This document shows positions 1 to 64,000 of a DNA stretch of 64,000 bases, piece by piece. The stretch comes from a virus: IMG/VR virus record IMGVR_UViG_3300034101_003081, positions 33,386-97,385 of that record, one strand, 5' to 3'. Within the stretch, counting starts at the first letter, position 1. Each line of letters begins with the position of its first letter. The notes below the pieces were generated by a model that saw nothing but the letters and a program-made list of their open reading frames with translations, searched no databases and was not told the origin of the DNA. Made by a program: the position numbers and the translations under genes.

Positions 1-80
1 CGTGCGGCCTCTCTTTTTTTGAAGAACTCGATCGCTGCCTGCTGCTCCTCGCGGAGCCGCTGTTCGTTGTTCATGTTCAT
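1..80 (-). CDS. N-terminal fragment of hypothetical protein
   Basis: Only the first 26 codons are inside the window; the gene continues past position 1. The start is ATG at 80 (a second ATG at 74). It begins MNMNNEQRLREEQQAA, charged and probably helical. The start lies 4 nt after a copy of the recurring GTCTGGACACGC motif (85-96), which supports it being a real gene. Function unknown. Confidence 0.5.
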   Translation of the reverse strand, partial: MNMNNEQRLREEQQAAIEFFKKREAA

Positions 81-84
81 GTTG

Positions 85-96
85 GCGTGTCCAGAC
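85..96 (-). promoter_or_regulatory. Start-associated motif copy a
   Basis: Minus-strand GTCTGGACACGC, 4 nt before the ATG at 80. One of about ten similar copies placed just before genes in this window. Confidence 0.5.
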
Positions 97-918
97 TTAG
101 CAAGACTCAAGACTCGGGAGGGAGACCCCGCACTGCTCGCAGAGTTTGGCGACCTCGGCGGCAAGTTCTGCCCTGGTGTGCGATCCAGCGCGGCGTGCCT
201 CGCTCGTCGTGACGCAGCCCTCGTCGACCTCCAGGGCCGCCGGGTAGCAGTGACTTGGCAGGAACCCGAACCGCTCTTGGTGCGACCAGCACAGCCGACG
301 CAGGCTCGCGTTGTGGCACAGGGCAAACGCGAGACGGTCGACGTCGACCGGCTGGTTCGCTGCCTTGACCAGCACCTCGACTTGGTGCTGGGCACGGCCG
401 CCAGACGTCCGCGACGTGGCCTTCGCGGCCCATAGTTCGACTCGCAGTCCCAGGCTTTCCAGAACGTCGACGGCGGCCAGGACAACGGCACCGCGAGCGA
501 AGATCGCCTCGGCCGTCACGCCCGCACTGACGCCCAGGTTGGCGTACAGCCGGACGACCCGCTGCGACCCGAACCGGCCGGTCTCGTACTCGTTGTAAGA
601 GCCGCAGGATTCCGGCTCGCCCGACAAGACGCGGCCGACGTCCACGAAGTCGCCGACGGCGTCCCAGGCGAACTGCTGGCAGGCGGCGACCTTCGAGGCC
701 TCCACGTACTGATCGAGACTAGCCCGAATCTCGGCGACGCGAGCCGCACCCTCGTGCCAGCCAGCGTGCGCCAACTCGACGGCCTGCTCGAACGTGCGAG
801 TGCCGAAGTGGCCTTCGCGGCCGACGTCGCGGCTGCTGATGCCCTTGACCTGCGGCACCTGGCGGACGTCCTCGACGAAGGCCTCGTACGAGTCAAAAGC
901 GTGGCGGATGTGGCTCAT
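97..918 (-). CDS. GWpeG-motif phage protein, paralogue A (DUF7192-like)
   Basis: 273 residues. The ATG at 918 is chosen over an upstream in-frame start because AGGAGA sits 8 nt before it and a -35/-10 pair lies at 944-972. The N-terminal part carries FGTRTFEQAVELAHAGWHEG, a motif of a phage family I recognise as DUF7192-like. The centre holds FVDVGRVLSGEPESCG, and the C-terminus has a zinc-finger-like CEQCG. It is one of three tandem paralogues (with 988-1827 and 1854-2684) encoded after a MoxR-like ATPase and a TROVE protein. The shared D(V/I)GRVLSGEPE(S/C)CG core is the best-conserved segment. Biochemical role unknown; a substrate or partner of the ATPase is inference from context. Confidence 0.75.
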   Translation of the reverse strand: MSHIRHAFDSYEAFVEDVRQVPQVKGISSRDVGREGHFGTRTFEQAVELAHAGWHEGAARVAEIRASLDQYVEASKVAACQQFAWDAVGDFVDVGRVLSGEPESCGSYNEYETGRFGSQRVVRLYANLGVSAGVTAEAIFARGAVVLAAVDVLESLGLRVELWAAKATSRTSGGRAQHQVEVLVKAANQPVDVDRLAFALCHNASLRRLCWSHQERFGFLPSHCYPAALEVDEGCVTTSEARRAGSHTRAELAAEVAKLCEQCGVSLPSLESC

Positions 919-943
919 GTTCGATGTCTCCTGGGGATGTCGG

Positions 944-972
944 ATTATTGCCGACGTCCTGAATGAAGTCAA
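944..972 (-). promoter_or_regulatory. Sigma70-like promoter before paralogue A
   Basis: Minus strand: TTGACT (967-972), 17-nt spacer, AATAAT (944-949), then the leader of the gene starting at 918. Confidence 0.55.
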
Positions 973-987
973 GCGGCCGGTTTGGCT

Positions 988-1827
988 CTATGACACAACA
1001 ATGGATTCCCGCTCTTCGGCCGAGAAAGACACGCCGCACGACTCGCAGACTTGCAAGACTCGGGCCGCCCTGGCCGCCGCCGTTGTGTCACTCTGTCTAA
1101 CCTCGGGCGTCGCGATCGCGCCCTCCTCGACGAGCAGCGGGCACGTCCCCGTGCAGTTGGGGCTGAATCCCAAGTCTTCCTCGACGCTGAAGAACAGCCG
1201 ACGCAGGCTGGCGTTGTGGGCCAAAAAGAACGCGATCCGGTCAGGCTCGAACGGCTGGCTGGCATCTTTGGCCTTGACCAGCACGGTCAACTTGTCGCCT
1301 CTGATGCGACTGTGCGAGCCAGAGCCGAGCCACAACTCGACACGGTGGCCGAGCGTCTCCAGCACGTCGACAGCCGCAAACACGGCGGCTCCAGCACTGA
1401 AAATGCTCTCCTTCTTGACGCCGGCAATCGCGGACAGGTTCGCAACTAACTTGATCACTCTCGTCGACGGCTGCGAGTCTTGCCCCTCGCGGAACGATCC
1501 GCAGCACTCAGGCTCGCCAGACAATACGCGGCCAATGTCGATGAAGTCGCCTGTAGTGTCCCACTCCAGTTTGCACGACTTGGCCGCGACAGCCTTGTCG
1601 ACGACGCTCTCCAACTCGGCGCGGAGTTTGGTCAGCCGCTCGGCGCCTGCGGGCCAGCCCTTCGTGGCGAGTTCGACAGCCTCGCCGAACGTCGCCGTGC
1701 CATGAAACCCAGCCTCGACGCCGCAGTGCGAGACCTTGGAGTTCTCGCCCTTGGTGTCGGCGGCGGCAATGAAGTCGCCGATGGTCTCGAACGTCACGAC
1801 CCGATGATCATCGTTCTTCTTCTTCAC
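988..1827 (-). CDS. GWpeG-motif phage protein, paralogue B (DUF7192-like)
   Basis: 279 residues, GTG start at 1827 preceded by AAGGAGAC 5 nt away. It has the same architecture as its neighbours: FGEAVELATKGWPAG near residue 50, then FIDIGRVLSGEPECCG, an alpha/beta centre, a CHAHN-type stretch (FLAHNASLRRLFF) and a C-terminal CESCG pair. It sits 26 nt downstream of paralogue C, so co-transcription is likely. Divergence among the three copies (clear motifs, little identity elsewhere) points to an old duplication. Function unknown. Confidence 0.75.
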   Translation of the reverse strand: MKKKNDDHRVVTFETIGDFIAAADTKGENSKVSHCGVEAGFHGTATFGEAVELATKGWPAGAERLTKLRAELESVVDKAVAAKSCKLEWDTTGDFIDIGRVLSGEPECCGSFREGQDSQPSTRVIKLVANLSAIAGVKKESIFSAGAAVFAAVDVLETLGHRVELWLGSGSHSRIRGDKLTVLVKAKDASQPFEPDRIAFFLAHNASLRRLFFSVEEDLGFSPNCTGTCPLLVEEGAIATPEVRQSDTTAAARAARVLQVCESCGVSFSAEERESIVVS

Positions 1828-1853
1828 GGTCTAGTCTCCTTGTCTTGGATTGC

Positions 1854-2684
1854 TCAGGCCTTGACCAGTTCTGCGATCTGCTCTTCGTCGAACGTGAGGC
1901 CGCACTTCTCGGCGATCTTGATCACGTTCTCTTTCAGGCTCTTCGCCGACAGGTTGACCGCCGACAGAATCTCGTCGATCTCGACCGTGCCCTGACGCTT
2001 GCCGTAATCGGCGACCGACGCTGGGTGGCAGTTCGACGGGCAGTGCCCGTACAACTCCATCCAGCGAAAACCGAACCGCCGGAAGAACGACGGGTGTGCG
2101 ACGGTGAACGCGAGGCGGTCAGGGTCGACGATCTCGCCAGGCCGCTTGGCGACGACGTTCGCCGTGAGGTGAAGGCCGTGACCGCTCGTCGCCGTCGAGC
2201 AGATGACTTCGCAGCGAATGCCGCACGACTCAAGCAAGTCGACCGCCACCAGCACGGCCACGCCGCGGGCCGCGATCGCGTCGGCGCTGACGGCCCCGCT
2301 CACGCACTGATTGAGCCGTATCGACACGACCTTGGACGACACCGTCTCGCCGTTCTCAAACTCCTGGCCGCAGCACTCAGGCTCGCCCGACAGGACACGG
2401 CCAACGTCGATGAAGTCGCCAGTGACGTCCCAGCCGAACGTCCGAGACTTGGCAGTCTTGGCGGCGGAAATAAACGCCGAGAGTCCATCGCGGTGCTTGT
2501 TCACGCGGGCGACGCCGTCTGCCCAGCCCCTCGCGAACAACTCGCCAGCCTCGGCGTAGGTGTCCGTCCAGAAAAACTCCTTCCGGCCTGTGGCCTGGCT
2601 GTTCTGGCTCACGCCCTTGTCGTCGCGGGCGAGGTCTGCCAGGTAGTCGCTCACGGTCTCGTAGTCTTTGACGATCGTCTTCAC
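1854..2684 (-). CDS. GWpeG-motif phage protein, paralogue C (DUF7192-like)
   Basis: 276 residues. The GTG start at 2684 is preferred because AGGAGAA lies 8 nt upstream; the longer reading frame to 2768 would begin inside a strong hairpin. It carries EAGELFARGWADG, FIDVGRVLSGEPECCG and a C-terminal CGLTF after a helical stretch. First of the three paralogues after the ATPase gene. Its leader contains a perfect 10-bp hairpin (2720-2756) and one start-associated motif (2755-2766), so translation or transcription here may be separately controlled. Confidence 0.75.
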   Translation of the reverse strand: MKTIVKDYETVSDYLADLARDDKGVSQNSQATGRKEFFWTDTYAEAGELFARGWADGVARVNKHRDGLSAFISAAKTAKSRTFGWDVTGDFIDVGRVLSGEPECCGQEFENGETVSSKVVSIRLNQCVSGAVSADAIAARGVAVLVAVDLLESCGIRCEVICSTATSGHGLHLTANVVAKRPGEIVDPDRLAFTVAHPSFFRRFGFRWMELYGHCPSNCHPASVADYGKRQGTVEIDEILSAVNLSAKSLKENVIKIAEKCGLTFDEEQIAELVKA

Positions 2685-2719
2685 TGGGATGGTTCTCCTG
2701 GGCGTTGGCTTGTGTCCCC

Positions 2720-2756
2720 GCTCCCCGGCCGGCAAGCCCATAGCCAGCCGGGGAGC
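2720..2756 (-). other. Leader hairpin between ATPase and paralogue C
   Basis: GCTCCCCGGC (2720-2729) and GCCGGGGAGC (2747-2756) form a perfect 10-bp stem with a 17-nt loop. There is no T-tract, so it is more likely an attenuator or RNA-stability element than a terminator. Confidence 0.6.
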
Positions 2757-2766
2757 GTATCCAGAC
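2755..2766 (-). promoter_or_regulatory. Start-associated motif copy b
   Basis: Minus-strand GTCTGGATACGC, directly after the ATPase stop codon and overlapping the hairpin arm. Confidence 0.5.
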
Positions 2767-2773
2767 AACTCGA

Positions 2774-4039
2774 CTAGAGGTTCGCCTCGATCTTGCTGCG
2801 GGTGTCCTTGTCGAGCCCCTTCCAGACGCAGGCGTCGAGAGTGGCATCGACGGGCCAGCCAGCCCGAAGCAGGGCGACGCCGTTGATGTTCGCACGCGGC
2901 GAGACGATCACCCGCACGCCCTTGCCGAGCGAGGCAATGGCATTACGGACGGCGACGACCTTCTTCACGTACTCGGCGACCCGCTCCTCGGCGACGGCCT
3001 TCTCGACGTCGGTCTTCACCGAATGCACCTTGATCCCCTTGGCCTGCGGGGCCTCGGCGAACAACTCCAGGGACAGGCCGCAGGCCGCCGCCTCGATCCG
3101 GGGATCGTACTGCCAGTCGACCAGCACGAACCGATCGAGCGTCGCCGCGTCGATCTGCTGCCGTCCCACGTACTGCCGATCGGCACCCTGCCCGATCGTG
3201 TTGGCACCGGCGATCAGCACGAAGTCGGCATGCTTCGCGACGACGGCGTCGGGGAACGAGGCGTGCCCGTTGGCGAGCAACTGATTGATCACGACCAGCA
3301 CGGCCGGATTGGCCGCGTCGACCTCGTCGAGCAGGAACACGCCACCATGCTCGTAGGCGTCGCGGAGTTGCGTCCGCACCACCTTGCCGTTGGCGTCGTG
3401 GTAGCCGAGCAGGCTCGACTCGGACGTCTGCGGGCCGACCGACTTGGCGTAGAACGGCAGGCCGAGCGAGTCCGCGACGGCATGCGCCGACGACGTCTTG
3501 CCAGAGCCGGCAGGCCCGACGAGCCAGCAATTCCTGCGGGCAGCAACGGCGGCGAGCAAGGCCTCAAACTGGACGTGCTGGACGCCCACGTCGTTGGCGA
3601 CGCCCTCGACGGTCACGACCTCGATCCGCTGCGGCACCAGGGCCGCGATCCGCTGATCGACGATCGCCGTGACCTCGTCGATATCGACGCCGCCCTTGCC
3701 GCCCTCGGAGGTCACGAGCCCGGTGTCGCGGACGGCCTCGGCGATGATCTCGGCGAGGGAACGATTGCCGCGACCGCCGTCGATCTCCGAGTCAGACTCG
3801 ACCTCGCCGTTACCGTGTCCAGACTTCTCGGCACCGCTCGCCCACAGGCTCAGGCCCCGGCTCGTCTTGACGACCTGCTCGCCGTTGGGTCCGACGAGAT
3901 GGAAGAGACGGGACTGGCGACCCTTCTCGGTCTCGCGGGTCTCGACCCGCTCGATCGTGAACTCCCTGCCGTCCGCGACGGTGATGACGGCGCCGACCTT
4001 GTACGACTGCCACGAGTTGTTGATGACGTTGTTGTTCAC
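2774..4039 (-). CDS. MoxR/CobS-like AAA+ ATPase
   Basis: 421 residues from the GTG at 4039, chosen because AAAGGAGA lies 8 nt upstream and a good promoter (4110-4138) reads into it. The Walker A GPAGSGKT is near residue 175, Walker B GGVFLLDEVD near 232, sensor-1 VLIAGANT follows, and DAATLDRF looks like the arginine-finger segment. The N-terminal 170 residues hold a small beta-rich domain and a linker. This ATPase class remodels partner proteins and is often paired with a vWA-domain protein. Here the next gene upstream (4484-5797) is a TROVE-vWA protein, so an ATPase/vWA pair acting on the Ro-type ring is a reasonable inference. The three GWpeG paralogues follow it. Confidence 0.85.
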   Translation of the reverse strand: MNNNVINNSWQSYKVGAVITVADGREFTIERVETRETEKGRQSRLFHLVGPNGEQVVKTSRGLSLWASGAEKSGHGNGEVESDSEIDGGRGNRSLAEIIAEAVRDTGLVTSEGGKGGVDIDEVTAIVDQRIAALVPQRIEVVTVEGVANDVGVQHVQFEALLAAVAARRNCWLVGPAGSGKTSSAHAVADSLGLPFYAKSVGPQTSESSLLGYHDANGKVVRTQLRDAYEHGGVFLLDEVDAANPAVLVVINQLLANGHASFPDAVVAKHADFVLIAGANTIGQGADRQYVGRQQIDAATLDRFVLVDWQYDPRIEAAACGLSLELFAEAPQAKGIKVHSVKTDVEKAVAEERVAEYVKKVVAVRNAIASLGKGVRVIVSPRANINGVALLRAGWPVDATLDACVWKGLDKDTRSKIEANL

Positions 4040-4109
4040 TGGGCTTCTCCTTTTGAAAACCAAATCGACCGGGCTGTGTGATCGAGTGACGTCCACTCGT
4101 CATGCGACA

Positions 4110-4138
4110 AGTATCTCCGCTGTCGGGGATGCTGTCAA
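4110..4138 (-). promoter_or_regulatory. Sigma70-like promoter before the AAA+ ATPase
   Basis: Minus strand: TTGACA (4133-4138), 17-nt spacer, GATACT (4110-4115). This is the closest match to a canonical host promoter in the left arm. Confidence 0.7.
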
Positions 4139-4188
4139 GCGGATTCTTTTGACTATGACACAAGACGCAAAAACCCCTGTTTTTCGGC

Positions 4189-4413
4189 CTAAAACGAGGT
4201 TTTTCGGCCGGAGGGCTGTTCCGCCAGCCTGGCGGACAGGTGGGCGACGGCCTCGGATTCGGCGTGGTGCTGGGCGTACCAGGCCACCGCAGGCAGGAGC
4301 CATTCGACGTCGATCGGCCTGCCATTCGATGCCGCGACTGCGGCATCGAAGACCCGCAGATAGAGGTCTCGCTGTGGAGACGTCAGAAACTCCAGCACGT
4401 CGCAGTCACGCAT
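4189..4413 (-). CDS. Small hypothetical protein
   Basis: 74 residues, ATG at 4413 with CGGAGGGA 6 nt upstream. Mostly helical with a tryptophan-rich centre (VEWLLPAVAWYAQ). It lies between the TROVE gene and the ATPase and has its own promoter-like sequence (4468-4497). No family recognised. Confidence 0.6.
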   Translation of the reverse strand: MRDCDVLEFLTSPQRDLYLRVFDAAVAASNGRPIDVEWLLPAVAWYAQHHAESEAVAHLSARLAEQPSGRKTSF

Positions 4414-4438
4414 GGCCAGTCCCTCCGCGACGAGAGTA

Positions 4439-4450
4439 GCGTGTCCAAAC
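4439..4450 (-). promoter_or_regulatory. Start-associated motif copy c
   Basis: Minus-strand GTTTGGACACGC, 25 nt before the ATG at 4413 and just downstream of the -10 box at 4468-4473. Confidence 0.5.
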
Positions 4451-4467
4451 TACTCTCGCCGTGCGGG

Positions 4468-4497
4468 ATCATACGTCGCGTGCTTAGGCCTGTGCAA
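4468..4497 (-). promoter_or_regulatory. Sigma70-like promoter before 4189-4413
   Basis: Minus strand: TTGCAC (4492-4497), 18-nt spacer, TATGAT (4468-4473). It overlaps the end of the TROVE gene. Confidence 0.55.
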
Positions 4498-5797
4498 GAG
4501 CCTCGCACTCGACGATGTAGCGAATCACGTTTTCAGCGAAGCCGTCAACGTGAGTCCAACCGTCGTGATAGCCGACGCCATGCTGATACGGCGCGACGTT
4601 GATCATGTACGCCGCATCTGCCTTCGGGCGCACAACACGGTCATGCGATTGTTCGTCCGTGACCACGATCAGGCGATCGTGGTCGAACTTCTCGACAGCC
4701 CGAATCGCTTCGCCGAGCAGCGTCCCGCCTCGCGGCTGCGAGAGTTGCACGGCCTCGACGCCAGACAGGCCACGACGAGGAGGCACCTCGACCACTCTGT
4801 CGGAGAATGAAAAGACACGAAGGTCGTCGCAGTTGAGTATTGCCGCGAGCGACGCCGCTGCGTCAAGTCTCGTCAAGTCTGCGCGGCTCGACAGAGGCAC
4901 GTCCATCGAGCCCGAGACGTCGACCAGCACGATCGTCTTGCCTGAGAGCCTCGGCAGTTCGTGGATCGACGCGAGCATCGCGATGTCGAGCGTCGGCTCC
5001 AGCGACGGCGCGGCCTTGGCCGCAGCGACGAAACGAAACGGAAGCACTCGCTCGGCGCCGAGCCTGCCCAAGATCGCGTTCTTGATCAGCGACGTCTCGA
5101 CGCCAGCCTCGACCATGTTCCGTAGGTTGCGGAGCAGGGCGAGGTAGCCGATCTTCTGCTCGCGGATCAGTCGCTCGAACGTGGACTTCTTGTCAGCGCC
5201 GCCTGAGAGCGAGACTTCCCACGTATCGGGAGCAACGAGCGTTCCCTCGACGAGCGATCGCCACAGGCTTGCCTGCTCAGGTGTGTCGGGCTTGGCATGG
5301 CACAGAAATAAGACGTCGCGAAGTTTGATAGCCGACGGCTTGTTGTACTTGGCAAGTTGGTAGGCGTTGAACTTCTTGAACGCCGCCGCGAGGCCTTTCT
5401 TCATCGGGTTCGAGAGCGGCTTCTTGCCGTCGGCCCAGTAGATGGCGACGAGTTCTGCGAGTTCGTCCGCTCGCTGGATCGTGTCGACGATCGCCTGCGA
5501 GACGAGTTTGCCGGAGCCGTGCTTGATCAGCCCCTTGAGCAGGAGCAGCGGAACGTGCCGCAAATGAAACTTTGAGCGAGCCTCGACGGCGAGAGATGCG
5601 ATCTCGTCGGGCGTGACCTTCTCGCACAACGAGAGAATGCGATCCGCAACATCGACGCCATCCTCGTAGTGCGTCGACTCCCACAGCAGGCACGTCAGGA
5701 CGGTGCGTCGCAGTTCCTGGCTGGGCGTGATCCGCACAGCCGGAGCGCCCTCGTGCGTGACTGCGGCATTCGAGGCGGGAGCGGTGTTGAGTCGCAC
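4484..5797 (-). CDS. Ro60-type TROVE/vWA RNA-binding protein
   Basis: 437 residues from the GTG at 5797 (AGGAG 8 nt upstream; the longer frame to 5860 lacks an RBS). Residues ~25-275 look like the TROVE HEAT-like ring: helical, with LRHVPLLLLKGLIKHG and the NAYQLAKYNKPSAIKLRD segment typical of Ro proteins. The C-terminal ~150 residues form a vWA domain with the metal-site motif DVSGS near 294 and the TDEQS strand end. Ro proteins bind Y RNAs and misfolded RNAs, and bacterial Rsr acts in RNA processing with nucleases. No RtcB or PNPase gene is visible. The neighbouring MoxR-like ATPase is a plausible vWA partner. The leader at 5860-6010 holds a direct repeat and a hairpin that could be or control a Y-like RNA. 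Confidence 0.85.
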   Translation of the reverse strand: MRLNTAPASNAAVTHEGAPAVRITPSQELRRTVLTCLLWESTHYEDGVDVADRILSLCEKVTPDEIASLAVEARSKFHLRHVPLLLLKGLIKHGSGKLVSQAIVDTIQRADELAELVAIYWADGKKPLSNPMKKGLAAAFKKFNAYQLAKYNKPSAIKLRDVLFLCHAKPDTPEQASLWRSLVEGTLVAPDTWEVSLSGGADKKSTFERLIREQKIGYLALLRNLRNMVEAGVETSLIKNAILGRLGAERVLPFRFVAAAKAAPSLEPTLDIAMLASIHELPRLSGKTIVLVDVSGSMDVPLSSRADLTRLDAAASLAAILNCDDLRVFSFSDRVVEVPPRRGLSGVEAVQLSQPRGGTLLGEAIRAVEKFDHDRLIVVTDEQSHDRVVRPKADAAYMINVAPYQHGVGYHDGWTHVDGFAENVIRYIVECEALAQA

Positions 5798-5889
5798 GGC
5801 TGGGCTCCTGGCTGATGAGGAAGAGAAATGCTGGCGAGAACAGCGAGGCCGGGGGATCAAACAGCCTTAGTGTGAAGTAACCGGACTCT

Positions 5890-5975
5890 GCACTACGCCA
5901 GCAAGGCGACAAGAGCCGCGAGAACAAACGGACACGGCGTGGTTTCTATCGCAAAGAAGTAGCCGTGGCCTGCAC
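5890..5975 (-). repeat. Direct repeat pair upstream of the TROVE gene
   Basis: Minus-strand GCGTAGTGCAG followed four bases later by CGG(C/T)TACTTC occurs twice, about 85 nt apart. One copy can pair TAGTG with CACTA around a small inner stem. A Y-like RNA or a duplicated binding site is possible; no further support. Confidence 0.4.
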
Positions 5976-5992
5976 TACGCGGCCGAGAGGCA

Positions 5993-6016
5993 GTGTACGG
6001 ATACGCACACTGCGTG
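5993..6016 (-). promoter_or_regulatory. Start-associated motif copy e with hairpin
   Basis: GCAGTGT and ACACTGC form a 7-bp stem around the reversed motif GTACGGATACGC (plus strand, 5995-6006). Located between the DUF551-like gene and the TROVE leader. Confidence 0.45.
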
Positions 6017-6027
6017 CAAGAAAGTTT

Positions 6028-6402
6028 TCAGCCCACGCCGGCGGGCAGAGGCTGCCAGTGCGTGGGCTGCGGCTTGAACGTCGCGAGCGAATCAGTCCTG
6101 ACGAACACGCCGTCCTCGCCGCAGCAGCCGACTGAGACGGCGTCTTTGACGCAGACTAGCACGGGTTCGTCGACGTCAGGGAGCCGAGACTTGGCCGCGA
6201 CCCACGGAGACTTGGACTTCTTTGGCTTTCGCTTCGGCGAATCGGACTCGACGAGCGTCATGCTCAGTTCAAGCCGCGACGTGCCTGAGTATTCCTGAGT
6301 CACGGATACGCCCGTGATCCACCCCGTGACGTTGTTGGGCAACGCCCCGCCGTACTGAGACGCGACATAGTCGAGGATCGCGGACGAGAGTTCTTCGTTC
6401 AT
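6028..6402 (-). CDS. DUF551-like protein
   Basis: 124 residues. The ATG at 6402 overlaps the previous stop as ATGA. The N-terminal half is unrecognised. The C-terminal half follows the DUF551 pattern: WVAAKSRLPDVDEPVLV, a CCGEDG turn, then THWQPLPAG at the end. DUF551 domains are common in phages and have no established function. One of at least six such domains in this window. Confidence 0.7.
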   Translation of the reverse strand: MNEELSSAILDYVASQYGGALPNNVTGWITGVSVTQEYSGTSRLELSMTLVESDSPKRKPKKSKSPWVAAKSRLPDVDEPVLVCVKDAVSVGCCGEDGVFVRTDSLATFKPQPTHWQPLPAGVG

Positions 6403-6788
6403 GCGATCTCTGCCTCGAATCTCGCCGCCGCCGTCATCACGTCTTCGACCCGCTGAGACCGGACGCCAGACGCTCGCCACGCTCGCCTGGCGGCAATCGC
6501 GAGGGCGGCACCTGCGGCGACTGTCCTGCGAAGTCTCGTCATCTCGGCCAGCACGACGGCCAAGAAGTGCGGATCAGCCGAGACGCAGTCTTGGCGACCA
6601 CACGGATCGCAGTCGGCGACCGCCGCCGCCAGTGACCGCATCACGTCGTCCGACGAGTGCGAGCCGAGCATGCCCTGGTCGGCCAGGTAGCCTCGCAGCC
6701 GCTCGATCTCTGACGCCGCTTCTTCGGCGATTCCGTTGCACATCAAGCACAGAGCGTCGGCGCGGAGTTTCTCGACGACGTCGCTCAT
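6399..6788 (-). CDS. Hypothetical helical protein
   Basis: 129 residues, ATG at 6788 overlapping the upstream stop as ATGA. Contains MCNGIAEEAASEIERLRGYL, a helix style shared with the accessory genes near 61 kb, and a short DCDPCG cysteine pair. Translationally coupled on both sides (ATGA at 6788 and 6402). Function unknown. Confidence 0.6.
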   Translation of the reverse strand: MSDVVEKLRADALCLMCNGIAEEAASEIERLRGYLADQGMLGSHSSDDVMRSLAAAVADCDPCGRQDCVSADPHFLAVVLAEMTRLRRTVAAGAALAIAARRAWRASGVRSQRVEDVMTAAARFEAEIA

Positions 6789-6985
6789 GTGTCGTCCTCC
6801 AGCCACTTCGCTGCCTTGATGAGCCAGGCGGCGTACCGTCGCAGGAAGTCCGCCGACTCCCTGCCGTCGTACACGTCGAGCCTGGCGTCAACGACCCTCT
6901 CGCCGTCGGCAGTCACGCACTCCGCACGGCTCGTCGCAGTCGAAATCTTCCTCGGCCTCGTCGTCGCAGCAGCCTTCGTCTTCAT
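6785..6985 (-). CDS. Small hypothetical protein
   Basis: 66 residues, ATG at 6985. The C-terminal part, ESADFLRRYAAWLIKAAKWLEDD, is an amphipathic helix. It overlaps the 3' end of 6888-7190 in another frame and couples by ATGA to 6788. The start is uncertain. Confidence 0.5.
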   Translation of the reverse strand: MKTKAAATTRPRKISTATSRAECVTADGERVVDARLDVYDGRESADFLRRYAAWLIKAAKWLEDDT

Positions 6986-7190
6986 CGTCGGCAAACCCCT
7001 CCGCGTTGACGTTGAACACCCAATGGACACCGCTGGCGTAGATCGACAGGTCGCACTCTTCCGCGAGAAGGGCTGGAGACAGTCGTCGCGAGCCACCGTC
7101 AAGGCGGGCGGACTCGTTCTCGAAGTACTGCTGCTCGGACTCCAGATACACGAACACGTCGTCATCCAGTTTTTCGACGATGAGCCTCAT
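6888..7190 (-). CDS. Acidic hypothetical protein with Cys/Asp-rich tail
   Basis: 100 residues, ATG at 7190 directly after the upstream TAA (TAATG). The N-terminus MRLIVEKLDDDVFVYLE is beta-rich. The last 35 residues are strongly acidic with CC and CxxxC pairs (CCDDEAEEDFDCDEPCG), suggestive of metal binding. No family recognised. Confidence 0.55.
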   Translation of the reverse strand: MRLIVEKLDDDVFVYLESEQQYFENESARLDGGSRRLSPALLAEECDLSIYASGVHWVFNVNAEGFADDEDEGCCDDEAEEDFDCDEPCGVRDCRRREGR

Positions 7191-7426
7191 TATTTCGCCT
7201 CCATGACAAAGCGGGGAACGGCCAGCCGAGAGAGAATCCACACGCACGAGAGCAGGCAGAGAGATTCCAGCGGCTTGATCGTTTGCATGCCGAACATAGA
7301 CGGCAGGCACCCGTTCCAGGCGGCGGTGAACGCGAGCGATGCCGCCATAAGGACGACTGCCCACACCAGCACGGCCGCAGCAAAGCGGCCAATAACCTCG
7401 GCTGCGGAAACAGAATCACTTCCCAC
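7190..7426 (-). CDS. Small membrane protein
   Basis: 78 residues from a GTG at 7426 (GGAG 9 nt upstream, inside the end of the previous gene). It has two predicted membrane segments: GRFAAAVLVWAVVLMAASLAF and LESLCLLSCVWILSRLAV. It couples to the acidic protein by TAATG. Role unknown. Confidence 0.55.
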   Translation of the reverse strand: MGSDSVSAAEVIGRFAAAVLVWAVVLMAASLAFTAAWNGCLPSMFGMQTIKPLESLCLLSCVWILSRLAVPRFVMEAK

Positions 7427-7697
7427 GGTAAGCGTCTCCGTACAAACGAACCTCTTCCTTGAGTCTCTCCACGTACACGGCGGCGTCGAGCAACTCTTCT
7501 TGAAGATGCTGAAGCCATCCGGCGAGGTCGATGTCAGTACGATCCGTGGTCGTGCCGTACTTTCTGTACCCAGACTCGGAGCGAGCAAGCAGGGCTGCTC
7601 GAACTCGCATCACGTTCGTGTCTGGCAACTGGCAGTCGCCGCAAGCGTCTCTCTGAGGCTGCGACGGGCGCGCGAAGAGTTTCTTGAGCAGCGACAT
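7416..7697 (-). CDS. MazG-like conserved phage protein
   Basis: 93 residues, ATG at 7697. The segment SGYRKYGTTTDRTDIDLAGW followed by LQHLQEELLDAAVYVERLK is a common phage signature. It resembles the EExxDA helix pair of all-alpha nucleoside-triphosphate pyrophosphohydrolases (MazG superfamily). A role in nucleotide metabolism is inferred from that resemblance only. The start lies just after the reversed motif copy d. Confidence 0.55.
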   Translation of the reverse strand: MSLLKKLFARPSQPQRDACGDCQLPDTNVMRVRAALLARSESGYRKYGTTTDRTDIDLAGWLQHLQEELLDAAVYVERLKEEVRLYGDAYRGK

Positions 7698-7706
7698 GCC
7701 CGGAGT

Positions 7707-7718
7707 GTACGGACACGC
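7707..7718 (+). promoter_or_regulatory. Start-associated motif copy d (reversed)
   Basis: Plus-strand GTACGGACACGC, 9 nt upstream of the minus-strand ATG at 7697, opposite in orientation to most copies. Confidence 0.45.
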
Positions 7719-7727
7719 CAACTGTGG

Positions 7728-8174
7728 TCAAGATTTTTTTCGCCGCCCCGGTGAGCGTCCGGACGCTCGCTTCTTTGGCGATCGTCGCTCGCCGACGAGA
7801 CGAGGCCTGCCGTACTGCGGCGGATTGGCGAGGTACTCGCGGATGTTTCGTTCGCACGACTCGCGGTCGACCGCCCAGCATTTGTCGTTGAGCCGAAACC
7901 CCTTCAGGCGACCGTCCACGAGCATGCGGCCGATCATGGCGTCCGTGACGCAGACAATGTCACAGGCCTCGGGCACGCTGATCCACCGCCGGCAGGCCTT
8001 TTGGAACGCCTCTAGATTGCAATCCTGTGCAAGCACCGACTCGTGGCAGACCAGCAGACCCTTGCCGCTCAGAGGGACAGCCAGAATCTGTCCCTTGGCG
8101 ATCCGCTTGAGGACGCCGACTTGGGAGATTTTGAGAATTGCAGCCGCTTCGGCCACGGAAATGGGCTGTTTCAT
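7728..8174 (-). CDS. DNA-binding protein with two helix-turn-helix units
   Basis: 148 residues, ATG at 8174 with GGAGAGG 6 nt upstream. ISVAEAAAILKISQVGVLKR and, near residue 65, ISVPEACDIVCVTDAMIGRM are two excisionase/MerR-type HTH units in tandem. The C-terminal 25 residues are strongly basic. Its position, divergent from the integrase operon across a shared control region with a terminator (8201-8224), suggests a regulator or recombination directionality factor. That role is inference. Confidence 0.7.
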   Translation of the reverse strand: MKQPISVAEAAAILKISQVGVLKRIAKGQILAVPLSGKGLLVCHESVLAQDCNLEAFQKACRRWISVPEACDIVCVTDAMIGRMLVDGRLKGFRLNDKCWAVDRESCERNIREYLANPPQYGRPRLVGERRSPKKRASGRSPGRRKKS

Positions 8175-8200
8175 GGTTTGCCTCTCCGTACAAGTTGCCC

Positions 8201-8224
8201 AAAAAACCGACCCCCGCAGGGGTC
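8201..8224 (-). terminator. Rho-independent terminator
   Basis: Minus strand: GACCCC and GGGGTC form a 6-bp stem (8209-8224) with a 4-nt loop, followed after GG by six T (8201-8206). It stops minus-strand transcription just before the HTH gene, so that gene needs its own start or antitermination. Confidence 0.75.
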
Positions 8225-8228
8225 AGTC

Positions 8229-8258
8229 TTGACAGTGCAATGGCGGGGGTAGGATTAT
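8229..8258 (+). promoter_or_regulatory. Promoter for the integrase operon
   Basis: Plus strand: TTGACA (8229-8234), 18-nt spacer, GATTAT (8253-8258). It reads toward 8316 and the integrase. Confidence 0.5.
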
Positions 8259-8315
8259 TCGTCAAGAAGCAGCGGCAACGGAATCGCTGCAATGCTCGCG
8301 CACGGAGGATTGGAA

Positions 8316-8480
8316 ATGATCGTCAGGCTTTCACACGTCGACCAGAAGTACGTGCTGCTCGAAGCGATCGAGGACTTCATTGCGAAGTGCAACAAGCAGA
8401 AGCAGTGGCGCGCAGTTGACGCCGCGAGAGACCTGTACGAGCAGGTGAACAAGGCGACACGAAAGACAAAGACGGAATAA
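8316..8480 (+). CDS. Small helical protein upstream of integrase
   Basis: 54 residues, ATG at 8316 with CGGAGG 7 nt upstream (better than the ATG at 8292). Sequence MIVRLSHVDQKYVLLEAIED, then charged helix. Transcribed with the integrase. Function unknown; size and position fit a small regulator or integrase accessory factor. Confidence 0.6.
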   Translation: MIVRLSHVDQKYVLLEAIEDFIAKCNKQKQWRAVDAARDLYEQVNKATRKTKTE

Positions 8481-8570
8481 AGCGATCGGCACCGTTGGTC
8501 ACACCCTGCCCATGAAGGGTAGGCAACCCTGAAAGGACTCGCACACTCCACCCAAGAAGGAGATGCGACA

Positions 8571-9437
8571 ATGACTCTCAGCAAGTTCTTCGATGACTTC
8601 TACAGGCCTCTCAAGTTGCGAGGCCGTTCAGAAAACACGACAAGGCTCTACGCCAATACGCTGAAGCAGTTCGGCAAGTACCTCGGCCGGGCCGCCACGA
8701 TCGAAGACGATCTCAATGACCTCGCAATCTCGCGATACCTCTCGCATCGAGCGAGAGAGCGAAGCGTGTTCACAGCGGAGAAGGAGCGGTCGCAGTTGCT
8801 GGCCCTCTGGAGGTGTGCGGCGGATCGGCGGCTCATCGACATGCGGCCGTGCGTGCCTCCGACACCGATCCCGATTCGCGTGCCAACGGCCTGGAGCATC
8901 GACCAACTCAAGGCCCTGCTCGCGACGGCCAAAGTGATGAAGGGCAAAGTCGGCGACGTACCGGCGCACGTCTGGTGGACGGCGCTCATTCAAGTTCTCT
9001 GGCAGAGCGCAGAGAGAATTGGCGCGATCATGTCCGTGATGAAAGAGGACTACACGCGGCCTATCGTTCTCGTCCGCGCAGAGTGCCGCAAGGGAGGCAA
9101 GCGGGACAAACTCTACACGTTCACTGACCCCGTCTGCGACCTGCTCGACGTCTTGAAGAAGTCTGGCAACGGCCCGCAACTCTTTGCGTGGCCGAGAGGA
9201 TACGAATACCTGTGGAACAGGTTTGGCAAGATCGTCAAGGCAGCGGGACTCGAAGGCGGGCGTCGCAGCAAGTTTCATCAACTGCGGCGAAGTGCGGCGA
9301 CGCACTTCGCTGCCCGTGGTGGCGATCCGACTGCCCTGCTAGATCACAGTTCGCCTCGCGTCACGAAGGCGTACCTCGATCCGCGATTTATCGACACGGG
9401 GCCGAAGCCGTGCGAAGTCTTGCCTGGACTTGACTAG
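8571..9437 (+). CDS. int: Tyrosine recombinase / phage integrase
   Basis: 288 residues, ATG at 8571 with AAGGAG 8 nt upstream. The N-terminal SAM-like core-binding domain covers residues 5-90 and the catalytic domain ~105-275. Catalytic set seen: R149 (SAERIGAI), the HxxR pair H236/R239 (HQLRRSAATHF), H259 (LLDHSSPRV) and Y268 (TKAYLD). I do not see the extra helix of integron integrases, so this is a phage-type enzyme rather than IntI. It marks the element as capable of lysogeny. Its 3' end overlaps the convergent DUF551 gene by 4 nt. Confidence 0.9.
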   Translation: MTLSKFFDDFYRPLKLRGRSENTTRLYANTLKQFGKYLGRAATIEDDLNDLAISRYLSHRARERSVFTAEKERSQLLALWRCAADRRLIDMRPCVPPTPIPIRVPTAWSIDQLKALLATAKVMKGKVGDVPAHVWWTALIQVLWQSAERIGAIMSVMKEDYTRPIVLVRAECRKGGKRDKLYTFTDPVCDLLDVLKKSGNGPQLFAWPRGYEYLWNRFGKIVKAAGLEGGRRSKFHQLRRSAATHFAARGGDPTALLDHSSPRVTKAYLDPRFIDTGPKPCEVLPGLD

Positions 9438-9628
9438 CCAAGAGGCGGCTCTGGAATGGCGTGCCAGTGCGTCGGCGGAATCAATTCAGCGACGTCGTCA
9501 TCTGACTCCCAGTACTTGCCGCCGTTGTCTTCCATCAGCCTGGCAATCGTCACGACGCTGCCGCTCCAGACAAGCACGGCGTCGCCGAGTTGCGGCAATT
9601 TCTCTTCGCAGGGAAACCATCCAAGCAT
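9434..9628 (-). CDS. DUF551-like protein
   Basis: 64 residues, ATG at 9628 with AAGGAGGAG upstream. It is a compact full domain: GWFPCEEKLPQLGDAVLVW at the start and THWHAIPEPPLG at the end, with two strands between. Function unknown. It converges on the integrase. Confidence 0.75.
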   Translation of the reverse strand: MLGWFPCEEKLPQLGDAVLVWSGSVVTIARLMEDNGGKYWESDDDVAELIPPTHWHAIPEPPLG

Positions 9629-9653
9629 GGGCTCCTCCTTGCTTTTGGGCATC

Positions 9654-9989
9654 CTACAGGATGGCTACAGGAGACGCCAAATAGACGACTTCCAGGCCCA
9701 GATGCGTCGCGAGAGCCCACTCGACCCTGGCCCCGCCAGACTTCTCCCAGCCTGGCAGCATGGCGATCGCATCTGCGTCGCACAGTGCAGAAAGGTCGCG
9801 ACGCAGTGCGTCTCTCAGGAAGGCCTTCGAGACGACCGTCGTCGCCGGATCGAACCCAACGTCGCGATCGAGTTGGGCTGGATTGATGACGTCGTGCCCG
9901 AGCAGCCTCAGTTTCGCCTCGGCTTCGTCGAACGCCGGGAAGTTAAACAGCGGCAGGCCTGTCATGGGGCCGGCGAGATAGATTTTCAT
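9654..9989 (-). CDS. DUF4406-type nucleoside 2-deoxyribosyltransferase-like protein
   Basis: 111 residues, ATG at 9989 overlapping the upstream stop (ATGA). MKIYLAGPMTG opens the chain, followed by FPAFDEAEAKLRLLGHDVINP, then CDADAIAMLPGWEKSGGARVEWALA, the Rossmann-like pattern of the family. The related enzymes cleave N-glycosidic bonds of nucleotides. Coupled to the diphosphohydrolase-like gene, which supports nucleotide metabolism. Confidence 0.8.
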   Translation of the reverse strand: MKIYLAGPMTGLPLFNFPAFDEAEAKLRLLGHDVINPAQLDRDVGFDPATTVVSKAFLRDALRRDLSALCDADAIAMLPGWEKSGGARVEWALATHLGLEVVYLASPVAIL

Positions 9990-10606
9990 GCGTTGTCTCC
10001 GATTGTGTAGTGCTTCGGAGACTTGTTCGCATGCAAGGCTCGCAGTCGTTCGACGTGCGGCGTGAGCCGCTTGACGATCTCCGCGTGGCCGCCACTTACC
10101 TGGCGGTCGTCCTTGAGTTTTCCGGCCGCCTCGGCGTCCACGAGGATTGCGAGACATGCGAGGGCCGAAGACAAGTGCGGAACCCCCTCCTCGTCGCACT
10201 CGCGACCCTCGAACCACGCGGCGAGATGCCGCTGGCAGGCGTCCACGTAGATCGACGCACGCACGCCGACGACCCGCCAGTTAGAACGGCCGTACTTGAG
10301 AGCGCCGTTGAGCAGGGCAATGCAGCCCATGGCAGTGGCCGTCGTCGGCCAGAGATGCAGCGGCAGTTTGCCGGTGCCCACGAGGTCTTTCGGATTCTCG
10401 TCGAAAGCCCCAGGAAGCGGCGTCGCGCCGTCCATGTTGGCGGCACTGCGGACGTCGGCTTCGAGGTCTCCGTCATCGTCGTCGGCGAGAATCGACTCGC
10501 TGTGAGCCCTGGATGCGTTTCTCGCCTCGACGATCTCGCGAATAACTCGATTGGAGTCGTCGATGCTCTCGACGTGCCCGCCGTCGACTGCCGTCACCGT
10601 TGCCAT
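9986..10606 (-). CDS. dATP/dGTP diphosphohydrolase-like protein (DUF5664)
   Basis: 206 residues, ATG at 10606 with CAGGAGG upstream. ENPKDLVGTGKLPLHLWPTT is the family signature, followed by the helices GALKYGRSNWR, ASIYVDACQRHLAAW and HLSSALACLAILVDAEAAG. The family hydrolyses dATP or dGTP to the monophosphate and is found in phages with modified nucleotide pools. I see no PurZ- or DatZ-like partner, so an aminoadenine genome is not supported. The N-terminal ~75 residues are an acidic linker. Confidence 0.8.
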   Translation of the reverse strand: MATVTAVDGGHVESIDDSNRVIREIVEARNASRAHSESILADDDDGDLEADVRSAANMDGATPLPGAFDENPKDLVGTGKLPLHLWPTTATAMGCIALLNGALKYGRSNWRVVGVRASIYVDACQRHLAAWFEGRECDEEGVPHLSSALACLAILVDAEAAGKLKDDRQVSGGHAEIVKRLTPHVERLRALHANKSPKHYTIGDNA

Positions 10607-10636
10607 GCCTGGCCTCCTGTGTCCTGGGGCCAGTGA

Positions 10637-10648
10637 GCGTATCCAGAC
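10637..10648 (-). promoter_or_regulatory. Start-associated motif copy f
   Basis: Minus-strand GTCTGGATACGC, 30 nt before the ATG at 10606, flanked by TTA and TCAC. Confidence 0.5.
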
Positions 10649-10947
10649 TAAGGCCGGCGGCAAGCAGATTTTCCAGGGTCGAGCCTGTACCCCAGCGAGT
10701 ACAGAATCTTGGCGATGTCGCTCGCGGCTTGCGTGACGGCTTCCTCGCTCACGACGAACGTACCCATGCTGGCGTGCAAGCCCTCGTGAATCTCGCACTC
10801 TAGTCTTGAGCGGTGCTTGAGACTTGAGTTGATCAAGACTTTGCGCTTTGCGGGCTCTGTCCAGCCGTCGGCGTCGCCTTTGAGCGGCGAGTATCTCCAG
10901 AGCCAGCGGTGGCCTTCGGGGCCTAGTTGGAAGCGATGGTCTTCCAC
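10648..10947 (-). CDS. Small HExxH metallopeptidase-like phage protein
   Basis: 99 residues from a GTG at 10947 (AGGAGA 5 nt upstream). The centre reads LINSSLKHRSRLECEIHEGLHA, an HExxH zinc site in a common phage context (E-IHE-LHA, then SEEAVTQAASDIAKILYSLGYR). I know this arrangement from many small phage proteins of unknown substrate. It overlaps the upstream gene by 25 nt. Catalytic activity not proven. Confidence 0.7.
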   Translation of the reverse strand: MEDHRFQLGPEGHRWLWRYSPLKGDADGWTEPAKRKVLINSSLKHRSRLECEIHEGLHASMGTFVVSEEAVTQAASDIAKILYSLGYRLDPGKSACRRP

Positions 10948-11177
10948 AGCCTTCTCCTGACGAAGCGCAGCCGGGCCCGCCAGGTCATCTTTGCTGGGCC
11001 GCCGAGATACATGATTATCCGATATTGAACCCGATTCCCCCAAGCGTCGAGCGATGCCATTCTTTGGCCGCAGCCGCAATTTTTTGCTCCGAACAGCCTG
11101 GCGATGCGGGTCTCTGATATGCCGCAGGCGGCCAAAGCCCTGCCGAGGACAGTTCCGATCGGGACGGGGCGGATCAT
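10923..11177 (-). CDS. Small conserved phage protein after the giant tail protein
   Basis: 84 residues, ATG at 11177 overlapping the upstream stop (ATGA). The motif GCGQRMASLDAWG resembles a CxCxxR-x-LNxxG element in small proteins encoded after fibre genes. Basic C-terminus. Function unknown. Confidence 0.6.
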   Translation of the reverse strand: MIRPVPIGTVLGRALAACGISETRIARLFGAKNCGCGQRMASLDAWGNRVQYRIIMYLGGPAKMTWRARLRFVRRRLWKTIASN

Positions 11178-14100
11178 TGAGTCGTGTCCCGAACGGCGAG
11201 GGTGACTGACGGCTGGGACTGTGGCGCCGAGAATCTGTCGTGCGTAGCCCAGCCGTGCATCTCATTAGACCACTTCGGCCGAATCACGCTGACGCTGACT
11301 GGGCTCAGGCATTTACCAAATACTTGAACGGCCACACCAGGCGGGAGCCTCTTCAGGTTGGCTGGGTGCCTGTCGCCTTGCACGAACGTCGGGTGGGAGT
11401 GCGACGCATCAAGCGTTGCTTCAGTCACGAAGCCGTCGTCGAAGAACAGTTCAACGCGAGTAAAGGGCTTGTTTGGGTCAGGCTCTAAGTTCTCGTCCGC
11501 TCCGTAAGAACTCCTAGTAACCCCGAAAGGCGGAATTGACGTCAAAGCAATGCGGCGACTTTTCTCCCCAGCCGGCAACTCGAAGTATTCGTGTGTTGCA
11601 TTTTCGATGCGGACATACTGGCTTTTATTTCCGTCGTAAAAGTCTGCGTAGTCTTTATCTGTTTCGACGAACGACACGGCTGGCGGAGACGTGTAGCCAG
11701 AGCCAGGCGACGTCACGGTGACAGAGACAACCTTTCTGCGGAGAGTGGTTTGCTCTTCGTATCCCATTACGGCGACAGCCGTCGCGCCGCTGCCGCCTCC
11801 GCCATGCAAGACCACGGTCGGCGTCGACGTGTATCCGCCGCCCTGAGACGACACTGATACCGACGTGACTGCGCCGTTGACTACAGTCGACGACGCTGAC
11901 GCTGGAGTGATGAGAGGTCTGCCTCCGGAGACGACCGCTCTCGCAAGAGAGCCATATCCGGCACCGCCGGAGCCGACTAAGGCAGAGCCATATCCGTCGC
12001 TGCCGACAGCCACAGACAGCGACGCGCCGCTGCCGACGTCGCACTCGACTTTCACGGTGGGCGGAACCGAGAACTTGTAGGCAGACACGGGTTGAGATAG
12101 GCCAAGATTAATCCCATCAAAAAACGCGCCAGTTATAGTCCCGCCGGACAGGAACTGAAACACCAACTCGCGAGCGCCTTCTGGAAGAAAGCCTTCGCCG
12201 CGCGCCTGGTAGAGTCGCGTGGTTAAGTCTCCGATCTGGTCTCCAAGTTCGGCTCGCGAAGATTCGAGCAGCGAATTGAGTTCCTGCATGGACTTGGCCC
12301 ACGAGTTGATAGACACCGGCTGCGGAGGCACGCCTGTCTTTTTGCCTACAGCATCAACTCGGAGCGACGTTGAAGAGCGAATGACATGCGTATTCCAGAA
12401 AGAAACGAGTGGCTTTTGCCGAAACCATGTTGGCACTTCAATTGGAGGAACGCCGGGAGGGGAAGTAAGCGAATCAATCGGGCCGCCTGGAGTGTCAAAC
12501 ACATTGACGTTCGCGATTCGCTGCTTGAGGTCCGCAAAGCGGGCCAGGTCCGGAGCGTAAAGCATCCCAGATAGGTGGCCGCCGTAAGGGTCGAACACGA
12601 CTTGATCGACTCGCCCCTCTGCGTGGTGAATCCAGTACCGAGACTGAATCATGTCGCCGTCTCTGAAATACGGAATGTTGTTGCCCCAAGTCTGCCCTGG
12701 TGGAATGCGAGGATACCAAAGGCCTAGCGGTGGCATGCCTGTGAGCGGGTCGTATGGCCCTACAAGTGCCGGATCAAGCCGATAGGCATATCCAGAGCCG
12801 CCGCTTTCGATAGACAGAGATGTGTTTCCCTGTATTCGGGCCTGCGCTGCTGCCCTGTAGGGCTTGACTGACTCGGAAAACTCTTCTTCCGTGATCTCGC
12901 CGGCTGAGAGTTGCTCTTGAAGAGACTGGATAGCCTCGTTGCCTCCTCCTGAAAACGTGATATCAGGAGGAGTCGAATACCCGGAGCCGCCGCTGGTGAC
13001 ATTGCAGTAGATGACAGAGCCGTTGATTTTGCACGTCGCCGCCGCGCCCGATCCGACGGCTGCCGTCGTGGCCGTCGCTGCAGCGCCGGTCCCGCCTCCG
13101 CCTTGGAAGAAGACCTGCGGCGGCCTGTAGTACCCAGAGCCGCGACTTGTGATCTTCATGTCCTCAACAGGGCCCGCAATGAAGGCCGTCGCAGACGCGC
13201 CGCCGCCAGGTTTGCCGGGATGGACGTCGAAACGGACTGCTGGCGCGTGTTGATATCCTCCGCCTTGCGACCCGACGGACACAGCAGAAACGGCGCCGGT
13301 GGTTGGGTCAATCGCCGCAGTAGCAGTGGCCGGAGACGGAGGCCCGATAAAAGCCGTGGCGGACGCGCCTGTGCCGCCGCCGCCGGTGAGGAAAACAGTC
13401 GGCGGCAATGTGTATCCAGAGCCTCTCCCCGAGATCGTGACGCCAAGCACTTCTCCTGTGAACTGGTCTATCGTTGCGGAGGCCGATGCCCCGCTGCCCC
13501 CGCCGCCTGCAAACGAAACGGCTGGAGCAGACGTGTACCCGAACCCAGGAGTGTCAAGTTTGATGTACACGACAGAGCCATTTCCGGCTTTGTGGCCTCC
13601 AGAAAAAAAGACCTTCGGCGGTTCGCTGTAGTTGGCGCCGCCAAAGTCCGTGCGAACGCTCACGACCTTCCCGTCAATCGTGCAGGTTGCGGCCGCGCCA
13701 CTGCCGCTGCCGCCGGTAATCAAGACCGAAGGAGGCAGTGAGTAGCCGCTGCCTCCGGAGCCTAATTCAAGCGATTCAATGTCTGGAACCGGCTCGAACG
13801 TCACGGACGGCGCTGCCCTGTACCTCCCCCCCTCGGAGACAGAAACAGCCGTCACCTTGCCGTCCACGATTCGCGACTCCGCAACAGCGGAGATGCCTGG
13901 CTGCGAAAAGACTACCTTTGGAGCGACGCGGTATCCTGATCCGCCCTGCGTGACGGCTACGGATTCGACTGGACCGGCGATCGCGGCCTGGCAGGAAGCA
14001 CCTCCTGAAATACTAACCGTCGGGACCGTCCTGTACCCAGACCCCTTGTTCGTGATTCCGACACTGACAACTGCTCCATCGAGCGATGCCTCGGCAACCG

Positions 14101-17100
14101 CGACGCCGTCGGGCTGCTCGCTGAACTTCAGAATTGCCGGTTCTGTGTACCGCTCTCCGGCGTTTTCGATCTTCAGTTCGACGTCACCCTTGGACACTGG
14201 AGGGCCAAACGTAGGATGCCCAAGCAGCCAGAGCGACTGATCTTGCTCACGAACTCCGCAGGCTCCTCCAATTCGTAACTGCTCTATCTGCTGCGACTCT
14301 GGAAAACGCGGCGGCGGGATGTCCAGATGCCCCGCGCTCTCGAAACCGTAAAACAATCCGCCGGCTTCCTGCCTTGCGAAACCAGCCTGCGTAATCTCTG
14401 CCCACGGCTCTGCCCCGCCGATTTTGGCCGGCCCAACCCCGCCGTGGCGGAGTTGGCTTGGAACAAGTTCGTACACAGCGCCGCTGCCGGCGGTGTCCAC
14501 AACCTCAAGGGTGCCGTACGAAAGCGGAAACACCTCTCTTGTGTATCCTTTCTTCGTCTGCACGAGGCCCTCGGTGACGTCCGTGCTTGGAGGAATAGGC
14601 GGAACATGCCCAGCAGTCCACGAGTGAAGATTGAACCCGCCATACGCAGTATCGTTGTGCGGGTAGAAAGTGTGGGGGACGACCGAGCCGCACCATGTGT
14701 CGAATCCTCGGAGGCTAGCAAGCGGTTCATTGGGGCTGTCAGGGACGCCGACTAGGTAATTTGCCCCCCACGGGCCGCCAAGCCCTTCCCAGGCCGGAGC
14801 CGCAAACTCGCCCGATGAATGCACAGATGTCTGCACCGAAACAGACTGCAAGGTTGGGTGGTTATTGAAGCCAGTGCCAGCGCAGTCTATTTTTGTATAA
14901 GTTTCCGTTCTTTCGATTATCCGCCAAGCAAACTTTTGGCCTGAGTACCTGAGTTTCGCCTGTCGCGTGTACCCCGAGCCTCCGCTCTTGAGAACAAAGA
15001 CTCCGCTTGTGCCTTGCGGGCCGTCGAAATGATCGCCGGGAGCCTCGATGATATTAAGAGTCTTTGTATAAGCGGGAATCGCAGGAGTCCTCGCGATTGC
15101 TGCGAAAGGCCAAGAAGCCGATGAAACCTTCTGGTAAGTAAGCGAGTAGTCGCCGCTGGTAGCGGCTGTGTTGCGATTCTTGTTTGGCAAGCGACTTCCA
15201 TGCACGGCGGCTGTAGCGTTGAGGTGCCACGCCACGCCGGCTGCGTCAATCGCCATCGCCCGAGAGCCGACGGCGACAACCTGCTCGCACGAGTCTGGGC
15301 CAACGAGACTTGCGGAGGCAGACAAGACAGGCTCCCCGCGGGGCTCAAAGTAGACCTCCGGCAACTCTATGTATCCGCACCCGCCGGTTACGGAGATTTC
15401 GTAGTCTCCTTCGTATTTGATATTGGCGAAATAGTCTCCGGAAAACTCTCTGAAGCCAGCGCCATCGGATGAAACTGCGGAACTCCCCCGAGACTTCTCC
15501 TGACGATTGCAGGAAGCCACCGCCGCATGGATTCCCTCGTACGCCGGTGGAGAAATGAAGATTCTTTCTGGCGAGACTGGGCATGAGTCGTCCCCCATCG
15601 CGGGCGTCGCCGTTATGTAGACCCGCTTGCCGACTGGGCTAGGCTTTAATATTGCATCCGAAAGGCCAGGAACGCTTCCCCACCAATAAACCCGCCCGTC
15701 AGACTTTATTGCAAGTGAGTATCCGCCTTGACCGGCCGCAACAGACTTCCATGTGTCAGTTCCGACTTGTCGCCATCGCTGCCTGAAAGATTCGATCTTC
15801 ACGATTGGCTCGGAAGAGTATCCGTACCCGCCATCAGTTAAAACTGGCTGCTGGATAACTCCCTCCGGAGAGGCTGTCGCCGTTCCGGCTGCGTCTGCTC
15901 CGGAGTGCGAGAGGAATTGAAGGTTGTACATTACGGATTCGATTGGCGGGCCATCCCACCCAGAAGCCGGCACTCGGCCTGCTACCCACTTCTTGATATG
16001 CGGAGCAACTTGACCAGAGATCGTCACTTGCGGAGCGGGGGTGCCGGGCGGCGGATTCTCTCGAATGCCGACCTTTCGCTGGACAGCGTAAAGGCCTCCA
16101 TCGACAATCTTTGCCTCAACTTCGGCGTCACTTTCCGAAAACGAAACAGACGCTGACGTCCAATAATTGCCAAAGATACCAATCCCACCAATGCCCACAG
16201 CCTGCTTAACAACACTTGGGTTCGGCGACTGAGCAGGAAAAGGCGGAAACGCCTGCTCCCACGGAGCGCATGTTGGAAACACGTTCCCCGTCGCAGCGAT
16301 GTATGTGTACGGAGGGCTGTCTGTAGGCTGAACTGTCCCCGTGACAACAATCCACGGCCTGCACGGCCATCCGTCCGAATTGGACGTGACAGTGACAGTC
16401 CCGCTTTCGTCTGCGGCGATTGTCTCTGATCGCCCTCCAACAACGAGAGAGACTTGATACTCGCCTGCTGGATAGTATCCAAGCACAGTTCCGCTTTTGA
16501 CTCTCCCGAAAGTCTGCTTCGGAAACGCAACCTGGCTCGCATTTGGCCCAAGAGTAAGCGACTGGACTGGGCCGGGCTCAATTTTGCACACAAACGCTGC
16601 TGCGTTTGATGGAACGCCGAGGCCTATGCCGTCCAAATAGGACAGCGTAGGCGAGTCTTGAAACTCGTCGCTTGGGTCTCTAGAGAACACGACAAATGGC
16701 GAACGCCTAAGTTCACCGTCACTTGTCGAGTGCGAAAACCTGGCAGTCGTGTAGCCGTTTCCAGGCGACTTGATTACAACCGACTCGACAACGCCTTCTG
16801 ACTTCGCCGCTGCCTCGGCGCCGCTGCCTCCCCCCCCCGAGAAGACAATCTTTGGCTTCTCTTTGTAGCCGTCATAGCGGGCAGGGCTTGCCGACGAGTT
16901 CACCGTCACCGAGTGAACGTAGCCATTCCCAAAGGTCGCGGTGGCCGTCGCGCCGGAGCCTGGCCCGGAAAAAGTTATCGGGTAGCCCGATCCTCCTTGG
17001 CCGCCGTACAGGCCTGGGGTGCCTACTGTGACTTCGAGGACGTGATTCAAGACAAGGCTGGCAGTGGCCGACGCCCCGCTCCCGCCTCCGCCGGTAAAAC

Positions 17101-18625
17101 GAATCTGCGCCGACTCGGCGTCGACTTTTAGCCCAGGCTCAACCTGAACGGACGAAACAAAGCCGTTGGTAAGGATCGCAGTGAGGCCAGCCAGCGGCCT
17201 TCCGTTTACCGTAACAGTTGGCGGAAAAGAGTATCCGCCCCCTGGGTGCGTCACGGAAATGCCCTGGATGATCGAGCCCATCCTTGATACCGTTGCCGTT
17301 GCCTGCGAGCCGTACCCAGACCCAGGAGTAATCACGCTCGGCCTTGTCGTGTACCCAGAACCTCCGTTGGTGACATTTATCGCCACGATCCCGTACCGCA
17401 TGTTTGCAGTAAGGACGGCGTTCCCGCTGCCGACGGAGTCGAGCGACACAGTGCTTGCTTCCGCAGTCGCTCCAGAGCCGCCGTTAGTTGGCTCGAAAGA
17501 CACAGAGGGGGGGTCTTTGTAGCCTTCCCCGCCTCGCGTGACAGAAACAGTCTGAACCTGATCGCCTTCGAGCGTAACAAATCCAGTTGCGGTCGCTCCT
17601 CCTGAAGTGCGGAAAATAAGCGGATACGACCCAGGCATCGTCCGGGCCAATGAGGAGGCCGGGGTAACGCCAACAACGGCTCCGGAAGGAGAAAGGACAG
17701 AATAACCAACATGGCCTTCGCGGCCATCTGGCATTATGTACCGGACATCCGATGCGTACGAGTAGCCTGAACCGCCGTTTGTGATGGTCACCGAGGCCAC
17801 CTTGCAGTACATTTCCGTAACAGTCGCAGTGGCCTCGCTTGTGTTCAGTCCGGAAAACACAACACGAGGAGGGGACTTGTAACCAGACCCTCGCTCGCGG
17901 ACGACAACTGCGGAGACGGCGAGATTTCTCTCGGCCGGTCCAAGCGAGAGGCCGTCCTCTTCGAGTGTGACTCTCGGAGGAGACGAGTACCCGCTTCCGC
18001 CGTTCGTGACCTCAACGGAAGTGATCGAGTAGTTCATCACTGCTTCCGCGACGGCCGGCTCTACAACTGAGTCCTCTGTCCAGTTTCGATCGTTAGGCCA
18101 TTGGTTCGACTGCCTGGACATTTGCTTGACGATGGCCGTGGGCCTTTCTGAGTACTTGCCTCTCAGGCCAGTCGGCTCCGCTGATGCGATCGGCCGGGAC
18201 AGGATGGCGCGAATGGTTTCAGCCCTGTCGTCGAGGTATGGCGGTTCAGTGAGCCCGACGGCAGCACTCCCCCTACCCCACAGTGTTCCGTCTTCACGAA
18301 TTGCGATCTCATGCCCAGACGACGCCGAAACGTCTTCCCACTTGTGTTCTCCACCGACAAGAGTCGGACTGGAGCCAACCTGCCCACCCCACTCCCACAG
18401 GCTACCGTCAGAAAGTATTCCGAACCCGCGACCTCCGTCAGCAGACACCGCGACTTTCAGCCAATCGCCTTGCTTTTCAATTGTCGGAGGTGCGGTGCCA
18501 ACGAGCGGGAAGTCAGGCCTGGACGAGCCCTCGACCCCCAACTGACCAGAGTCGTTCTGCCCCCAGCCATAAACTTTCGGGAAGCAGCAGAAGAGTTTCT
18601 TGAAGCACTCGAATCCGAAGTTCAT
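11174..18625 (-). CDS. Giant tail/fibre protein with RCC1-like and GSGY repeats
   Basis: 2483 residues. The ATG at 18625 forms TGATG with the previous stop; an upstream GTG at 18634 is possible. The N-terminus has RCC1-like blades (VYGWGQNDSGQLG, LWEWGG, LWGRGS), with more scattered in the middle (SLAIKSDGRVYWWGS). Most of the rest is a tandem beta-repeat of ~40 residues with the core NGGSGYTSPPTV then GGGGSGATATA, in well over twenty copies. Such repeats occur in large phage fibre proteins. A ~450-residue unique segment near the C-terminus (from SIESGGSGYAYR on) interrupts them. Encoded after tape measure and tip genes, so a long receptor-binding or side-fibre role is likely. Confidence 0.8.
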   Translation of the reverse strand: MNFGFECFKKLFCCFPKVYGWGQNDSGQLGVEGSSRPDFPLVGTAPPTIEKQGDWLKVAVSADGGRGFGILSDGSLWEWGGQVGSSPTLVGGEHKWEDVSASSGHEIAIREDGTLWGRGSAAVGLTEPPYLDDRAETIRAILSRPIASAEPTGLRGKYSERPTAIVKQMSRQSNQWPNDRNWTEDSVVEPAVAEAVMNYSITSVEVTNGGSGYSSPPRVTLEEDGLSLGPAERNLAVSAVVVRERGSGYKSPPRVVFSGLNTSEATATVTEMYCKVASVTITNGGSGYSYASDVRYIMPDGREGHVGYSVLSPSGAVVGVTPASSLARTMPGSYPLIFRTSGGATATGFVTLEGDQVQTVSVTRGGEGYKDPPSVSFEPTNGGSGATAEASTVSLDSVGSGNAVLTANMRYGIVAINVTNGGSGYTTRPSVITPGSGYGSQATATVSRMGSIIQGISVTHPGGGYSFPPTVTVNGRPLAGLTAILTNGFVSSVQVEPGLKVDAESAQIRFTGGGGSGASATASLVLNHVLEVTVGTPGLYGGQGGSGYPITFSGPGSGATATATFGNGYVHSVTVNSSASPARYDGYKEKPKIVFSGGGGSGAEAAAKSEGVVESVVIKSPGNGYTTARFSHSTSDGELRRSPFVVFSRDPSDEFQDSPTLSYLDGIGLGVPSNAAAFVCKIEPGPVQSLTLGPNASQVAFPKQTFGRVKSGTVLGYYPAGEYQVSLVVGGRSETIAADESGTVTVTSNSDGWPCRPWIVVTGTVQPTDSPPYTYIAATGNVFPTCAPWEQAFPPFPAQSPNPSVVKQAVGIGGIGIFGNYWTSASVSFSESDAEVEAKIVDGGLYAVQRKVGIRENPPPGTPAPQVTISGQVAPHIKKWVAGRVPASGWDGPPIESVMYNLQFLSHSGADAAGTATASPEGVIQQPVLTDGGYGYSSEPIVKIESFRQRWRQVGTDTWKSVAAGQGGYSLAIKSDGRVYWWGSVPGLSDAILKPSPVGKRVYITATPAMGDDSCPVSPERIFISPPAYEGIHAAVASCNRQEKSRGSSAVSSDGAGFREFSGDYFANIKYEGDYEISVTGGCGYIELPEVYFEPRGEPVLSASASLVGPDSCEQVVAVGSRAMAIDAAGVAWHLNATAAVHGSRLPNKNRNTAATSGDYSLTYQKVSSASWPFAAIARTPAIPAYTKTLNIIEAPGDHFDGPQGTSGVFVLKSGGSGYTRQAKLRYSGQKFAWRIIERTETYTKIDCAGTGFNNHPTLQSVSVQTSVHSSGEFAAPAWEGLGGPWGANYLVGVPDSPNEPLASLRGFDTWCGSVVPHTFYPHNDTAYGGFNLHSWTAGHVPPIPPSTDVTEGLVQTKKGYTREVFPLSYGTLEVVDTAGSGAVYELVPSQLRHGGVGPAKIGGAEPWAEITQAGFARQEAGGLFYGFESAGHLDIPPPRFPESQQIEQLRIGGACGVREQDQSLWLLGHPTFGPPVSKGDVELKIENAGERYTEPAILKFSEQPDGVAVAEASLDGAVVSVGITNKGSGYRTVPTVSISGGASCQAAIAGPVESVAVTQGGSGYRVAPKVVFSQPGISAVAESRIVDGKVTAVSVSEGGRYRAAPSVTFEPVPDIESLELGSGGSGYSLPPSVLITGGSGSGAAATCTIDGKVVSVRTDFGGANYSEPPKVFFSGGHKAGNGSVVYIKLDTPGFGYTSAPAVSFAGGGGSGASASATIDQFTGEVLGVTISGRGSGYTLPPTVFLTGGGGTGASATAFIGPPSPATATAAIDPTTGAVSAVSVGSQGGGYQHAPAVRFDVHPGKPGGGASATAFIAGPVEDMKITSRGSGYYRPPQVFFQGGGGTGAAATATTAAVGSGAAATCKINGSVIYCNVTSGGSGYSTPPDITFSGGGNEAIQSLQEQLSAGEITEEEFSESVKPYRAAAQARIQGNTSLSIESGGSGYAYRLDPALVGPYDPLTGMPPLGLWYPRIPPGQTWGNNIPYFRDGDMIQSRYWIHHAEGRVDQVVFDPYGGHLSGMLYAPDLARFADLKQRIANVNVFDTPGGPIDSLTSPPGVPPIEVPTWFRQKPLVSFWNTHVIRSSTSLRVDAVGKKTGVPPQPVSINSWAKSMQELNSLLESSRAELGDQIGDLTTRLYQARGEGFLPEGARELVFQFLSGGTITGAFFDGINLGLSQPVSAYKFSVPPTVKVECDVGSGASLSVAVGSDGYGSALVGSGGAGYGSLARAVVSGGRPLITPASASSTVVNGAVTSVSVSSQGGGYTSTPTVVLHGGGGSGATAVAVMGYEEQTTLRRKVVSVTVTSPGSGYTSPPAVSFVETDKDYADFYDGNKSQYVRIENATHEYFELPAGEKSRRIALTSIPPFGVTRSSYGADENLEPDPNKPFTRVELFFDDGFVTEATLDASHSHPTFVQGDRHPANLKRLPPGVAVQVFGKCLSPVSVSVIRPKWSNEMHGWATHDRFSAPQSQPSVTLAVRDTTQ

Positions 18626-18996
18626 CACGAACACTCAGCAGCAACAAGAATCCACGTTGTGCCCTCAAGGGCAACCGCGCAGCGACGTGTTTGTCCAGAA
18701 GGCGGCGCCGCAATGTGCGAAAAGATGTTGCTCGCAATCGCCGTAGCCGCCGTGTCCCTAATAAAAGTGATCGTCTTGAGCGTGTCCTTGCTCCATGAGC
18801 CAGTAAACCTGGCTGTTGCAAAAGAGCCGCCGCCGCCGACAGCGCGAGGTAATGAACTCGGATTACGGTCTCTCCTTGCGGTCTCGACCGTATGGACAAC
18901 GCTGGCGATCCGCTGGGCGTCTCGCTGCCGAAACTGAACAGGCTGCTCGCCTTTGTTTGCGGAGGCCTTCTTCTTGAATTGGCTGATATTCAACAT
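18625..18996 (-). CDS. Phage tail-region protein
   Basis: 123 residues, ATG at 18996, 5 nt after the previous stop. DAQRIASVVHTVETARRD followed by a beta-rich C-terminal half (WSKDTLKTITFI, GTTWILVAAEC) is a pattern I associate with small proteins between tip and fibre genes. Couples by TGATG to the giant fibre. Function unknown. Confidence 0.6.
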   Translation of the reverse strand: MLNISQFKKKASANKGEQPVQFRQRDAQRIASVVHTVETARRDRNPSSLPRAVGGGGSFATARFTGSWSKDTLKTITFIRDTAATAIASNIFSHIAAPPSGQTRRCAVALEGTTWILVAAECS

Positions 18997-19000
18997 GGAA

Positions 19001-19978
19001 TCACGTCGCAGGGATAGGCGGCTCGCTGTACGGATAGCCAGAGAACACGTCATTCGGAATCTGGTGGAACGTCCCAACAAACGGAAGCGTCCTGTAGATT
19101 CGAAACGTCAGCATGTCAGGGGGGAGGCCTGGGGCTTTCTGTGACCCGTTTGGGTTGAGAGCCATCGGCTCACTTGCAGGCTCGCTGCCGACAAGAATCT
19201 TTTCCTTTCTGCCTGCCTTGAGTTCATTAAAGCCGACATTCCAAGTCTGCAAGTCCCAGCCTGTGTTCCTGTACGCGCACGTGATCGACGTCTCGTAGTA
19301 GATAACTTTTACCGGCGGCAGGTCGGGCGTCGTATTAGGGAGCGTCTCGATTTTGCGGTTCGCCGTGATGCTCTGGCACTTCCACGTCTTCGGCTGGCCG
19401 CCGCTCCAGACGTCAGAATTGATCGCGCCTACGTAAGCCTGGGCTTTTGCGTAGTCGAACGGTGGCTTCTGGTTGTAGGAGATAGTGACGTTGAACTCGC
19501 CTTCATCGCGGTCCAGGCCAGAGAGCGGGTCTTTCGCCGTGTTGACAATAATCTCCTTGGTGTTGTTGTCTCCGGCGTTTTTGTAATACCAGAAACAAGG
19601 AGCAGAGGCGAGCGACCCAGAAAACGAGAAAACTGGCGGCCTCTGCCACGGAATCTTTTCAGACTCGTCGAGATACCTGTACTGGTATGTGACCTTGTAG
19701 TGAAACGCCGATTCGCCGTCTTGCTGCGTGCTGGACTCAACGAGAAACGCATTGGCGTCGGTCGGAAACGCATCTCTCCATGCAATCCCAGGTGCGGCTG
19801 CAACCTGCGACAGGCTTGGGTTTATTGTGTTGACGCGAACAAGAAAGATGCGAGTGTAGGTCGGATTTCCGTCAACGCTCGCCTGGCGAGACTTGCCGCG
19901 GTACAGTTCCCGGCAGTCTGTGACGTGCGGGAGCAGCGGGTTCGACCACGGCGCTCCTGTAGAGTTCGGTTCGGGCAT
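19001..19978 (-). CDS. Tail tip/baseplate-region protein
   Basis: 325 residues, ATG at 19978. Beta-rich with few helices (FHYKVTYQYRYLDES, KVIYYETSITCAY). It follows the tape-measure gene, where distal-tail or hub proteins are encoded. No family recognised. Its ATG is 4 nt from motif copy g, immediately after the tape-measure stop. Confidence 0.6.
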   Translation of the reverse strand: MPEPNSTGAPWSNPLLPHVTDCRELYRGKSRQASVDGNPTYTRIFLVRVNTINPSLSQVAAAPGIAWRDAFPTDANAFLVESSTQQDGESAFHYKVTYQYRYLDESEKIPWQRPPVFSFSGSLASAPCFWYYKNAGDNNTKEIIVNTAKDPLSGLDRDEGEFNVTISYNQKPPFDYAKAQAYVGAINSDVWSGGQPKTWKCQSITANRKIETLPNTTPDLPPVKVIYYETSITCAYRNTGWDLQTWNVGFNELKAGRKEKILVGSEPASEPMALNPNGSQKAPGLPPDMLTFRIYRTLPFVGTFHQIPNDVFSGYPYSEPPIPAT

Positions 19979-19982
19979 GTGT

Positions 19983-19994
19983 GCGTGTCCGTAC
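19983..19994 (-). promoter_or_regulatory. Start-associated motif copy g
   Basis: Minus-strand GTACGGACACGC, starting inside the tape-measure stop codon and ending 4 nt before the ATG at 19978. Confidence 0.5.
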
Positions 19995-22900
19995 TATCGG
20001 GCTGAGAGTTGGGCGATGACTTCGGCAGCCTCCGGCTGGGCTGCTGCTTCGGCGAGGATGCGGGTGTTTCTCGCGACCTCCAACTGAGCCTTGAGGCCTG
20101 GATTGTCGTTGCCACGAAGAATCCGGAAGAACGTGTCCACGCCCGCCTTGCTGCGGACGTCCGATGACTCGATGGCTCGGCGATCGGGAGCGACCTTGTC
20201 GAGGGCGGGCTTGAGGTCTTCTTGGAGTTGGGCTTGGAGGACTTTTTTCCGCTGGGTGCCGTCTTCGTCGGTAATCAGCCCCTCCTCGACCGCCCTGTTG
20301 ACGGCGTCGAGGTCTCGCTCGAACTTCTTCACGGGGCTCTCCGCTTCGCCGCCTGGGAGCATCGCCCGGCGGGCCTCGTCTTGGCCGCGAGTGAACTCCT
20401 CTTGCGAAATGAGGCCCTTGTCGAACGCTTCGCGAAGGTCGCCAAGCCGCTCGCCGAGTTGTGTCACTGGGTCAAGAGGAATGCCGAGCGACTGGAGCAG
20501 CGAATCCTTCGCCTTTTGCGACCCCTTGGCGAACTCCTCGGCGCTGATCTGTCCCTTGTTGAACGCCTCGTCGAGTTTCTTCAGCGACTCCTCGGCGGCC
20601 TGGGCCGGGCTCTTGTCGATTCCAAGCGACTGAAGCAGTTTGTCCTTGGCTTCCTTGAGCCCCTTCTGCAACTCCTCTGGCGTCAGTTCGGCGGCATTCT
20701 CTTTGATCTTCGCGATTGCATCCTCGAAGTCCTGTGCGGGCGTTTTTGAGATTCCAAGCGAAGACAGCAAGGCGTCCTTCTGTTCTTTGACGGCCTTGTT
20801 CATCTCCTGCTCGGAGATGACTTTGTCGTTGAACGCCTTCTCAAGTTTTGCCCGAGACTCTGCGAGTTTCTGGGCGCCGCTTTTTTCGACGCCCAGATTT
20901 GCCTTCACGGCCTCAGAGTTCTTCTTGATCGCCTCTTGGTACTCCGCGAACTTTTCGGGGCCGAGTTCCTTCTGAATCTCCGTGAGAGACTTGCCAGCAA
21001 CGCCGAACACGTCATTGATGTTGTCAACGCCTGCTTTGAGTTGCTGAGCAGGGCTAGCGTCGAGGCCAGCAGCCTTGCGTCGCTCGATGTCCAGTTTTGT
21101 CCTCTCGGTCGACGCCCTGACTTCGCCGGCCGCGCGAGAGCCTTCCGAAGACATGAACGCCGTTCTGCCGTACTGGTCGACGGCGGTCGCATTTGCGAAC
21201 ATACCTTCCTTGTCTCTCAGCGAATCTCCGGCAGACTTGCCGAACGTCGACTCCACCATCTGCTTCTGCTCCGCGATGGTGGCAAGAGACTTCTCTTGGG
21301 GAGTGAGAGACTTGTTGTTGGCAATCTCCTTGAGTTTCTTCTCGTACTTTTGGACTGGGGACAAAAATGCGTCTTCGAGAGCCTTGCGAATATCGTTCGC
21401 AAAAGACACGTCGGCTTCGATCTTCTTGTTGTTGCGGTCGAGATTCGCCTTTGCCTGCTCTCTCGCCTGTGCTGCCGCACGAAGGGCCTTCTGTCCCTGG
21501 CCGAAGTCTCCTCTCTGGAGAGCCTCTTCGATGCGAATCAGTTCGTCTTGGTATGCCATCGCGAACTTCTCTGCCGACTGCTTGACTTCGTCAGACGTCG
21601 GAAAGAAGCGGTCTGTATTCAGGTCGCTGCCGATGTCGCTGCCCCGCATCAGGGATCGCGTTTGGGCAAATGCTTCTTCGACAGACTTCCGCATCTCTTC
21701 TGCCGATTGCTGGAACTGCTCCGGCGAGATCACGTCCGCAAGATTCAAGTTTTCTTGCAGGCGGCCTCGTATTTCCCGCGTGCGGCGCTCAAAAGCCTCG
21801 ACTGCCGTCTCAGTCCGCTTCGTGCCGTCCTCGTTGACAATGACCTTGAGTTCAAGGGTTCCGTCGGCGAGTTGCTGCTGGAGTTTGTCGAAGTCAGCCT
21901 TGGCGGCCAAGAACGACTTGCGGCCAGCCTCGCCGAACCGCGAAGCGTTCAGCGAAAGCCCGATCATGTTTTCCCTGGCGACGCCGACTGACCTCGCAAG
22001 CGCGTCGTAGTCTTCAGTCGGCATCTCTGGCGTCTTGCCAGTGAATCCAGCCACTGCGGCCTCGGCCTGAAACTTCGCCGTTTCTTGCCCGCGACGCGAC
22101 TGAACGACGTCGCCGACAGATGCAGTCGCCGCGTTGATTTTCTCTGGTGTTTTAATTCCGCTAATGGACTTAATGATGCCGCCGATGATGCCACCGAAGA
22201 AACCCGTTACGGTTTCGGCCACCGTCTTGAACGCGCCGAAGATGGCGTCTGCAATCGCGGTGCCTACCTCGGCGAGCCCATCGAGCGTGAACAACTTTCC
22301 AATATTGTCGCCAAAATTGGAAAAGTAGGCGTAGAGTTTGTCAAAGTTCTGAATGAGGGCGATGATCGCCACTGCGACCGCCGCGAGGCCCAGCGTGCCA
22401 ATAATCCAGGCAGCAGCCATGGCGTATCCGGTAGCCGTTGCGGACACCGCGATCGCCGAGTTTCCAGTAATAACCATCGCCACTGACGTCATAAACGGCG
22501 TGAGCAGTTGGGCGAGCGTAGACGTTCCGGCGACAATCATGCTCGCCACCCACTTCGACGACATCGCGACGACGTCGATGGTGAGCATGCGGACCAACTT
22601 GATGATTCCGCCGAAGATGGTCGCGAAATTGAGGCCCGACAGGCCTGCGGCAAACTTCGCAAGTGCTGCGCCTGCTTGGATTCCAAACGACTGCATGACA
22701 GCAGACGCCACGCCGGCCGACACGACCACAGTGGCGAACGTCTTGACGATGAAAACCAGTCTGTCAAAAAGGCTTGCAGACTCTTCGATTACTGGATTGA
22801 GTTCAGAAGAGAACGCAGATGCGATTTGCTGCACATAGTCAACGCTCTTTTCGATCTCTGCGAGCGCGTCCTTGATGATTGTCCCGAGCGCCGTCCACGC

Positions 22901-24757
22901 GGGGGCGATTGCGGTCGCGTTCGCAAGCGCAGCCGCGAACGTGCCGATGACGCCGATGACTCGCAGGAGAATGTTCAAAACCCTCCCCGTGACTTCCAAG
23001 AACACCTGAATCGGCACCGTGGCTTGTGCCATCAGCGTGCGGACAGGCCCCAAGGCGGCAACGAGACCGCCCTTGAAGTCGGCAAGAAAATTGTTGATGC
23101 CAGTCTGGAGCGGAGCAAAAGCAACCAGCATCGTCGCCGCCAGGTTGCCGCTCGCTTGCTTGAGCCTGTCAAACGAGGCATCGACTCCCTCAAACATCTT
23201 GAAGTCGATGTCCTTCGTGACAGTACCCAGTCGCCCTGCGTCTGCCGCAGCCTCCTTGAGGCCCTTCAGAGCCGGGAGGATGTTGACCGCCTGCTTGCCA
23301 AACAAGTCAAAGGCGATCGCGGCCCGGTCGGCTGGGTCTTTAACGGCAAGCAGTTTGTCGGAGACAAGCCCAAAGACTTCCTGCGGGTTCTTGTTCCTGA
23401 GTTCGTCGATCGAGACGCCAAGCCTGTCGAATGCAAACTTGGCCTCTTGGACAGAATCGACGTTGAGTTGTCCGATCTTGACCTTGCTGATGTTCGTAAA
23501 GAAAGTCTGCGTCGCCTTTGCGAGTTGCGACATGCTGACGCTGGCTGCGTCGGCTGCGAACGTGAGAATCTCCATCTCGCCGGTGGTTGCCCCGAAGCGA
23601 TCGGCCATATTGCGGATGGACTCAGCCTTGGCGCCAATGCCTTCGAGGGCCTTCGAGAACTCCCCCGACGCGACTCTCGCGAGATTGAATACAGCCAGCA
23701 CGCGAGTGAGGTTTATCAACATCGACGCAGATGCGTCGGCAACGCCCTTGCCTGCGGCGGAAAAAATCTTTGTCAGCACTTCTCCCGCTGACGACGAACT
23801 CCAGATGGCGTTGGAAATGAGAGAGAAAGACACAGCCCCGGCCTGCGCTGCCGCAGCCGCAGAGATGAGCGACGCTCCCATTGCGACAAACGTCTGGATG
23901 TAGCCGCGAGCCTCCTCGCTCATTCCGGCCGTGAGAGCCCTAGTGGTCGCCATAATTGCGGCGAACACGCCGACGCCAGTCGCAGCAGAGACGAGCGATG
24001 CGCCGAGTGACCCGACGACTTTTGCTGCTGCGGCAGCGCTGCCGCCGAACGCAGCAGTTACTGCCGCCGTTCCGCCGATAGTCTCGATGATTACCCTGCC
24101 GGTTGCGACCGTTGCGGAGAACGCCGCGTACGCTGAATTGGCCCGCCCCGCAGCGACGACAATGCCCTCGATCGAGTCGCCTGCTCCGCTCAGGACGCCT
24201 TCAACTGACTTGATGGCGTTTCCTGTGGCCGTGAACGCGCCGGCGGTTCCGCTCAGGACGCCTTTTGTGTTCGACAGCAGACTTGCGGTTGCCGAGCCAC
24301 GAGCGAGGAAAATCTCGTTCTTCTTGACGGCAGAGTCCAGAGACTTGCCCCACTCGCCAAGACCGCCGGCGGCTTTCGCGGATGCGTTTCTGAGAGACTC
24401 ACCCCAGTCGCTCAGCGACCCGGCAGCATCTTTTGCCGACTCTCCAAACGTCTTTAGGACGTCCTTGATGCCGGACAGTTTTTTTTCAGTGTCCTCGCTG
24501 TCGGCTTCTATCTTGACTTTATTCTTCTTGGCCGTTTCCGAGAGGGTCTCGACGTCCTTCGCAGCCTTTGCGACTTCGCTGGTGTCCGCCGTGGCGGTCA
24601 CCTTAATCTTCCTGTCAGCGACGCCTTCAAGTTTCTCTGCGAGTTCACTGGCAGACTCCGAGAGATCGTCGAAAAGATCAACGACTTCCTCGATGCCGCT
24701 TTCGAGGCCCTTCAGGTCTGCCGTAAACGCAACAGACAAACTCCCAATCGTTGCCAT
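19994..24757 (-). CDS. Tail tape measure protein
   Basis: 1587 residues, ATG at 24757. It begins MATIGSLSVAFTADLKGLES and runs through coiled coil, then long Ala/Gly-rich hydrophobic stretches (~160-350, ~560-880). The centre has the TP901-type core (MADRFGATTGEMEILTFAAD, then DRAAIAFDLFGKQAVNILPA). The C-terminal third is a chain of ~45-residue helical hairpins (KSPAQAAEESLKKLDEAFNK, then GQISAEEF) repeated about six times with small changes. It sets tail length and passes through the tail during ejection. Directly downstream of the frameshifted chaperones, as is usual. Confidence 0.9.
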   Translation of the reverse strand: MATIGSLSVAFTADLKGLESGIEEVVDLFDDLSESASELAEKLEGVADRKIKVTATADTSEVAKAAKDVETLSETAKKNKVKIEADSEDTEKKLSGIKDVLKTFGESAKDAAGSLSDWGESLRNASAKAAGGLGEWGKSLDSAVKKNEIFLARGSATASLLSNTKGVLSGTAGAFTATGNAIKSVEGVLSGAGDSIEGIVVAAGRANSAYAAFSATVATGRVIIETIGGTAAVTAAFGGSAAAAAKVVGSLGASLVSAATGVGVFAAIMATTRALTAGMSEEARGYIQTFVAMGASLISAAAAAQAGAVSFSLISNAIWSSSSAGEVLTKIFSAAGKGVADASASMLINLTRVLAVFNLARVASGEFSKALEGIGAKAESIRNMADRFGATTGEMEILTFAADAASVSMSQLAKATQTFFTNISKVKIGQLNVDSVQEAKFAFDRLGVSIDELRNKNPQEVFGLVSDKLLAVKDPADRAAIAFDLFGKQAVNILPALKGLKEAAADAGRLGTVTKDIDFKMFEGVDASFDRLKQASGNLAATMLVAFAPLQTGINNFLADFKGGLVAALGPVRTLMAQATVPIQVFLEVTGRVLNILLRVIGVIGTFAAALANATAIAPAWTALGTIIKDALAEIEKSVDYVQQIASAFSSELNPVIEESASLFDRLVFIVKTFATVVVSAGVASAVMQSFGIQAGAALAKFAAGLSGLNFATIFGGIIKLVRMLTIDVVAMSSKWVASMIVAGTSTLAQLLTPFMTSVAMVITGNSAIAVSATATGYAMAAAWIIGTLGLAAVAVAIIALIQNFDKLYAYFSNFGDNIGKLFTLDGLAEVGTAIADAIFGAFKTVAETVTGFFGGIIGGIIKSISGIKTPEKINAATASVGDVVQSRRGQETAKFQAEAAVAGFTGKTPEMPTEDYDALARSVGVARENMIGLSLNASRFGEAGRKSFLAAKADFDKLQQQLADGTLELKVIVNEDGTKRTETAVEAFERRTREIRGRLQENLNLADVISPEQFQQSAEEMRKSVEEAFAQTRSLMRGSDIGSDLNTDRFFPTSDEVKQSAEKFAMAYQDELIRIEEALQRGDFGQGQKALRAAAQAREQAKANLDRNNKKIEADVSFANDIRKALEDAFLSPVQKYEKKLKEIANNKSLTPQEKSLATIAEQKQMVESTFGKSAGDSLRDKEGMFANATAVDQYGRTAFMSSEGSRAAGEVRASTERTKLDIERRKAAGLDASPAQQLKAGVDNINDVFGVAGKSLTEIQKELGPEKFAEYQEAIKKNSEAVKANLGVEKSGAQKLAESRAKLEKAFNDKVISEQEMNKAVKEQKDALLSSLGISKTPAQDFEDAIAKIKENAAELTPEELQKGLKEAKDKLLQSLGIDKSPAQAAEESLKKLDEAFNKGQISAEEFAKGSQKAKDSLLQSLGIPLDPVTQLGERLGDLREAFDKGLISQEEFTRGQDEARRAMLPGGEAESPVKKFERDLDAVNRAVEEGLITDEDGTQRKKVLQAQLQEDLKPALDKVAPDRRAIESSDVRSKAGVDTFFRILRGNDNPGLKAQLEVARNTRILAEAAAQPEAAEVIAQLSAR

Positions 24758-24760
24758 GCG

Positions 24761-25413
24761 TCAACCTCCGGGCCTGTTGGAGTTGGCAGCAGCCAACTTC
24801 CACAGTTCGGCGAGCATCTCTTCCTTGGTCTGCTGACGCTTGCGGTGGCTGGGCATGAGCATCTCTTCTTCCAGACGCTTGCAGCCCCACGCCGTGCATA
24901 GAGCCGTGGCGAGACGAGCGGTCTGACGCCACTCGTCTCCCCACGGTTCAATAGACCAGAAGGACTCCCACTCTGCGAGTTCCGCAGCGTCCACCGACGC
25001 GAGAAGTTCGGCGTGAGACCGTCCGAGCGCGAGCGCGAGTCGGAACTCGAAGAGCCGGCGGGGACGGTCTAGGAGTTTTTTGCGAGGTCGTCCACGTCCT
25101 CTTTCGAGAACCTGTTCAACTTCATGCACTCAGCGAAGAGACGGTCAAGAACCGCAGCGGACTTCTCGCCCAACTGGGGAATCTCGGTCTCGGTGAAGAG
25201 CCGCTCCCCCTTCTCGTCGCACAGGCACTTGGCGACCAACTTCGCCCGCACCATATCGACGCTCTTGTTACCGTTGACGAACTCGGACTCGAAGCGATCT
25301 CGCTCAGTGCCCGTCATCACCCGGAGTTTGACCGCGCCGCCCCACTCGGGGACGTCGTGATCGACCATCTTCTTATCGTCCGCAGCGATGATCGCCGCCT
25401 TGCTCAGAGCCAT
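24761..25413 (-). CDS. Tail assembly chaperone, -1 frameshift fusion (G-T type)
   Basis: The long product reads the upstream frame from 25413 and shifts -1 at A AAA AAC (25075-25081), six bases before its stop. The downstream frame then reads LLDRPRRLFEFRL and continues to 24761. The shifted part contains AELAEWESFWSIEPWGDEWR, the EWxxYxxLEPxGExR signature of T-like tail chaperones. The unshifted T frame also has an internal ATG at 25129, but the fusion is the expected product. In lambda-like phages the two proteins guide tube polymerisation on the tape measure, encoded next here as well. Confidence 0.85.
25069..25413 (-). CDS. Tail assembly chaperone, short form (G type)
   Basis: 114 residues, ATG at 25413, following the second tube-protein gene. 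Sequence WGGAVKLRVMTGTERDRFES, then FAECMKLNRFSKEDVDDLAKNS. An RxMTGxERDxFE stretch is typical of chaperones encoded between tube and tape measure. Most ribosomes should end here; a minority frameshift to make the long form. Confidence 0.85.
   Translation of the reverse strand: MALSKAAIIAADDKKMVDHDVPEWGGAVKLRVMTGTERDRFESEFVNGNKSVDMVRAKLVAKCLCDEKGERLFTETEIPQLGEKSAAVLDRLFAECMKLNRFSKEDVDDLAKNS
25075..25081 (-). other. Programmed -1 frameshift slippery heptamer
   Basis: Minus-strand A AAA AAC in the zero frame (codons GCA AAA AAC TCC TAG). It matches the X XXY YYZ rule exactly and joins two frames whose proteins form a known fused pair. Confidence 0.85.
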
Positions 25414-25449
25414 TTACTTACCTCATCTTCCTGTTGAAAACGACGGGCA

Positions 25450-25878
25450 TTATCTGCCCGTGACACGAAACGTAGCCGAACCCTTCACGTACTCCCCGGT
25501 GGTCGCACCTAACTGCATCTGAGTTAGGATTGCCGTTTTCTGAATAGAAAGACCTACTCCTTGCCCAAGTTCATTCGACGGAAACCGAAGCCAAAAAGCC
25601 CGCTTGGACCCCACGACGTCGAAGTAATGCGTCGCCGTGAGGTTCGGTGATGCGTAGAACTCGATCGAAAAGTCGCTTCCATATCTCGCCGACACCGACG
25701 TGTCGTAGTCGGGCACGATCATCTTGCGGTCACTGTTCGACGGATCGCTGACAACCTCGGAAGACATCGACGTGATGTCGATTTCACTTCCGGCGTTGGC
25801 AGAAACTTGCAGCGATGCAATCTGAAAAGTGAACGTGCCCCACGTAAACGTGGCGCCCTGCGGTGATATGTACGGCAT
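25450..25878 (-). CDS. Tail tube protein, paralogue 2
   Basis: 142 residues, ATG at 25878. MPYISPQGATFTWGTFTFQI begins like its neighbour (MPYESAQGLSFTF). Shared features: an ExDITxL-type strand, GSDFSIEFYA, and a C-terminal GEYVKGSATFRVTGR. Two adjacent tube-like genes could give tube plus a variant subunit or a tube-initiator. Assignment by position and the GE(L/Y)(I/V)KGSAT(L/F)R ending. Confidence 0.7.
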   Translation of the reverse strand: MPYISPQGATFTWGTFTFQIASLQVSANAGSEIDITSMSSEVVSDPSNSDRKMIVPDYDTSVSARYGSDFSIEFYASPNLTATHYFDVVGSKRAFWLRFPSNELGQGVGLSIQKTAILTQMQLGATTGEYVKGSATFRVTGR

Positions 25879-25881
25879 TCA

Positions 25882-26253
25882 TCAAGTCAGCGTGATTCGC
25901 AACGTCGCCGAGCCCTTGATCAGTTCGCCGGCCGCGGCCTGCAACTGAGACGAGGTGCAAAGGGCGATCGTCGGGAGAGACGAGATCAGGGCCGAGTTCG
26001 AGCCAGTGCCGTCCATCGACCACGCCAGGATGCCCGTCGCGGTCATCTGCGGGAAGTCCATGCCGTAGAACTCGATCGACAGTTCATCGCCGTCGCGGAC
26101 GGGCGCGGGGCGATACGAACGGTACGCGCCGTGCGCTGTCTTCAGGTCAGTCACGTCAACTTCGGCGACCTTCTTGCTGAACGAGATGCTGGTGAGCAGG
26201 AACGTCTTGCCGCTGAACGTGAACGACAAGCCCTGAGCGGATTCGTAAGGCAT
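25882..26253 (-). CDS. Tail tube protein, paralogue 1
   Basis: 123 residues, ATG at 26253 with AAGGAGGGA upstream. Contains KTFLLTSISFSKKVAEVDVT, GDELSIEFYGMD and the ending GELIKGSATLRITLT, matching the paralogue. Position after the tail-terminator gene supports a tube role. Confidence 0.7.
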   Translation of the reverse strand: MPYESAQGLSFTFSGKTFLLTSISFSKKVAEVDVTDLKTAHGAYRSYRPAPVRDGDELSIEFYGMDFPQMTATGILAWSMDGTGSNSALISSLPTIALCTSSQLQAAAGELIKGSATLRITLT

Positions 26254-26256
26254 TTT

Positions 26257-26664
26257 TTACGTCCCTCCTTGGACGCTTTCGTAGAACCGAACTTCGTACA
26301 CCTGATCGACACGGTACAGTGGCTTCGCCTGGCCCTCGGCTGGACGTTCCATGTTGTCCGCCTCGGATACGAGCGAGGTAAATACAATTGTCAGGCCAGA
26401 GTAGTTACCCGTAAAGTTGTCAATTTTGAGGCGAACCGACTCTGCGATGTCCTTCGCTTCGCTGTAAGTCTCGGCTACGACGGAGACGGAGAACGTGGCA
26501 ATCGGCCTGCCGACGTTGCCGATCATGTCCCTCTCTCGGCGAGTGCCCGTCCGCCGGTAGACGACGAGCGGAAAGGGGGCATTTTGCGGGGCGAGAATGG
26601 GATGGATTCCGGCCGTCGTCGCCTCGTCCAACTTGGATCGGAGCCACTTTTCAGGATAAGCCAC
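26257..26664 (-). CDS. Tail terminator / tail completion protein
   Basis: 135 residues, ATG at 26664, overlapping the previous gene by 14 nt. FPLVVYRRTGTRRERDMIGN, then ATFSVSVVAETYSEAKDIAE is the pattern of tail-completion proteins. It should cap the tube at the connector end. Confidence 0.75.
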   Translation of the reverse strand: MAYPEKWLRSKLDEATTAGIHPILAPQNAPFPLVVYRRTGTRRERDMIGNVGRPIATFSVSVVAETYSEAKDIAESVRLKIDNFTGNYSGLTIVFTSLVSEADNMERPAEGQAKPLYRVDQVYEVRFYESVQGGT

Positions 26665-27064
26665 GGCTCAACTCCTCGGCGAAACGCGACTCCATGAACA
26701 CCGACCCTTCTGAGGCGTAGGCGTCAAATGTCTCTTGAAGAACAGATTCGAGTTCTGAAGACTTGACCCAGTTTCGTGCCAAGACGGACTTGCCTCGCCG
26801 CTTTGGTTTGGTGACGCTGTCCAGGCTGGAGTTCCCGGCGGTCTCTACTCCAGGCTCGTACCCGACTTCGCCTTGCTCGTTGTCTGCCGAGTAGATCACC
26901 GAGTCTCTCAGGCGCCCGCTGTACCCCTTTGGGGTCGCTGCCCGGAGCCTTGCCGAGAACTGCTGGGCGACGTCATCGAAGACAGACTTGCGGTCTATGG
27001 ACGTCGGGACATTGCGGATGGACTCCAGAAGTTCGTCCAGGCCTTTTAGTTCGACCGTGATCAC
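26651..27064 (-). CDS. HK97 gp10-like neck protein
   Basis: 137 residues, start at 27064 overlapping the previous stop. VELKGLDELLESIRNVPTSI, then DVAQQFSARLRAATPKGYSG resembles the gp10 family of minor tail/neck proteins. Located between head-closure and terminator genes as expected. Confidence 0.75.
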   Translation of the reverse strand: MITVELKGLDELLESIRNVPTSIDRKSVFDDVAQQFSARLRAATPKGYSGRLRDSVIYSADNEQGEVGYEPGVETAGNSSLDSVTKPKRRGKSVLARNWVKSSELESVLQETFDAYASEGSVFMESRFAEELSRGLS

Positions 27065-27396
27065 GAGACTTGCTCCCTACAGACAAGTCTCTGGCCTTCC
27101 CGGTTGGCGTCCTCGGTAATCTGGGTCACGTCCAGGGTCCTGGCGGGAGCCCGGCTGTTCCAGACAAGCCGCATGCCAGCCTTGAGGCCGGGCACGTACC
27201 GAAACTCGACCTCGTACGTGGCGACGGTATAGGGCTGCTGGGCGCTCATAACTTCGTCGACTCGCAGGCTGCGAATCGCGGCCCTGCGGGTCGCAAAGTC
27301 CGCCCAAGACAGAGTGGCTTCGCCGTAGTCGTTGGTCTGCTCGGTCGAAACCTGAACCGTGACAGACTCGCGAAGATCGCCAGCACGAATAGGCAT
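27061..27396 (-). CDS. Head-closure (head-tail joining) protein
   Basis: 111 residues; the ATG at 27396 follows the upstream TGA by one base. RAGDLRESVTVQVSTEQTND, then WADFATRRAAIRSL is the common head-closure pattern: a strand with an RIxIQ-type start, the YGE-W segment and RVDEVMSAQQ. It bridges connector and tail. Confidence 0.8.
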   Translation of the reverse strand: MPIRAGDLRESVTVQVSTEQTNDYGEATLSWADFATRRAAIRSLRVDEVMSAQQPYTVATYEVEFRYVPGLKAGMRLVWNSRAPARTLDVTQITEDANREGQRLVCREQVS

Positions 27397-27397
27397 G

Positions 27398-28024
27398 TCA
27401 GCGGTACTGCCCCCAGTTAATCGCGCCAAGCAGCACCTCGACGGCCATGGGGACTGGGTTCATGCCGCCCTGGACGACGGCCTCCCTGTTTGCGTACCAC
27501 GAGGCCACGAGCATGAGAACGCAGTGGCGAGCAGGCGTGGGCACGTCCGTCGAAGACGGGCCGTAGCCGGCCCAGTACGTGATCGTCACGTCGTTCTCGG
27601 CCCCTCGGGACGAAGGCCAGGAGCCGTTCCACTGGGGCCGAATCACGGCCGGCGTGGCGTCGCCGTCGATGCGAAAGTTGGTGAACGATACTGGCAAATA
27701 GACGGCGTCCGAAGGAACGTACGAGACCGTCACGTCGCCAGGAGCGAACGGCGGCCTGGGGAGTTCAATGTCCCATGACGGGAACACGTCCATCTTCATC
27801 TGCCACTGCGACCGAATGAGAGTCCGGTCGCTCACGGTCTCGACGTGGATGCGGGCTGCCGAGATCAGCGACTGCAAATAGATGTCGTCGTCTGTGAAGC
27901 CAGAGTCGATGCGGAGATGAGCCTTCGCCTCTGCAATAGAGACCGGCTCCACCGTCGGTCCAGTAATTCGCCGAAGAGACCGATACCGGAGATTGCCTCG
28001 CTGGACGACCTCGTAGTACTTCAT
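27398..28024 (-). CDS. Head-tail connector (gp6-like adaptor)
   Basis: 208 residues, ATG at 28024 overlapping the previous stop (ATGA). VSIAEAKAHLRIDSGFTDDD, then LISAARIHVETVSDRTLI is the signature of the HK97 gp6 / SPP1 gp15 class. The C-terminal half is larger than in minimal members. Forms a ring under the portal. Confidence 0.85.
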   Translation of the reverse strand: MKYYEVVQRGNLRYRSLRRITGPTVEPVSIAEAKAHLRIDSGFTDDDIYLQSLISAARIHVETVSDRTLIRSQWQMKMDVFPSWDIELPRPPFAPGDVTVSYVPSDAVYLPVSFTNFRIDGDATPAVIRPQWNGSWPSSRGAENDVTITYWAGYGPSSTDVPTPARHCVLMLVASWYANREAVVQGGMNPVPMAVEVLLGAINWGQYR

Positions 28025-28230
28025 GGATGCCTTCTAGGCTTGCGGCCGACGACAGCCCGCTCGACAGCCTCGGCCGTCTGGTCGACAGCCTGCTCGACGT
28101 CGATGGACCGAGACTCGGCGAACTCCTCGGCAATCCCGTTAAGAAGCCAATTGCGAGCCGTTGGCTCGAAGACTTCTGCGACTTCGCCCCGCTTGTGGTA
28201 CGACCAATCTCTCAGGAGTCGAACTCTCAT
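28021..28230 (-). CDS. Small head-region protein
   Basis: 69 residues, ATG at 28230. MRVRLLRDWSYHKRGEVAEV, then ARNWLLNGIAEEF resembles short proteins encoded between capsid and connector genes. Basic C-terminus. Function unknown. Confidence 0.6.
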   Translation of the reverse strand: MRVRLLRDWSYHKRGEVAEVFEPTARNWLLNGIAEEFAESRSIDVEQAVDQTAEAVERAVVGRKPRRHP

Positions 28231-28232
28231 CG

Positions 28233-29018
28233 CTATCTAGCCTCACACTTCGCTGCATGTTCAGGAGAACCCCACGCCTCCGGTGGTCGCCGCCCGCCTG
28301 CCTGCCAGTAGTGATTCGGATACTGATGGACTGCCTTGAGTTGCTGGTCAGGCCAGGTAATCACCAGTTCTGCGTGGCCGATCGAGACTTGCGGACAGAT
28401 CGCCAGCGTGTTGCCGCACTCCCGCCACTTGCGCCACATGTAGATGTCTGGATCGACTCTCGCGGTCTTGCCGTCGCCAGGCTCGACGTCCGCCCAGTCT
28501 CCGTCGGAGTTTGGCACGCCCAGGAACCACGGCTTCGGCATGCGGCGAAGGGCAGACGTCCGCAAGACCGTCAGGCCAAAGTGGGCCGAGTCCACAGGCT
28601 GAACTGGCTTCTCCCACCACTCCAGCGGCAGCGTCACGACGCGATCGTGGTCACCCGACAGCCCCTTCGGCGTGAACATCAACTTCTGATCGTCTCGCTT
28701 CGTCTGAAGCGGCGCGACGGCGTCGTAGCCGGAGATAAGACACGCCGACACGAGCCGCGAGATGCACTCGGGCTCGTACACGCTGTCGTAGTCCATCGTG
28801 ATAATGAAGTCGTATCCGGACTCTTCACGGCTCAAGTCCGTGAGAATCCGAGACATGACCTGATCCCAGAAGGCCCCGGTCCCCTTTGTGAGGGGGATGC
28901 CAAACTGAGAGAACGCCTGAATAGAGCAATAGTAGTTGTCCATAAAGCCTAATCGCGGGACCGAGATGGCGCCCGCGATCTTGACTTCATGCTCAACATT
29001 ACCGACGACGATTCGCAT
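28233..29018 (-). CDS. GT-A fold glycosyltransferase-like protein
   Basis: 261 residues, ATG at 29018. Contains YDFIITMDYDSVYEPECISR, where DYD is a DxD-type nucleotide-sugar/metal motif, then ISGYDAVAPLQTKRDD, SAHFGLTVLRTSALRRMPKP and VDPDIYMWRKWRECG, the order seen in family-2 transferases. A glycosyltransferase inside the head operon could modify capsid or fibre proteins, or the host surface. The acceptor cannot be read from sequence. The final ~25 residues look variable. Confidence 0.75.
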   Translation of the reverse strand: MRIVVGNVEHEVKIAGAISVPRLGFMDNYYCSIQAFSQFGIPLTKGTGAFWDQVMSRILTDLSREESGYDFIITMDYDSVYEPECISRLVSACLISGYDAVAPLQTKRDDQKLMFTPKGLSGDHDRVVTLPLEWWEKPVQPVDSAHFGLTVLRTSALRRMPKPWFLGVPNSDGDWADVEPGDGKTARVDPDIYMWRKWRECGNTLAICPQVSIGHAELVITWPDQQLKAVHQYPNHYWQAGGRRPPEAWGSPEHAAKCEAR

Positions 29019-29059
29019 TTATCCCAAGCCTCTTGATGGAGTACACGAAGAGGCGGCTT

Positions 29060-29112
29060 GGGCATCCGTGCCCAGTCAAAACCATCCGTGGTTGAGCCGC
29101 CTGTTTTTGGCT
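29060..29112 (-). other. Intergenic hairpin between decoration-like and glycosyltransferase genes
   Basis: Minus-strand AGGCGGCT pairs with AGCCGCCT across ~40 nt that include a second hairpin (GGGCA-CGGA-TGCCC). No T-run follows; an RNA-processing or attenuation role is possible. Confidence 0.5.
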
Positions 29113-29129
29113 CCCCCCCGAAACTTGTT

Positions 29130-29564
29130 TCAACCGCTCACGAAAGCGTCGACACCGGCAGCGTTCTTCTCGACGGGCATGTCCTCGATCTTCGAGAGAC
29201 GAGCCACCGTCGCGACCGCGGCGGGATTGCCCGGCGTGGTCACGACCGTGAGATACCGCTTCTTGCCGCGGCAGTCGATGTTGAACCGGGCCAGAGCCCC
29301 GGTCACGCCGACGCCGGTCGTCCGACCAGCACCGGCCACTACCGAGAGACCAGAGACGTCAACCTGGCCGCTGCCAGCCGTGTCGCTCTGCTGCACCTTC
29401 AGCACCGTGGCGTACGAGGTCGTCGCGGCGGTGAAGTGGCTGTACACCACGTCGACCGACACGTAGTCGGCACCGTAGGTGTCGATCTCGGCGCTGTGCG
29501 TCGCGCCGGCGGCCACACTCGGCGAAATCCTCGCAACGGTCTTCGTTCCTTCGAGATGATTCAC
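29130..29564 (-). CDS. Capsid decoration-like protein
   Basis: 144 residues from a GTG at 29564 (GGAGA 9 nt upstream). Small, beta-rich, without charged helices (ADYVSVDVVYSHFTAATTSY, LTVVTTPGNPAAVATVARLS). Its place directly after the major capsid gene fits a head decoration or stabilisation protein. No family recognised. Confidence 0.55.
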   Translation of the reverse strand: MNHLEGTKTVARISPSVAAGATHSAEIDTYGADYVSVDVVYSHFTAATTSYATVLKVQQSDTAGSGQVDVSGLSVVAGAGRTTGVGVTGALARFNIDCRGKKRYLTVVTTPGNPAAVATVARLSKIEDMPVEKNAAGVDAFVSG

Positions 29565-29600
29565 TGTTCAGAGTCTCCAGTCAGGGATGGGGCAGGGTGA

Positions 29601-29612
29601 GTGTGTCCGTAC
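29601..29612 (-). promoter_or_regulatory. Start-associated motif copy h
   Basis: Minus-strand GTACGGACACAC, 3 nt after the capsid stop codon and 36 nt before the GTG at 29564. Confidence 0.45.
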
Positions 29613-29615
29613 TTA

Positions 29616-31106
29616 TCACGACGCAGCGGTCTTGAGGGCCACGATCGGACCAGCCTTCGTGTTGTCGCCGCAGTCAGCGGTGACGCAATCGAAGCGGCTC
29701 GTCGCCACGATCAGGGTCTGATCGAGTTCCGCATAGCGGTCGGTCGAGGTCTTCAGCGTCAGGCCACGACGAGTCGCGTAGTACGAACTCATCGAGAGAT
29801 CGCCGAAGAGGAACTTCACGACACCGGGATCGGCGCCCACCGCGCTCGAAAGCGTGTGGACGAAGACCACCGGATAGCCGAGCAGACGCATCTCGGCGGA
29901 AGCCGCAAGGTTCGCAGCGGTGTTGCCGCCGGCGAGGCCCACGTTGTTGACCAGGCCGAGACGCTGCACACTGGCGGCGAACACGGCAGGATTCACGTAC
30001 CACTTCGCGTTGCCGCGAGCGTACAGCGGAAGCCGGCCAGCCGTGGCGATCAGATCGTCCACGTCGAGGGTCAGGGCCCCGGTGTTGCCCGTCGCAGCCG
30101 TCACGACGCCGCCCGTGTGGGCGCCGTCGTTGATCTTGGTGGCGACGCCAATCATGCCGCCATGATCACCGCTGCCATTGCCAACGAAGCCAACAACGTC
30201 GACCAACTCGGCCAGCGACCTGGCGATCTCGCCTGTGATGTAGTCCGCCAGATTCAGGACGGAGTCCTCAAGAACCTCGCTCGACATGCGGTTCGCGACC
30301 GCGACCTTCTTGCAGACGAGTTGCACACGATCCCAACTGGCGTCGGAATCCTGCACTTGGGTATTTTCCCCAATAAAATAAGCCTTCAGGCCGCCAGTCC
30401 GACGGGGGATCACGAGGGTGTCCGACTTCATCTGGAGGTTGCGGGCGTTCGCGGGGAACGCGCCGTACTCTTCGACGAGGACGATCACCTCATTGAGAAC
30501 CTCCTCGGCCGTAAAGATTCCGCCGGCCGAATTGACGCCCTCGCTCAGGGCACGGCTGTCGATCACGCCGTGGTCAGCACACCAGCGAGCGGCGTTCTGA
30601 TCCTTGAGCAGCGTGGCCTTGTAGAACTGACCGGCGCGGTACGCACGCTCTTCGGCGTTCTGGCCCTTGAAGTTCTTGAGACGACCGGCACCTGGCAGAT
30701 TGTGATAGATCGACACAGACCGGCCCTCCTTGGCCCTGGGGTAAGCGACCGCCGATTCAGTGGCGGGCGTAGACTTGTCGAGGACCGCCCGGAGTTCCAA
30801 CTCCTTGGCAGCAACGCCCTCGTAGAACTTGATCTTCTCGCGGAGTTTCTCAGCCCGCTCGCAGAGGCAGCGGAGTTTCTTCTCCTTCTCCTCGTCCTCC
30901 GGCATCGCGCCTTCGGCGTCCTCGACGCCCTCGGGCTTGAAGCCGTTCTCCTCGACGTCGTCCTCGTCCTCGTCCTCTTCGCCCTCAACGGGCGGGACAG
31001 TCTCGGAACGCTCGTCGGACGGCGCCTCGTCCTGAAGGGCGCCCATCTCAGCCAGCACGGCAGCGAGTTCGTCGAGGAGAGACTTGATCTTGGCGGACGA
31101 TTCCAT
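29616..31106 (-). CDS. HK97-family major capsid protein with N-terminal delta domain
   Basis: 496 residues, ATG at 31106. Residues 1-130 are a coiled-coil, highly acidic scaffold-like region (EGEEDEDEDDVEENG), as in HK97-type capsids whose delta domain is cleaved. The shell domain follows: AYRAGQFYKATL, GVNSAGGIFTAEEVLNEVIV, VIPRRTGGLKAYFIGENTQV and the late MSSYYATRRGLTLKTSTD then QTLIVATSRFDCVTAD. The likely protease is encoded by 33301-35238. Cleavage after about residue 130 is expected but not mapped. Confidence 0.9.
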   Translation of the reverse strand: MESSAKIKSLLDELAAVLAEMGALQDEAPSDERSETVPPVEGEEDEDEDDVEENGFKPEGVEDAEGAMPEDEEKEKKLRCLCERAEKLREKIKFYEGVAAKELELRAVLDKSTPATESAVAYPRAKEGRSVSIYHNLPGAGRLKNFKGQNAEERAYRAGQFYKATLLKDQNAARWCADHGVIDSRALSEGVNSAGGIFTAEEVLNEVIVLVEEYGAFPANARNLQMKSDTLVIPRRTGGLKAYFIGENTQVQDSDASWDRVQLVCKKVAVANRMSSEVLEDSVLNLADYITGEIARSLAELVDVVGFVGNGSGDHGGMIGVATKINDGAHTGGVVTAATGNTGALTLDVDDLIATAGRLPLYARGNAKWYVNPAVFAASVQRLGLVNNVGLAGGNTAANLAASAEMRLLGYPVVFVHTLSSAVGADPGVVKFLFGDLSMSSYYATRRGLTLKTSTDRYAELDQTLIVATSRFDCVTADCGDNTKAGPIVALKTAAS

Positions 31107-31211
31107 TCGTTCTGTTCCTTGGTCTCGTGGTGAGTTGTTCCTGCCGCGTGTAAACGACAGGATTCAACCTACGAGACAAAGAACAGAGACCCGAAGAGGC
31201 TCAGAGTTGTG

Positions 31212-31385
31212 TCACACAACTTTTTCGCGTCGCCACGATCGACTGGCAGAGACGACCGATCGAGCCTGGGCTCCGCAAGCACTGCACCGCAGATAGCGAA
31301 CTTGGTATTCGCCGCAGGGTTTGCTCGTGCGAGTGGTCATGCGACCGCGACCGCACATCCGGCATTTATCACCGCTTTGCGTCAT
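31212..31385 (-). CDS. Small zinc-ribbon protein
   Basis: 57 residues, ATG at 31385, 2 nt after the previous stop. CRMCGRGRM and, after ~22 residues, LRCSACGAQ give a CxxC-CxxC zinc ribbon. Too short for common gene finders. Located just before the capsid gene. Function unknown. Confidence 0.65.
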   Translation of the reverse strand: MTQSGDKCRMCGRGRMTTRTSKPCGEYQVRYLRCSACGAQARSVVSASRSWRREKVV

Positions 31386-31387
31386 CA

Positions 31388-33304
31388 CTACTTCTTCTTG
31401 ATGGAGTCAACGACGCCCTCCATTGCCGCGACTGCAACCGATGCAGAAGTCGGCAGAACGACCGTGGCTATGAGATTCCCGGCCGCGTTGGCCGTGACCT
31501 TAAAGCCCTTTCGGACAAGTTTCGCCATATACGACGGCGACCGAGACTTCACGACGACGTTGACTTCTTTCGGGGCGTTCTCTTCAGCGATCTTTTTCAC
31601 CTGGGCGATCTCGTCGCCCGTGAGCGTGCCAGACTTTCTGGACGGCGTGATCGTGTACCGAGACTTCCCCATGTCGACGTCGAAGACTTTCTCGCCCTTG
31701 CTGTCCTTGACGCGAAGCGTCAATTTTCCCTCTTTGACGGTCGCGACAGATTGCGGCGATCCACCGAGACGCTCGACAAGGCTCGCCACTTGCTTCTCGC
31801 TCGTGCCGATCTCGTCGATCTTCTTCATCACCCGCGTGGGTTGCATGCTGTTGTCGTAGAGCCCCTTCACGGCCCCGACGGCAGCCCCGACAGCAGCACC
31901 CTTGATGACATAGGGCGGGAACGGGCCCGTGACTCCAGCGGCAATCACGGCGCCTTTGACTGCCCCTGACGCTGCCCCTGCTGCGGCGTCGGCAATCTTG
32001 CCTCCGGCGCAGGTGTTTCCCTTCTGGAAGCCGCCTTCGCCCGTGCCGCAATTGCGGGACTGCGAGAAGGCCAGAAGACTAGCGTATCGACACTCAAGCG
32101 AGTCTTGCCTGAATCCTCGCCATTCTGCGAGATCGCGGCTTGTCGTGAGGGCGAACTCGCAAAACTCCTCGTACGATCTCTGCCCTCGATCCTTGGCCTT
32201 CTTCACCCGCTCCAGCATCTTCTTGTATCGCTGGTATCCGGCGCTGTTCTTGTCGGAGAAGTCGAGCGTGAGGTTGATGCTGCTGCCTTTTCTTGACCAG
32301 TACTTCTCTCCAGCCTTAGTGCTGAGAAGGTCTTGGAGCGTCAGCACTTCGCCGTTGCGTGCCCTGGCCTCGTTCTGCGGAGACAGAACGGGCTCCGGAA
32401 GGTTCTTGCTGTCTTCGAGGATTTGCGAAACGCGAGCGGGCGAAAGCGGAGCGTCAAACCCAAATCGGCCCCACAGCCTGTACCCCTTGTACGTAGAGTC
32501 TGATTCGCTGCCGGCTGCGAACGTCGCGGCTTTGGACGCTCCGGCTTGCTCTGCCTCGGCGAGCGACGCAATCATCTTGTCGATGATTGCCGCGCCGATG
32601 TTTCGCTCGATTGCCGACTCTCCGTGAGGCGAAGCGGCCTTCTCTCTTCCGATTGCTGCCTTGATGTCGTAGTCAACAGAAAAGAGGCCGTAATAGGCAA
32701 CCGGCGGATCATCGCCGTTCTTTCGCAACTGAACTTCCAGCGTGACATTGCCGACTGGCCTCTGCCCAGGCTCAGGGTTGCCTCCCATGTACACTGGGAC
32801 AGTGGACTCGATCTTGACTCCCTTTCGGTCGGAAAAGCCATCTGGAGTCCTCACTTTCAAGACTTCAGAAGTGAGATCAACTTCTGCATTCTTGCCGTCG
32901 CCTGCGCCGAAGCGGACGAGCGACGCGACGCTCTTGAATCCAGACTCCTTTGCAATCTCCGTGACCTGCTTGGCGTTGTCTGCGCTGATTTGCTGGATGT
33001 CCGGAACTCCCGGCAGGCCGCCGCGATGCGACAGCGGACGATCCTTGTTCCACGCCGCAGGAAAACCGTTGGACGTGTTTGCTCGCGGGCCGCCGGTAAC
33101 TGGGTTGGGGCGTGGCCGCGGAGGCCTCGCCTGTCCGCCTGGTGAGTCCTGGCCGCCGCCGCCTCCGTCGCCGGAAGCGCAAGTATTGCCTGGCGCGAAC
33201 TGCCCTGACTGGCGACCGCAGTCTTCGCCCATCGGCAGCATCAACTGCCGATCTCGCTCTTCGACGAAAGCGATGAGGTCTGCGTACCTCGCCTGCAAAC
33301 TCAT
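31388..33304 (-). CDS. Head-operon fusion protein with Cys-junction motifs and glycine-zipper region
   Basis: 638 residues, ATG at 33304 overlapping the protease stop (ATGA). It opens with a short helix, then a junction motif CGRQSGQFAPGNTC (~28). Residues ~130-400 match the repeated 'GYRLWxRFGFD' module of the giant head protein, ending SAGYQRYKKMLER. A second junction, CGTGEGGFQKGNTC, is near 425, followed by a Gly/Ala-zipper membrane-active stretch (AAAGAASGAVKGAVIAAG). Next comes an alpha/beta domain (IGTSEKQVASLVERLGG) paralogous to one in the portal extension, and the C-terminus is basic. Glycine zippers often insert in membranes, so an ejected protein is possible. Confidence 0.7.
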   Translation of the reverse strand: MSLQARYADLIAFVEERDRQLMLPMGEDCGRQSGQFAPGNTCASGDGGGGGQDSPGGQARPPRPRPNPVTGGPRANTSNGFPAAWNKDRPLSHRGGLPGVPDIQQISADNAKQVTEIAKESGFKSVASLVRFGAGDGKNAEVDLTSEVLKVRTPDGFSDRKGVKIESTVPVYMGGNPEPGQRPVGNVTLEVQLRKNGDDPPVAYYGLFSVDYDIKAAIGREKAASPHGESAIERNIGAAIIDKMIASLAEAEQAGASKAATFAAGSESDSTYKGYRLWGRFGFDAPLSPARVSQILEDSKNLPEPVLSPQNEARARNGEVLTLQDLLSTKAGEKYWSRKGSSINLTLDFSDKNSAGYQRYKKMLERVKKAKDRGQRSYEEFCEFALTTSRDLAEWRGFRQDSLECRYASLLAFSQSRNCGTGEGGFQKGNTCAGGKIADAAAGAASGAVKGAVIAAGVTGPFPPYVIKGAAVGAAVGAVKGLYDNSMQPTRVMKKIDEIGTSEKQVASLVERLGGSPQSVATVKEGKLTLRVKDSKGEKVFDVDMGKSRYTITPSRKSGTLTGDEIAQVKKIAEENAPKEVNVVVKSRSPSYMAKLVRKGFKVTANAAGNLIATVVLPTSASVAVAAMEGVVDSIKKK

Positions 33305-35238
33305 CTCGACCGTTCCTTCAGGAAGGCCAGCGTTTCGCTGATGACTTCGCGAGAACGCTTCAACTCTTCGATGCTTCGCTTGGATGGCTTCTTTCCAAGC
33401 ACCTTCTCTGAAACAGACTTCTGGGCGGCAGAGATTTTCTTATTGATGGCAGTCTTGGCCTTGTAGGCAACCTTGCCGATCGCGCCCTTGGCTGCTCCAA
33501 CGACGCTCCCAGTGACGGCCCCTGCGGCAGCGCCGACGACGCCGCCTGCGACGACGCCAAGCCCGGCACCTATGGCAGCGCCCGCTGCTGCATTTCCGGA
33601 GACAGTCGGCTCGTTCGGGTCGACAGGAGTCTCTTCGGCGTCCTCTTTCTTTTTGGCCTTTTCCTTGCCGGCTCTCTTTGGAGACTTGCCGGCACTGCCT
33701 CCAGCGCCGCACGAGTTGTCGACGCCGCCTCCGGAGCCCGTGGCGCAGAACGCTCTCTCTTCAAGGAACTGCTTCGTCTTCGCCAACTCTTCAGCGGCCT
33801 TGGCCTTGGTCTTGTTACGGGCGTCAGCGTGTCCAGACTTCTGGGCCACGAACTGCTGGTAACTCCGCTTCGCAACGGCAACGGTGGCATCGCCATACGC
33901 CGGGTAGGTTACTGGACCGGCGTCCAGTAGAGACTTGATCTTCGTGACAAGCCTCGTAGACCGTCCGCCTTCGTAACTCCACTTCTCGCCGCCTTCTGCG
34001 ACCACGAAACTGAAACTTGAGCCACGCAAGTCTCCTCTCGAAATCGACTCGGCGATGTCCTGGCGAGACTCCGGAAGCAGGCACTCGTACCGCAAGCCCT
34101 TCTCGTCGACGGTCATCTTCATCGTCGTCGGGAATCGGCCCAGGAGGTGGTTGGGGTCGTGATTGAACAGGCAGCGGGTCTCTAGTGGCCTCCCCTCACT
34201 GTCCTCGCGGCTTTCGACAAGCGAGAACGCACCGGGGTCAATTCTCTCGACAAAATCCCCCAGAAGCAACGAATCTTTCCCAAATCGGGCCGCGTACCCG
34301 ACGATGTAGGTCTGCGGCTTGCCCGTGGTCTGATCAGCACGCTTTTCGACCCGGAGAAGTTCTGGGTCAGCCTTCTCGACGTTGCTGAAGTTGCCAAGAA
34401 ACCGACGCTCGACGTTGGGCAGCACTGGGGCACTCCTTTGCTCGGTGGCGAAATAACGCTCGACAGCCTCTCGCAATTCCTTCGCGACGGGCTGGCGTTC
34501 CGGGTCTTCCTCGATTCGCTTCAGGCACTCCTCTCTTGGAGTGTCGATGTGGATGTACTCGACCGGAATATCTGACAGTTGTCCCTTCATCTCGTCGCCG
34601 ATATTCGTGGCGATGATCCACGTCCTGTCGACCGACGGCTGACGAAGGGCCTTTTTGATGATAAGGGCTCTGATGTCCGTACAGTAAGAGATCAGGTTCT
34701 TGTTTTTCTGGTGCGGAGGGAGTCCAGACAGGGCGCTCATTACTTTGTCAAAGTCAAAGACAACGTCATTGTCGCCCTTGTTTTGCATCACGTAGGAAGT
34801 CTTGCCGCTGGCGGGGGCGCCGTGAACGACGAAGACCTTCGGCTTGATGCCTTGTGTTGAGCCAAAGGGCCGCAGCGACCGGCCCTCCGCTTCGTCAGCC
34901 GCGTTCATCTGCTCGACGACCTTGCGGGCATACGCCCACCCGGCGTCGGAGCCCCAAAGAGCCCAGGCGATTCTCCCGTTGGACGGGAAGCCGTCGTCGC
35001 CTGGCTCCCAACCCCGGCCTTTCTTGTCGATCTCGTGCCGATCGAAGTACGCCTTCATGCGACGCACTGTGGCCGGCGAGAGTTTCTTGCCGTTCGACAA
35101 GTCTCGGGCTCTCGCGATACCGACGGCGGTGCCGCCTCGGCCGTGTTCGCGACGCCAGGCGAGGCCCTTCTCGGCCTCCTCGCGGACGCCGTCGGGCGGG
35201 GTGAAGTCGATGTGGGAGTATTTTTCAGGGATTGCCAT
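33301..35238 (-). CDS. Prohead protease fused to a P-loop kinase-like domain
   Basis: 645 residues, ATG at 35238. Residues 1-115 hold a phage head-associated domain (ARARDLSNGKKLSPATVRRM, SNGRIAWALWGSDAGWAYA). ~130-290 is a P-loop domain (VVHGAPASGKTSYVMQ, VVFDFDKVMSAL) similar to zeta-type or polynucleotide kinases. ~300-470 is an HK97-type prohead protease with FNHDPNHLLGRFP (catalytic His) and LRGSSFSFVV (catalytic Ser). A junction motif RAFCATGSGGGVDNSC (~513) follows, then a glycine zipper (GVVAGGVVGAAAGAVTGSVV) and a basic helix. The protease should mature the capsid; the kinase fusion is unusual. Confidence 0.85.
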   Translation of the reverse strand: MAIPEKYSHIDFTPPDGVREEAEKGLAWRREHGRGGTAVGIARARDLSNGKKLSPATVRRMKAYFDRHEIDKKGRGWEPGDDGFPSNGRIAWALWGSDAGWAYARKVVEQMNAADEAEGRSLRPFGSTQGIKPKVFVVHGAPASGKTSYVMQNKGDNDVVFDFDKVMSALSGLPPHQKNKNLISYCTDIRALIIKKALRQPSVDRTWIIATNIGDEMKGQLSDIPVEYIHIDTPREECLKRIEEDPERQPVAKELREAVERYFATEQRSAPVLPNVERRFLGNFSNVEKADPELLRVEKRADQTTGKPQTYIVGYAARFGKDSLLLGDFVERIDPGAFSLVESREDSEGRPLETRCLFNHDPNHLLGRFPTTMKMTVDEKGLRYECLLPESRQDIAESISRGDLRGSSFSFVVAEGGEKWSYEGGRSTRLVTKIKSLLDAGPVTYPAYGDATVAVAKRSYQQFVAQKSGHADARNKTKAKAAEELAKTKQFLEERAFCATGSGGGVDNSCGAGGSAGKSPKRAGKEKAKKKEDAEETPVDPNEPTVSGNAAAGAAIGAGLGVVAGGVVGAAAGAVTGSVVGAAKGAIGKVAYKAKTAINKKISAAQKSVSEKVLGKKPSKRSIEELKRSREVISETLAFLKERSR

Positions 35239-35389
35239 GTTCGTCCTCCTCTATAGGCTCCTGCTCTTTGGCTGGCTTCTTGCCCTGCATGAGCGAATAG
35301 AGCGACTTGCCGCCAAGCAGTTGCGTGGCCTGCTCGACGCGAGACAGGAACTCCTGCTGCGACTCTCCATCCTTCGGAACGATGAACAT
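35225..35389 (-). CDS. Small protein between giant head protein and protease
   Basis: 54 residues, ATG at 35389 immediately after the TAA of the giant gene; its end overlaps the protease start by 14 nt. MFIVPKDGESQQEFLSRVEQ, then acidic tail. Fits a short phage gene seen in head operons, too small to be listed automatically. Function unknown. Confidence 0.6.
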   Translation of the reverse strand: MFIVPKDGESQQEFLSRVEQATQLLGGKSLYSLMQGKKPAKEQEPIEEDEHGNP

Positions 35390-38300
35390 TTACTTCCTCT
35401 TCTTTTTCTCGCGACGACGGTCGGCGATCCCGCTCTCGCCGTACTTTGACTGGGCGGCATCGCTTTTTCTTGGCGGCTTCATGTCGACAGCCTTGAACAC
35501 TTCATCGAACTGCTCGTCATTGCGGACATAGCCGAGCGTGACGCCAGTCCAGTACTCAGCCAAGAACTCAAGCGGGTCTGTCATTCCGTACATCGAGACG
35601 TCCATGGCGCGATCAAGCATGTCCTTGCTCGCCCCAGCCGGCGGCTTTGGCTGAGAATGGTCCGCCCGAAAGTATTGATTGTTGTGTATTGCGGAGATGG
35701 CGTCCATGACTTGATTTCTGAACCGGCCAACGAAATCCGACGTTACCTTGTCCTTGCCGCCTGCCCACGATGCAATCACGTCGTGCTGTAACTTGTGTGC
35801 GTATTCGTGCAGGACATAGTGCGACGGGTCGTCGGTCGAAAACCAGCCCCTGTCGTACGCTCGCGAGAGAGACTTCTCGTCGTCGGCACGATCTTGGATG
35901 ACAGTGATCTCTCCGTTCTTCAGATTACACGCCGCTTTGGCTCCGACCATCGAGGCGGCAAGCCTGATCTTCTCGATGATGCTAGTGATGCCTGCCTCTG
36001 CGGCGAATGTGTCTACCGTCGCGTTGAACTTCGAGAAGTTGAACGACGAGTCCTTGAGGCCAGGAGCGTGCTTGGCGGCGAGAGCCAATTTCGCCAAGTG
36101 ATTGGCCGCTGACTTTGCCGGGTCTCCTGTTAAGAAAGAAAAAAAGCCGGGCTTCTTGCTGGCGTCACGGTCGAACGAACCGTCGATATCGAACGACGTG
36201 AACCCAAGTTGCTTTGCCACCTCGGACGGCGGCATGGACTCCATCAGAAACGCGATGTCCTCTGCCGCGTGCTTGGCGTTTCCTCTGTCGACGTGTTCTC
36301 TGACTCGCTTTATGGCAAGCGGATTTGCGGCATCGCTATACGCGCCTTTGGATGGCCTTGGGCTTTCTTGGCCGCTGCCTTTGTCCTGGCAGTCGTTCTT
36401 CGGCCCGAAACGTCCGTCGTCGTCCCTCCCGCAGTCGGCAGAGCGAGACTCGACCCACTCATAGTCATCCAGTTCCCCGTCATCCCAAATCTCGTTCCAC
36501 ATTTCATCAAGCCGCAGCATGTCCTCGGGGGACAGCCATTCGTCGCCAGACCCGAGCGGCATTTCGCGACGATCGGTGCCGAACTTCTTGATGAAGCGAT
36601 CCATGATTTTGGACTGCGGGCTCGACCTGTCTTTCAAGTCGAACGTAACGTCCAAGTCTTCGCCGTTGTCTCTCCACCAGCGGGTGCCCTCGGGGGTGGC
36701 ATGGAGATCGAGCAGAGACTTGGCGTGCGACAAGTCTGGCGGCAGTTTCGACTTGATGCTCGCCGGGAGTGGTGCATCAAACCCCATGCGGGGCCAGATC
36801 GTGTAGCCACGCCATGGAGTGGCCGTGACGCCGCCTTTGGTAGCAGACGAGTTCCCGGCCGCGTTGAGGACGATGCGAGACACGCCTGACTTACGGGCCG
36901 CTTCAACGGACGAGACCATGGCTCGGTAGAACTCGCGAGCAGCGGCGTGCCGCTTTGCGTCGTCGCCTTTGATGGCGTCCGCGACGTTGACCGTGCTGTG
37001 GTAAACAACCGTCTCGCCAGCAGCCGTGACGCCGATCACCGACGAGCCGTGCAGGCCGCCGCCTACGCCGGCGAAGTCCCGCTCGAAGGCGAACATCACA
37101 GGCGTGACTTTTGAGTCTGGAAACTCCATAGAGAAGTCTGGGGCAGGGCGGACGAACACGTCCGAATCTTCGCTGCCGCCGGCGACCATTGGGGCCAACT
37201 TCGGGTCGATGCCAGCCGCATCGAGCGACGACTTCACTGTCTTCGGAGCCGAGATGTTGATCGAGCCGTACCGGCCGTCGCCAAGCGGTGGCGAGGACGA
37301 ATCTCGCGATGTCTCAGGCCACGTCAGCGACTCGCTCGAAGACCAGCGATCGCCTCCAGGCGAGGCTGTCGCTTGGCCGGGGGAGTCGTCTGCGCTGCAC
37401 GAGTTGTCGACGCCGCCGCCTTCTCCCGTAGGGCAGAAGGCGCGGGCGTTTCGGCGATTCTTTTCGAGAACGTACCGGCCGTAGCGATTCAGGCGAGCGC
37501 CGAGCGACTCGTACGCCTTCTTTGCGGCGGGCGCTACATTATGCTCCTCGTCTGAGATTACATCGAACTGCTCAGACATGGAGTCTAGCAGCGACTTGTA
37601 GGCTCCCTGTCCCCTGAAAGGCTTAGACACTTCCGAGTAATGAACGTACAGTGCTTTTTTGTCAGAAGACAAATCCACATGCACGAACGCCTTCACTTTG
37701 CTTTTGTCGTCGAGGAGGCTGACGACGTGGCTCGCCGCTTCATCGCGACCGGGGGGCTTGTTGCCCTTTGTGTTTTGTTCCAGAAACCATTTGCCGTGCT
37801 TTGTGGAGCCAGTCGCGTCAACCTTTCCCATCCATGATGGCTGTCGAACTGCGTCCCCGCTGCTGCCTCCATCCTTCGACGAGCAGTCATTCTTGACGCC
37901 GCCGCCATCTCCGGTTGGGCAGAAGGCGCGAGACTCTTCAGGGGACTGCATCAGCCACGGCCGCACCTTGATGTGCTGGTAGCCGAGCGGCTCGTCGCCG
38001 TCGCCCTTGCCCTCGGCACGGCTCGACTTCTTTTTCCGCTTCGCCAACTCTGCCTTGATGATCTCTGGGCCGATCTTCGAGGCGTAGGCATTCTGGGCTG
38101 CGTAGTTGCCGGTCTTCTCGTAGACGGCGTTCTGGCCGAACGTCTCGGCGAAAAGAGCAGGCCACGCGCTTTCAGGGAGCGTCGAGGCATGGGTCAGCAT
38201 GCCGTTGTATTCGCCGTTGGTCGAGAACGAGTAGCCGCCGCGAACGTGCGCGACCATGTCATGCACGACCCGGAATAGGTCGTTGGCGATCATGGGCTCG

Positions 38301-41300
38301 CCGTCGGCGGTCTTGTACTTCGTCTCGCGAAGCATCGGATGATCTGGCGTGGCCGAGCCTGTGCCGAACCCTCGCTCGGTCATAAAGAACGAGAACTCGC
38401 CGGTCTTGGCGACCTCTTCTCGCATCTTGTCCGAGTTGGGCTTCGTGCTGCCCGGCGGATCGCCGTACGGCTCGCCATCGCCTCGCCAGGCCTTGGCCTT
38501 GAGCCCGGCCGCCACGAGGGCCTCGTACTGCCTGCCGATCTCGTCGACGAGGTCGGCGTAGGACTTCTCGGCCTCTGGAGTCAGCGACGACCCAGAAGAC
38601 GTCTGCTCGTCGGCGGCCGACGTGAGAATCTTTTCAGGCGGCGTGTCCGCGCGACCTTTTGCCCTGTCCCAGACAGACTTCGGATCGGGCGAGACGGAGT
38701 CGATGGCGTCGCGGAACTTATCGGAGCCGCGAGGGAAGGACTTGGGCAGCGACTCCTGCGTGCGGCCAGGCGAGCCTGCCGCAGGCGAGCCGTCGTCAGA
38801 GCCGCACGAGTTGTCGACGCCGCCGCCGTCGCCTGTTGGGCAGAAGGCGCGGCTGCTCTTCTTTGGAGGATTGTTCAATACAATCCACTCAGACTCCTGA
38901 AAGTCGTCAGTGCCGTCTCCGGCACTCCCGAATCTCGAAAGATCAAGGCCGGTTGCGTTCTTTAGCGTGTAGACTTGACCGCCGTACTTCTTGGCCCACT
39001 TTTCTGCGACCTGCTTGTCGGATGTCCAACCCAGGAGCGTAGAGTCGTTGTCGCTCGGTGGCTTGTCGTCGCCACGGTATAGCGTCGGGGCGGGCTCGCC
39101 GTTCTCGATGACCTCGCGGAGAATGGCTTTTGCCTGCTCTCGCATCTTCGCGCCAGATGCGGACTGCGGCGCTGGTCTTCCGCTCAACTCGTCCTTCAGG
39201 TGCAAGTCAATCTCGGAGGTGAATCCCTTCCACCTCGCAACAGCAGACTTGAGAACGCCTCCATCGCTTGAGTTGCAATCGTTCTTGATCCCGCCGCCGT
39301 CGCCCGTGGGGCAGAAGGCGCGAGACTCCTTGGCTCGCTTGGTCAGGAACTCAACCGCGAGGTCGGCGAACTCATCGTCGTCCATGCTCGCGATGAAGTC
39401 CGCGAACAGAGCCTGCTCGGGGCCGCCCTTCTGGTCGGAATACAGAGGCAGGCTCATCGGCTCGGCGATGACTCCGAGAGAACGCTTGCTCTCTCGCCGC
39501 CGCTTCTGGTAGTTCGCTGGCTCGGTGACGATCTTGCGGATCACTTCCGAGTAGAGCGAGGGCTCGCCTGGGACCGTGGTCGTGCGAGACCCAAGCGTGC
39601 CCCACGCATCCTGCTCGTCCTGCCACAGGATGTCCTGCATGTAGGCGACCGAGACTCCGGTTCGCTGGGCGGCCTCACGCATCGCGCGGATCATGTTCGC
39701 CCGCATGACCGACGTCGTCGGCGCCCGCATGACGTTGGCTTGGTTTTTCAGGATGGCAACAGCCAAGCGATCCAGTTTGTACCGCTCTGCCGTGCCAGTC
39801 CCCTTGTCGGGGTGCGGGAACTTGTCCTTCTTGTACTGCTTGTCTCTCGCCTCGGCCCAGTCGGCGATCTGCTGCGGGATGGCGCCAGTTCTCTTCATCT
39901 GGGCGACGAGCGTCCGGAACTGCCTGCCGTCCAGCCCCATCGCGGTGAGTTCCTTGCGGGGGATGTCCTTGGTCGACGCCATCAAGTCGGAGGCATGCTT
40001 CTTCGCGAGAGACTCCGACGACTTGGACACCAACTCGCCGGAGAGCCTGCCCCACGTTCTCGTGAACCAGATGTCAGCGGTGAGAGCCTCATCGTCGCCG
40101 GTGTTGTTGGCGAAGAACGGGCCAACTTTTGGGCCGAAGATGCTGAACGGCGGGACAACTTCGGCGACGGCGTAGTCATTCGCCTTGTAGCGATCGCCTT
40201 CGGTGCCAGGAACCTTCGAGAGGAAGAACTTCTCGAAGTCGCTGACCTTGATCGGCGGCCCGGTGAATATCCGGCGAGCCTCTTCAAGGCCGACACGGTC
40301 GATGATCTTCTGGAGTCTCGCGAAGTTAGCGAGCGTGTTCTCGGCTCCGGCTCCGGCAATGCGAATGCCGCTGCCGAGTTTCGCCTTGCTTGGGTCGGGC
40401 TCCTCGAAGAACGCCGTCAGCACGGCGTCCGCACGGAGCATGTTCTCGTACGGGTTCGCTTCCGGAGAAGTCAAAGCCTGAGCGGCACGGAACAGAAACT
40501 CTGCCTGCGGCGAGATGCCTTCAGACGGCTCGCACTCTCCGCTGGGGGTCTCGACGCCGACGCAGAACCCTGACGCTGTCCTGCCGCCTCGCATGAGCGG
40601 CTGAATCTTGGCGTACTCTTCGATCTGTGCCCGGCGGTCCTCTGGGCTGTAGAAGTTGGGCGAGACTCCGCGAGCCCTTGCGGACTCAACCTGGGACACG
40701 ATGCCAGACACCATGTACTCGAAGTCATCTCCTTCGAGCGGCTTCGTAGTGTCGATGGTGCGGCCACGATGCTCGGCCTGCCTAGCGACGAGGTAGTTGC
40801 CGACCGAGATCGGGTCGATCTCGTCCTTGCCTGCAAGTCCACGCACTGGCGTGGCGCCTGGGATGGACGTGGAAAGAATCTTCTTGCCGTCGTCGCTCCG
40901 CTTGGTTGGGCTCTTCTCGACAGACTCCTTGAAGACGTCGACGTGGCTCGCGCCAGGTGTCCACTTGAGCGGCTCCTGCGACGGCGATTCGGCTTTCTTC
41001 GCAGCGCGGGGTTTCTTCTCTTTTTCCTTCGACGGCGATCCGTCGCCCTTCGCGCAGTCGTTGCCCTTGGCGAACTGACCGCTCTCGGTCTGCTCGCAGT
41101 CGTCGCGATGCTCGACGCCATCGTCGAACGCACTGCGAGTCTTGTTGCGTTCCTTCAGCCGGGCAAGCATCTTCTTCATTCGCTCGAAACGCTTGTAGCC
41201 AGCAGTGGTCTGGTCCGTGAAGTCGAGCGTCAGTTCAATCGTCGTGCCGTTCTCGTTCCACCAGCGATCGCCCTCGGGCGTGGCGATCAAGTCCTGAACG

Positions 41301-44080
41301 GTCATGGCGCCGGCGTTGGCCTTCCGCTTCTGTTGTGGCGTGAGTTTGACGTCCTCCTTGATCGTGTCGATGTCGGCCCGATCAAGAGGGCCGTCGAAGC
41401 CAAACTGCGGCCACAGCCGATATCCTTGCAGGGCACTGGTCGATGTTCCTGCGGCGATCGTGTCGGCCCGGATTGCTCCGGACTTCTCGGCGACCGAGAG
41501 CGAATCCGTCATTCGCTCCAGCACGAGACTGACGATTCGCCGCCTGTCGGCCGAGTCGTCTTCCAAGTCTCCGCTGATGGAAGACATGGCGGCAGAATCG
41601 AGCGACATGCTGTCGTAGTTGACGACGAGATTCCCGTCGTCGTCCTTCATCAGCGACACCATGTTCTCGATATTTCCAAGACGGCCAGAGCCGTCCGGTG
41701 CAACTGGAATCGAAGAGTTGACGATGACGGATTCGCCGAAGGCGTCGATGCTGACTGATCCGCCAGGCCGAACACCGCCGCTGATCGCGACAACGTCCTC
41801 GACGCCTCGGACTCTTCCGAAGTCAGAGAGCGTGTCCTTCAGAGACTGGACGTCGTTCACGGCGAACGAGTCGAGGACTTCGGCGCCCTTAAATGGGGGC
41901 GACGACGAAATGGCTTCTGCGTCCATGTCGACGCTCTCTTCGTCCTCCCACGACGAGCCGCCTTCGTTTTCGTCGGCCGCGCAGTCGTTGCCGGCCCCGA
42001 ACCTTCCGCCTGCGGCTCGGCCGCAGTCGGCCCCGGCCCTGAACTCTGCCTGCTCGTCGAGCCACTCGAAGAACGCCCTCGACTGGTTGCGGGACTTGAG
42101 CCTCTTGAGCCGAGCCGCCTGCTTCTGGAATCTCGCGTAGCCGAGGCTTTTCTTGTCATTGAGGTCAATAGACATACTGAGCGTCGAGCCGTTCTCGTTC
42201 CACCAAACATCTCCCTCGTGGAACGAAATCAAGTGCTGGACGGTAATCTTGGACCGCGGCAGAGCCGCGACGAGTGCAGCGTGCGGCGGCACATAGCGAG
42301 TAGCGAACAAGTCTGGCCTCGCCGCTCGCATCAACTTCTCTACGAACTGCGGAGAAGCCTGCGAGATCGCATGCAGTTGTGTGTTTTCGAGTTCTGCATC
42401 GAACCCAAACTGCGGCCAGAGTCGGTAGCCCTTGAGGTCGTACTCCGGTCCTCCGGCGGCGGACATCTTGATGCGACTCAGGCCAGTATCATCAGCGGCG
42501 AGCATCGCTTCGATGACAGCCTGCTGCATGAGGCTCGTCGCTCTCGCAACCCGCTGCGGAGTCGCGTTGACTTCCGGGCTTGGGTGCATCCCATTTAGTC
42601 CAAGGACATGCTCTCTGCCTTCCTTGTACACGGCGATATTTACGTTGAAGTGGCCCTCAGACGGGTCTCCGTCGCGAGATAGCGGGATTTCATTTTCAAC
42701 GCTAATGTAGGCGCCGAAATCTGGATGGCCGGCGCCTGAAAATACTGCCTTGCTGCCACGAACAGTCGCGCCGCCCATCGTGGCAAGGTGGTCGAGAGAC
42801 TTGATTCCAGCCTGGGCCATTCCGCCCTGGAGAGACTGCGGGTCGGGAATATCAACGCTCGTGGCTTTGTCTGCTCCGGCGTACGGAGGCTTGTCTTTCA
42901 GGTCGCTGCCGGAGAGCAGTACAGAAGATTGCGAGTCTTGCCATGACTTGTCGACCTTGGCCGGCGACGCAGAAGGCGACTGCTCGCCAGGACTGCACGA
43001 GTTGTCGATACCGCCGCCTTCGCCGGTGGGGCAGTACGCTCGCACTTCAGCCCACGCCTCGTCGAGAATGCCGCGGCATTCGACGTCAAAGAATGCGTCG
43101 GCCAAGTCCAGGCCCCGCTTCGAGAACTTCTGGCGGATCGCCTGGAATCGCTTCCAGCCTGGGCTCTTCGAGCCGATCTTGAGCGACATCTCCATCTCGC
43201 CGCCATTCTTTTCCCACCACTCCTGGCCCTCTTTGGTCTCGTAGAGGGCCTGGATCGTGAGAGCGCCTGCGGCTTTTTCTTTCCTGGCTCGCGGTGAAAG
43301 AATCCTGTCAGACAGTCCGCTGCCGTAGGAACTGAAGAACCCCTTTGCGAGCGACCATGTCGGCGTAATGCGGCCTCGCGGGATCACCCCGTCGAATCCA
43401 AGCCTCGGCCAGATGCGATACCCGCTGAACTCCTTGTGCCTGCTGCTGCCGGCGGCCAGCATCTCGATCCGGTCGACGCCGATCTTCTCGGCCTCGACGA
43501 TGCTGCTGACCGTGCCCTTCATCATCTGCCTTGCGATCGCGACACTCGAAGCCTGTCTGGCCTTTTCGCTGACCATCAGCATCGTGTAGGACATGACGAG
43601 GTCGTCGTTCTCTTCACGCGACAGAGAGACGGCCGTCTGGGCTGCGCCCTGAACCCCTGCGATGGGCATGCTGCTGATCACGGTGACCGTGTCTTCGATC
43701 CACCGCTCTGGATCACTGCCGGTCATAAAGTCAGTCAGTGCGCGCATGCCTCCGTGGCCGATCGTGACCTGCGAGTCATGGTCAACGGCCGCGCAAGCGC
43801 GAGCGGCCTGGTCGAGCGTGACGCCGATCTCTCGCAAGGACTTATTGACGAGTTCGCCGTCGACGATCACGACGGAACTGACGCCAGCCAGTGACTTCGC
43901 CGGCGGCGACTCTTTCAGTTCGTCGCCCTTGTACACAACAGTGCCTTGCTCTCGCTTCCAACTGCTGTCGGCTTTTACTTTGCCAGCGCCGCCAGGCTCG
44001 CCAGACGAGCAGTCGTTCTTGACGCCGCCGCCTTCGCCGGTGGGACAGAAGGCCCGGTACTCTTCTTCGAGAAAAATCAC
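35390..44080 (-). CDS. 2896-residue modular head protein joined by recurring Cys motifs
   Basis: The GTG at 44080 overlaps the portal stop as GTGA with GGAAAG upstream, so I prefer it to the ATG at 44152. Nine modules each start with a motif such as RAFCPTGxGGGVxNSC or CGRxxxGRFGxxNDC. In order: three copies of the 'GYRLWPxFGFD' module (44.08-41.1 kb), a ~590-residue unrecognised domain (TADIWFTRTWGRL, 41.1-39.3), an ADP-ribosyltransferase-like module (LYRGDDK, LGWTSDKQVAEKW, ESEW; 39.3-38.8), a VHDMVAH/AETFGQN domain (38.8-37.9), a GNAT-like acetyltransferase (VSKPFRGQGAYKSLL; 37.9-37.4), a fourth GYxIWPRMGFD module (37.4-36.4) and an HExxH peptidase-like module (HEYAHKLQHD near 2758, then EFLAEYW). 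Resembles polyvalent phage proteins thought to enter the cell with DNA. Confidence 0.75.
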   Translation of the reverse strand: MIFLEEEYRAFCPTGEGGGVKNDCSSGEPGGAGKVKADSSWKREQGTVVYKGDELKESPPAKSLAGVSSVVIVDGELVNKSLREIGVTLDQAARACAAVDHDSQVTIGHGGMRALTDFMTGSDPERWIEDTVTVISSMPIAGVQGAAQTAVSLSREENDDLVMSYTMLMVSEKARQASSVAIARQMMKGTVSSIVEAEKIGVDRIEMLAAGSSRHKEFSGYRIWPRLGFDGVIPRGRITPTWSLAKGFFSSYGSGLSDRILSPRARKEKAAGALTIQALYETKEGQEWWEKNGGEMEMSLKIGSKSPGWKRFQAIRQKFSKRGLDLADAFFDVECRGILDEAWAEVRAYCPTGEGGGIDNSCSPGEQSPSASPAKVDKSWQDSQSSVLLSGSDLKDKPPYAGADKATSVDIPDPQSLQGGMAQAGIKSLDHLATMGGATVRGSKAVFSGAGHPDFGAYISVENEIPLSRDGDPSEGHFNVNIAVYKEGREHVLGLNGMHPSPEVNATPQRVARATSLMQQAVIEAMLAADDTGLSRIKMSAAGGPEYDLKGYRLWPQFGFDAELENTQLHAISQASPQFVEKLMRAARPDLFATRYVPPHAALVAALPRSKITVQHLISFHEGDVWWNENGSTLSMSIDLNDKKSLGYARFQKQAARLKRLKSRNQSRAFFEWLDEQAEFRAGADCGRAAGGRFGAGNDCAADENEGGSSWEDEESVDMDAEAISSSPPFKGAEVLDSFAVNDVQSLKDTLSDFGRVRGVEDVVAISGGVRPGGSVSIDAFGESVIVNSSIPVAPDGSGRLGNIENMVSLMKDDDGNLVVNYDSMSLDSAAMSSISGDLEDDSADRRRIVSLVLERMTDSLSVAEKSGAIRADTIAAGTSTSALQGYRLWPQFGFDGPLDRADIDTIKEDVKLTPQQKRKANAGAMTVQDLIATPEGDRWWNENGTTIELTLDFTDQTTAGYKRFERMKKMLARLKERNKTRSAFDDGVEHRDDCEQTESGQFAKGNDCAKGDGSPSKEKEKKPRAAKKAESPSQEPLKWTPGASHVDVFKESVEKSPTKRSDDGKKILSTSIPGATPVRGLAGKDEIDPISVGNYLVARQAEHRGRTIDTTKPLEGDDFEYMVSGIVSQVESARARGVSPNFYSPEDRRAQIEEYAKIQPLMRGGRTASGFCVGVETPSGECEPSEGISPQAEFLFRAAQALTSPEANPYENMLRADAVLTAFFEEPDPSKAKLGSGIRIAGAGAENTLANFARLQKIIDRVGLEEARRIFTGPPIKVSDFEKFFLSKVPGTEGDRYKANDYAVAEVVPPFSIFGPKVGPFFANNTGDDEALTADIWFTRTWGRLSGELVSKSSESLAKKHASDLMASTKDIPRKELTAMGLDGRQFRTLVAQMKRTGAIPQQIADWAEARDKQYKKDKFPHPDKGTGTAERYKLDRLAVAILKNQANVMRAPTTSVMRANMIRAMREAAQRTGVSVAYMQDILWQDEQDAWGTLGSRTTTVPGEPSLYSEVIRKIVTEPANYQKRRRESKRSLGVIAEPMSLPLYSDQKGGPEQALFADFIASMDDDEFADLAVEFLTKRAKESRAFCPTGDGGGIKNDCNSSDGGVLKSAVARWKGFTSEIDLHLKDELSGRPAPQSASGAKMREQAKAILREVIENGEPAPTLYRGDDKPPSDNDSTLLGWTSDKQVAEKWAKKYGGQVYTLKNATGLDLSRFGSAGDGTDDFQESEWIVLNNPPKKSSRAFCPTGDGGGVDNSCGSDDGSPAAGSPGRTQESLPKSFPRGSDKFRDAIDSVSPDPKSVWDRAKGRADTPPEKILTSAADEQTSSGSSLTPEAEKSYADLVDEIGRQYEALVAAGLKAKAWRGDGEPYGDPPGSTKPNSDKMREEVAKTGEFSFFMTERGFGTGSATPDHPMLRETKYKTADGEPMIANDLFRVVHDMVAHVRGGYSFSTNGEYNGMLTHASTLPESAWPALFAETFGQNAVYEKTGNYAAQNAYASKIGPEIIKAELAKRKKKSSRAEGKGDGDEPLGYQHIKVRPWLMQSPEESRAFCPTGDGGGVKNDCSSKDGGSSGDAVRQPSWMGKVDATGSTKHGKWFLEQNTKGNKPPGRDEAASHVVSLLDDKSKVKAFVHVDLSSDKKALYVHYSEVSKPFRGQGAYKSLLDSMSEQFDVISDEEHNVAPAAKKAYESLGARLNRYGRYVLEKNRRNARAFCPTGEGGGVDNSCSADDSPGQATASPGGDRWSSSESLTWPETSRDSSSPPLGDGRYGSINISAPKTVKSSLDAAGIDPKLAPMVAGGSEDSDVFVRPAPDFSMEFPDSKVTPVMFAFERDFAGVGGGLHGSSVIGVTAAGETVVYHSTVNVADAIKGDDAKRHAAAREFYRAMVSSVEAARKSGVSRIVLNAAGNSSATKGGVTATPWRGYTIWPRMGFDAPLPASIKSKLPPDLSHAKSLLDLHATPEGTRWWRDNGEDLDVTFDLKDRSSPQSKIMDRFIKKFGTDRREMPLGSGDEWLSPEDMLRLDEMWNEIWDDGELDDYEWVESRSADCGRDDDGRFGPKNDCQDKGSGQESPRPSKGAYSDAANPLAIKRVREHVDRGNAKHAAEDIAFLMESMPPSEVAKQLGFTSFDIDGSFDRDASKKPGFFSFLTGDPAKSAANHLAKLALAAKHAPGLKDSSFNFSKFNATVDTFAAEAGITSIIEKIRLAASMVGAKAACNLKNGEITVIQDRADDEKSLSRAYDRGWFSTDDPSHYVLHEYAHKLQHDVIASWAGGKDKVTSDFVGRFRNQVMDAISAIHNNQYFRADHSQPKPPAGASKDMLDRAMDVSMYGMTDPLEFLAEYWTGVTLGYVRNDEQFDEVFKAVDMKPPRKSDAAQSKYGESGIADRRREKKKRK

Positions 44081-47000
44081 GTCGAGAACTTTCCATTCGT
44101 GACCGCAGACAGAAGCCGCATGACGTCGTCGCCGTAGTCCTTCCCAGACCACAAGCCAGCCAGAGTCTCTGCGACGAACTCACGGTGGCTCGTCGCTGCG
44201 TAGCGAGAGACGCTCTCGGCGACCTTTCGGCCCTCGTCGCCGAATGAGAGAGCAGAAGAAGCCTCGTACGACTCTTCGTCGGCCAAGGCGTGATGGCGAT
44301 GAGCCAGTTCGTGAAGCAGCGGATTCGGCTGCGAGAGCCAGCCGCGTGCAGAGGCCAGCCGGAACGAGGCAACAGCCTCGTGGTTCAGAGATTCAGAAAC
44401 GTAGATTGAGTCCGTGTCGAGGTCGTACTCGGCAATAGCCCTGCATTCGGCTGCTGGCCGAAACACAACGCTCGGGACGTCGACCTCGCCGGACTCTCTC
44501 AGTTCTGCGGCGAGGTCTTCTGCTGCTTGGCTGCCCGCTCGACCCTGACCCTCTCCCTCATCGCCTCGATCGCCGCCGCGATCTCGTCCGCCTTCGCCCC
44601 CGACGGGAAGTCGAACCGCACGAGTTTCTCTTTTTGGCCTTGTTCGTCTGCCATCGTATTCATCCTTTCTGATTTCTTTCTTTTCGTTCAAATCCCAGAT
44701 CGCGAGTTGACTCGTCGACTCAGCCGAATCAATGGCGTCGTTGATGTCGTCAAACGGCTCCGACAGATCAAGGTACACCGCATCTTCTTCGGCATTGTAC
44801 CAGCCGCCGATGTGAAGTGCAGGCCTGTCTGCGAACTTAGACTTGTTCTCATCCAAGAACTTGGAGATCACCTGTCCTGTGACTTTCTGCCCAGACGGAA
44901 CAATGGTCTCTGACTCGGGAACGACAGACACCATGTAGCCAGACGTGGGACTCGACTCCGAAACAGGATGGATAGAGAAGCCCTTAGTCTTTTCGAGAGA
45001 CTTGATCGCCATGTCTGCGATTCGGTCAGACTTGGCGCTGCTGCTTTCTTTGCCGCTGCCGCCCCCTGTGCCGCCGCCTGTGTCGGGAGCAAGTTTTTCT
45101 CCAGCGCCGCACGAATTGTCGATCCCGCCGCCTACGCCCGTCGGGCAGAACGCCCGCTGTTGCTTGCCCTTCTTGGCGATGCGACCGCCAGTCTTGAGGG
45201 ACGAGTCGTCGCGGTGAGCAGAGACAGGGTACTCTTTGCCTCTGTTGTAGAGCCGGTCGCTGATCTTCTCGGGGAACGCTGGCTTGGCGAGCGACTCGAT
45301 CTTCGACGCCTGATCTTTCGACAGCGTCTTGCCGACAGGGACAATGCCAGCGCCGCTGTAGCCCATCTCCACGTAGAAGATGTCTTTGCCGGACGAGTCG
45401 CGAACGCTGATGCCGATCTTGTCGCCAGCAACTTTTGCCGACGACCGGCCAGGCTTGCCGCCGAGTTGACGCACCAAGTCCTTGATGCGACGCTCGGACG
45501 TGCCCATCTGGTACAGTTTCTTGGCGACGCGAGTCTGCTTTTTGTCGCCTTCGCCGCGACGAAAGCCGCGGACAGGATCGTCGCTTTCGCTGGCGCCGGC
45601 TCCTGTGCCACAGTCGCGAGACTCCGGCATGCTCAGTTTCTCTTCAGGAATGATCCACAGTTTGCAGATCGCGTTTGGAGAGATGATTCCCTTCACGACC
45701 TCGCACGATCCGCCCTCTTCGTAGTAGATGCAGTTCCGGCATGCGATGCCGCGAGACGCGAAGGGATTCTTCTCCATGTAGTGAGCGCCGCTCGGGCCCT
45801 GCTGCGGCCAGCGACCACTCTTCTTGACGATCTCTTCCTGGGCGTCGTACAGGGCCTGGTTCTGCGGCGAGAGGGCTCGCTTCTCTTGGATCGGCTTGAG
45901 TTGCGAGACCTTGATTCCAGCCTCTTCGCCTGTCTCTTCGTCGACGACGAGGGCTACTGGCTCGCCTGGCTGGACTTCGATCTTCTCGCCGGACTTGAGG
46001 TCAAGCGTGCCCTTCTCCATGACATGCTTGACGCGGCCAGTCTTGCCGTCGCCGTAAGAAACAAGCACGCCTTCTTCTTTCGGCTTCGACTGCTCGCCAT
46101 GCTCGGCAGGGTTCGGAGACTTGCCAGTCTTGACCTCCGGAAGACTCGGCACGCCTCCTTGGGCCGGCGGCGGCGGGCCGCCTGGTGCGGGGTCCATCAT
46201 CGGGTCAGGCTTCGGCTTGACTGCATCTTCGAGGGTCTGCATGTTCATGCCGACGAAGTGCTTGTCGCCGTTTTCGAGCGGCGCCATGTTCTCCAGCCGG
46301 CGGCAGTCGTTGATCGAAAAAATCCCGAGGTTCGTCATCGTGGAGTAGTAGCCAGCGCGAGAGTTGGAGTCCCCTCGCATCAGCCCGCGGACGTCGAACT
46401 CGGCAACGAACAAGTCGTCGTTGTAGATCAGCGACCGAGAGATCGCGCTCTCGATGCGACGCAGCCAAGGCACCAGCGTGTAGGTGACGAAGTCCTGGCC
46501 CTCGATCTCCGGGTTGCCGCCCGACTGGCCCTGCACGAGCCTGAGAGGCAAGCGATAGACCCTCGCGATCTCTTCAGACTGAAACCTTCGCGTGGACTCG
46601 AACTGCGACTGCTCGGCCGTGAAGCCGACAGGCTCGACCTTGAGTCCGTTGGTGAGGATCGCCGTCTTGTACGCACGATCGACGCCGCGATGGAGTCTCT
46701 CCCAATTGTCTCGCAGCCGCTCGGCGGCCTCGGGCGAGAGCGATGCGTCTGTCTGTAGCACCATGCCAGGCCGGGCAGAGTTCGCCCAGAACTTGGCAGC
46801 GTGAATCTCGCAGGCCCTCGCGAGAGCAATCGCCTCGCGGGCAACCTCGACCGGGACCATGCCCTTGATGCCGTCGGGCTCCGGCGTCCACCGGACGTGC
46901 ATGATCTGGTCTTGCGTGGACGGCTCCAGCCTGCCCGTTTCTGGATTCGTGTACATGTAGCGAAGGCGGCCGTTTTCAAGCCGCTCCACTTCCATGCGAG

Positions 47001-47445
47001 ACGGGTGGAGGTTGATCAATTCAGAGACAGCGCCATACCGGCCACTCTTGATCTGCGTGTAGGAGTTGCCCCACAGGCAGAGGTTCATCACCATCTGCTC
47101 GAAGAACTCGAACTTGGTCTGCCAAGCGTTGGGCGCGAACGACAAGACCCGGTGCAAGGGGATGTCGCGGGCGATGTCTTTGCTTCCGCCTTCGCCGCGT
47201 CGATAGACGTGCAAGGGAAGGGAACTAATCGTTTCTGCCAAGATGCGGCAACAGGCCAAGACAACAGTGGACTGGAGAGCCGTCTCGGGCGTGACTCGGA
47301 CCTCGGCGTCTGTTCGCCACCGGCCGCCGTAGTTTTCTCCCGAGAGCAGGAAGTTGTTCCACGAGATGCCGCGAATCTCTGGATCAGACAGCCCGCGTTC
47401 TGGTGTCCAGACAATGTCAGACAAGGCGCGATCTTCGGTACTCAC
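44077..47445 (-). CDS. HK97-type portal protein with long cargo-like extension
   Basis: 1122 residues, ATG at 47445. Residues ~25-410 are an HK97-family portal (VVLACCRILAETISSLPLHV, WGNSYTQIKSGR, FWANSARPGMVLQT, RVYRLPLRLVQGQSGG). After a Pro-rich linker come a KPI-type beta domain, a Cys cluster (CRNCIYYEEGGSCEVV, CKLWIIP), a domain paralogous to one in 31388-33304 (MGTSERRIKDLVRQLGG), a junction motif RAFCPTGVGGGIDNSC and a C-terminal HExxH unit (LLHELAHRHH from 1043; later FVAETLAG). Ordinary portals are ~400-500 residues. The extension would hang inside the capsid or at the connector. Confidence 0.85.
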   Translation of the reverse strand: MSTEDRALSDIVWTPERGLSDPEIRGISWNNFLLSGENYGGRWRTDAEVRVTPETALQSTVVLACCRILAETISSLPLHVYRRGEGGSKDIARDIPLHRVLSFAPNAWQTKFEFFEQMVMNLCLWGNSYTQIKSGRYGAVSELINLHPSRMEVERLENGRLRYMYTNPETGRLEPSTQDQIMHVRWTPEPDGIKGMVPVEVAREAIALARACEIHAAKFWANSARPGMVLQTDASLSPEAAERLRDNWERLHRGVDRAYKTAILTNGLKVEPVGFTAEQSQFESTRRFQSEEIARVYRLPLRLVQGQSGGNPEIEGQDFVTYTLVPWLRRIESAISRSLIYNDDLFVAEFDVRGLMRGDSNSRAGYYSTMTNLGIFSINDCRRLENMAPLENGDKHFVGMNMQTLEDAVKPKPDPMMDPAPGGPPPPAQGGVPSLPEVKTGKSPNPAEHGEQSKPKEEGVLVSYGDGKTGRVKHVMEKGTLDLKSGEKIEVQPGEPVALVVDEETGEEAGIKVSQLKPIQEKRALSPQNQALYDAQEEIVKKSGRWPQQGPSGAHYMEKNPFASRGIACRNCIYYEEGGSCEVVKGIISPNAICKLWIIPEEKLSMPESRDCGTGAGASESDDPVRGFRRGEGDKKQTRVAKKLYQMGTSERRIKDLVRQLGGKPGRSSAKVAGDKIGISVRDSSGKDIFYVEMGYSGAGIVPVGKTLSKDQASKIESLAKPAFPEKISDRLYNRGKEYPVSAHRDDSSLKTGGRIAKKGKQQRAFCPTGVGGGIDNSCGAGEKLAPDTGGGTGGGSGKESSSAKSDRIADMAIKSLEKTKGFSIHPVSESSPTSGYMVSVVPESETIVPSGQKVTGQVISKFLDENKSKFADRPALHIGGWYNAEEDAVYLDLSEPFDDINDAIDSAESTSQLAIWDLNEKKEIRKDEYDGRRTRPKRETRAVRLPVGGEGGRDRGGDRGDEGEGQGRAGSQAAEDLAAELRESGEVDVPSVVFRPAAECRAIAEYDLDTDSIYVSESLNHEAVASFRLASARGWLSQPNPLLHELAHRHHALADEESYEASSALSFGDEGRKVAESVSRYAATSHREFVAETLAGLWSGKDYGDDVMRLLSAVTNGKFST
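45103..45153 (-). other. Cys-junction motif in the portal extension
   Basis: Encodes RAFCPTGVGGGIDNSC, nearly identical to junctions in the giant head protein and the protease. It marks the start of the last portal module. Confidence 0.7.
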
Positions 47446-47455
47446 GGAGCCCCCT

Positions 47456-48760
47456 TCACAGTAAGATGATCTCCGGATCGGCCATCTTTGGTGCAGCCTC
47501 TGCGTCGCTGGCGAGTGCGAGAGCCATGACGAGAGCGATCATGCCGTCCACTCTGGCCGGGCTCATGGCAGACGGCTTCGCGATCTTGATGTAGCCATCG
47601 GCATTGGTCTTGATCGTGCAATTTCCGGCCATCCAGTTCAGGATCGGGTTGTCGCTCGTTCGCAGTCGCCCCTGCGAAATCAGCCCGTCGAGTGCGCGAG
47701 TAGGCGCATTCATGGCTGAAAAGTTCTGGGAGAAGCCTAACACGTCCAATCCTTCGGCCTGAAGTTGTTGGACAAGGTAATGGGAGTTGTATGGGTCGGT
47801 GGCGATCCGCCTGAGAGTCCGCTCCTTGGCAAACTTCAAGATGTCCCGCTTGATGAACTCGTAATCACATGTGTCGCCAGGCGTCAGCGTCAGGCCGGTC
47901 TTCGGGTCTTTAGCCCACTGGATGTACGGCACTTCTTCGCGTCGGGTGTCAGCGTTGTCGGCAGGAATCCAGAACTTGCAGATCACGTCGAACACGTCGT
48001 CGTGGGCCTTCGAGACAGCCACGAAAGCGTTGACGTCCCAGGTTTGGGCAAGGTCGAGCCCGCCGTACCAGACCCGCGACGAGTCGAGCAGTCCGGAGTG
48101 GCCCTTGCACTGCTCCCACTGGGTCAGGTTCACGAACTTCTCTGTGCCAGCCACCCAGACATTGAGCCTGTACCGCAAGAACGACGAGAGCCTAGACGGC
48201 GACTGCTCGGCCTCGCGGACGTCCGCCTTGAAACTCTCCTCGTCCATGGTGACGCCGAAGGACGGATTTGCAGCCCGCCAAACTGCTGGGTCGCGGTAGT
48301 CATCTTCAGCCGTGGCCGCCGCGATGTAGGCGAAGTACTGGGGATCGAGACTTGGGTCTTGCATGACCTTGAGGGCATGCTCGTGCTGCTCGTAGCAGAT
48401 CGACGACCTGTCGTAGCCGGCCGTAGTAATCGCCAAGACTAGGCTCTGGCTGCGAGAAATACCGCCGTAGCGGATCGCATCCCAAAGTTTTCTGTCCTTT
48501 GCGGAGTGCAACTCGTCATAGCACAGGGAATGGATATTGAGCCCTTCTGCCCGGTGGCTGTCGCTAGAGATAACCCGCCAGAATGAGTTCGTCGGCACGC
48601 AGGCGATTGTCTTGCGGGAGTCGACGATCTCCAGACGCTTGGACAGGTACGGGCTGGAGCGGACAAGTTCCGCCATCTGCTTGTAGACGATCCCTGCTTG
48701 ATCGCGTGACGTTGCCGCCCCGAAGCACTCAGCGGCTGGCTCGGAGTCGGCCACCGTCAT
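47456..48760 (-). CDS. terL: Large terminase subunit, main reading frame after the insert
   Basis: 434 residues from ATG 48760, but homologous sequence continues upstream in the same frame to 48794 (KSTLLSGISLYM), so ATG 48760 is probably not the true start. Walker B is SLCYDELH, the coupling motif ITTAGYD follows, and the nuclease segment carries GGLDLAQTWD, IATDPYN and the late RVDGMIALVMALA. A protein starting at 48760 would lack Walker A and could not package DNA. With 48821-49123 joined across the 51-nt insert the protein is complete. Confidence 0.85.
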   Translation of the reverse strand: MTVADSEPAAECFGAATSRDQAGIVYKQMAELVRSSPYLSKRLEIVDSRKTIACVPTNSFWRVISSDSHRAEGLNIHSLCYDELHSAKDRKLWDAIRYGGISRSQSLVLAITTAGYDRSSICYEQHEHALKVMQDPSLDPQYFAYIAAATAEDDYRDPAVWRAANPSFGVTMDEESFKADVREAEQSPSRLSSFLRYRLNVWVAGTEKFVNLTQWEQCKGHSGLLDSSRVWYGGLDLAQTWDVNAFVAVSKAHDDVFDVICKFWIPADNADTRREEVPYIQWAKDPKTGLTLTPGDTCDYEFIKRDILKFAKERTLRRIATDPYNSHYLVQQLQAEGLDVLGFSQNFSAMNAPTRALDGLISQGRLRTSDNPILNWMAGNCTIKTNADGYIKIAKPSAMSPARVDGMIALVMALALASDAEAAPKMADPEIILL

Positions 48761-48796
48761 GTAGAGCGAAATGCCCGAGAGAAGAGTCGATTTGCC

Positions 48797-48847
48797 TTGT
48801 GACGACCTTGGCCCCCGCGGCTACCACGCCGTGGGGGCCAAGGCGCC
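48797..48847 (-). other. 51-nt hairpin-bearing insert in the terL Walker A codons
   Basis: Read on the minus strand, terL runs ...AAA AAT GGC, then 48 nt, then GGC AAA TCG ACT. Removing one GGC plus the 48 nt restores PKKNGKSTLL exactly. The 48 nt hold an 11-bp perfect stem (CCTTGGCCCCC / GGGGGCCAAGG, 48806-48843), an inner CGGC/GCCG stem and an in-frame TAG (48821-48823) in the loop. Matching GGC codons flank it. It is the only copy in the window. Confidence 0.8.
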
Positions 48848-49123
48848 ATTTTTTTTGGGCACCTCGATGTAGCCAACCCTGAACCTTCGCGTGTCGTTGT
48901 CGACCCGCATCCAGCCGAAAAGTTCCTCGATCACCTCGTCCTTCTGCCAGGGAAGGAGAGTGAACGGCTTTCCGGCGAACTGACCCTTGGAGTGGATCAG
49001 AAAGTTCTCGAAGAAGCCGACAGCGTGGGCTGCCTTGGCCTCGTCGAAGTAGTAATCGTGTCCGAGACTAAGCGCCTCGGCTTTTGATATACGCTTCCAG
49101 CGGGTCTTCTTGGGCAGCGGCAT
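48821..49123 (-). CDS. terL: Large terminase subunit, N-terminal reading frame
   Basis: 100 residues, ATG at 49123, overlapping the end of terS. It starts MPLPKKTRWKRISKAEALSL and contains PFTLLPWQKDEVIEELFGW, the normal terminase N-terminus. It reads to VGYIEVPKKNG, where Walker A should continue KST, then runs into eight extra codons (ALAPTAW, stop TAG 48821). Same frame as the main body, so the lesion is an in-frame insertion, not a shift. Confidence 0.8.
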   Translation of the reverse strand: MPLPKKTRWKRISKAEALSLGHDYYFDEAKAAHAVGFFENFLIHSKGQFAGKPFTLLPWQKDEVIEELFGWMRVDNDTRRFRVGYIEVPKKNGALAPTAW

Positions 49124-49532
49124 TCGATACCTTCATGGTCGACCGGGCGGCGGCAGTCATGCCGAACTGTTGCTCGATTCGCATCAGTTCCCCCGGCAGG
49201 CTCTTGAACAACGACCCCTCCGCTGTCAGTTGGCTGTACCCAGTCTGAGTCAACTGGGTCATGCCATTCTCTTGGACGTGCTTCACGACATGGAGCCACT
49301 GCTCGTGCATGAGGCAGTACCGCTCGATGACGCTCCGGTCGGCCTGGGTGAAGACGCCCATGCTCGACAAGAGCGGAACGATCTCGTTCCACATGTCGAG
49401 GGCCGGGCCGCCGAGTCGGGCCGGGGGAGACGTGTCCGCCGGAGGCGGCTTCGGCTCGTCAGTGTTGATCGGTCGCTGGCCCGGATTGCCCCGGATGACC
49501 TTCAAATTGGTGGGAGTTGGTGGACGTCCCAT
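49068..49532 (-). CDS. terS: Small terminase subunit (P27-like)
   Basis: 154 residues; the ATG at 49532 (MGRPPTPTNLKVIRGNPGQR) is preferred over the longer frame to 49709, which lacks an RBS and reads through basic, low-similarity sequence. The opening GRPPxPxxLKxLxGNPG is the family signature, followed by helices LDMWNEIVPLLSSMG and MHEQWLHVVKHVQENG. It recognises packaging sites for TerL. The tandem repeats at 49771-50088 lie directly upstream and are candidate binding sites. Confidence 0.85.
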   Translation of the reverse strand: MGRPPTPTNLKVIRGNPGQRPINTDEPKPPPADTSPPARLGGPALDMWNEIVPLLSSMGVFTQADRSVIERYCLMHEQWLHVVKHVQENGMTQLTQTGYSQLTAEGSLFKSLPGELMRIEQQFGMTAAARSTMKVSNAAAQEDPLEAYIKSRGA

Positions 49533-49770
49533 GATGCCGACTACTTTTTTCGGCGGCTCCTCGGTCTTCCAGGGTGGCCGACGGAAATATGCGTTTTCTC
49601 GGGCAAAAAGCCCCCTCGAAAAGTTTCGCAGCCGCTCACGGAAGGGCGCAGGCTGGGTCTTGGCCTCATTTTCAATTTCGGCCAAGACACTCCCCCGGAG
49701 TGGGCACAATCAAGACTCGCACAGAAGCCAAGTCCAGTAAAGTAAAAATCTTCTCTGGATTTTTTGGCAG

Positions 49771-49854
49771 GCATGAGCATGAGCATGAGCATGAGCATGA
49801 GCATGAGCATGAGCATGAGCATGAGCATGAGCATGAGCATGGGCATGAGCATGG
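49771..49854 (+). repeat. Hexamer tandem repeat (GCATGA)n
   Basis: Eleven perfect GCATGA units followed by three with single changes (GCATGG/GCATGA/GCATGG). All three frames stay open on both strands, so ORFs here are artefacts. Lies upstream of terS. Confidence 0.9.
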
Positions 49855-49864
49855 GCCGGGCAGG

Positions 49865-50056
49865 CATGGGCTTGGCCTGGCATGGGCTTGGCCTGGCATG
49901 GGCTTGGCCTGGCATGGGCTTGGCCTGGCATGGGCTTGGCCTGGCATGGGCTTGGCCTGGAATGGGCTTGGCCTGGAATGGGCTTGGCCTGGAATGGGCT
50001 TGGCCTGGAATGGGCTTGGCCTGGAATGGGCTTGGCCTGGAATGGGCTTGGCCTGA
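49865..50056 (+). repeat. 16-mer tandem repeat, 12 copies
   Basis: Unit CATGGGCTTGGCCTGG six times, then AATGGGCTTGGCCTGG six times (last base of the final unit changed). The block change at one base suggests two rounds of amplification. Non-coding. Confidence 0.9.
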
Positions 50057-50088
50057 GCATTGGCAGGCCTGAGCATTGGCAGGCCTGA
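50057..50088 (+). repeat. Second 16-mer repeat, 2 copies
   Basis: Unit GCATTGGCAGGCCTGA twice, then a degenerate third copy. Same length as the preceding repeat, different sequence. Confidence 0.8.
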
Positions 50089-50300
50089 GCATTGGGCTGG
50101 GCCTGGCATGATTTCCCCAGCCAGCAGGCCTGGATTTCCCCAGCCAGCCCCGCCTTGCTTTGTGGGAACCCGAGAACCTCTCTTCTCCTGTTCAAGTCTT
50201 TCCCTATATAGGAGGCAAAACGCTATTATCATTCGAGTCTGACTCCCGTTTTTGACCCTTTCCTACTTGGAGACCTCTGCTTTTGGATTGGTAGTTCCAA

Positions 50301-50328
50301 TATTTTCCTATATGGGAACTGGAAAATA
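50301..50328. other. A+T-rich inverted repeat upstream of the tandem repeats
   Basis: TATTTTCC and GGAAAATA form an 8-bp stem with a 12-nt loop, flanked by a wider imperfect inverted repeat (ACTTGGAGACC at ~50268 and its near-complement at ~50331). The segment 50100-50448 is otherwise non-coding. Candidate packaging or replication site; nothing decisive. Confidence 0.4.
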
Positions 50329-50397
50329 GAAGTCCCCAAGTACCAGCCTCGCCTGAGCCCCACATTTGAGATATGAGGGCTGATTTGCTTTCTGGCC

Positions 50398-50416
50398 TCT
50401 GGATAGCCTATCCAGA
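50398..50416. promoter_or_regulatory. Perfect palindromic form of the start-associated motif
   Basis: TCTGGATAG-C-CTATCCAGA, 9-bp arms and 1-nt centre. It contains the core of the motif found before many genes, here as a full dyad. A dimer operator is possible. Confidence 0.5.
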
Positions 50417-50448
50417 CAAACGCCCCTCAGAGAGGCCGCCAGGGGCCT

Positions 50449-50778
50449 CTATTGCAGCCTGGCGTCTGCATGCACCTTCTTGGCATTGCAGCGGGCACAG
50501 AGGCATTGCAGATTCTCCATTGTGTCCAAGCCCCCCAGCCTCTTGGGGACAATGTGATCGCAGTGGGCCTCTTTGCTGTCTGTGCAGACCCTCCCGCAGG
50601 CCCGGCACTGCCAGTTGTCCCTGAGCAGCACCTTCAGCCGGAGGCTCTCCCAGGCCTTGCCTCCATAGCCTCGCTTGGATGCGCTGGGCTTGGTTGGCCT
50701 CTGCCGAGATCGCTTGGGCTGAAAGAAGGAGAATCTCTCTGGGCTCAAGACACAGAGCCTTTGGCAACAAGCCTCCAT
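50449..50778 (-). CDS. HNH endonuclease
   Basis: 109 residues from ATG 50778; the frame extends to 50832. C-terminal CRACGRVCTDSKEAHCDHIV, then MENLQCLCARCNAKK is a treble-clef HNH site with two CxxC pairs and the DH dyad. HNH proteins beside the terminase assist cutting at cos-type ends in many siphoviruses. The region between it and terS holds the tandem repeats. The N-terminal ~35 residues look poorly conserved. Confidence 0.85.
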   Translation of the reverse strand: MEACCQRLCVLSPERFSFFQPKRSRQRPTKPSASKRGYGGKAWESLRLKVLLRDNWQCRACGRVCTDSKEAHCDHIVPKRLGGLDTMENLQCLCARCNAKKVHADARLQ

Positions 50779-52241
50779 CCTGCTCCGCCGCCTGGCCCAG
50801 CCACGCCCTTGAATGCCACAAAAAGCCCCCACTCGCCTCCGCTCAAAGTGGCGCTTAGGCTCGACTCCCAGAAGGAGTTTTGAGCCACTTCGATAACAGA
50901 GGAACTAGCCCCAGCATTCACAATGTGCCGCTCGTCTCCGTGTTCGGTGTGCCACGGCTCAGGGAGATTAACCACTCGCGTAACCCCGCCTGGGACGCCA
51001 GTGAGCATCCTATATTTGGACGAACCACTTAGGAATCCGGCGTTGCTGTTGAAGTAAGCATCGAAGCCGTCTTCGTATGCGTGATGTGAAACTCCCTTTC
51101 CTGGCTCTGACCCTACCCAGCCCTCGCCCATCAAGACCCATTGCGGCTGCGCCGGCGCGCCAGCAGCAGTCTTCGCAACAAAAAAGCCCCACGCTCCACC
51201 CCGCAGCGTCGCCAGTAAGTGCGAGCCTGACCACACGCTCACCCTTGAAGATGAGTTTCCTCTGTTCAGCAAGAGCCTCGTTTTGCCAGTCTCTTCCGCA
51301 GGAAGCCAAACATCTACCGATGAGTCTTCGGGCATGCCGTCGATATACCCATAGTTCGCAAGCACGTACCCGGTCTGAAACAAGTCGTTTACAGTAAATC
51401 CGAATGGATCGGTGTACTTTGCGCCGGCGATCGTCGGCGGCAAGGCTACGCTCGCAGAGGCGATCTCAACTGTTCCAGCAGCCTCGTTTTGGGTGATGGT
51501 GACATTCGCCCCAGCCTTGACGACGGAGTTGACTACCGAGAACGGCGTCGGGAAGTTCTGGATATCCGATACGCTGTGCGTATGCGACGCAGCGGCGACT
51601 CCAGAAACTTCCGATGCGCTGTGCGTATGCGACGCAGCGGCGACTCCAGAAACTTCCGATGCGCTGTGCGTATGCGACGCAGCGGCGACTCCAGAAACTT
51701 CCGATGCGATGTGCGTATGCGACGCAGAGGCGGCAGTCAGGTCGACGACGGACAGAGTCACAGTGCCTGTCTTCCCTTGGACGCTGACGACTCGGCCAAA
51801 TGTCTGAATAGTCGATGTCAGGCCGGAGATGTCTGTTGTCGTCAGCGACACATTGCCGGTCCTTCCGGCCACGCTCTTGACTGGCGCAGCCGCGGCAGCC
51901 GCTGCCGTGAATGAGGCAATCTCTGTTGTGGTGTGCGAATGGACGGCAGGCGAAGCCGTGACGTCCGCTGCACTCAGGACAACCTCACCAGACTGGCCGT
52001 TCACTGACTGGACCGGAGGGTCGAGGCCAATAACAGTGATCCCCCCGCCAGTGGTCGTGATCGTGATGTTTGCCCCTGCGATAAACGGATTTATTCCGGC
52101 AACGCCCAGGATTGACGTGCTGGTTCCGTTGACGATGACGGAAGGGCCTATCCCTGGAGAAAGTCCGACCTGAATCACTCCATCGTTGGCGGGAGTGAGG
52201 GCAACTTGAACCGCGCCTCCTCCGACGACATTTACGCTCAC
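50745..52241 (-). CDS. Tail fibre protein with His-rich collagen-like repeats
   Basis: 498 residues, start at 52241 overlapping the upstream stop. SVNGQSGEVVLSAADV, SVAGRTGNVSLTTTDI and SVQGKTGTVTLSVVDL are three collar-type repeats of fibre proteins. Next, the 15-residue unit ASHTHSASEVSGVAA is repeated (encoded by a 45-bp tandem repeat, 51589-51733). The HxH pairs could bind metal along a trimer axis, as in other fibres. The C-terminal ~250 residues are a unique tip domain (LLLNRGNSSSRVSVWSGSHL). Confidence 0.8.
   Translation of the reverse strand: MSVNVVGGGAVQVALTPANDGVIQVGLSPGIGPSVIVNGTSTSILGVAGINPFIAGANITITTTGGGITVIGLDPPVQSVNGQSGEVVLSAADVTASPAVHSHTTTEIASFTAAAAAAAPVKSVAGRTGNVSLTTTDISGLTSTIQTFGRVVSVQGKTGTVTLSVVDLTAASASHTHIASEVSGVAAASHTHSASEVSGVAAASHTHSASEVSGVAAASHTHSVSDIQNFPTPFSVVNSVVKAGANVTITQNEAAGTVEIASASVALPPTIAGAKYTDPFGFTVNDLFQTGYVLANYGYIDGMPEDSSVDVWLPAEETGKTRLLLNRGNSSSRVSVWSGSHLLATLRGGAWGFFVAKTAAGAPAQPQWVLMGEGWVGSEPGKGVSHHAYEDGFDAYFNSNAGFLSGSSKYRMLTGVPGGVTRVVNLPEPWHTEHGDERHIVNAGASSSVIEVAQNSFWESSLSATLSGGEWGLFVAFKGVAGPGGGAGWRLVAKGSVS
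51589..51733 (-). repeat. 45-bp tandem repeat in the fibre gene
   Basis: Three nearly identical in-frame copies encoding ASHTHSASEVSGVAA, with a fourth diverged copy. Copy number could change without breaking the frame. Confidence 0.85.
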
Positions 52242-52588
52242 GGGCTCCTCGCAACAACAGCGCCAGAGAGAACAGTCCGGGTCACGATCCCAGGCGAGAC
52301 CCAGCGAAAAAACCAGCGGTACGCGACGCCGAGTTCCAGGGCGGCTGTCTGGGCCTCTGTCAGGGAGAGGTTCATCCTTCCGGCGGTGAGGTCAACCGGC
52401 GTCTGCGTGAAAGTCGTCACGTTCTGATATGACACGACGTCTCCGCCAGACACAGACAGAACTTTGATGATCCGAGTCTCGAAGGTGTATCCAGTCAAGT
52501 CTTGGTCGAAGTCCAGAAGCACGTTCAGTTCGTCGCCTTGGACGAACACGAAGTCAAGAGTGTCTGGGAGTTGCGTAAACGTAGGCAC
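52238..52588 (-). CDS. Small baseplate/fibre-associated beta protein
   Basis: 116 residues, ATG at 52588. FVQGDELNVLLDFDQDLTGY, then FETRIIKV and the AYRWFFRWVSPG ending look like an Ig-like or BppU N-terminal domain that joins fibres to the baseplate. Coupled to the fibre gene by a 4-nt overlap. Confidence 0.65.
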   Translation of the reverse strand: MPTFTQLPDTLDFVFVQGDELNVLLDFDQDLTGYTFETRIIKVLSVSGGDVVSYQNVTTFTQTPVDLTAGRMNLSLTEAQTAALELGVAYRWFFRWVSPGIVTRTVLSGAVVARSP

Positions 52589-52672
52589 AGTGCTGTCCCT
52601 CCTTGGACGGCACTGATTTTACGACTCTTCTTGAGGTCACCCGAAGTTCTCGATCTTCTGCCAGCCAAAAAC

Positions 52673-52744
52673 GCACGCCCGAGGAATCGAACCTCGCCAG
52701 TCAGATTTGGAGTCCAACTCGCCAGCCTTGGAACATTGGCGTGC
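52673..52744 (-). tRNA. tRNA-Trp (anticodon CCA)
   Basis: The 7-bp acceptor GCACGCC/GGCGTGC is perfect, the T arm CGAGG-TTCGATT-CCTCG is perfect, and the anticodon loop CTCCAAA has CCA at 52708-52710 on the minus strand. The anticodon stem has two G-U pairs and the D arm is weak. No CCA end is encoded; the discriminator is G at 52672. It lies 2 nt after the pilin-like gene. Confidence 0.8.
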
Positions 52745-52746
52745 AG

Positions 52747-53016
52747 TCACTCTCGCTCCGGCTTTCGCGTCAGGCACGGGCAATCCGGGTGATGGCAGAA
52801 GGTCGCCGGCACCGACGCCGCAGCGGCCGAGATCACCCACAGATGGTCGTCATGTTTCACTGTTTGCAGCAGCCACGTTTTCGGCGGCTCGGCGGGGCCG
52901 CCGCGGCGTGCCGCCGCGTCTCTTGCGGCAAGCACTGCTGGCAAGAGCAGTCCGATCATCGTGGCGATGATTGCCAGGGCTACGAGAGCCTCGACGAGCG
53001 TGTAGGCTTTTCGCAT
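52747..53016 (-). CDS. Type IV pilin-like protein (truncated DUF1559 style)
   Basis: 89 residues; ATG at 53016 (or 53019), both near GGAGGTGA. The N-terminus reads MRKAYTLVEALVALAIIATM, then GLLLPAVLAARDAAARRG. That is the prepilin-type TLVE helix in the planctomycete form with LLPAVxAAR. The residue before the mature Tyr is Ala rather than the usual Gly, so cleavage is uncertain. DUF1559 pseudopilins are ~250-350 residues; here only the helix and a short Cys/His tail (CHHPDCPCL) remain. A pilin in a phage could target surface machinery; purpose unknown. Confidence 0.75.
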   Translation of the reverse strand: MRKAYTLVEALVALAIIATMIGLLLPAVLAARDAAARRGGPAEPPKTWLLQTVKHDDHLWVISAAAASVPATFCHHPDCPCLTRKPERE

Positions 53017-53051
53017 CATTTCACCTCCGGCGGGGGCTGGCGTTAGGTGCA

Positions 53052-53354
53052 TCAGTCAAACCCGCCAGAGCATCCAGAGTCATACGAACTGCCAGCGTTG
53101 TAGCCGCCGTCGCTTTGCTGCCAGCCTGAATCGCTCGCTGGCATGGCCTCTGGAGTCGCCCTGTCGATCTCGGATGTGTTCATCGCGTCCCCGATGAGTC
53201 CACCGGCAATGTTGCCGCCAATAATGCCGCCGACGATCCCGTCATTCATGGCGTAGCCAATCGCAATCGAAGTTGCCAGCCCGTCGTCTGTCGATGTCGG
53301 CTGTTGAACCATCCGCACCGGCTGCGTTTTCTTTTTTTTGAACCATCCAAACAT
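53052..53354 (-). CDS. Glycine-rich small membrane-active protein
   Basis: 100 residues; ATG at 53354 chosen (AGGTGC just upstream). MFGWFKKKKTQP, then a Gly/Ile stretch (GIVGGIIGGNIAGGLIGDAM) that may be a glycine zipper, then a Ser/Asp tail ending CSGGFD. It follows attC-like site S14. Function unknown; a holin-like or toxin-like membrane peptide is possible. Confidence 0.55.
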   Translation of the reverse strand: MFGWFKKKKTQPVRMVQQPTSTDDGLATSIAIGYAMNDGIVGGIIGGNIAGGLIGDAMNTSEIDRATPEAMPASDSGWQQSDGGYNAGSSYDSGCSGGFD

Positions 53355-53364
53355 GAAAGCACCT

Positions 53365-53407
53365 AACCACGCAATGCAGCGGTCGCGGGCCGCTGATCCT
53401 GCGTGTT
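53365..53407 (-). repeat. attC-like site S14
   Basis: 43 nt from AAC to GTT with arms matching the other sites (CGCAATGCAGCGG / CCGCTGATCCTGCG). It is the most distal copy, 3.3 kb from S13. Its right end reads GTTAGGT, the only one matching the GTTRRRY box. Confidence 0.65.
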
Positions 53408-53412
53408 CTGTG

Positions 53413-53667
53413 TCACCCAAGACGGCTCAACATGGCGTCGATGTGGTCGGCCATGAGTTCCATTTCCCTGCAATCGTCGTATGACGCCACCCGCTTTGCC
53501 GCCACACGGAGGGCGTTGGCCCCGCACTGCACTGCCCTCATCTCTTCTGCGGTGAACGACGAAGAATCAACAGGCTCGGAAAACGTAAGCCCGCAGCGAG
53601 GGCACGCGGCCGAAACGAATGGCGGTTCGCCGAGTATTTCATTAGACCGCTCATCAACGTCGCTCAT
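53413..53667 (-). CDS. Zinc-ribbon hypothetical protein
   Basis: 84 residues, start near 53667. VSAACPRCGLTFSEP is a CxxC knuckle with no clear second pair. The helical C-terminal part (CREMELMADHIDAMLSRLG) resembles ends of other accessory genes here. Its stop is 6 nt before S14. Confidence 0.55.
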   Translation of the reverse strand: MSDVDERSNEILGEPPFVSAACPRCGLTFSEPVDSSSFTAEEMRAVQCGANALRVAAKRVASYDDCREMELMADHIDAMLSRLG

Positions 53668-53716
53668 TGAATCACCCTCCCTTTTTCGCGGATGCTGAAT
53701 GTCGCCCCTGCCACAC

Positions 53717-54043
53717 TCACGGGTCGTCGCGCCAGTCGCTCAGGTCGCAAAGCGGAAGGCGAATGCCGTACCCATTCTCTGCCGTCAGGTCTTCCGTCAC
53801 ACCGACGTCCCCGAACCTAGACACCATGACAAGTTTCACGGTGGCGCCAGCCGAAACGGGAATCTCCACTTCTTTCGTGTTGCGGAGGTGCCGCATGACC
53901 ACGTCACGCTTCAGTGTCGCGTACCTGTGCGGCCACGTTTCAGGCCTGTGTGGCATCCAGCCGCGAGACATGGCATGGTCTGCCCCAGCCAGAGCGAAGT
54001 GGTCTCGGTCGCCACCGTACTGCGATGTGGATGAATCACTCAT
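53717..54043 (-). CDS. Hypothetical protein
   Basis: 108 residues, ATG at 54043 with AGGAG 7 nt upstream. HRPETWPHRYATLKRDVVMR, then a beta half (EIPVSAGATVKLVMVSRFGD). No family recognised. Confidence 0.6.
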   Translation of the reverse strand: MSDSSTSQYGGDRDHFALAGADHAMSRGWMPHRPETWPHRYATLKRDVVMRHLRNTKEVEIPVSAGATVKLVMVSRFGDVGVTEDLTAENGYGIRLPLCDLSDWRDDP

Positions 54044-54074
54044 GCAATGCTCCTGATGTGTGTCTTTGCATGCG

Positions 54075-54446
54075 TCAGTCGAAGCCGCCAGAGTCGCAAG
54101 AACCGCTGTCGGCTGGCGGCTCGGGTAGCGGTGCCCAGTGTGTGATGCCAAATGAATCTACGTCGTCATCGTCCATATCGCAGAAACGCCACATGACGCC
54201 GTCGCGCGAAGCCATTTGAGCAAGTCGAATGTTTTCCGGAAAAGCCCTTGTGACAGCCAAGACGGTTGTATCCACTACTGGCAGCCGCTCGCCCACGGGT
54301 ATCCAGCGTCGCGCGTTCATGTCCTCGACCATCTCGTCAAGAAGTTCCCTCGAAATGACGGTCGCAGTGGCACCCTCGGGCCAGTGAACGGTCACGCGGC
54401 CGTCCTTATCGCGAGAGTACTCCACGTTGGGCACAAGGCCGATCAT
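54075..54446 (-). CDS. DUF551-domain protein
   Basis: 123 residues, ATG at 54446 sharing TGATG with the previous stop. The N-terminal half (MIGLVPNVEYSRDKDGRVTV) is separate. C-terminal WIPVGERLPVVDTTVLAVTR, then FGITHWAPLPEPP is the DUF551 pattern with an added Cys/Gly tail (GSCDSGGFD). Function unknown. Part of a TGATG-coupled run of four genes. Confidence 0.75.
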   Translation of the reverse strand: MIGLVPNVEYSRDKDGRVTVHWPEGATATVISRELLDEMVEDMNARRWIPVGERLPVVDTTVLAVTRAFPENIRLAQMASRDGVMWRFCDMDDDDVDSFGITHWAPLPEPPADSGSCDSGGFD

Positions 54447-54733
54447 CACGTCACCTCCGGCGGCTCTTTCGTCCAGACCTTCACGGGCAACTCCCCGATT
54501 CGTTTCGATGCGCCGCCGACCGTGAGGAACGCCCACACGAACAGCGTCGCCAGCCTCGCGGCCTGAAACACTGTCGCGTGCCGGCGAGCAACCATGAAAT
54601 GCGACCACCACAGCCAAGGCGTCGAAAGCACCTTCTTCCACTTCGGCTGTCTGCATAGCCTGACCATCTCGCGTGGCTCGCAATGCAGTCGCTTCCATTC
54701 GGAGTACAGCAACGAGACGTTGGGCTCGCCCAT
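54446..54733 (-). CDS. Small membrane protein ending in PPEV
   Basis: 95 residues, ATG at 54733 (TGATG). Near residue 58 a hydrophobic segment (ARLATLFVWAFLTVGG) may span the membrane. It ends KEPPEVT, encoding a Shine-Dalgarno-like GGAGGTGA that precedes the next TGATG. No family recognised. Confidence 0.6.
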   Translation of the reverse strand: MGEPNVSLLYSEWKRLHCEPREMVRLCRQPKWKKVLSTPWLWWSHFMVARRHATVFQAARLATLFVWAFLTVGGASKRIGELPVKVWTKEPPEVT

Positions 54734-55029
54734 CACTTCACCTCCGGCGGTGCGGGTAGCGGCATCCAATGTCGCGGCATCTCGTCTCCGTACTCGCTCG
54801 TCCAGAGGTTGTGGCCGTCTATCCGGTCCAACGTCGCCACGGTAATCATCCCGCCATTGCCGTCGCATCCGATGCAAGACGGCGTGCCGTTTTTGTCTAG
54901 GAACCGGAGGAACACCAGCACAGATTCGCCCGGCTCCGGCAACGCTTCCTCGACGGGAATCCACCGTCGCGCCCACTTGTGCGGCTTCGGTTCCATGGCG
55001 GCGATCTCCTGGTGCTTGAGGTGGCCCAT
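54733..55029 (-). CDS. DUF551-domain protein
   Basis: 98 residues, ATG at 55029 (TGATG). WIPVEEALPEPGESVLVFLR, then GDEMPRHWMPLPAPPEVK. The final PPEVK encodes GGAGGTGAAG and the stop joins the next start. Function unknown. Confidence 0.75.
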   Translation of the reverse strand: MGHLKHQEIAAMEPKPHKWARRWIPVEEALPEPGESVLVFLRFLDKNGTPSCIGCDGNGGMITVATLDRIDGHNLWTSEYGDEMPRHWMPLPAPPEVK

Positions 55030-55502
55030 CACTTCATCTCCGGGGGTTCTGGCAGTTTCATCCAGTGGGTGATGCCTGGGTAAAGGTCGCTCTCTTGTGA
55101 CTCTCGCCATTCGCCGTTTCTGTATTCGCAGAGAACGTGTCCCTGCCACGGCTTTAGGCATTGGCCGCCGCCGTTCCACACCAATACTTCCTGATCCTCT
55201 TCCGGCAGCCGCTCGCCCACGGGAATCCAACGTCGTTCATTCCGTAGATGCTCGATCTCGTCTGCCGCGTGCGTGACGCAATAGTGCAGCAGCGAAGCCG
55301 AGTCGCCCGCCTGCGGCGACACTGCTGAGAACCCGACGCCGCGAAGCACTGTCACGATGTCCGTGATGTCTTCCCCGGCCCGCATCGTCTCGTCGTAGCC
55401 GCGACGCTCTTTCGCCAGGTCTGCCAGTTCGCACGCTGCTGCAATGGCGTCGTCGCCTCCGTTTCGGATTCGAGCGTCGAGTTCTTTCATGTAGCCGCTC
55501 AT
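55029..55502 (-). CDS. DUF551-domain protein with helical N-terminus
   Basis: 157 residues, start at 55502 overlapping the previous stop. The N-terminal ~90 residues are helical (ACELADLAKERRGYDETMRA). The C-terminal domain is RWIPVGERLPEEDQEVLVW, then GITHWMKLPEPPEMK. The end again codes an SD-like GGAGATGA before TGATG. Confidence 0.75.
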   Translation of the reverse strand: MSGYMKELDARIRNGGDDAIAAACELADLAKERRGYDETMRAGEDITDIVTVLRGVGFSAVSPQAGDSASLLHYCVTHAADEIEHLRNERRWIPVGERLPEEDQEVLVWNGGGQCLKPWQGHVLCEYRNGEWRESQESDLYPGITHWMKLPEPPEMK

Positions 55503-55846
55503 CGAGAAACGTAGATGCTCGCCTTTGGGTACTTCTTGCAGGCCTCAAGATACTCGTGGCACCACTTCACGAATCCGTCAAAAGTTCCCCATCCGTTGCT
55601 GGGGTTAAAAGTCCGGTAGTGGTCTGGCCTGGCCTCCATGTCTGCCAGGCCAGCGGCCAGCGGCTCGACGATCTGCCTGGCCTCATTGATGCCGTGTTCG
55701 TCTGGGCGCCAGAGGCATTCGTAGATTCCAGCCTCCGAAGCCATCTCGTTCAGATTGTGGGTGATGTTGCCCGAGAAAACGACGTGAGACTCTGGATTGT
55801 CGTGACCAACATCGACTGGGAAGTACAGCGAAACATCAAGACTCAT
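55499..55846 (-). CDS. Conserved phage protein (NITHNL/NGWGT family)
   Basis: 115 residues. MSLDVSLYFPV, then SGNITHNLNEMASEAGIYEC, LWRPDEHGINEA, FNPSNGWGTFDGFVKW and CKKYPKASIYVSR form a well-conserved phage family I recognise but cannot name. Function unknown. Confidence 0.7.
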   Translation of the reverse strand: MSLDVSLYFPVDVGHDNPESHVVFSGNITHNLNEMASEAGIYECLWRPDEHGINEARQIVEPLAAGLADMEARPDHYRTFNPSNGWGTFDGFVKWCHEYLEACKKYPKASIYVSR

Positions 55847-56102
55847 AGGCTTGGCCCATCCTGCTCAGCAGCCCCCGCAGTGTCTCTGGCACGGTGCCGA
55901 TGCCTTGCTTCTCGCACAATTCTGTGCAGAACACGATTGCCGCCCACTCTTCGTCGAGCAGCGTTCCGGACTGGTACAGTGGGGTGATCGTCGATCCGTG
56001 TGGCCTTTCTGCCGCTCTCTCTTCAGCCAACCCGCGAGAGAAGCAAAGGCTCCTGCCAAGTACCTGATGCTCGACGACATACGCTGTTGGCTCATTCATC
56101 AT
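55836..56102 (-). CDS. Small protein of the DEExxAI/LLxR family
   Basis: 88 residues, start at 56102 overlapping the previous stop. AYVVEHQVLGRSLCFSRGLA, then ITPLYQSGTLLDEEWAAIVF and TLRGLLSRMG. The ITPLY-LxDEE-LRGLL order links it to the accessory family near 57-62 kb. Role unknown. Confidence 0.6.
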   Translation of the reverse strand: MMNEPTAYVVEHQVLGRSLCFSRGLAEERAAERPHGSTITPLYQSGTLLDEEWAAIVFCTELCEKQGIGTVPETLRGLLSRMGQAYES

Positions 56103-56404
56103 GCCTCCTTCACGAACACGCCCTCCGGCGTGAGATAGCCACGCCGGTCTTTGATCGTCTCGTACGCTGACTCCAGGCTCCCGCGAATAGAGAGCCCAGA
56201 GAGTTGGGCATAGATAATCAGCGTCACCAGAACGTCACCAAGTCCGTCTACTTTCTCTGCGAGGTCGTTCTTGAGAGTAGCATCGGCGAGTTCCCCGAGT
56301 TCCGACATGGTCTTCATCAGTTGGGCCTGCGGCGTGCTGTTCGGCACGATCTTGCGGGCCGCCGCCCAGTCTTCGACAGCGAGAATCAGTTCATCAATAG
56401 TCAT
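56099..56404 (-). CDS. MazG-like nucleotide pyrophosphohydrolase
   Basis: 101 residues. MTIDELILAVEDWAAARKIV, then LMKTMSELGELADATLKND and DGLGDVLVTLIIYAQLSG show the MazG-like ExxE(12-28)ExxD arrangement (E-GEL, D-GDV). Such phage enzymes hydrolyse nucleoside triphosphates, perhaps to blunt stringent signals. Overlaps both neighbours. Confidence 0.8.
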   Translation of the reverse strand: MTIDELILAVEDWAAARKIVPNSTPQAQLMKTMSELGELADATLKNDLAEKVDGLGDVLVTLIIYAQLSGLSIRGSLESAYETIKDRRGYLTPEGVFVKEA

Positions 56405-56573
56405 CGTCTTGCCTTTCTTTGGCTGAAGTAATCTGCTTCCGATGGTTGTGCTGCCGACCTCGCGAGCAGTATGGGCACGTCCCGCCAGGCCTGCACGTTC
56501 TGTCTACAGCAGCAGACTTGTGATACTGCCTGCGTTTTTCTTTTCCGTGCTGGATGGACTTGTCGAGGCTCAT
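56394..56573 (-). CDS. Small zinc-knuckle protein
   Basis: 59 residues, ATG at 56573, below common size cut-offs. VDRTCRPGGTCPYCSRGRQH holds Cys pairs and a following His, like short phage zinc proteins. Ends inside the MazG start. Preceded by motif copy i. Confidence 0.6.
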   Translation of the reverse strand: MSLDKSIQHGKEKRRQYHKSAAVDRTCRPGGTCPYCSRGRQHNHRKQITSAKERQDDDY

Positions 56574-56582
56574 GTCTTTATT

Positions 56583-56594
56583 GCGTGTCCAGAC
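56583..56594 (-). promoter_or_regulatory. Start-associated motif copy i
   Basis: Minus-strand GTCTGGACACGC, 9 nt before the ATG at 56573. Upstream TTGACA and CCATGC, then GCxTTGTCTGG, are shared with copy j at 62743. Confidence 0.55.
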
Positions 56595-56686
56595 AAGGCA
56601 GCATGGCGATGATCTTCGTTGAGTGTCAAGCCGCTTTTTGACTGACGCGGCTCACTCACCACCCGCGTGTGGCCCGTTCGCCCCAG

Positions 56687-56765
56687 AACCACGCGATGCA
56701 GCGGACCCGCGATGCCGCTGCCGGTATGGTAACTCAGCGGTCGCGGGCCGCTGATCGCTGGCGTT
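56687..56765 (-). repeat. attC-like site S13
   Basis: 79 nt, long-stem form with the central CCGCGATGCCG...CGGTCGCGGG extension. Its left flank (GAGAGAAC, minus) complements the start of the cassette ending here (GTTCTCTT after S12). Confidence 0.75.
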
Positions 56766-56768
56766 CTC

Positions 56769-57062
56769 TCACTTACCCGACTCGTCATCTGCCGGTGGCG
56801 TGTACGGCACCAGTTCGATCTCGTTGAACGTGTCGATTTCCCGTACGTACCCCGCCGCCTCACCGAAGTACGCCCGCACCTTGTAGTGCAACTGCACGCC
56901 GCCGGGACACTCTTGGTACAGCCGCTCGATGATTTGCATGGCGGGAGTGCCTCGCTCGCGAGTAAAGAATCCCTTCTGCTTGCCAAAGCCTAGCGTCACC
57001 GAAATCGGCTGAACGAAGTCGCCAACCTTGAACTTGAAATGCTCGTACTGCGGACTTGCCAT
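56769..57062 (-). CDS. Cassette gene: small beta protein
   Basis: 97 residues, ATG at 57062. FKFKVGDFVQPISVTLGFGK, then RERGTPAMQIIERLYQECPG reads as a small beta-barrel-like domain (xKVGDxV) often seen in one-gene accessory units. Single gene between S12 and S13. Function unknown. Confidence 0.65.
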   Translation of the reverse strand: MASPQYEHFKFKVGDFVQPISVTLGFGKQKGFFTRERGTPAMQIIERLYQECPGGVQLHYKVRAYFGEAAGYVREIDTFNEIELVPYTPPADDESGK

Positions 57063-57080
57063 GTCGTCTCCTTACAAGAG

Positions 57081-57160
57081 AACCACGCGATGCAGCGGAC
57101 CCGCGATGCCGTCTGCCGGTATGGTAAGTCAGCGGTCGCGGGCCGCTGATCGCAAGCGTT
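57081..57160 (-). repeat. attC-like site S12
   Basis: 80 nt, long-stem form. Left flank ATGAGAAC complements the start of its own cassette after S11 (GTTCTCAC) for 7 nt. Confidence 0.75.
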
Positions 57161-57161
57161 C

Positions 57162-57545
57162 TCATGCTAGCCGCTCAATCAGTCCCCTGAGCGTGCAGGC
57201 GGCAGCGGCATCCATCGGTCCAGCATCCGCTGAAACGTCCTCTACGCCAACAAGGGAGTCGATGCCACGCTCAATCGCCTCCCGCTCCTCGTCGGTGAGC
57301 CGCAGTCTTGCAAGCCTCTCCTCTGCCTCTGTCAAGAGGCCGTGTAGCCACTGGAGGCTCCCTCGCTGCTGCTCAATCTCATCGACAGCCCACCGAACAA
57401 TGTCGCTCGCCTCAACTCGGTCGCCACTGTCCGGGTCGCCCAGCCCCATGCCACGCACGCCGTCGATCAGCGTGCGAAGGACCGAAAGCGTGTCGCCGTG
57501 AGAACCACGCGATGCAGCGGACATCTCATCTACCTCGTTTGTCAT
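57162..57545 (-). CDS. Cassette gene: DEEREAIE/LLxR family protein
   Basis: 127 residues; SD (AGGAG) and ATG at 57545 both lie inside site S11. It starts MTNEVDEMSAASRGSHGDTL, with the middle part translated from the site arm. C-terminal LRLTDEEREAIERGIDSLVG, then LRGLIERLA is the family tail. Helical throughout. Function unknown. Confidence 0.65.
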   Translation of the reverse strand: MTNEVDEMSAASRGSHGDTLSVLRTLIDGVRGMGLGDPDSGDRVEASDIVRWAVDEIEQQRGSLQWLHGLLTEAEERLARLRLTDEEREAIERGIDSLVGVEDVSADAGPMDAAAACTLRGLIERLA

Positions 57546-57583
57546 GGTTGCTCCTGTGTTCGATGCCGCTGATCGCTGGTGTT
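57503..57583 (-). repeat. attC-like site S11
   Basis: 81 nt. It carries an RBS and start codon for the next gene in its spacer. Left flank GTGAGAAC complements its cassette start after S10 (GTTCTCAG) for 7 nt. Confidence 0.75.
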
Positions 57584-57584
57584 C

Positions 57585-57926
57585 TCACTTCGTCCGCTCA
57601 AGCAGTGCGCGGAGCGTAGCCCTGCGGTCAGGGCGTGGCGTGCCGTCGTATTCGGTGTATGGGCCGTCGGGCAAAAACGGGATGGCAATCTCAATCGCCT
57701 CCCGCTCCTCGTCGGTGAGCGTGGGGGCAAAATACAACGGTGCGAGCGGCAGTGGTCGGTTGGTTTCGCCAAAAAGGCACTCTCTTGCGAGACTCATGGC
57801 CTCGTCCTTCTGGTGGTCCGCGAATGCCTCATAGACCGACAGATCGCCCGGCGGGCCGTCAGTCACCGCCCACGCCACCGGCTGAGAACCAGCCGATGCA
57901 ACAGACCGCTCATTTTCGTCGTTCAT
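57585..57926 (-). CDS. Cassette gene: PVAW/DEEREAIE protein
   Basis: 113 residues, ATG at 57926 inside S10; the N-terminus MNDENERSVASAGSQPVAW comes from the site arm. PVAWAV, then APLYFAPTLTDEEREAIEIA and RATLRALLERTK. The last 40 residues are almost identical to 60732-61082, evidence of recent duplication or conversion. Function unknown. Confidence 0.7.
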   Translation of the reverse strand: MNDENERSVASAGSQPVAWAVTDGPPGDLSVYEAFADHQKDEAMSLARECLFGETNRPLPLAPLYFAPTLTDEEREAIEIAIPFLPDGPYTEYDGTPRPDRRATLRALLERTK

Positions 57927-57968
57927 AGTTGCCGCCTCCTTTGTTCGCGGCTGTTGATCGTTCACGTT
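57887..57968 (-). repeat. attC-like site S10
   Basis: 82 nt with RBS (AAAGGAGG) and ATG for the next gene inside. Left flank CCACAGAAC matches by complement its cassette start after S9 (GTTCTGTGGC), 10 nt. Confidence 0.8.
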
Positions 57969-57974
57969 CTGTGG

Positions 57975-58394
57975 CTAACCGTTCTCTGCGAAAGATTCCG
58001 CCGCCATAGCGTCCAGCATCCGTCTGCGTGTGGTCGCGTCCGAGACGGATGCCGCAATCTCCATCAAGGCCGCCGCCGTCTTTCGCAGTTCGACCAGTTC
58101 CGCATCTCGCTCGGCAACCTGCTTTTGCAGCCACGCCTCGCATGTACGCAAGGCGTCTCTCTCTTGAGCCACCTTCACCAACTGATGCTCTAGCAAGTCG
58201 CCAGCCGCAAGCAGCAGGCTTTCCTTTTTCCGCAGCCGCTCTATCTCTTGTGCAGCCTCGTCCATCATCTCTCCAGGCGTTGGGTAGCCGCGCTCGTCTC
58301 TCCATGCCGCTAGTTGCGAGGCCACGCTATTCGCCACAGAACCAGCGGATGCAAGAGACGGCTCGGCCGCGTCTCGCGTGTTGTCATCGCTCAT
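57975..58394 (-). CDS. Cassette gene: coiled-coil protein
   Basis: 139 residues, ATG at 58394 inside S9. It starts MSDDNTRDAAEPSLASAGSV, where AAEPSLASAG is encoded by the site arm. The rest is coiled coil (AAQEIERLRKKESLLLAAGD and on to the end). No enzyme motif. Function unknown. Confidence 0.7.
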   Translation of the reverse strand: MSDDNTRDAAEPSLASAGSVANSVASQLAAWRDERGYPTPGEMMDEAAQEIERLRKKESLLLAAGDLLEHQLVKVAQERDALRTCEAWLQKQVAERDAELVELRKTAAALMEIAASVSDATTRRRMLDAMAAESFAENG

Positions 58395-58421
58395 AGTTCG
58401 CCGCTCCTGATCCGTGTCGTT
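58340..58421 (-). repeat. attC-like site S9
   Basis: 82 nt with AGGAG and ATG inside. Left flank GGTAGAAC complements its own cassette start after S8 (GTTCTACC), 8 nt, but not its right flank (GTTCTGTG). Confidence 0.8.
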
Positions 58422-58589
58422 CTACCTCTCGCCACCACCACTTGCTTCTGCCTCCACTTGCGGGGCAGGCTCGGAATGCGTTGCCGACCGCCTGTACCCA
58501 GCCGTCGCCAGAGAGAACGCCAAGATCACAACGAACAGAACCCCAAAAGCGGCGTTGAAATCGTCATCCGGCGTTACTGGGCAGACCAT
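58422..58589 (-). CDS. Cassette gene: small single-span membrane protein
   Basis: 55 residues, ATG at 58589 with GAGAGGAAAACG upstream. One hydrophobic segment (FGVLFVVILAFSLATAGY) and an acidic tail. Single gene between S8 and S9. Function unknown. Confidence 0.6.
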   Translation of the reverse strand: MVCPVTPDDDFNAAFGVLFVVILAFSLATAGYRRSATHSEPAPQVEAEASGGGER

Positions 58590-58616
58590 CGTTTTCCTCT
58601 CTTGTGAATCCGGTAG

Positions 58617-58657
58617 AACCACGCAATCCAGCGGACGGGCCGCTGATCGCTGGTGTT
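58617..58657 (-). repeat. attC-like site S8
   Basis: 41 nt, short form. Left flank CACAGAAC complements its cassette start after S7 (GTTCTGCG) for 6 nt. Confidence 0.75.
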
Positions 58658-58663
58658 CTGTGG

Positions 58664-58858
58664 CTACTTGCCGTCCGATGGCGGGGCCGGGAGCGACATC
58701 CAGTGGGTGACGTTGCTGGTGATTCGGATGCTTCCTTCCCAAAACTCACCCTCCCAACGCACGGCGACGCGGCACTCGCGGCCATTCTTGTGCCAGACAA
58801 GGCACTGTACATCGTCGTCCGGAAGCCGCTCCGTCACCGGAATCCACTCCCCGCTCAT
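58664..58858 (-). CDS. Cassette gene: DUF551 protein
   Basis: 64 residues; ATG at 58858 (MSGEWIPVTERLPDDDVQCL). Ends NVTHWMSLPAPPSDGK. A minimal complete DUF551 domain as a one-gene cassette. The upstream TTG at 58891 is a weaker start. Confidence 0.7.
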   Translation of the reverse strand: MSGEWIPVTERLPDDDVQCLVWHKNGRECRVAVRWEGEFWEGSIRITSNVTHWMSLPAPPSDGK

Positions 58859-58911
58859 ATTCGTAATCCGTCGCTTTCCGTTGGTTTTCAAATACGTTCG
58901 GTTCGCCGCAG

Positions 58912-58952
58912 AACCACGCGATGCAGCGGACGAGCCGCTGATCGCTGGCGTT
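58912..58952 (-). repeat. attC-like site S7
   Basis: 41 nt. Left flank CCAGATAAC is the exact complement of its cassette start after S6 (GTTATCTGG), 9 nt, while its own right flank is GTTCTGCG. Confidence 0.85.
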
Positions 58953-59232
58953 ATCTGGAAATCGAAACCATGATTCGGCCATCCTTACTCGTGACCGTAC
59001 ATGACGCCCTAAGAGTCCGAATGCCGTCAAGGGTTTCGGCCTCATACTGAACGCCTTCGACTTGAAACGTCACGCGGTAGCCGCCCCAAATCCCGTCATA
59101 GGTTCCATCGGGGATGCGATCTACGCTTTCAATCCGCCTTAGTTTCCCAGCGAGTGTCGCCATTCCGGCCTCCAGATAACCAGCGGATGCAGGAGACGGC
59201 TCGGCACCGTCCTGCGTGTTATCGTCGCTCAT
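58951..59232 (-). CDS. Cassette gene: small beta protein
   Basis: 93 residues, ATG at 59232 inside S6, with the site-encoded start MSDDNTQDGAEPSPASAGY. Then GTYDGIWGGYRVTFQVEGVQ and YEAETLDGIRTLRASCTVTS, a compact beta domain. Function unknown. Confidence 0.65.
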   Translation of the reverse strand: MSDDNTQDGAEPSPASAGYLEAGMATLAGKLRRIESVDRIPDGTYDGIWGGYRVTFQVEGVQYEAETLDGIRTLRASCTVTSKDGRIMVSISR

Positions 59233-59259
59233 AGTTCGCCGCTCCTGATCCTGCGTGTT
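59178..59259 (-). repeat. attC-like site S6
   Basis: 82 nt with AGGAG and ATG inside. Left flank GCCACAGAAC complements its cassette start after S5 (GTTCTGTG), 8 nt; its right flank GTTATCTG does not. Confidence 0.8.
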
Positions 59260-59265
59260 CTGTGG

Positions 59266-59454
59266 CTACTTGCCGCTCAACTGCCTCGCCACAGAAATCT
59301 GCACTGACTGCCACCACGCAACCGAAACAGCGTCTCCGTGCAAGGACCGCGCATTTGCTTGTGGGCATGGAGGCAAGTCAGCAGGCCAGAGGCCGCGACG
59401 GCCGTTCGGCACAGAACCAGCCGATGCAACAGACCGCTCGTCAGTGTCGCTCAT
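59266..59454 (-). CDS. Cassette gene: short protein with site-derived start
   Basis: 62 residues, ATG at 59454 inside S5 (MSDTDERSVASAGSVPNGRR). The remainder (NARSLHGDAVSVAWWQSVQI) has no recognisable domain. It may be real or a decayed cassette. Confidence 0.5.
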   Translation of the reverse strand: MSDTDERSVASAGSVPNGRRGLWPADLPPCPQANARSLHGDAVSVAWWQSVQISVARQLSGK

Positions 59455-59496
59455 GTGCGCCGCCTCCTTTGTTCGCGGCTGTTGATCGTTCACGTT
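59415..59496 (-). repeat. attC-like site S5
   Basis: 82 nt with AAAGGAGG and ATG. Left flank GCATAAC complements its cassette start after S4 (GTTATGC), whereas its right flank is GTTCTGTG. Confidence 0.8.
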
Positions 59497-59767
59497 ATGC
59501 TACAGTTGGCCCGGCTATCGTCGTTCCAGTTACGGCCGCGTCAATTACTACCCGCATCGCCTTTGCCAGCATCCAGCAGTGCCACCCGGCCCCTTCCTTT
59601 GTCTTGCAATCCGCCACCTTGAAATGCTGCGGCCCGATGGTCAGCCACGCGGAATGCGCGTCGGGCCAATCTTCGTCGATGGCCTTCGTCACCCGCGTGT
59701 ACCTCTCAGCCAAAGCCCAGTCTCGGGCGGTCGCTTCCGTTGGCAGTTCAGGCATCATCCAGTTCAT
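59495..59767 (-). CDS. Cassette gene: hypothetical protein
   Basis: 90 residues, ATG at 59767, just downstream of S4. PTEATARDWALAERYTRVTK, then WLTIGPQHFKVADCKTKEGA and WHCWMLAKAMRVVIDA. Balanced composition suggests a folded domain. Function unknown. Confidence 0.65.
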   Translation of the reverse strand: MNWMMPELPTEATARDWALAERYTRVTKAIDEDWPDAHSAWLTIGPQHFKVADCKTKEGAGWHCWMLAKAMRVVIDAAVTGTTIAGPTVA

Positions 59768-59772
59768 GGCAT

Positions 59773-59852
59773 AACCACGCGATGCAGCGGACCCGCGATG
59801 CCGTCTGCCGGAATGGTAAGTCAGCGGTCGCGGGCCGCTGATCGCAAGCGTT
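59773..59852 (-). repeat. attC-like site S4
   Basis: 80 nt, long-stem form. Left flank GGCATAAC complements its cassette start after S3 (GTTATGCT) for 7 nt. Confidence 0.75.
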
Positions 59853-59858
59853 ATGCCA

Positions 59859-60092
59859 CTACCGCAGCGCCGGTGTCTTTGGAGCCGCCAAGTCGCTCAC
59901 ATACAAGGCGTAATCGACGCCCTGCCGCGTGCCGACTCGGTTGATGAATCCCGTCAGGATGGTGTCGATTACATCCTGCGGCGGGCATTCCGTGACAGTG
60001 TGCATATGAGCATTTCGCTGGTAGTGGTCAGCGTCATTGCGGAAGTCTCGGGCGATGTCAGTGAGCATTTGCAGCAGTTCGATCTTCGTCAT
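59859..60092 (-). CDS. Cassette gene: hypothetical helical protein
   Basis: 77 residues, ATG at 60092. MTKIELLQMLTDIARDFRND, then PQDVIDTILTGFINRVGTRQ. One gene between S3 and S4. Function unknown. Confidence 0.65.
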   Translation of the reverse strand: MTKIELLQMLTDIARDFRNDADHYQRNAHMHTVTECPPQDVIDTILTGFINRVGTRQGVDYALYVSDLAAPKTPALR

Positions 60093-60118
60093 GTCTGTCT
60101 CCTTCGTTGAAAAAGCAT

Positions 60119-60159
60119 AACCACGCGATGCAGCGGACGAGCCGCTGATCGCTGGCGTT
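60119..60159 (-). repeat. attC-like site S3
   Basis: 41 nt. Left flank AAGAGAAC complements its cassette start after S2 (GTTCTCTC) for 7 nt; its right flank is GTTATGCT. Confidence 0.8.
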
Positions 60160-60162
60160 CTC

Positions 60163-60426
60163 TTATTTCTTGCTCGCCCGTTGGGCAGCCCTGCGGCACT
60201 TCGGACACTCGTATGTCACGCCGTCCGACCAGTAGCGGGAAAAAAACGCCACCATGTCTGGCGACATCGGCTTCTTCAACTTGCCGACTCCGTTCGTCAG
60301 CACCTCTGTCCGCTCGTAGCCGCACGGCCACCGATAGGTGACGTTGCTGCCGTCGCGAGCCACAACGCGGGCGCGGTGGCCGTACATCCCGCACTGCGTC
60401 AGCGGCTTTTTGATTGTGTTTGCCAT
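60163..60426 (-). CDS. Cassette gene: zinc-ribbon protein
   Basis: 87 residues, ATG at 60426. Contains CGMYGHRARVVARDGSNVTY, RWPCGYERTE, then VTYECPKCRRAAQ, a CxxC ribbon near the end. The leader holds GTATCC-GACT-GGATAC, a dyad related to the start-associated motif. Shares a cassette with 60467-60652. Confidence 0.65.
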   Translation of the reverse strand: MANTIKKPLTQCGMYGHRARVVARDGSNVTYRWPCGYERTEVLTNGVGKLKKPMSPDMVAFFSRYWSDGVTYECPKCRRAAQRASKK

Positions 60427-60466
60427 GCCCATATGGTATCCAGTCGGATACAGGCTGTCCAGCGGT

Positions 60467-60652
60467 TTAGTTTTTCTCGCCTTTCCCGTAGTTTTCCGCA
60501 TCCGACCGCCTGACGAAGTTCTGGCCGTCGATCCTGACGCCGGGCAGGCGGCCCTGTGAGATGAGCCGGTTGATGTAGGCCCGCGTGACGCCTGCCATCT
60601 TTGCGGCGGTGCCGACGCGAACGTATTCATCGGGGTCGATTTTTTTTGCCAT
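60467..60652 (-). CDS. Cassette gene: excisionase-like HTH protein
   Basis: 61 residues, ATG at 60652. EYVRVGTAAKMAGVTRAYIN, then RLISQGRLPGVRIDGQNFVR is a complete MerR/Xis-type HTH with the wing. It may regulate its neighbours or act on recombination. The leader resembles that of 60163-60426. Confidence 0.75.
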   Translation of the reverse strand: MAKKIDPDEYVRVGTAAKMAGVTRAYINRLISQGRLPGVRIDGQNFVRRSDAENYGKGEKN

Positions 60653-60688
60653 GCCAGCATTGTAGCCAATCGGATAGCGACGAGAGAG

Positions 60689-60730
60689 AACCAAGCGATG
60701 CAGCGGACAGAGCCGCTGATCGCAAGCGTT
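60689..60730 (-). repeat. attC-like site S2
   Basis: 42 nt. Left flank GTGAGAAC is the exact complement of its cassette start after S1 (GTTCTCAC), 8 nt. Confidence 0.8.
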
Positions 60731-60731
60731 C

Positions 60732-61082
60732 TCACTTTGTCCGCTCAAGCAGTGCGCGGAGCGTAGCCCTGCGGTCAGGGCGTGGCGTCCCGTCGTATTC
60801 GGTGTATGGGCCGTCGGGCAGAAACGGGATGGCAATCTCAATCGCCCCCCGCTCCTCGGCGGTGAGCGTAGGCTGCGGGTTGCGGTAGAGCGGGACGACC
60901 TGCGCCATCCCGACAACCGCACCTTGGGCGTCCTGCCGATGGTACGCCAGCCACAGCGGCACGCCGTTCTTTCCGACCGCTGCCCAGGCTACAGGCACGC
61001 CGTTCCATCGCGATGCCGACCCGTGAGAACCAGCGGATGCAAGAGACGGCTCGGCCGCGTCATGCGTGTTGTCAGTGTTCAT
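60732..61082 (-). CDS. Cassette gene: PVAW/DEExxAIE protein
   Basis: 116 residues, ATG at 61082 inside S1 (MNTDNTHDAAEPSLASAGSH). VPVAWAAVGKNGVPLW, then VVPLYRNPQPTLTAEERGAI and a tail nearly identical to 57585-57926. Function unknown. Confidence 0.7.
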   Translation of the reverse strand: MNTDNTHDAAEPSLASAGSHGSASRWNGVPVAWAAVGKNGVPLWLAYHRQDAQGAVVGMAQVVPLYRNPQPTLTAEERGAIEIAIPFLPDGPYTEYDGTPRPDRRATLRALLERTK

Positions 61083-61109
61083 AGTTCGCCGCTCCTGATC
61101 CGTGTCGTT
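61028..61109 (-). repeat. attC-like site S1
   Basis: 82 nt with AGGAG and ATG for the next gene inside. Upstream-most recognised site; its own cassette start (expected GTTCTCAA) is not found above 61109. Confidence 0.7.
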
Positions 61110-61110
61110 C

Positions 61111-61407
61111 TCAACCTATCCGTTCCAGCATGGCCCGCAACGCAACCGCCCGCTTTCCGTCCTCAACGTGGCCCATCTGCGTTGCGCCTTGCTCGTAGAT
61201 CATGGCCGCAACCTCAATCGCCTCCCGCTCCTCGTCGGTGAGCGTGCTATCCATCGTCACAGTCACGTTGCCGTCGCACACCGACAGCGTGGCGTCCTGA
61301 TCCGCGAGTCGGCGGATGGCCTCGCGCAGCCGTTCGATCTCGGCCCGCTGATCCTGCATGATCTGATCCGCCTGCTCCCATGACATGATGCCCGCATCAG
61401 GACTCAT
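61111..61407 (-). CDS. DEEREAIE/LLER family protein
   Basis: 98 residues, ATG at 61407 overlapping the previous stop (ATGA). DQIMQDQRAEIERLREAIRR coiled coil, then STLTDEEREAIEVAAMIYEQ and ALRAMLERIG. The stop joins S1. Function unknown. Confidence 0.65.
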   Translation of the reverse strand: MSPDAGIMSWEQADQIMQDQRAEIERLREAIRRLADQDATLSVCDGNVTVTMDSTLTDEEREAIEVAAMIYEQGATQMGHVEDGKRAVALRAMLERIG

Positions 61408-61649
61408 TTCGTCCGCTCCAGTAGGCCGCGAAGCGCCACCACTCTGCCGGGCTCAGGCCCGCCGTACCACTCGGCGTCCAACTCTCTCCCGATGGCAATC
61501 TCAATCGCCTCCCGCTCCTCGTCGGTGAGCCGCAGTCGCTCAATCGCGTCGGCCGCCTCTGTGATGCACTGCACGGCGATCCCGTCCTCGCAATGGATGT
61601 CGCGAGCGAGGACACGCAAGGCCCGAACAAGTGTGGCGGTGTCGCTCAT
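61404..61649 (-). CDS. DEEREAIE/LLER family protein
   Basis: 81 residues, ATG at 61649 (ATGA overlap). ALRVLARDIHCEDGIAVQCI, then LRLTDEEREAIEIAIGRELD and LRGLLERTK. The final codons supply GGAG and ATGA for the next start. Function unknown. Confidence 0.65.
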   Translation of the reverse strand: MSDTATLVRALRVLARDIHCEDGIAVQCITEAADAIERLRLTDEEREAIEIAIGRELDAEWYGGPEPGRVVALRGLLERTK

Positions 61650-62518
61650 TTCGTCCTCGCCAGTAGCCCAAGCAACTGCTCTCGTATCCACTGCGCCCGG
61701 CCGCCAGGGTCTGGGTGGTAGAGGTGATCGTAGGCGGCCAACTCAATCGCCTCGCACTCCTCTGCGGTGATCGCGGGCTGGCGGTAGAGCGGGACGATAC
61801 CGTGATTCCCGGTTACTGCCTCGTCAATCGCCTTGGCGTCCTCTTCGATGGCATAGACATCGTAGATGCGTTCACCGCCCGCGAGCATGACAGCCCACGC
61901 AACTGGCTCCTGTGTATCTCGCCCCCGCCCACCCGCTGCGTGATCCCTTGTCGGGGCGCCCGCGTCTAGGGGCCGCCACTCGTCGCTGCCGACGCGCTGC
62001 GTTGCGGCGGCTGGTGGCACACACTTGCGCGACGAGTCGCGATCTGTCTCCACGCATGGTGGAGCAGTCTGATTGCCGGTGCCCGCATCGCTCTCGCGAC
62101 TCCGACAGGCGGCATGATCCGCCTCCGGCAACTGGGCTCTCGCCGCCGGCGCGGCGTCATGATTTGATTTGGCGTCGATGCGACGGCGGTAGGCGTGCTC
62201 GTCTTCACACGGCCGCCCCAGCAACTGAGATTTGCGCCATCCGCCGTCACTCCCGATGTATTCGTCTCCAGCCATCAGGGCCTCGTCAGCCTCCACCCAC
62301 CGCCAGCCCTCGCCCGGCGAATCATTGTCCTCGCCTGCCGATTTGCCGGCACCGGACAATCGCTCCAACGCCGCCACTCGCCGCTCAAGATTCGCGTTGG
62401 CGAGTTTGGCCCGCAGGGACGCGATCTCGTCGGCGGCCTCGCGAATCGCAGGCCTGGCAGCCAAAAACGTGGTGTTTTCAGCCAGATACTCAAGTCTCTG
62501 AACGATGTCTTGGCTCAT
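61646..62518 (-). CDS. Large DEExxAIE-family accessory protein
   Basis: 290 residues; ATG at 62518 (MSQDIVQRLEYLAENTTFLA). Coiled-coil N-terminus, then GEGWRWVEADEALMAGDEYI, a long low-complexity Asp/Arg/Ser linker, then EPVAWAVMLAGG, IVPLYRQPAITAEECEAIEL and LLGLLARTK. The PVAW/PLY/EExxAI order is shared with the small cassette proteins. Function unknown. Confidence 0.65.
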   Translation of the reverse strand: MSQDIVQRLEYLAENTTFLAARPAIREAADEIASLRAKLANANLERRVAALERLSGAGKSAGEDNDSPGEGWRWVEADEALMAGDEYIGSDGGWRKSQLLGRPCEDEHAYRRRIDAKSNHDAAPAARAQLPEADHAACRSRESDAGTGNQTAPPCVETDRDSSRKCVPPAAATQRVGSDEWRPLDAGAPTRDHAAGGRGRDTQEPVAWAVMLAGGERIYDVYAIEEDAKAIDEAVTGNHGIVPLYRQPAITAEECEAIELAAYDHLYHPDPGGRAQWIREQLLGLLARTK

Positions 62519-62732
62519 ATCTCTCGTACCACTCGTTGACGGCAGCCGCATCGAACGAGTCTTTGTCTCCAAGGTCGTGCGGGTGTGGGAAGTGCCGCAG
62601 AACTCGCCTCGCCTCTTCGCGAACCTCGCGGCGTATCCCCTTGATTCCGCCCTCGGCATAGACGTTCGAGAGCCGCAGGAGAAAGTCCTGGGCCCGAATC
62701 ACGGCCCAGGTTCGCTCATTGGGGAGAGTCAT
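62490..62732 (-). CDS. BPSL0761-like phage protein
   Basis: 80 residues, ATG at 62732. MTLPNERTWAVIRAQDFLLR, then VREEARRVLRHFPHPHDLGD matches a small family I know as BPSL0761-like, of unknown function. Preceded by motif copy j. Confidence 0.75.
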   Translation of the reverse strand: MTLPNERTWAVIRAQDFLLRLSNVYAEGGIKGIRREVREEARRVLRHFPHPHDLGDKDSFDAAAVNEWYERYEPRHRSET

Positions 62733-62742
62733 GCGGCGGTGT

Positions 62743-62754
62743 CCTTATCCAGAC
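62743..62754 (-). promoter_or_regulatory. Start-associated motif copy j
   Basis: Minus-strand GTCTGGATAAGG, 10 nt before the ATG at 62732, with TTGAC and CCATGC placed upstream as in copy i. Confidence 0.5.
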
Positions 62755-62786
62755 AAAGCCGCATGGTAGTGACGCCGGAGTGCGAG

Positions 62787-63110
62787 TCAAGCGGGTTTTG
62801 CTCCCTGCCGCCTCTCTAAGTATCTCGCCGCGTCTTCTCGCACATGCGGGTTTGATATCGTCCACGAAAGCAGGTGCCCGAAAACGAAGTGGCACGGCTC
62901 GCCGCACAGCGTGACAAGATTTCCTGGGTCAAGTTCCCGAGACGAGTCTTGGCTCACCGGGACAACGTGATGGACTTCTAGAGACTTGCCCCGCCCGCAG
63001 GCGATGCACGCTGGCTCCCTGGCGAGATGATCTCGACGAACGCGAGGCCACGAGCCTGACCTTGGAGAGCCGAACGACTCGACGGTGGCTCGCAGCCAGC
63101 GGAGGAGCAT
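62787..63110 (-). CDS. HNH endonuclease
   Basis: 107 residues; ATG at 63110 (TGATG with the previous stop, SD-like AGGTGA). CIACGRGKSLEVHHVVPVSQ holds CxxC and the HH dyad; LVTLCGEPCHFVFGH completes the site. An independent HNH from that at 50449. Could be homing, packaging or defence related. Confidence 0.8.
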   Translation of the reverse strand: MLLRWLRATVESFGSPRSGSWPRVRRDHLAREPACIACGRGKSLEVHHVVPVSQDSSRELDPGNLVTLCGEPCHFVFGHLLSWTISNPHVREDAARYLERRQGAKPA

Positions 63111-63196
63111 CACTTCACCTGCCTCGCCCCCGCCACCCACCTCGGCGTATACGGGCAGTTGACGCATCGCCGTCCGCAGCAGCGGCCGTTTGCCAT
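63110..63196 (-). CDS. Tiny Cys-rich protein
   Basis: 28 residues, ATG at 63196: MANGRCCGRRCVNCPYTPRW and a short tail. CCGxxCxxCPY is a known small-protein signature (DUF5522-like). Its stop overlaps the HNH start. Confidence 0.55.
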   Translation of the reverse strand: MANGRCCGRRCVNCPYTPRWVAGARQVK

Positions 63197-63222
63197 GAGC
63201 AAGGCGGCAGGGGTGGGGGTGG

Positions 63223-63690
63223 TCACAGCGTGGATGCCTCGCGGAACGCGACATCGACCTGGGCTTCGGTGAGCCCAAGAGCCGCAGCCATCTGCACGAG
63301 CCATGCGTGGGTTCGCTCAACGTGCGGGGCGTATTCCCATTCGACTCGCACGCTCTCCCGCGTCATAACGTCTTGGATGCCGTCGATGGCTGCATCGACC
63401 ATCGCGAGGCTGACGCCATGCGAGACGAGCCAGAGGCGAATCTGGCGGGCGGAAATGGAGTCGGGAATACTAGGCTCGTCTGGCAGCGGCTCATCGCCGG
63501 AATATGCGTATCCATCAGGCAGGGCAGCCAGGATGTCGGTTGAGTTTGGCCTGCCGCGCAGCGAATGAGTGACAAGCGGCGGCTGGCAGGTGCGAAAATC
63601 CTGCTCCGATGAAAACTCTTCTAGCGAGTAGCGACCGTCCATGATGGCGGTGACTACGGCAAATCGACTTTTGTGAGTAAATGTAATCAT
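63223..63690 (-). CDS. Conserved phage protein after fibre gene
   Basis: 155 residues, ATG at 63690. DSISARQIRLWLVSHGVSLA, then RESVRVEWEYAPHVERTHAW and LGLTEAQVDVAFREA match a family commonly encoded next to phage fibres. Function unknown. Confidence 0.7.
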   Translation of the reverse strand: MITFTHKSRFAVVTAIMDGRYSLEEFSSEQDFRTCQPPLVTHSLRGRPNSTDILAALPDGYAYSGDEPLPDEPSIPDSISARQIRLWLVSHGVSLAMVDAAIDGIQDVMTRESVRVEWEYAPHVERTHAWLVQMAAALGLTEAQVDVAFREASTL

Positions 63691-63714
63691 GTATTAATTC
63701 TCCTATTCGCTTTG

Positions 63715-64000
63715 TTAGAACTTGTTGAAATATGCAGACAACAGGACGTTTACATCGAACGAACGACCGCCTCCGTAAATGCGCGCAGTCGTCGCGTTGG
63801 TTGGCACGCAAAACACGCGACCGTCCGGGAGCAGCACGCCACCGCCGTAGGCGGTGCCGCCTGGATACGAGCCGCTGGGCGTAGTGAGCGTGTTGGTGAC
63901 TGGGTCGTAAATGCGCGCAGTCGTCGCGCTGGCTGGCACGCAAAACACGCGACCGTCCGGGAGCAGCACGCCACCGAAGTAGGCGGCGCCGCCCGGATAC
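63715..64000 (-). CDS. C-terminal end of a kelch-like repeat fibre protein
   Basis: 94 visible residues; the gene continues beyond 64000. A 44-residue repeat (GGVLLPDGRVFCVPASATTA, then RIYDPVTNTL) appears twice with near-identical DNA (132-bp period). It ends FDVNVLLSAYFNKF. Kelch-like blades of this form occur in phage fibre or host-binding proteins. Confidence 0.7.
   Translation of the reverse strand, partial: YPGGAAYFGGVLLPDGRVFCVPASATTARIYDPVTNTLTTPSGSYPGGTAYGGGVLLPDGRVFCVPTNATTARIYGGGRSFDVNVLLSAYFNKF

Follow-up and report, generated by a model that had tools for sequence, protein, structure and literature searches.

A Hairpin Insert in the Walker A Codons of Phage terL Genes as a Candidate Translational Bypass Element

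The Interrupted terL Locus

The DNA analyzed here, referred to as the window, is a 64,000-nt stretch of a virus (positions 33,386 to 97,385 of IMG/VR record IMGVR_UViG_3300034101_003081). On its minus strand the terminase gene terL is interrupted inside its Walker A codons by a 51-nt insert (48844-48794). Read in minus-strand order, the codons CCC AAA AAA AAT GGC are followed by the insert, which ends in a second GGC, and then by AAA TCG ACT, which encode KST from position 48793. If the 51 nt are left out, PKKNG joins KSTLL and the Walker A motif of a terminase results. The upstream terL open reading frame comprises 100 codons, and the 97-kb virus record contains no second terL. The features of the locus, with the putative take-off and landing codons named according to the interpretation developed below, are as follows.

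49068..49709, minus strand: terS (Terminase_4), by domain match; context
48848..49123, minus strand: 5' part of terL (MPLPKK...IEVPKKN), the upstream ORF, which shares 66-97% identity with relatives across this region
48849..48856, minus strand: A8 run in the AAA AAA AAT codons, near-invariant among carriers (GAGGTGCCNAAAAAAAATGGC)
48845..48847, minus strand: putative take-off codon GGC, the Gly of Walker A
48797..48844, minus strand: 48-nt non-coding gap, made up of a hairpin (5' arm, 6-nt loop, 3' arm) and a single-stranded spacer
48821..48823, minus strand: in-frame TAG in the hairpin loop region
48794..48796, minus strand: putative landing codon GGC
47456..48793, minus strand: 3' part of terL (KSTLLSG...), with the remainder of the ATPase and the nuclease domain (PF03354, PF20441)

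The hairpin in the window has 15 pairs over 16 positions plus a basal extension and closes on a 6-nt loop; the corresponding inverted repeat (48806-48821/48828-48843) is 94% complementary. The folding energy of the 51-nt segment is -38.8 kcal/mol (z = -5.95), a value equaled by none of 200 shuffles, and the segment forms the strongest hairpin of the whole window. A scan of the window against Rfam at gathering thresholds gave no match to group I or II introns or to any other curated RNA. The element occurs as a single copy, and a dispersed repeat of the phage genome was rejected as its identity.

A preliminary description of this DNA had already placed a hairpin insert within the Walker A of terL, and the present analysis bears this out, with a length of 51 nt and a position on the minus strand. 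The interval given there (48797-48847) consists of the take-off GGC plus 48 nt and is an equivalent placement to 48844-48794. The in-frame TAG that it reported lies at 48823-48821, and the identical GGC codons that it noted at the borders are present in the window, with matching codons recurring across the other elements. Its A8 run upstream of the insert is also real (48856-48849) but is better described as directly adjoining the take-off codon on its 5' side in the coding strand. Finally, its statement that the insert keeps the reading frame holds for the window copy but is not general, as the lengths of 37 distinct elements are 0, 1, and 2 mod 3 in 11, 7, and 19 cases, respectively.

Several other features of the window were observed. 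The phage genome encodes a TROVE (Ro60-like) protein that weakly matches von Willebrand A (4487-5860, minus strand) and a tRNA-Trp gene (52672-52744, minus strand). Another strong, GC-rich hairpin lies between convergent genes at 2719-2757 (36104-36142 of the 97-kb record), is also found in a relative (G004), and is probably a bidirectional terminator.

Distribution among Related Terminases

A scan of IMG/VR with the protein encoded by the downstream part of terL recovered 45 relatives, to which a profile-based scan added more. Distant TerL groups yielded further carriers in pattern scans, and when one of these TerLs was itself used as the query, a second large clade emerged. The comparison with related terL genes that the preliminary description had proposed thus shows the hairpin recurring at Walker A in 49 contigs including the window (33 in the TerL group of the window and 16 in more distant groups), with empty and intein-bearing alleles coexisting beside it. 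TerL identities among carriers fall as low as 38%. The Gly and Lys codons of PKKNGKST directly flank the insertion, except in L028 and L222, where it lies one codon upstream, and three further contigs (L041, L033, and L045) carry a similar hairpin elsewhere in terL. In relatives, three states are found at the Walker A codon: uninterrupted PKKNGKST, the hairpin insert, and an intein ending in HN|STLL. Empty alleles with exact flanks exist (L004). Hairpin-bearing alleles cluster on the TerL tree, yet at least four to six changes of state are required, and the 97%-identical group to which the window belongs contains alleles with the hairpin, with an intein, and with neither.

Searches beyond these viral relatives were negative. 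No significant match to the element was found in cultured phages or plasmids, and a search of GTDB genomes for TerL relatives returned only a 27% identical match from Marinilabilia. Among the gene-breaking strong hairpins inspected in 1.23 Mb of related contigs none resembles the terL element; on inspection, these other candidates looked like gene-junction terminators or the result of spurious frames. A pattern built for the hairpin type of L041 and L033 matched those two contigs and gave five chance matches that lack a comparable hairpin. A literature search of open-access papers found no account of a terL hairpin element.

Conserved RNA Structure and Geometry

Lengths, loops, and codons were counted over the 37 distinct elements. 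Insert length ranges from 39 to 52 nt, and the geometry is fixed in that the loop begins 16-18 nt past the take-off codon in all 37. An alignment of 20 sequences has 93.5% of its cells paired over 20 positions, and six pairs covary with changes on both sides, a score reached by none of 500 shuffles. Variation in the stem, read on the coding strand, includes 49 G-U cells versus only 2 A-C cells, which identifies the folded and conserved molecule as the sense RNA rather than DNA or the other strand.

In 35 of the 37 elements the codons at the two borders agree at a minimum of two positions, versus 22% of same-frame control codons, and in 23 they agree at all three, although these are not 37 independent events because most copies share ancestry. 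Matching also involves codons other than those for Gly and stays in codon register, as in L041 (CCG to CCG) and L222 (AAT to AAC). L033 and L016 match at two positions only, with a middle or first mismatch, and the exceptions are L045 (TGG to AGA) and L028 (AAT to ATC). The A8 run is present in 30 of 32 P-loop carriers versus 13 of 49 empty alleles (Fisher p 8e-10, kinship ignored). The codon after the take-off codon is a sense codon (GCC, GTC, and others), and the first in-frame stop falls at +18 to +24 if it lies within the gap and otherwise beyond it. Folding of the flanks is slightly stronger than in empty alleles on both sides (p 0.06 and 0.02, kinship ignored), and an SD-like motif lies near the landing site in 18 of 32 carriers.

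Selection for a Joined Product

In the tree set, none of the 25 distinct carriers has a stop in either half of the gene. For carriers the median omega is 0.20 in the half before the insert and 0.17 in the half after it, compared with 0.18 and 0.17 in uninterrupted alleles, and the downstream half of the window differs from that of its nearest carrier, L003, with a dN of 0.0049 and a dS of 0.466. Given open halves and omega values like those of uninterrupted alleles, selection sees a product that holds both halves. This goes further than the view, expressed before these comparisons were made, that decay is less likely: with both halves under purifying selection, decay is ruled out.

The downstream half has neither a workable frame nor a start of its own. 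In most carriers a stop occurs in the downstream frame 6-33 nt before the Lys codon with no start codon between, and in the window no start codon lies between the TAG and the Lys codon. Nonetheless, the seven codons beginning with the Lys after the insert show 1883 synonymous versus 372 non-synonymous pairwise differences between carriers, so these codons are translated although they lack their own start. Internal initiation cannot make KST in most carriers because of the stop just upstream and the absence of a start codon between them. Likewise, since the inserts occupy all three frames, neither a single frameshift nor readthrough can explain them; programmed ribosomal frameshifting was accordingly rejected, as inserts of 0, 1, and 2 mod 3 share the same flanks. 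An intein was rejected as the identity of the hairpin insert, which is 39-52 nt long and often out of frame or provided with a stop. With frameshifting and an internal start excluded, ribosomal skipping or RNA splicing remain.

Probable Bypassing and Its Alternatives

Judging from the comparative sequence evidence, we consider it likely that the terL hairpin is a programmed translational bypass element. A bypass like that of T4 gene 60 had been suggested in the preliminary description, and it appears to be the best-supported reading, as matching codons, a hairpin, a gap of about 50 nt, and an in-frame stop recur. The ribosome would translate ...PKKNG as far as the take-off Gly codon and stall at the hairpin of 18-20 bp that begins directly 3' of it. 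With Gly-tRNA kept in the P site, it would then release the take-off codon, pass over 39-52 nt, and pair again with the Gly codon that immediately precedes AAA TCG ACN, which would yield an unbroken PKKNGKST Walker A and a full-length TerL. The A8/KKN stretch may stimulate the hop. Sliding in T4 gene 60 is processive up to 56 nt (PMC11194080), a distance that would cover every insert seen here.

Excision at the RNA level, by some splicing activity that would cut the mRNA on either side of the hairpin and rejoin it as if the insert were a mini-intron, is unlikely in our judgment. The hairpin is indeed a structurally conserved RNA, and if the RNA were joined behind AATG, Gly would be regained in the P-loop carriers too, L016 with its TGC among them. 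However, the borders differ among insertion positions (GGC, AAT, CCG, and TGG), the border repeats (GGC, CCG, and AAY) are in codon register, which splicing does not need, and the insert is too short for group I or II introns, in keeping with the negative Rfam scan of the window. We favor skipping over splicing because the border codons match, the take-off codon and the loop lie a constant distance apart, the border sequence varies among insertion positions, and AAA AAA AAT is near-invariant. It is very unlikely that the insert is instead removed from phage DNA before terL expression or that the sequences reflect a population of alleles. Although the empty alleles have exact flanks, as would fit such removal, the one nearest the window lies at a dS of 0.74 and is for that reason another phage rather than an excised copy; no two near-identical sequences were seen to differ in carrying the insert, and the covariation favors the RNA sense strand, with G-U rather than A-C.

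The proposal that terL is made as two assembling polypeptides, for which an ATG 33 nt past the Lys codon of the window could serve, is highly improbable. KST and its flanking codons are kept as protein, yet in most carriers they precede any start and follow a stop, and the catalytic Lys and Thr/Ser would be missing from the C-terminal polypeptide. Translation of the insert itself through stop suppression or frameshifting, with the extra residues tolerated, can scarcely be credited: the window copy keeps frame and the TAG is its only stop, but lengths elsewhere fall in all three frames with the same flanks, for which one frameshift is insufficient, and at least 13 residues inside the P-loop would destroy it. 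Equally hard to credit is a pseudogene or an assembly artefact, even though a stop codon stands within an essential catalytic motif. Assembly error, which the preliminary description had named as a finding that would refute it, is contradicted by the 49 contigs from many metagenomes, and both stem covariation and a level of purifying selection equal to that on intact alleles argue against either version.

Probable Mobility and Inteins at a Neighboring Site

The elements of L191 and L242 are 98% identical over 59 nt, whereas their TerLs are about 39% identical, and the similarity fades about 15 nt outside the element on either side. An earlier suggestion that the insert is a mobile element is supported by such near-identical DNA and by the occurrence of the insert at the same codon in TerLs 38-56% identical. 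From these patterns we infer that the element probably spreads horizontally between phages together with short flanks. In clade B the Walker A of 37 of 38 distinct empty alleles reads PKKN-Ala-KST, but Gly is present in 6 of 6 distinct carriers; this may mean that flanking DNA is carried along when the element moves, as happens in co-conversion at homing, or that Gly-tRNA is required for the hop. The large TerL clade L240-L318 has the Walker A PKKNAKST, in which Ala replaces the usual Gly before Lys.

Relatives also carry inteins at the terL Walker A, at GK|S (L041:1963-2970, L033:582-1589, L270, and L276), 3 nt from the hairpin site, which agrees with the earlier remark that inteins favor the P-loop of terminases. 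Those of L041 and L033 contain a LAGLIDADG_3 domain, and the same terL genes also bear the hairpin element, at P|K with take-off codon CCG. L045 has a 132-aa mini-intein at GK|S (L045:2566-2961), in which no endonuclease domain was detected, and farther downstream in its terL, at W|D, a 52-nt hairpin insert (L045:3266-3323). A hairpin at Walker A would interrupt the endonuclease target, and the element probably spreads by sitting in the homing target of the LAGLIDADG intein and making that target resistant. More tentatively, and as a reading somewhat less likely than not, we hypothesize that mobile hairpin-driven bypass elements home into the terminase Walker A and replace LAGLIDADG inteins or immunize against them, the DNA target being destroyed while the protein is kept by hopping. 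An HNH gene near terS is present in carriers and empty alleles alike and was on that account rejected as the element's own homing enzyme. Between terS and this gene the window contains tandem-repeat arrays (49771-50110; a 6-nt unit repeated 13.8 times and a 16-nt unit repeated 15.4 times).

Apart from candidates, the known cases of programmed bypassing over tens of nucleotides are, to our knowledge, one phage gene (T4 gene 60) and those of yeast mitochondria. With dozens of natural variants, the requirements for hopping (hairpin, distance, codon match, and A-rich approach) would become readable from comparative data. The element also suggests a third route, beside introns and inteins, by which an essential gene can hold a harmless insert. 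Gene callers would take hairpin-bearing terL genes for broken ones.

Comparison with Known Systems

Rickettsia palindromic elements are inserted inside protein genes, keep the frame, and are translated. The terL element is likewise palindromic, but it breaks the frame and holds stops. The LAGLIDADG inteins of L041 and L033 resemble it in lying at Walker A (GK|S) and in leaving a functional TerL; they differ in relying on protein splicing, in bringing their own endonuclease, and in their size of about 336 codons.

Bypassing has also been proposed in the terminase gene of Streptomyces phage Hau3, where the candidate is linked to a UUA codon and may have a regulatory role (PMC5009743). As outlined in the part of that source concerned with it, the Hau3 case does not involve a deleterious insert, and a hairpin element of the present kind is not described there. 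The byp elements of Magnusiomyces capitatus, as summarized in the same source, are closer to the terL element in being short skipped inserts at several positions that allow imperfect codon matches; they are mitochondrial, number 81 copies in 12 genes, and are described as independent of mRNA context (PMC5009743), whereas the terL element is restricted to phage terL and built on a conserved hairpin.

The likeness to T4 gene 60 extends to a phage gene, a non-coding gap of about 50 nt containing a stop, matched Gly take-off and landing codons, and a hairpin that includes the take-off site (PMC11194080, PMC5009743, PMC3014915). Protection against a homing nuclease has been proposed, according to one of these accounts, as the origin of the T4 gap (PMC5009743). 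The terL element differs in its much longer hairpin (16-20 bp) and in the A8/KKN stretch before the take-off codon, and it comes in dozens of natural variants, in all frames, at several positions, and in several TerL groups. T4 gene 60 also has a nascent peptide of the KKYK type, 5' and 3' stem-loops, and an SD-like sequence close to its landing codon. In T4 gene 60 the stop lies directly 3' of the take-off codon, whereas in terL it is not adjacent. Because a stop directly after take-off is absent, we place the terL element outside the T4 type and propose that it represents a variant of programmed bypassing.

Follow-up and report, generated by a model that had tools for sequence, protein, structure and literature searches.

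A CALIN is a group of at least two attC sites lying close together with no integrase gene adjacent to them. Such groups belong to a category already known in phages, since Qi et al. published 17 phage attC clusters in 2023, with attCs and cassettes in phage genomes and no neighbouring intI, and IntI1 recombined five of the six phage sites tested (PMC9892861); the statement in the first-pass annotation of the DNA studied here, that such arrays are not known from any phage, is thus outdated. Those clusters lie in phages of other hosts, the text that describes them mentions neither Planctomycetes nor ribosome sites, and the TJE1 and PH101 cassettes run in one direction, as is typical of bacterial arrays (PMC9892861). 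Integron parts are also carried by prophages of Vibrio anguillarum, in which a piece of the host integron has been captured, with IntIA and Vibrio-type attCs (PMC9892861). The sedentary chromosomal integrons of planctomycetes (e.g. that of genome G021) have their IntI beside the array. Like the published phage clusters, the array described here has attCs and cassettes with no neighbouring intI, and it shares with the planctomycete integrons the attC geometry, similar non-canonical R boxes and the matched cassette ends, but its genes are inverted and have starts embedded in the attCs. This gene inversion, the SD, ATG and tag inside the sites, and the spread over several phage lineages, together with the scarcity of the one tested cassette family in planctomycete genomes, are what is new. 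Unlike the Vibrio anguillarum case, no IntI was found here and the cassettes look like those of a phage pool.

The window is the whole stretch of 64,000 nucleotides that was analysed, taken from a 97-kb record. This record is that of a genuine phage, with terminase, portal, head protease and tape measure genes surrounding the array; two markers of the backbone are the large terminase subunit (47456–48760, − strand) and an ORF with a portal protein domain (44077–47445, − strand). A chimeric or contaminated assembly was ruled out because the flanks on both sides of the array recur in independent viral records. INPHARED held no similar phage when searched with the array DNA, and none with the one cassette protein tried. 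The host is probably a planctomycete bacterium, as judged by the attC type and by terminase similarity (44% at best) and not by an array-bearing prophage; in planctomycete genomes the surroundings of the nearest terminases contained one confident single site and no array.

The array occupies positions 56687–61109, where all thirteen AAC/GTT-bounded inverted repeats listed in the first-pass annotation are present, at a density of 13 sites per 4.4 kb. The top strand of all of them is the + strand of the window, and their lengths form three size classes of 41–42, 79–80 and 81–82 nt. Four are short, S6 (58617–58657), S7 (58912–58952), S11 (60119–60159) and S12 (60689–60730), while S1 (56687–56765), S2 (57081–57160) and S10 (59773–59852) are longer. 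Each of the other six bears on its bottom strand an SD, an ATG and a tag: S3 (57503–57583, MTNEVDEMSAASRGS), S4 (57887–57968, MNDENERSVASAGS), S5 (58340–58421, MSDDNTRDAAEPSLASAGS), S8 (59178–59259, MSDDNTQDGAEPSPASAGY), S9 (59415–59496, MSDTDERSVASAGS) and the right-most, S13 (61028–61109, MNTDNTHDAAEPSLASAGS). The complementarity of 6–10 nt claimed between the two ends of each interval was recovered with the same values in all 12: beyond GTT/AAC it amounts to 4, 4, 4, 7, 5, 3, 7, 5, 4, 4, 4 and 5 nt, and therefore to 6–10 nt when the triplet is counted. When the interval ends were re-paired at random in 200,000 rounds, the observed sum of 56 was never equalled (mean 22.5, SD 5.9; 0/200,000). 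The two ends of a single site agree far less well with each other, their match sum being 29. In the real window a structure-only attC finder scored 10 sites strongly, all on the + strand and none on the −, as against no more than one strong hit in any of 20 Markov-shuffled windows; the window had no match in Rfam.

S1–S13 have the full anatomy of attC sites, with AAC and GTT triplets closing an imperfect inverted repeat (13/13), an unpaired spacer of 5/6 nt and a pair of extrahelical bases spaced 6 nt apart. The central R/L-box spacer is unpaired and 5/6 nt long in 78/81 phage and all 28 host sites; an extrahelical G is found in 77/81 and 28/28, and an extrahelical A in 76/81 and 27/28, respectively. 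The pair lies on the AAC side, and on the bottom strand the second base is the usual T, and a C replaces the G at the first, a substitution that the host sites also have. Published attC features include extrahelical bases on the R''-L'' arm, with a conserved pair 6–8 nt apart (PMC2727003). The stems covary: 97.6% of the cells pair and 14 cells are doubly changed, neither value being matched in any of 500 shuffles, and the mismatches lean to bottom-strand wobble pairs (14:2 in phages, 3:0 in hosts). The canonical heptamers, RYYYAAC and GTTRRRY, do not describe the sites of the window, whose R boxes are NAGAAC or NATAAC; the printed planctomycete sites beside IntI deviate from RYYYAAC likewise. 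Hairpin energies separated the two strands poorly, and two tagged long sites, when folded, had no clear advantage in stability over shuffled sequence. A site model built from the thirteen sites (R1) detected 105 viral sites (E<=0.01), spread over 60 sources, and 40 in bacterial loci, and it may favour window-like sites since it was trained on this window. Among 36 records tested, 20 had sites of this type, and these came from several phage lineages, one other phage having 16 sites versus the 13 found here; in the bacterial genomes a stricter attC pattern gave 0 loci and a looser one 12.

A cassette unit would be one interval plus the site on its right in the + direction of the window, and, in agreement with the proposal of mostly one small gene per interval, each of the 12 contains a plausible gene on the − strand. 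Cassette 1 (56769–57062) codes for 97 aa of unknown function. Three cassettes belong to the LTDEEREAIE family, namely cassette 2 (57162–57545, 127 aa, start within S3), cassette 3 (57585–57926, start within S4) and cassette 12 (60732–61082, 116 aa, start within S13). Cassette 4 (57975–58394, 139 aa, start within S5) is coiled-coil-like; cassette 5 (58422–58589) would code, in an ORF reading, for about 55 aa that include a hydrophobic stretch; cassette 6 (58664–58858) is a DUF551 protein (PF04448); cassette 7 (58951–59232, 93 aa) starts within S8 and ends in a TAA that spans the GTT of S7; and cassette 8 (59266–59454) starts within S9. Cassettes 9 (59495–59767) and 10 (59859–60092) code for 90 and 77 aa, and cassette 11 (60163–60652) has, again by ORF reading, two small genes, one Cys-rich (60163–60426) and one HTH-like (60467–60652). 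A codon model favours the other strand in cassettes 5 and 9, where credible − strand genes are still present. A third-position excess was found for the bottom strand only (codon-position counts 72, 65 and 108; p 0.0015), and because well and poorly aligned pairs are mixed in these counts they give weak support.

The gene orientation and the embedded starts, which the first-pass annotation missed, set this layout apart from that of bacterial arrays. A cassette gene is usually, if not obligatorily, co-oriented with its attC, and in the planctomycete arrays 64 genes have the same direction as the attC polarity and 3 the opposite one, whereas among 52 clear phage cassettes 50 genes are opposite and 2 the same (Fisher p 3e-27). 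The attC polarity is itself opposite to that of the terminase in 11 of the 11 records having both, and the genes, being inverted relative to attC, are therefore read in the direction of the leftward genes of the phage. Of the 60 long phage attCs, 51 have an SD, an ATG and a shared N-terminal tag reading into the cassette gene; an SD with an ATG is found inside none of 33 short phage sites and in 2 of 26 host sites, starts being likewise absent from every 79–80 nt site examined. The cassette bodies also differ in length, with a median of 507 nt in the planctomycete arrays versus about 280 nt in the phages. These features of polarity, inversion and embedded starts, and with them the attC anatomy, the position of the junctions and the sharing of cassettes, are legible in the DNA itself.

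Could the repeats be hairpins of translation or transcription, that is, leader modules placed before small genes, and not recombination sites? The SD, the ATG and the conserved leader peptide of the long sites would suit such modules, but no such start is found in the short sites or in those of 79–80 nt, the geometry of the phage sites equals that of the attCs in planctomycete integron arrays, and leader modules predict neither matched interval ends nor junctions at GTT, so that we consider this explanation very improbable. The comparison of related phages bears on the history of the array. As expected of circular units cut between G and TT and inserted in series, single cassettes are common to related phages and their junctions lie at the GTT end; neither outcome that had been named as evidence against cassettes occurred, since the end-matching exceeds chance by far and the arrays of related phages differ in place of showing a conserved gene order with co-moving sites. 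L017 and the window have terminases 99% identical and backbone DNA of 84–89% identity, yet they share a single cassette (97%). The body of cassette 2 matches an L017 cassette at 97% over its right two-thirds, and the right part of cassette 3 is 97.5% identical to a cassette of L059. In pairs of bodies with a common right end, identity is 86–95% between the right sites, and the left sites are mostly unrelated (47–69% identity, with one pair at 93%). In L017 one cassette is present twice, the copies being about 96% identical from the GTT, which belongs to a different left site in each copy, to just past the GTT of the right site. Homology with L071 that starts near the AAC of S13 pointed to a possible cut on that side of the site, a placement rejected because the L071 site in the alignment belongs to a different class and the homology of the flanks starts around GTT. 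Several shared cassettes are chimeric, with the breakpoint at a conserved 30-bp gene motif (TCAATCGCCTCCCGCTCCTCGTCGGTGAGC, five copies in the window), and homologous recombination therefore also shapes the array. The array might accordingly be a fossil, placed once by an integrase and varied at present only by homologous recombination between repeated attCs and repeated gene motifs, for which the attCs of one class are similar enough. We regard this as unlikely: homology would not put the start of the L017 duplicate at the GTT that follows left sites of different classes (66% identical), the end complementarity and both extrahelical bases are retained in nearly all sites, and closely related backbones carry almost wholly different arrays.

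Which enzyme would move the cassettes? The absence of a visible IntI gene was borne out, with no match to TIGR02249 in the record itself and no IntI in 26 related viral records; all of these may be incomplete, and an IntI might lie in a missing part. The phage does code for an intact tyrosine recombinase (8571–9437, + strand), XerA-like and not an IntI, which is also found in many relatives, several of them array-bearing, and might by itself drive an IntI-independent phage integron. This is quite unlikely in our judgement. The protein does not match the integron integrase model, and between box I and box II it is missing the IntI-specific segment present in the planctomycete IntI proteins; it is present in relatives that have no array (e.g. 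G027–G030), and it was not found in the array-bearing G010 and G014 (122–123 kb, possibly incomplete records). No tyrosine recombinase other than IntI is known to use folded single-stranded attC sites. Planctomycete genomes G020, G021 and G024, by comparison, have an IntI above the cut-off, which in G021 lies beside a large array of the same attC geometry.

We therefore favour, with considerable confidence, the reading that the array is a CALIN and forms a hypervariable part of the phage genome, that this phage probably has planctomycete hosts, and that the IntI of the host probably moves the cassettes. The bottom (−) strand of each site would fold into a hairpin recognisable to an integron integrase, with the crossover at the G|TT end, and the IntI of a planctomycete chromosomal integron with the same attC geometry would probably excise and insert cassettes by attC x attC exchange during infection or coinfection. 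The long attCs may double as translation-start modules, providing SD, ATG and an N-terminal tag, common to these sites, whose reading frame crosses the AAC end and enters the gene. The action of IntI in trans, the identity of the host, the expression of the genes and their benefit to the phage are inferred here from sequence. The arrays suggest that phages borrow the integrase of their host to trade genes. Several lineages may even have a cassette economy of their own, set apart from that of their hosts by inversion and by start-module attCs with shared N-terminal tags, such that captured genes would be expressed immediately from phage transcription, and possibly driven by a phage recombinase in place of the host IntI; this larger proposal is a serious possibility that we hold tentatively, somewhat short of calling it probable. 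The LTDEEREAIE protein of cassette 12, the cassette family tested, is almost absent from the planctomycete genomes (two weak matches among 392), so that no direct traffic of cassettes with host chromosomes was seen.

If this reading is right, the exchange of integron cassettes would be a gene-swapping system among phages, beyond the carriage of picked-up host fragments, and the exploitation of host integrases during infection becomes a testable question. The fixed inversion of the genes and the start codons in the attCs depart from the usual layout and suggest that expression from phage transcripts has been selected for; the array would thus be an unusual natural set of attCs that have to serve both recombination and translation. 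Outside the array the window has a fourteenth site, the isolated and short S0 (53365–53407, + strand; 36.2 bits with the R1 model), which adjoins the start of the MFGWFKKKK gene; in L066 this gene is again next to an attC, at one end of the array.

Our results show that all thirteen inverted repeats (S1–S13, 56687–61109) that the first-pass annotation had read as integron-type sites have attC anatomy and lie at the positions it gave. Its observation that the bases after one GTT are complementary to those before the next AAC also held in 12/12 intervals, far above permuted ends: the end match summed over the 12 intervals is 56, against 22.5 (SD 5.9) for re-paired ends, and 0 of 200,000 permutations scored as high. 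A finder using the folded attC layout alone gave 10 strong matches on the plus strand of the window, 0 on the minus strand, and at most 1 in each of 20 shuffled windows. The site layout is AAC, 5 nt, GAT[G]CAGCGG[A]C, an interior, CCGCTGATC, 6 nt and GTT, bracketed bases being unpaired. Since these two extrahelical bases, spaced by 6 nt, lie on the AAC side, and in published attCs they occupy the R''-L'' arm, with a conserved pair spaced 6–8 nt (PMC2727003), the plus strand is the attC top strand; the non-Watson-Crick stem positions (wobble on the bottom strand only in 14, on the top only in 2) agree with this assignment. The R heptamer of the phage sites deviates from RYYYAAC, as do the printed sites beside the integron integrase (IntI) of the planctomycete genome G021. 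A model built from the 13 window sites found 105 viral matches, spread over 60 sources, and another 40 in bacterial loci; both sets have the same geometry. An isolated short attC, S0 (53365–53407), lies beside an MFGWFKKKK gene, whose 96.8% identical copy in the related phage record L066 adjoins an 82-nt site; S0 looks like an L066-type longer site that lost its interior between two CAGCGG repeats.

The 97,385-base IMG/VR record, of which the window is the final 64 kb, is a phage, because it carries genes for a terminase large subunit, a portal-domain ORF, a head protease, a tape measure protein, tail proteins, helicases, a primase and a methyltransferase. One tail-fibre-like tandem repeat runs into both record ends (window 63715–63999; L001 1–180); the contig was probably broken there, and the phage genome is possibly near complete. 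A tRNA-Trp gene (CCA anticodon) occupies 52672–52744 on the minus strand.

With strand assigned by a codon model for which phage genes were the training set, 50 phage cassettes run opposite to the attC strand, 2 along it and 16 are unclear, whereas in planctomycete arrays 64 share the attC strand, 3 oppose it and 36 are unclear (Fisher p 3e-27). Both phage exceptions are in the window (58422–58616 and 59497–59772), where minus-strand genes are also credible by eye. Wherever attC sites and a terminase match occur in one record (11/11 records), the attC polarity is against the terminase. In 51/60 long phage sites the bottom strand holds a Shine-Dalgarno-like motif and a start codon, with an open frame that crosses the AAC end and continues in the cassette gene, compared with 0/33 short phage sites and 2/26 host sites. 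The peptides MSDDNTxDAAEPSxASAGS, MNDENERSVASAGS and MTNEVDEMSAASRGS recur, therefore unlike cassette proteins share N-terminal tags, which we infer to be translated. CALINs (attC clusters lacking an integrase) have already been reported in phages (PMC9892861). In the open-access journal literature searched, we found no description of cassettes that are systematically inverted, nor of attC sites that contain a start codon.

Judging from the sequence comparisons, cassettes are exchanged, with the junction expected for integron recombination. Cassette bodies with a common right end have right sites 86–95% identical and left sites mostly unrelated (47–69%; one pair 93%). The related record L017 carries one cassette twice; the left sites of the two copies differ in class, and identity extends from the GTT of these left sites to just past the right-site GTT. 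In a cassette common to L059 and the window divergence also falls at the GTT, after S4. L017 and the window have terminases 99% identical, backbone DNA 84–89% identical and a single common cassette (97%). Homologous recombination also acts, because several shared cassettes are chimeric, joined at a 30-bp motif of the LTDEEREAIE gene family; its five copies (57271, 57691, 60838, 61214 and 61501; 0–2 mismatches) lie in and out of the array. Cassettes switch partners at this motif, which thus appears to be a second point of shuffling, based on homology. The right flank of the array (61026–62164) is kept in L071 (7348–8483, 86%), the adjoining site and cassette being different.

Which recombinase moves the cassettes? 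Searches for IntI found none in the record that holds the window, nor in 26 related viral records. An integron integrase scoring above the curated cut-off occurs in three planctomycete genomes with loci of the same attC type; one of them, G021, has a large array of these attCs next to the integrase gene. The phage's own tyrosine recombinase might conceivably move the cassettes, but it does not match the IntI model, lacks a segment found in planctomycete IntI proteins and is present in array-less relatives too. We favour a host IntI acting in trans on the phage cassettes. Planctomycetes are likely, though not certain, to be the hosts, because the attC type is shared beside host IntI and the best terminase identity is 44% among 392 planctomycete genomes against 39% in INPHARED. 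In G021 and in a second planctomycete, G024, IntI lies within open frames of ~490 aa that are long because of an extended N-terminus (L149 18290–19222).

The sites occur in 20/36 viral records tested, which include terminases 37–46% identical and large records with no detectable relative of the window terminase. One cassette protein gave 2 weak matches in the 392 planctomycete genomes and no match in INPHARED, which suggests, for the one family tested, a phage-specific cassette pool. The gene at 53717–54151 is an ordinary gene and its counterpart in L017 (2594–2935; 82.6% DNA identity) an attC-tagged cassette, a pairing that suggests that plain phage genes and cassettes convert into one another. 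DUF551-like (ITHWMxLPxPP) proteins are encoded both outside the array (54075–55502) and as a cassette (58664–58858).
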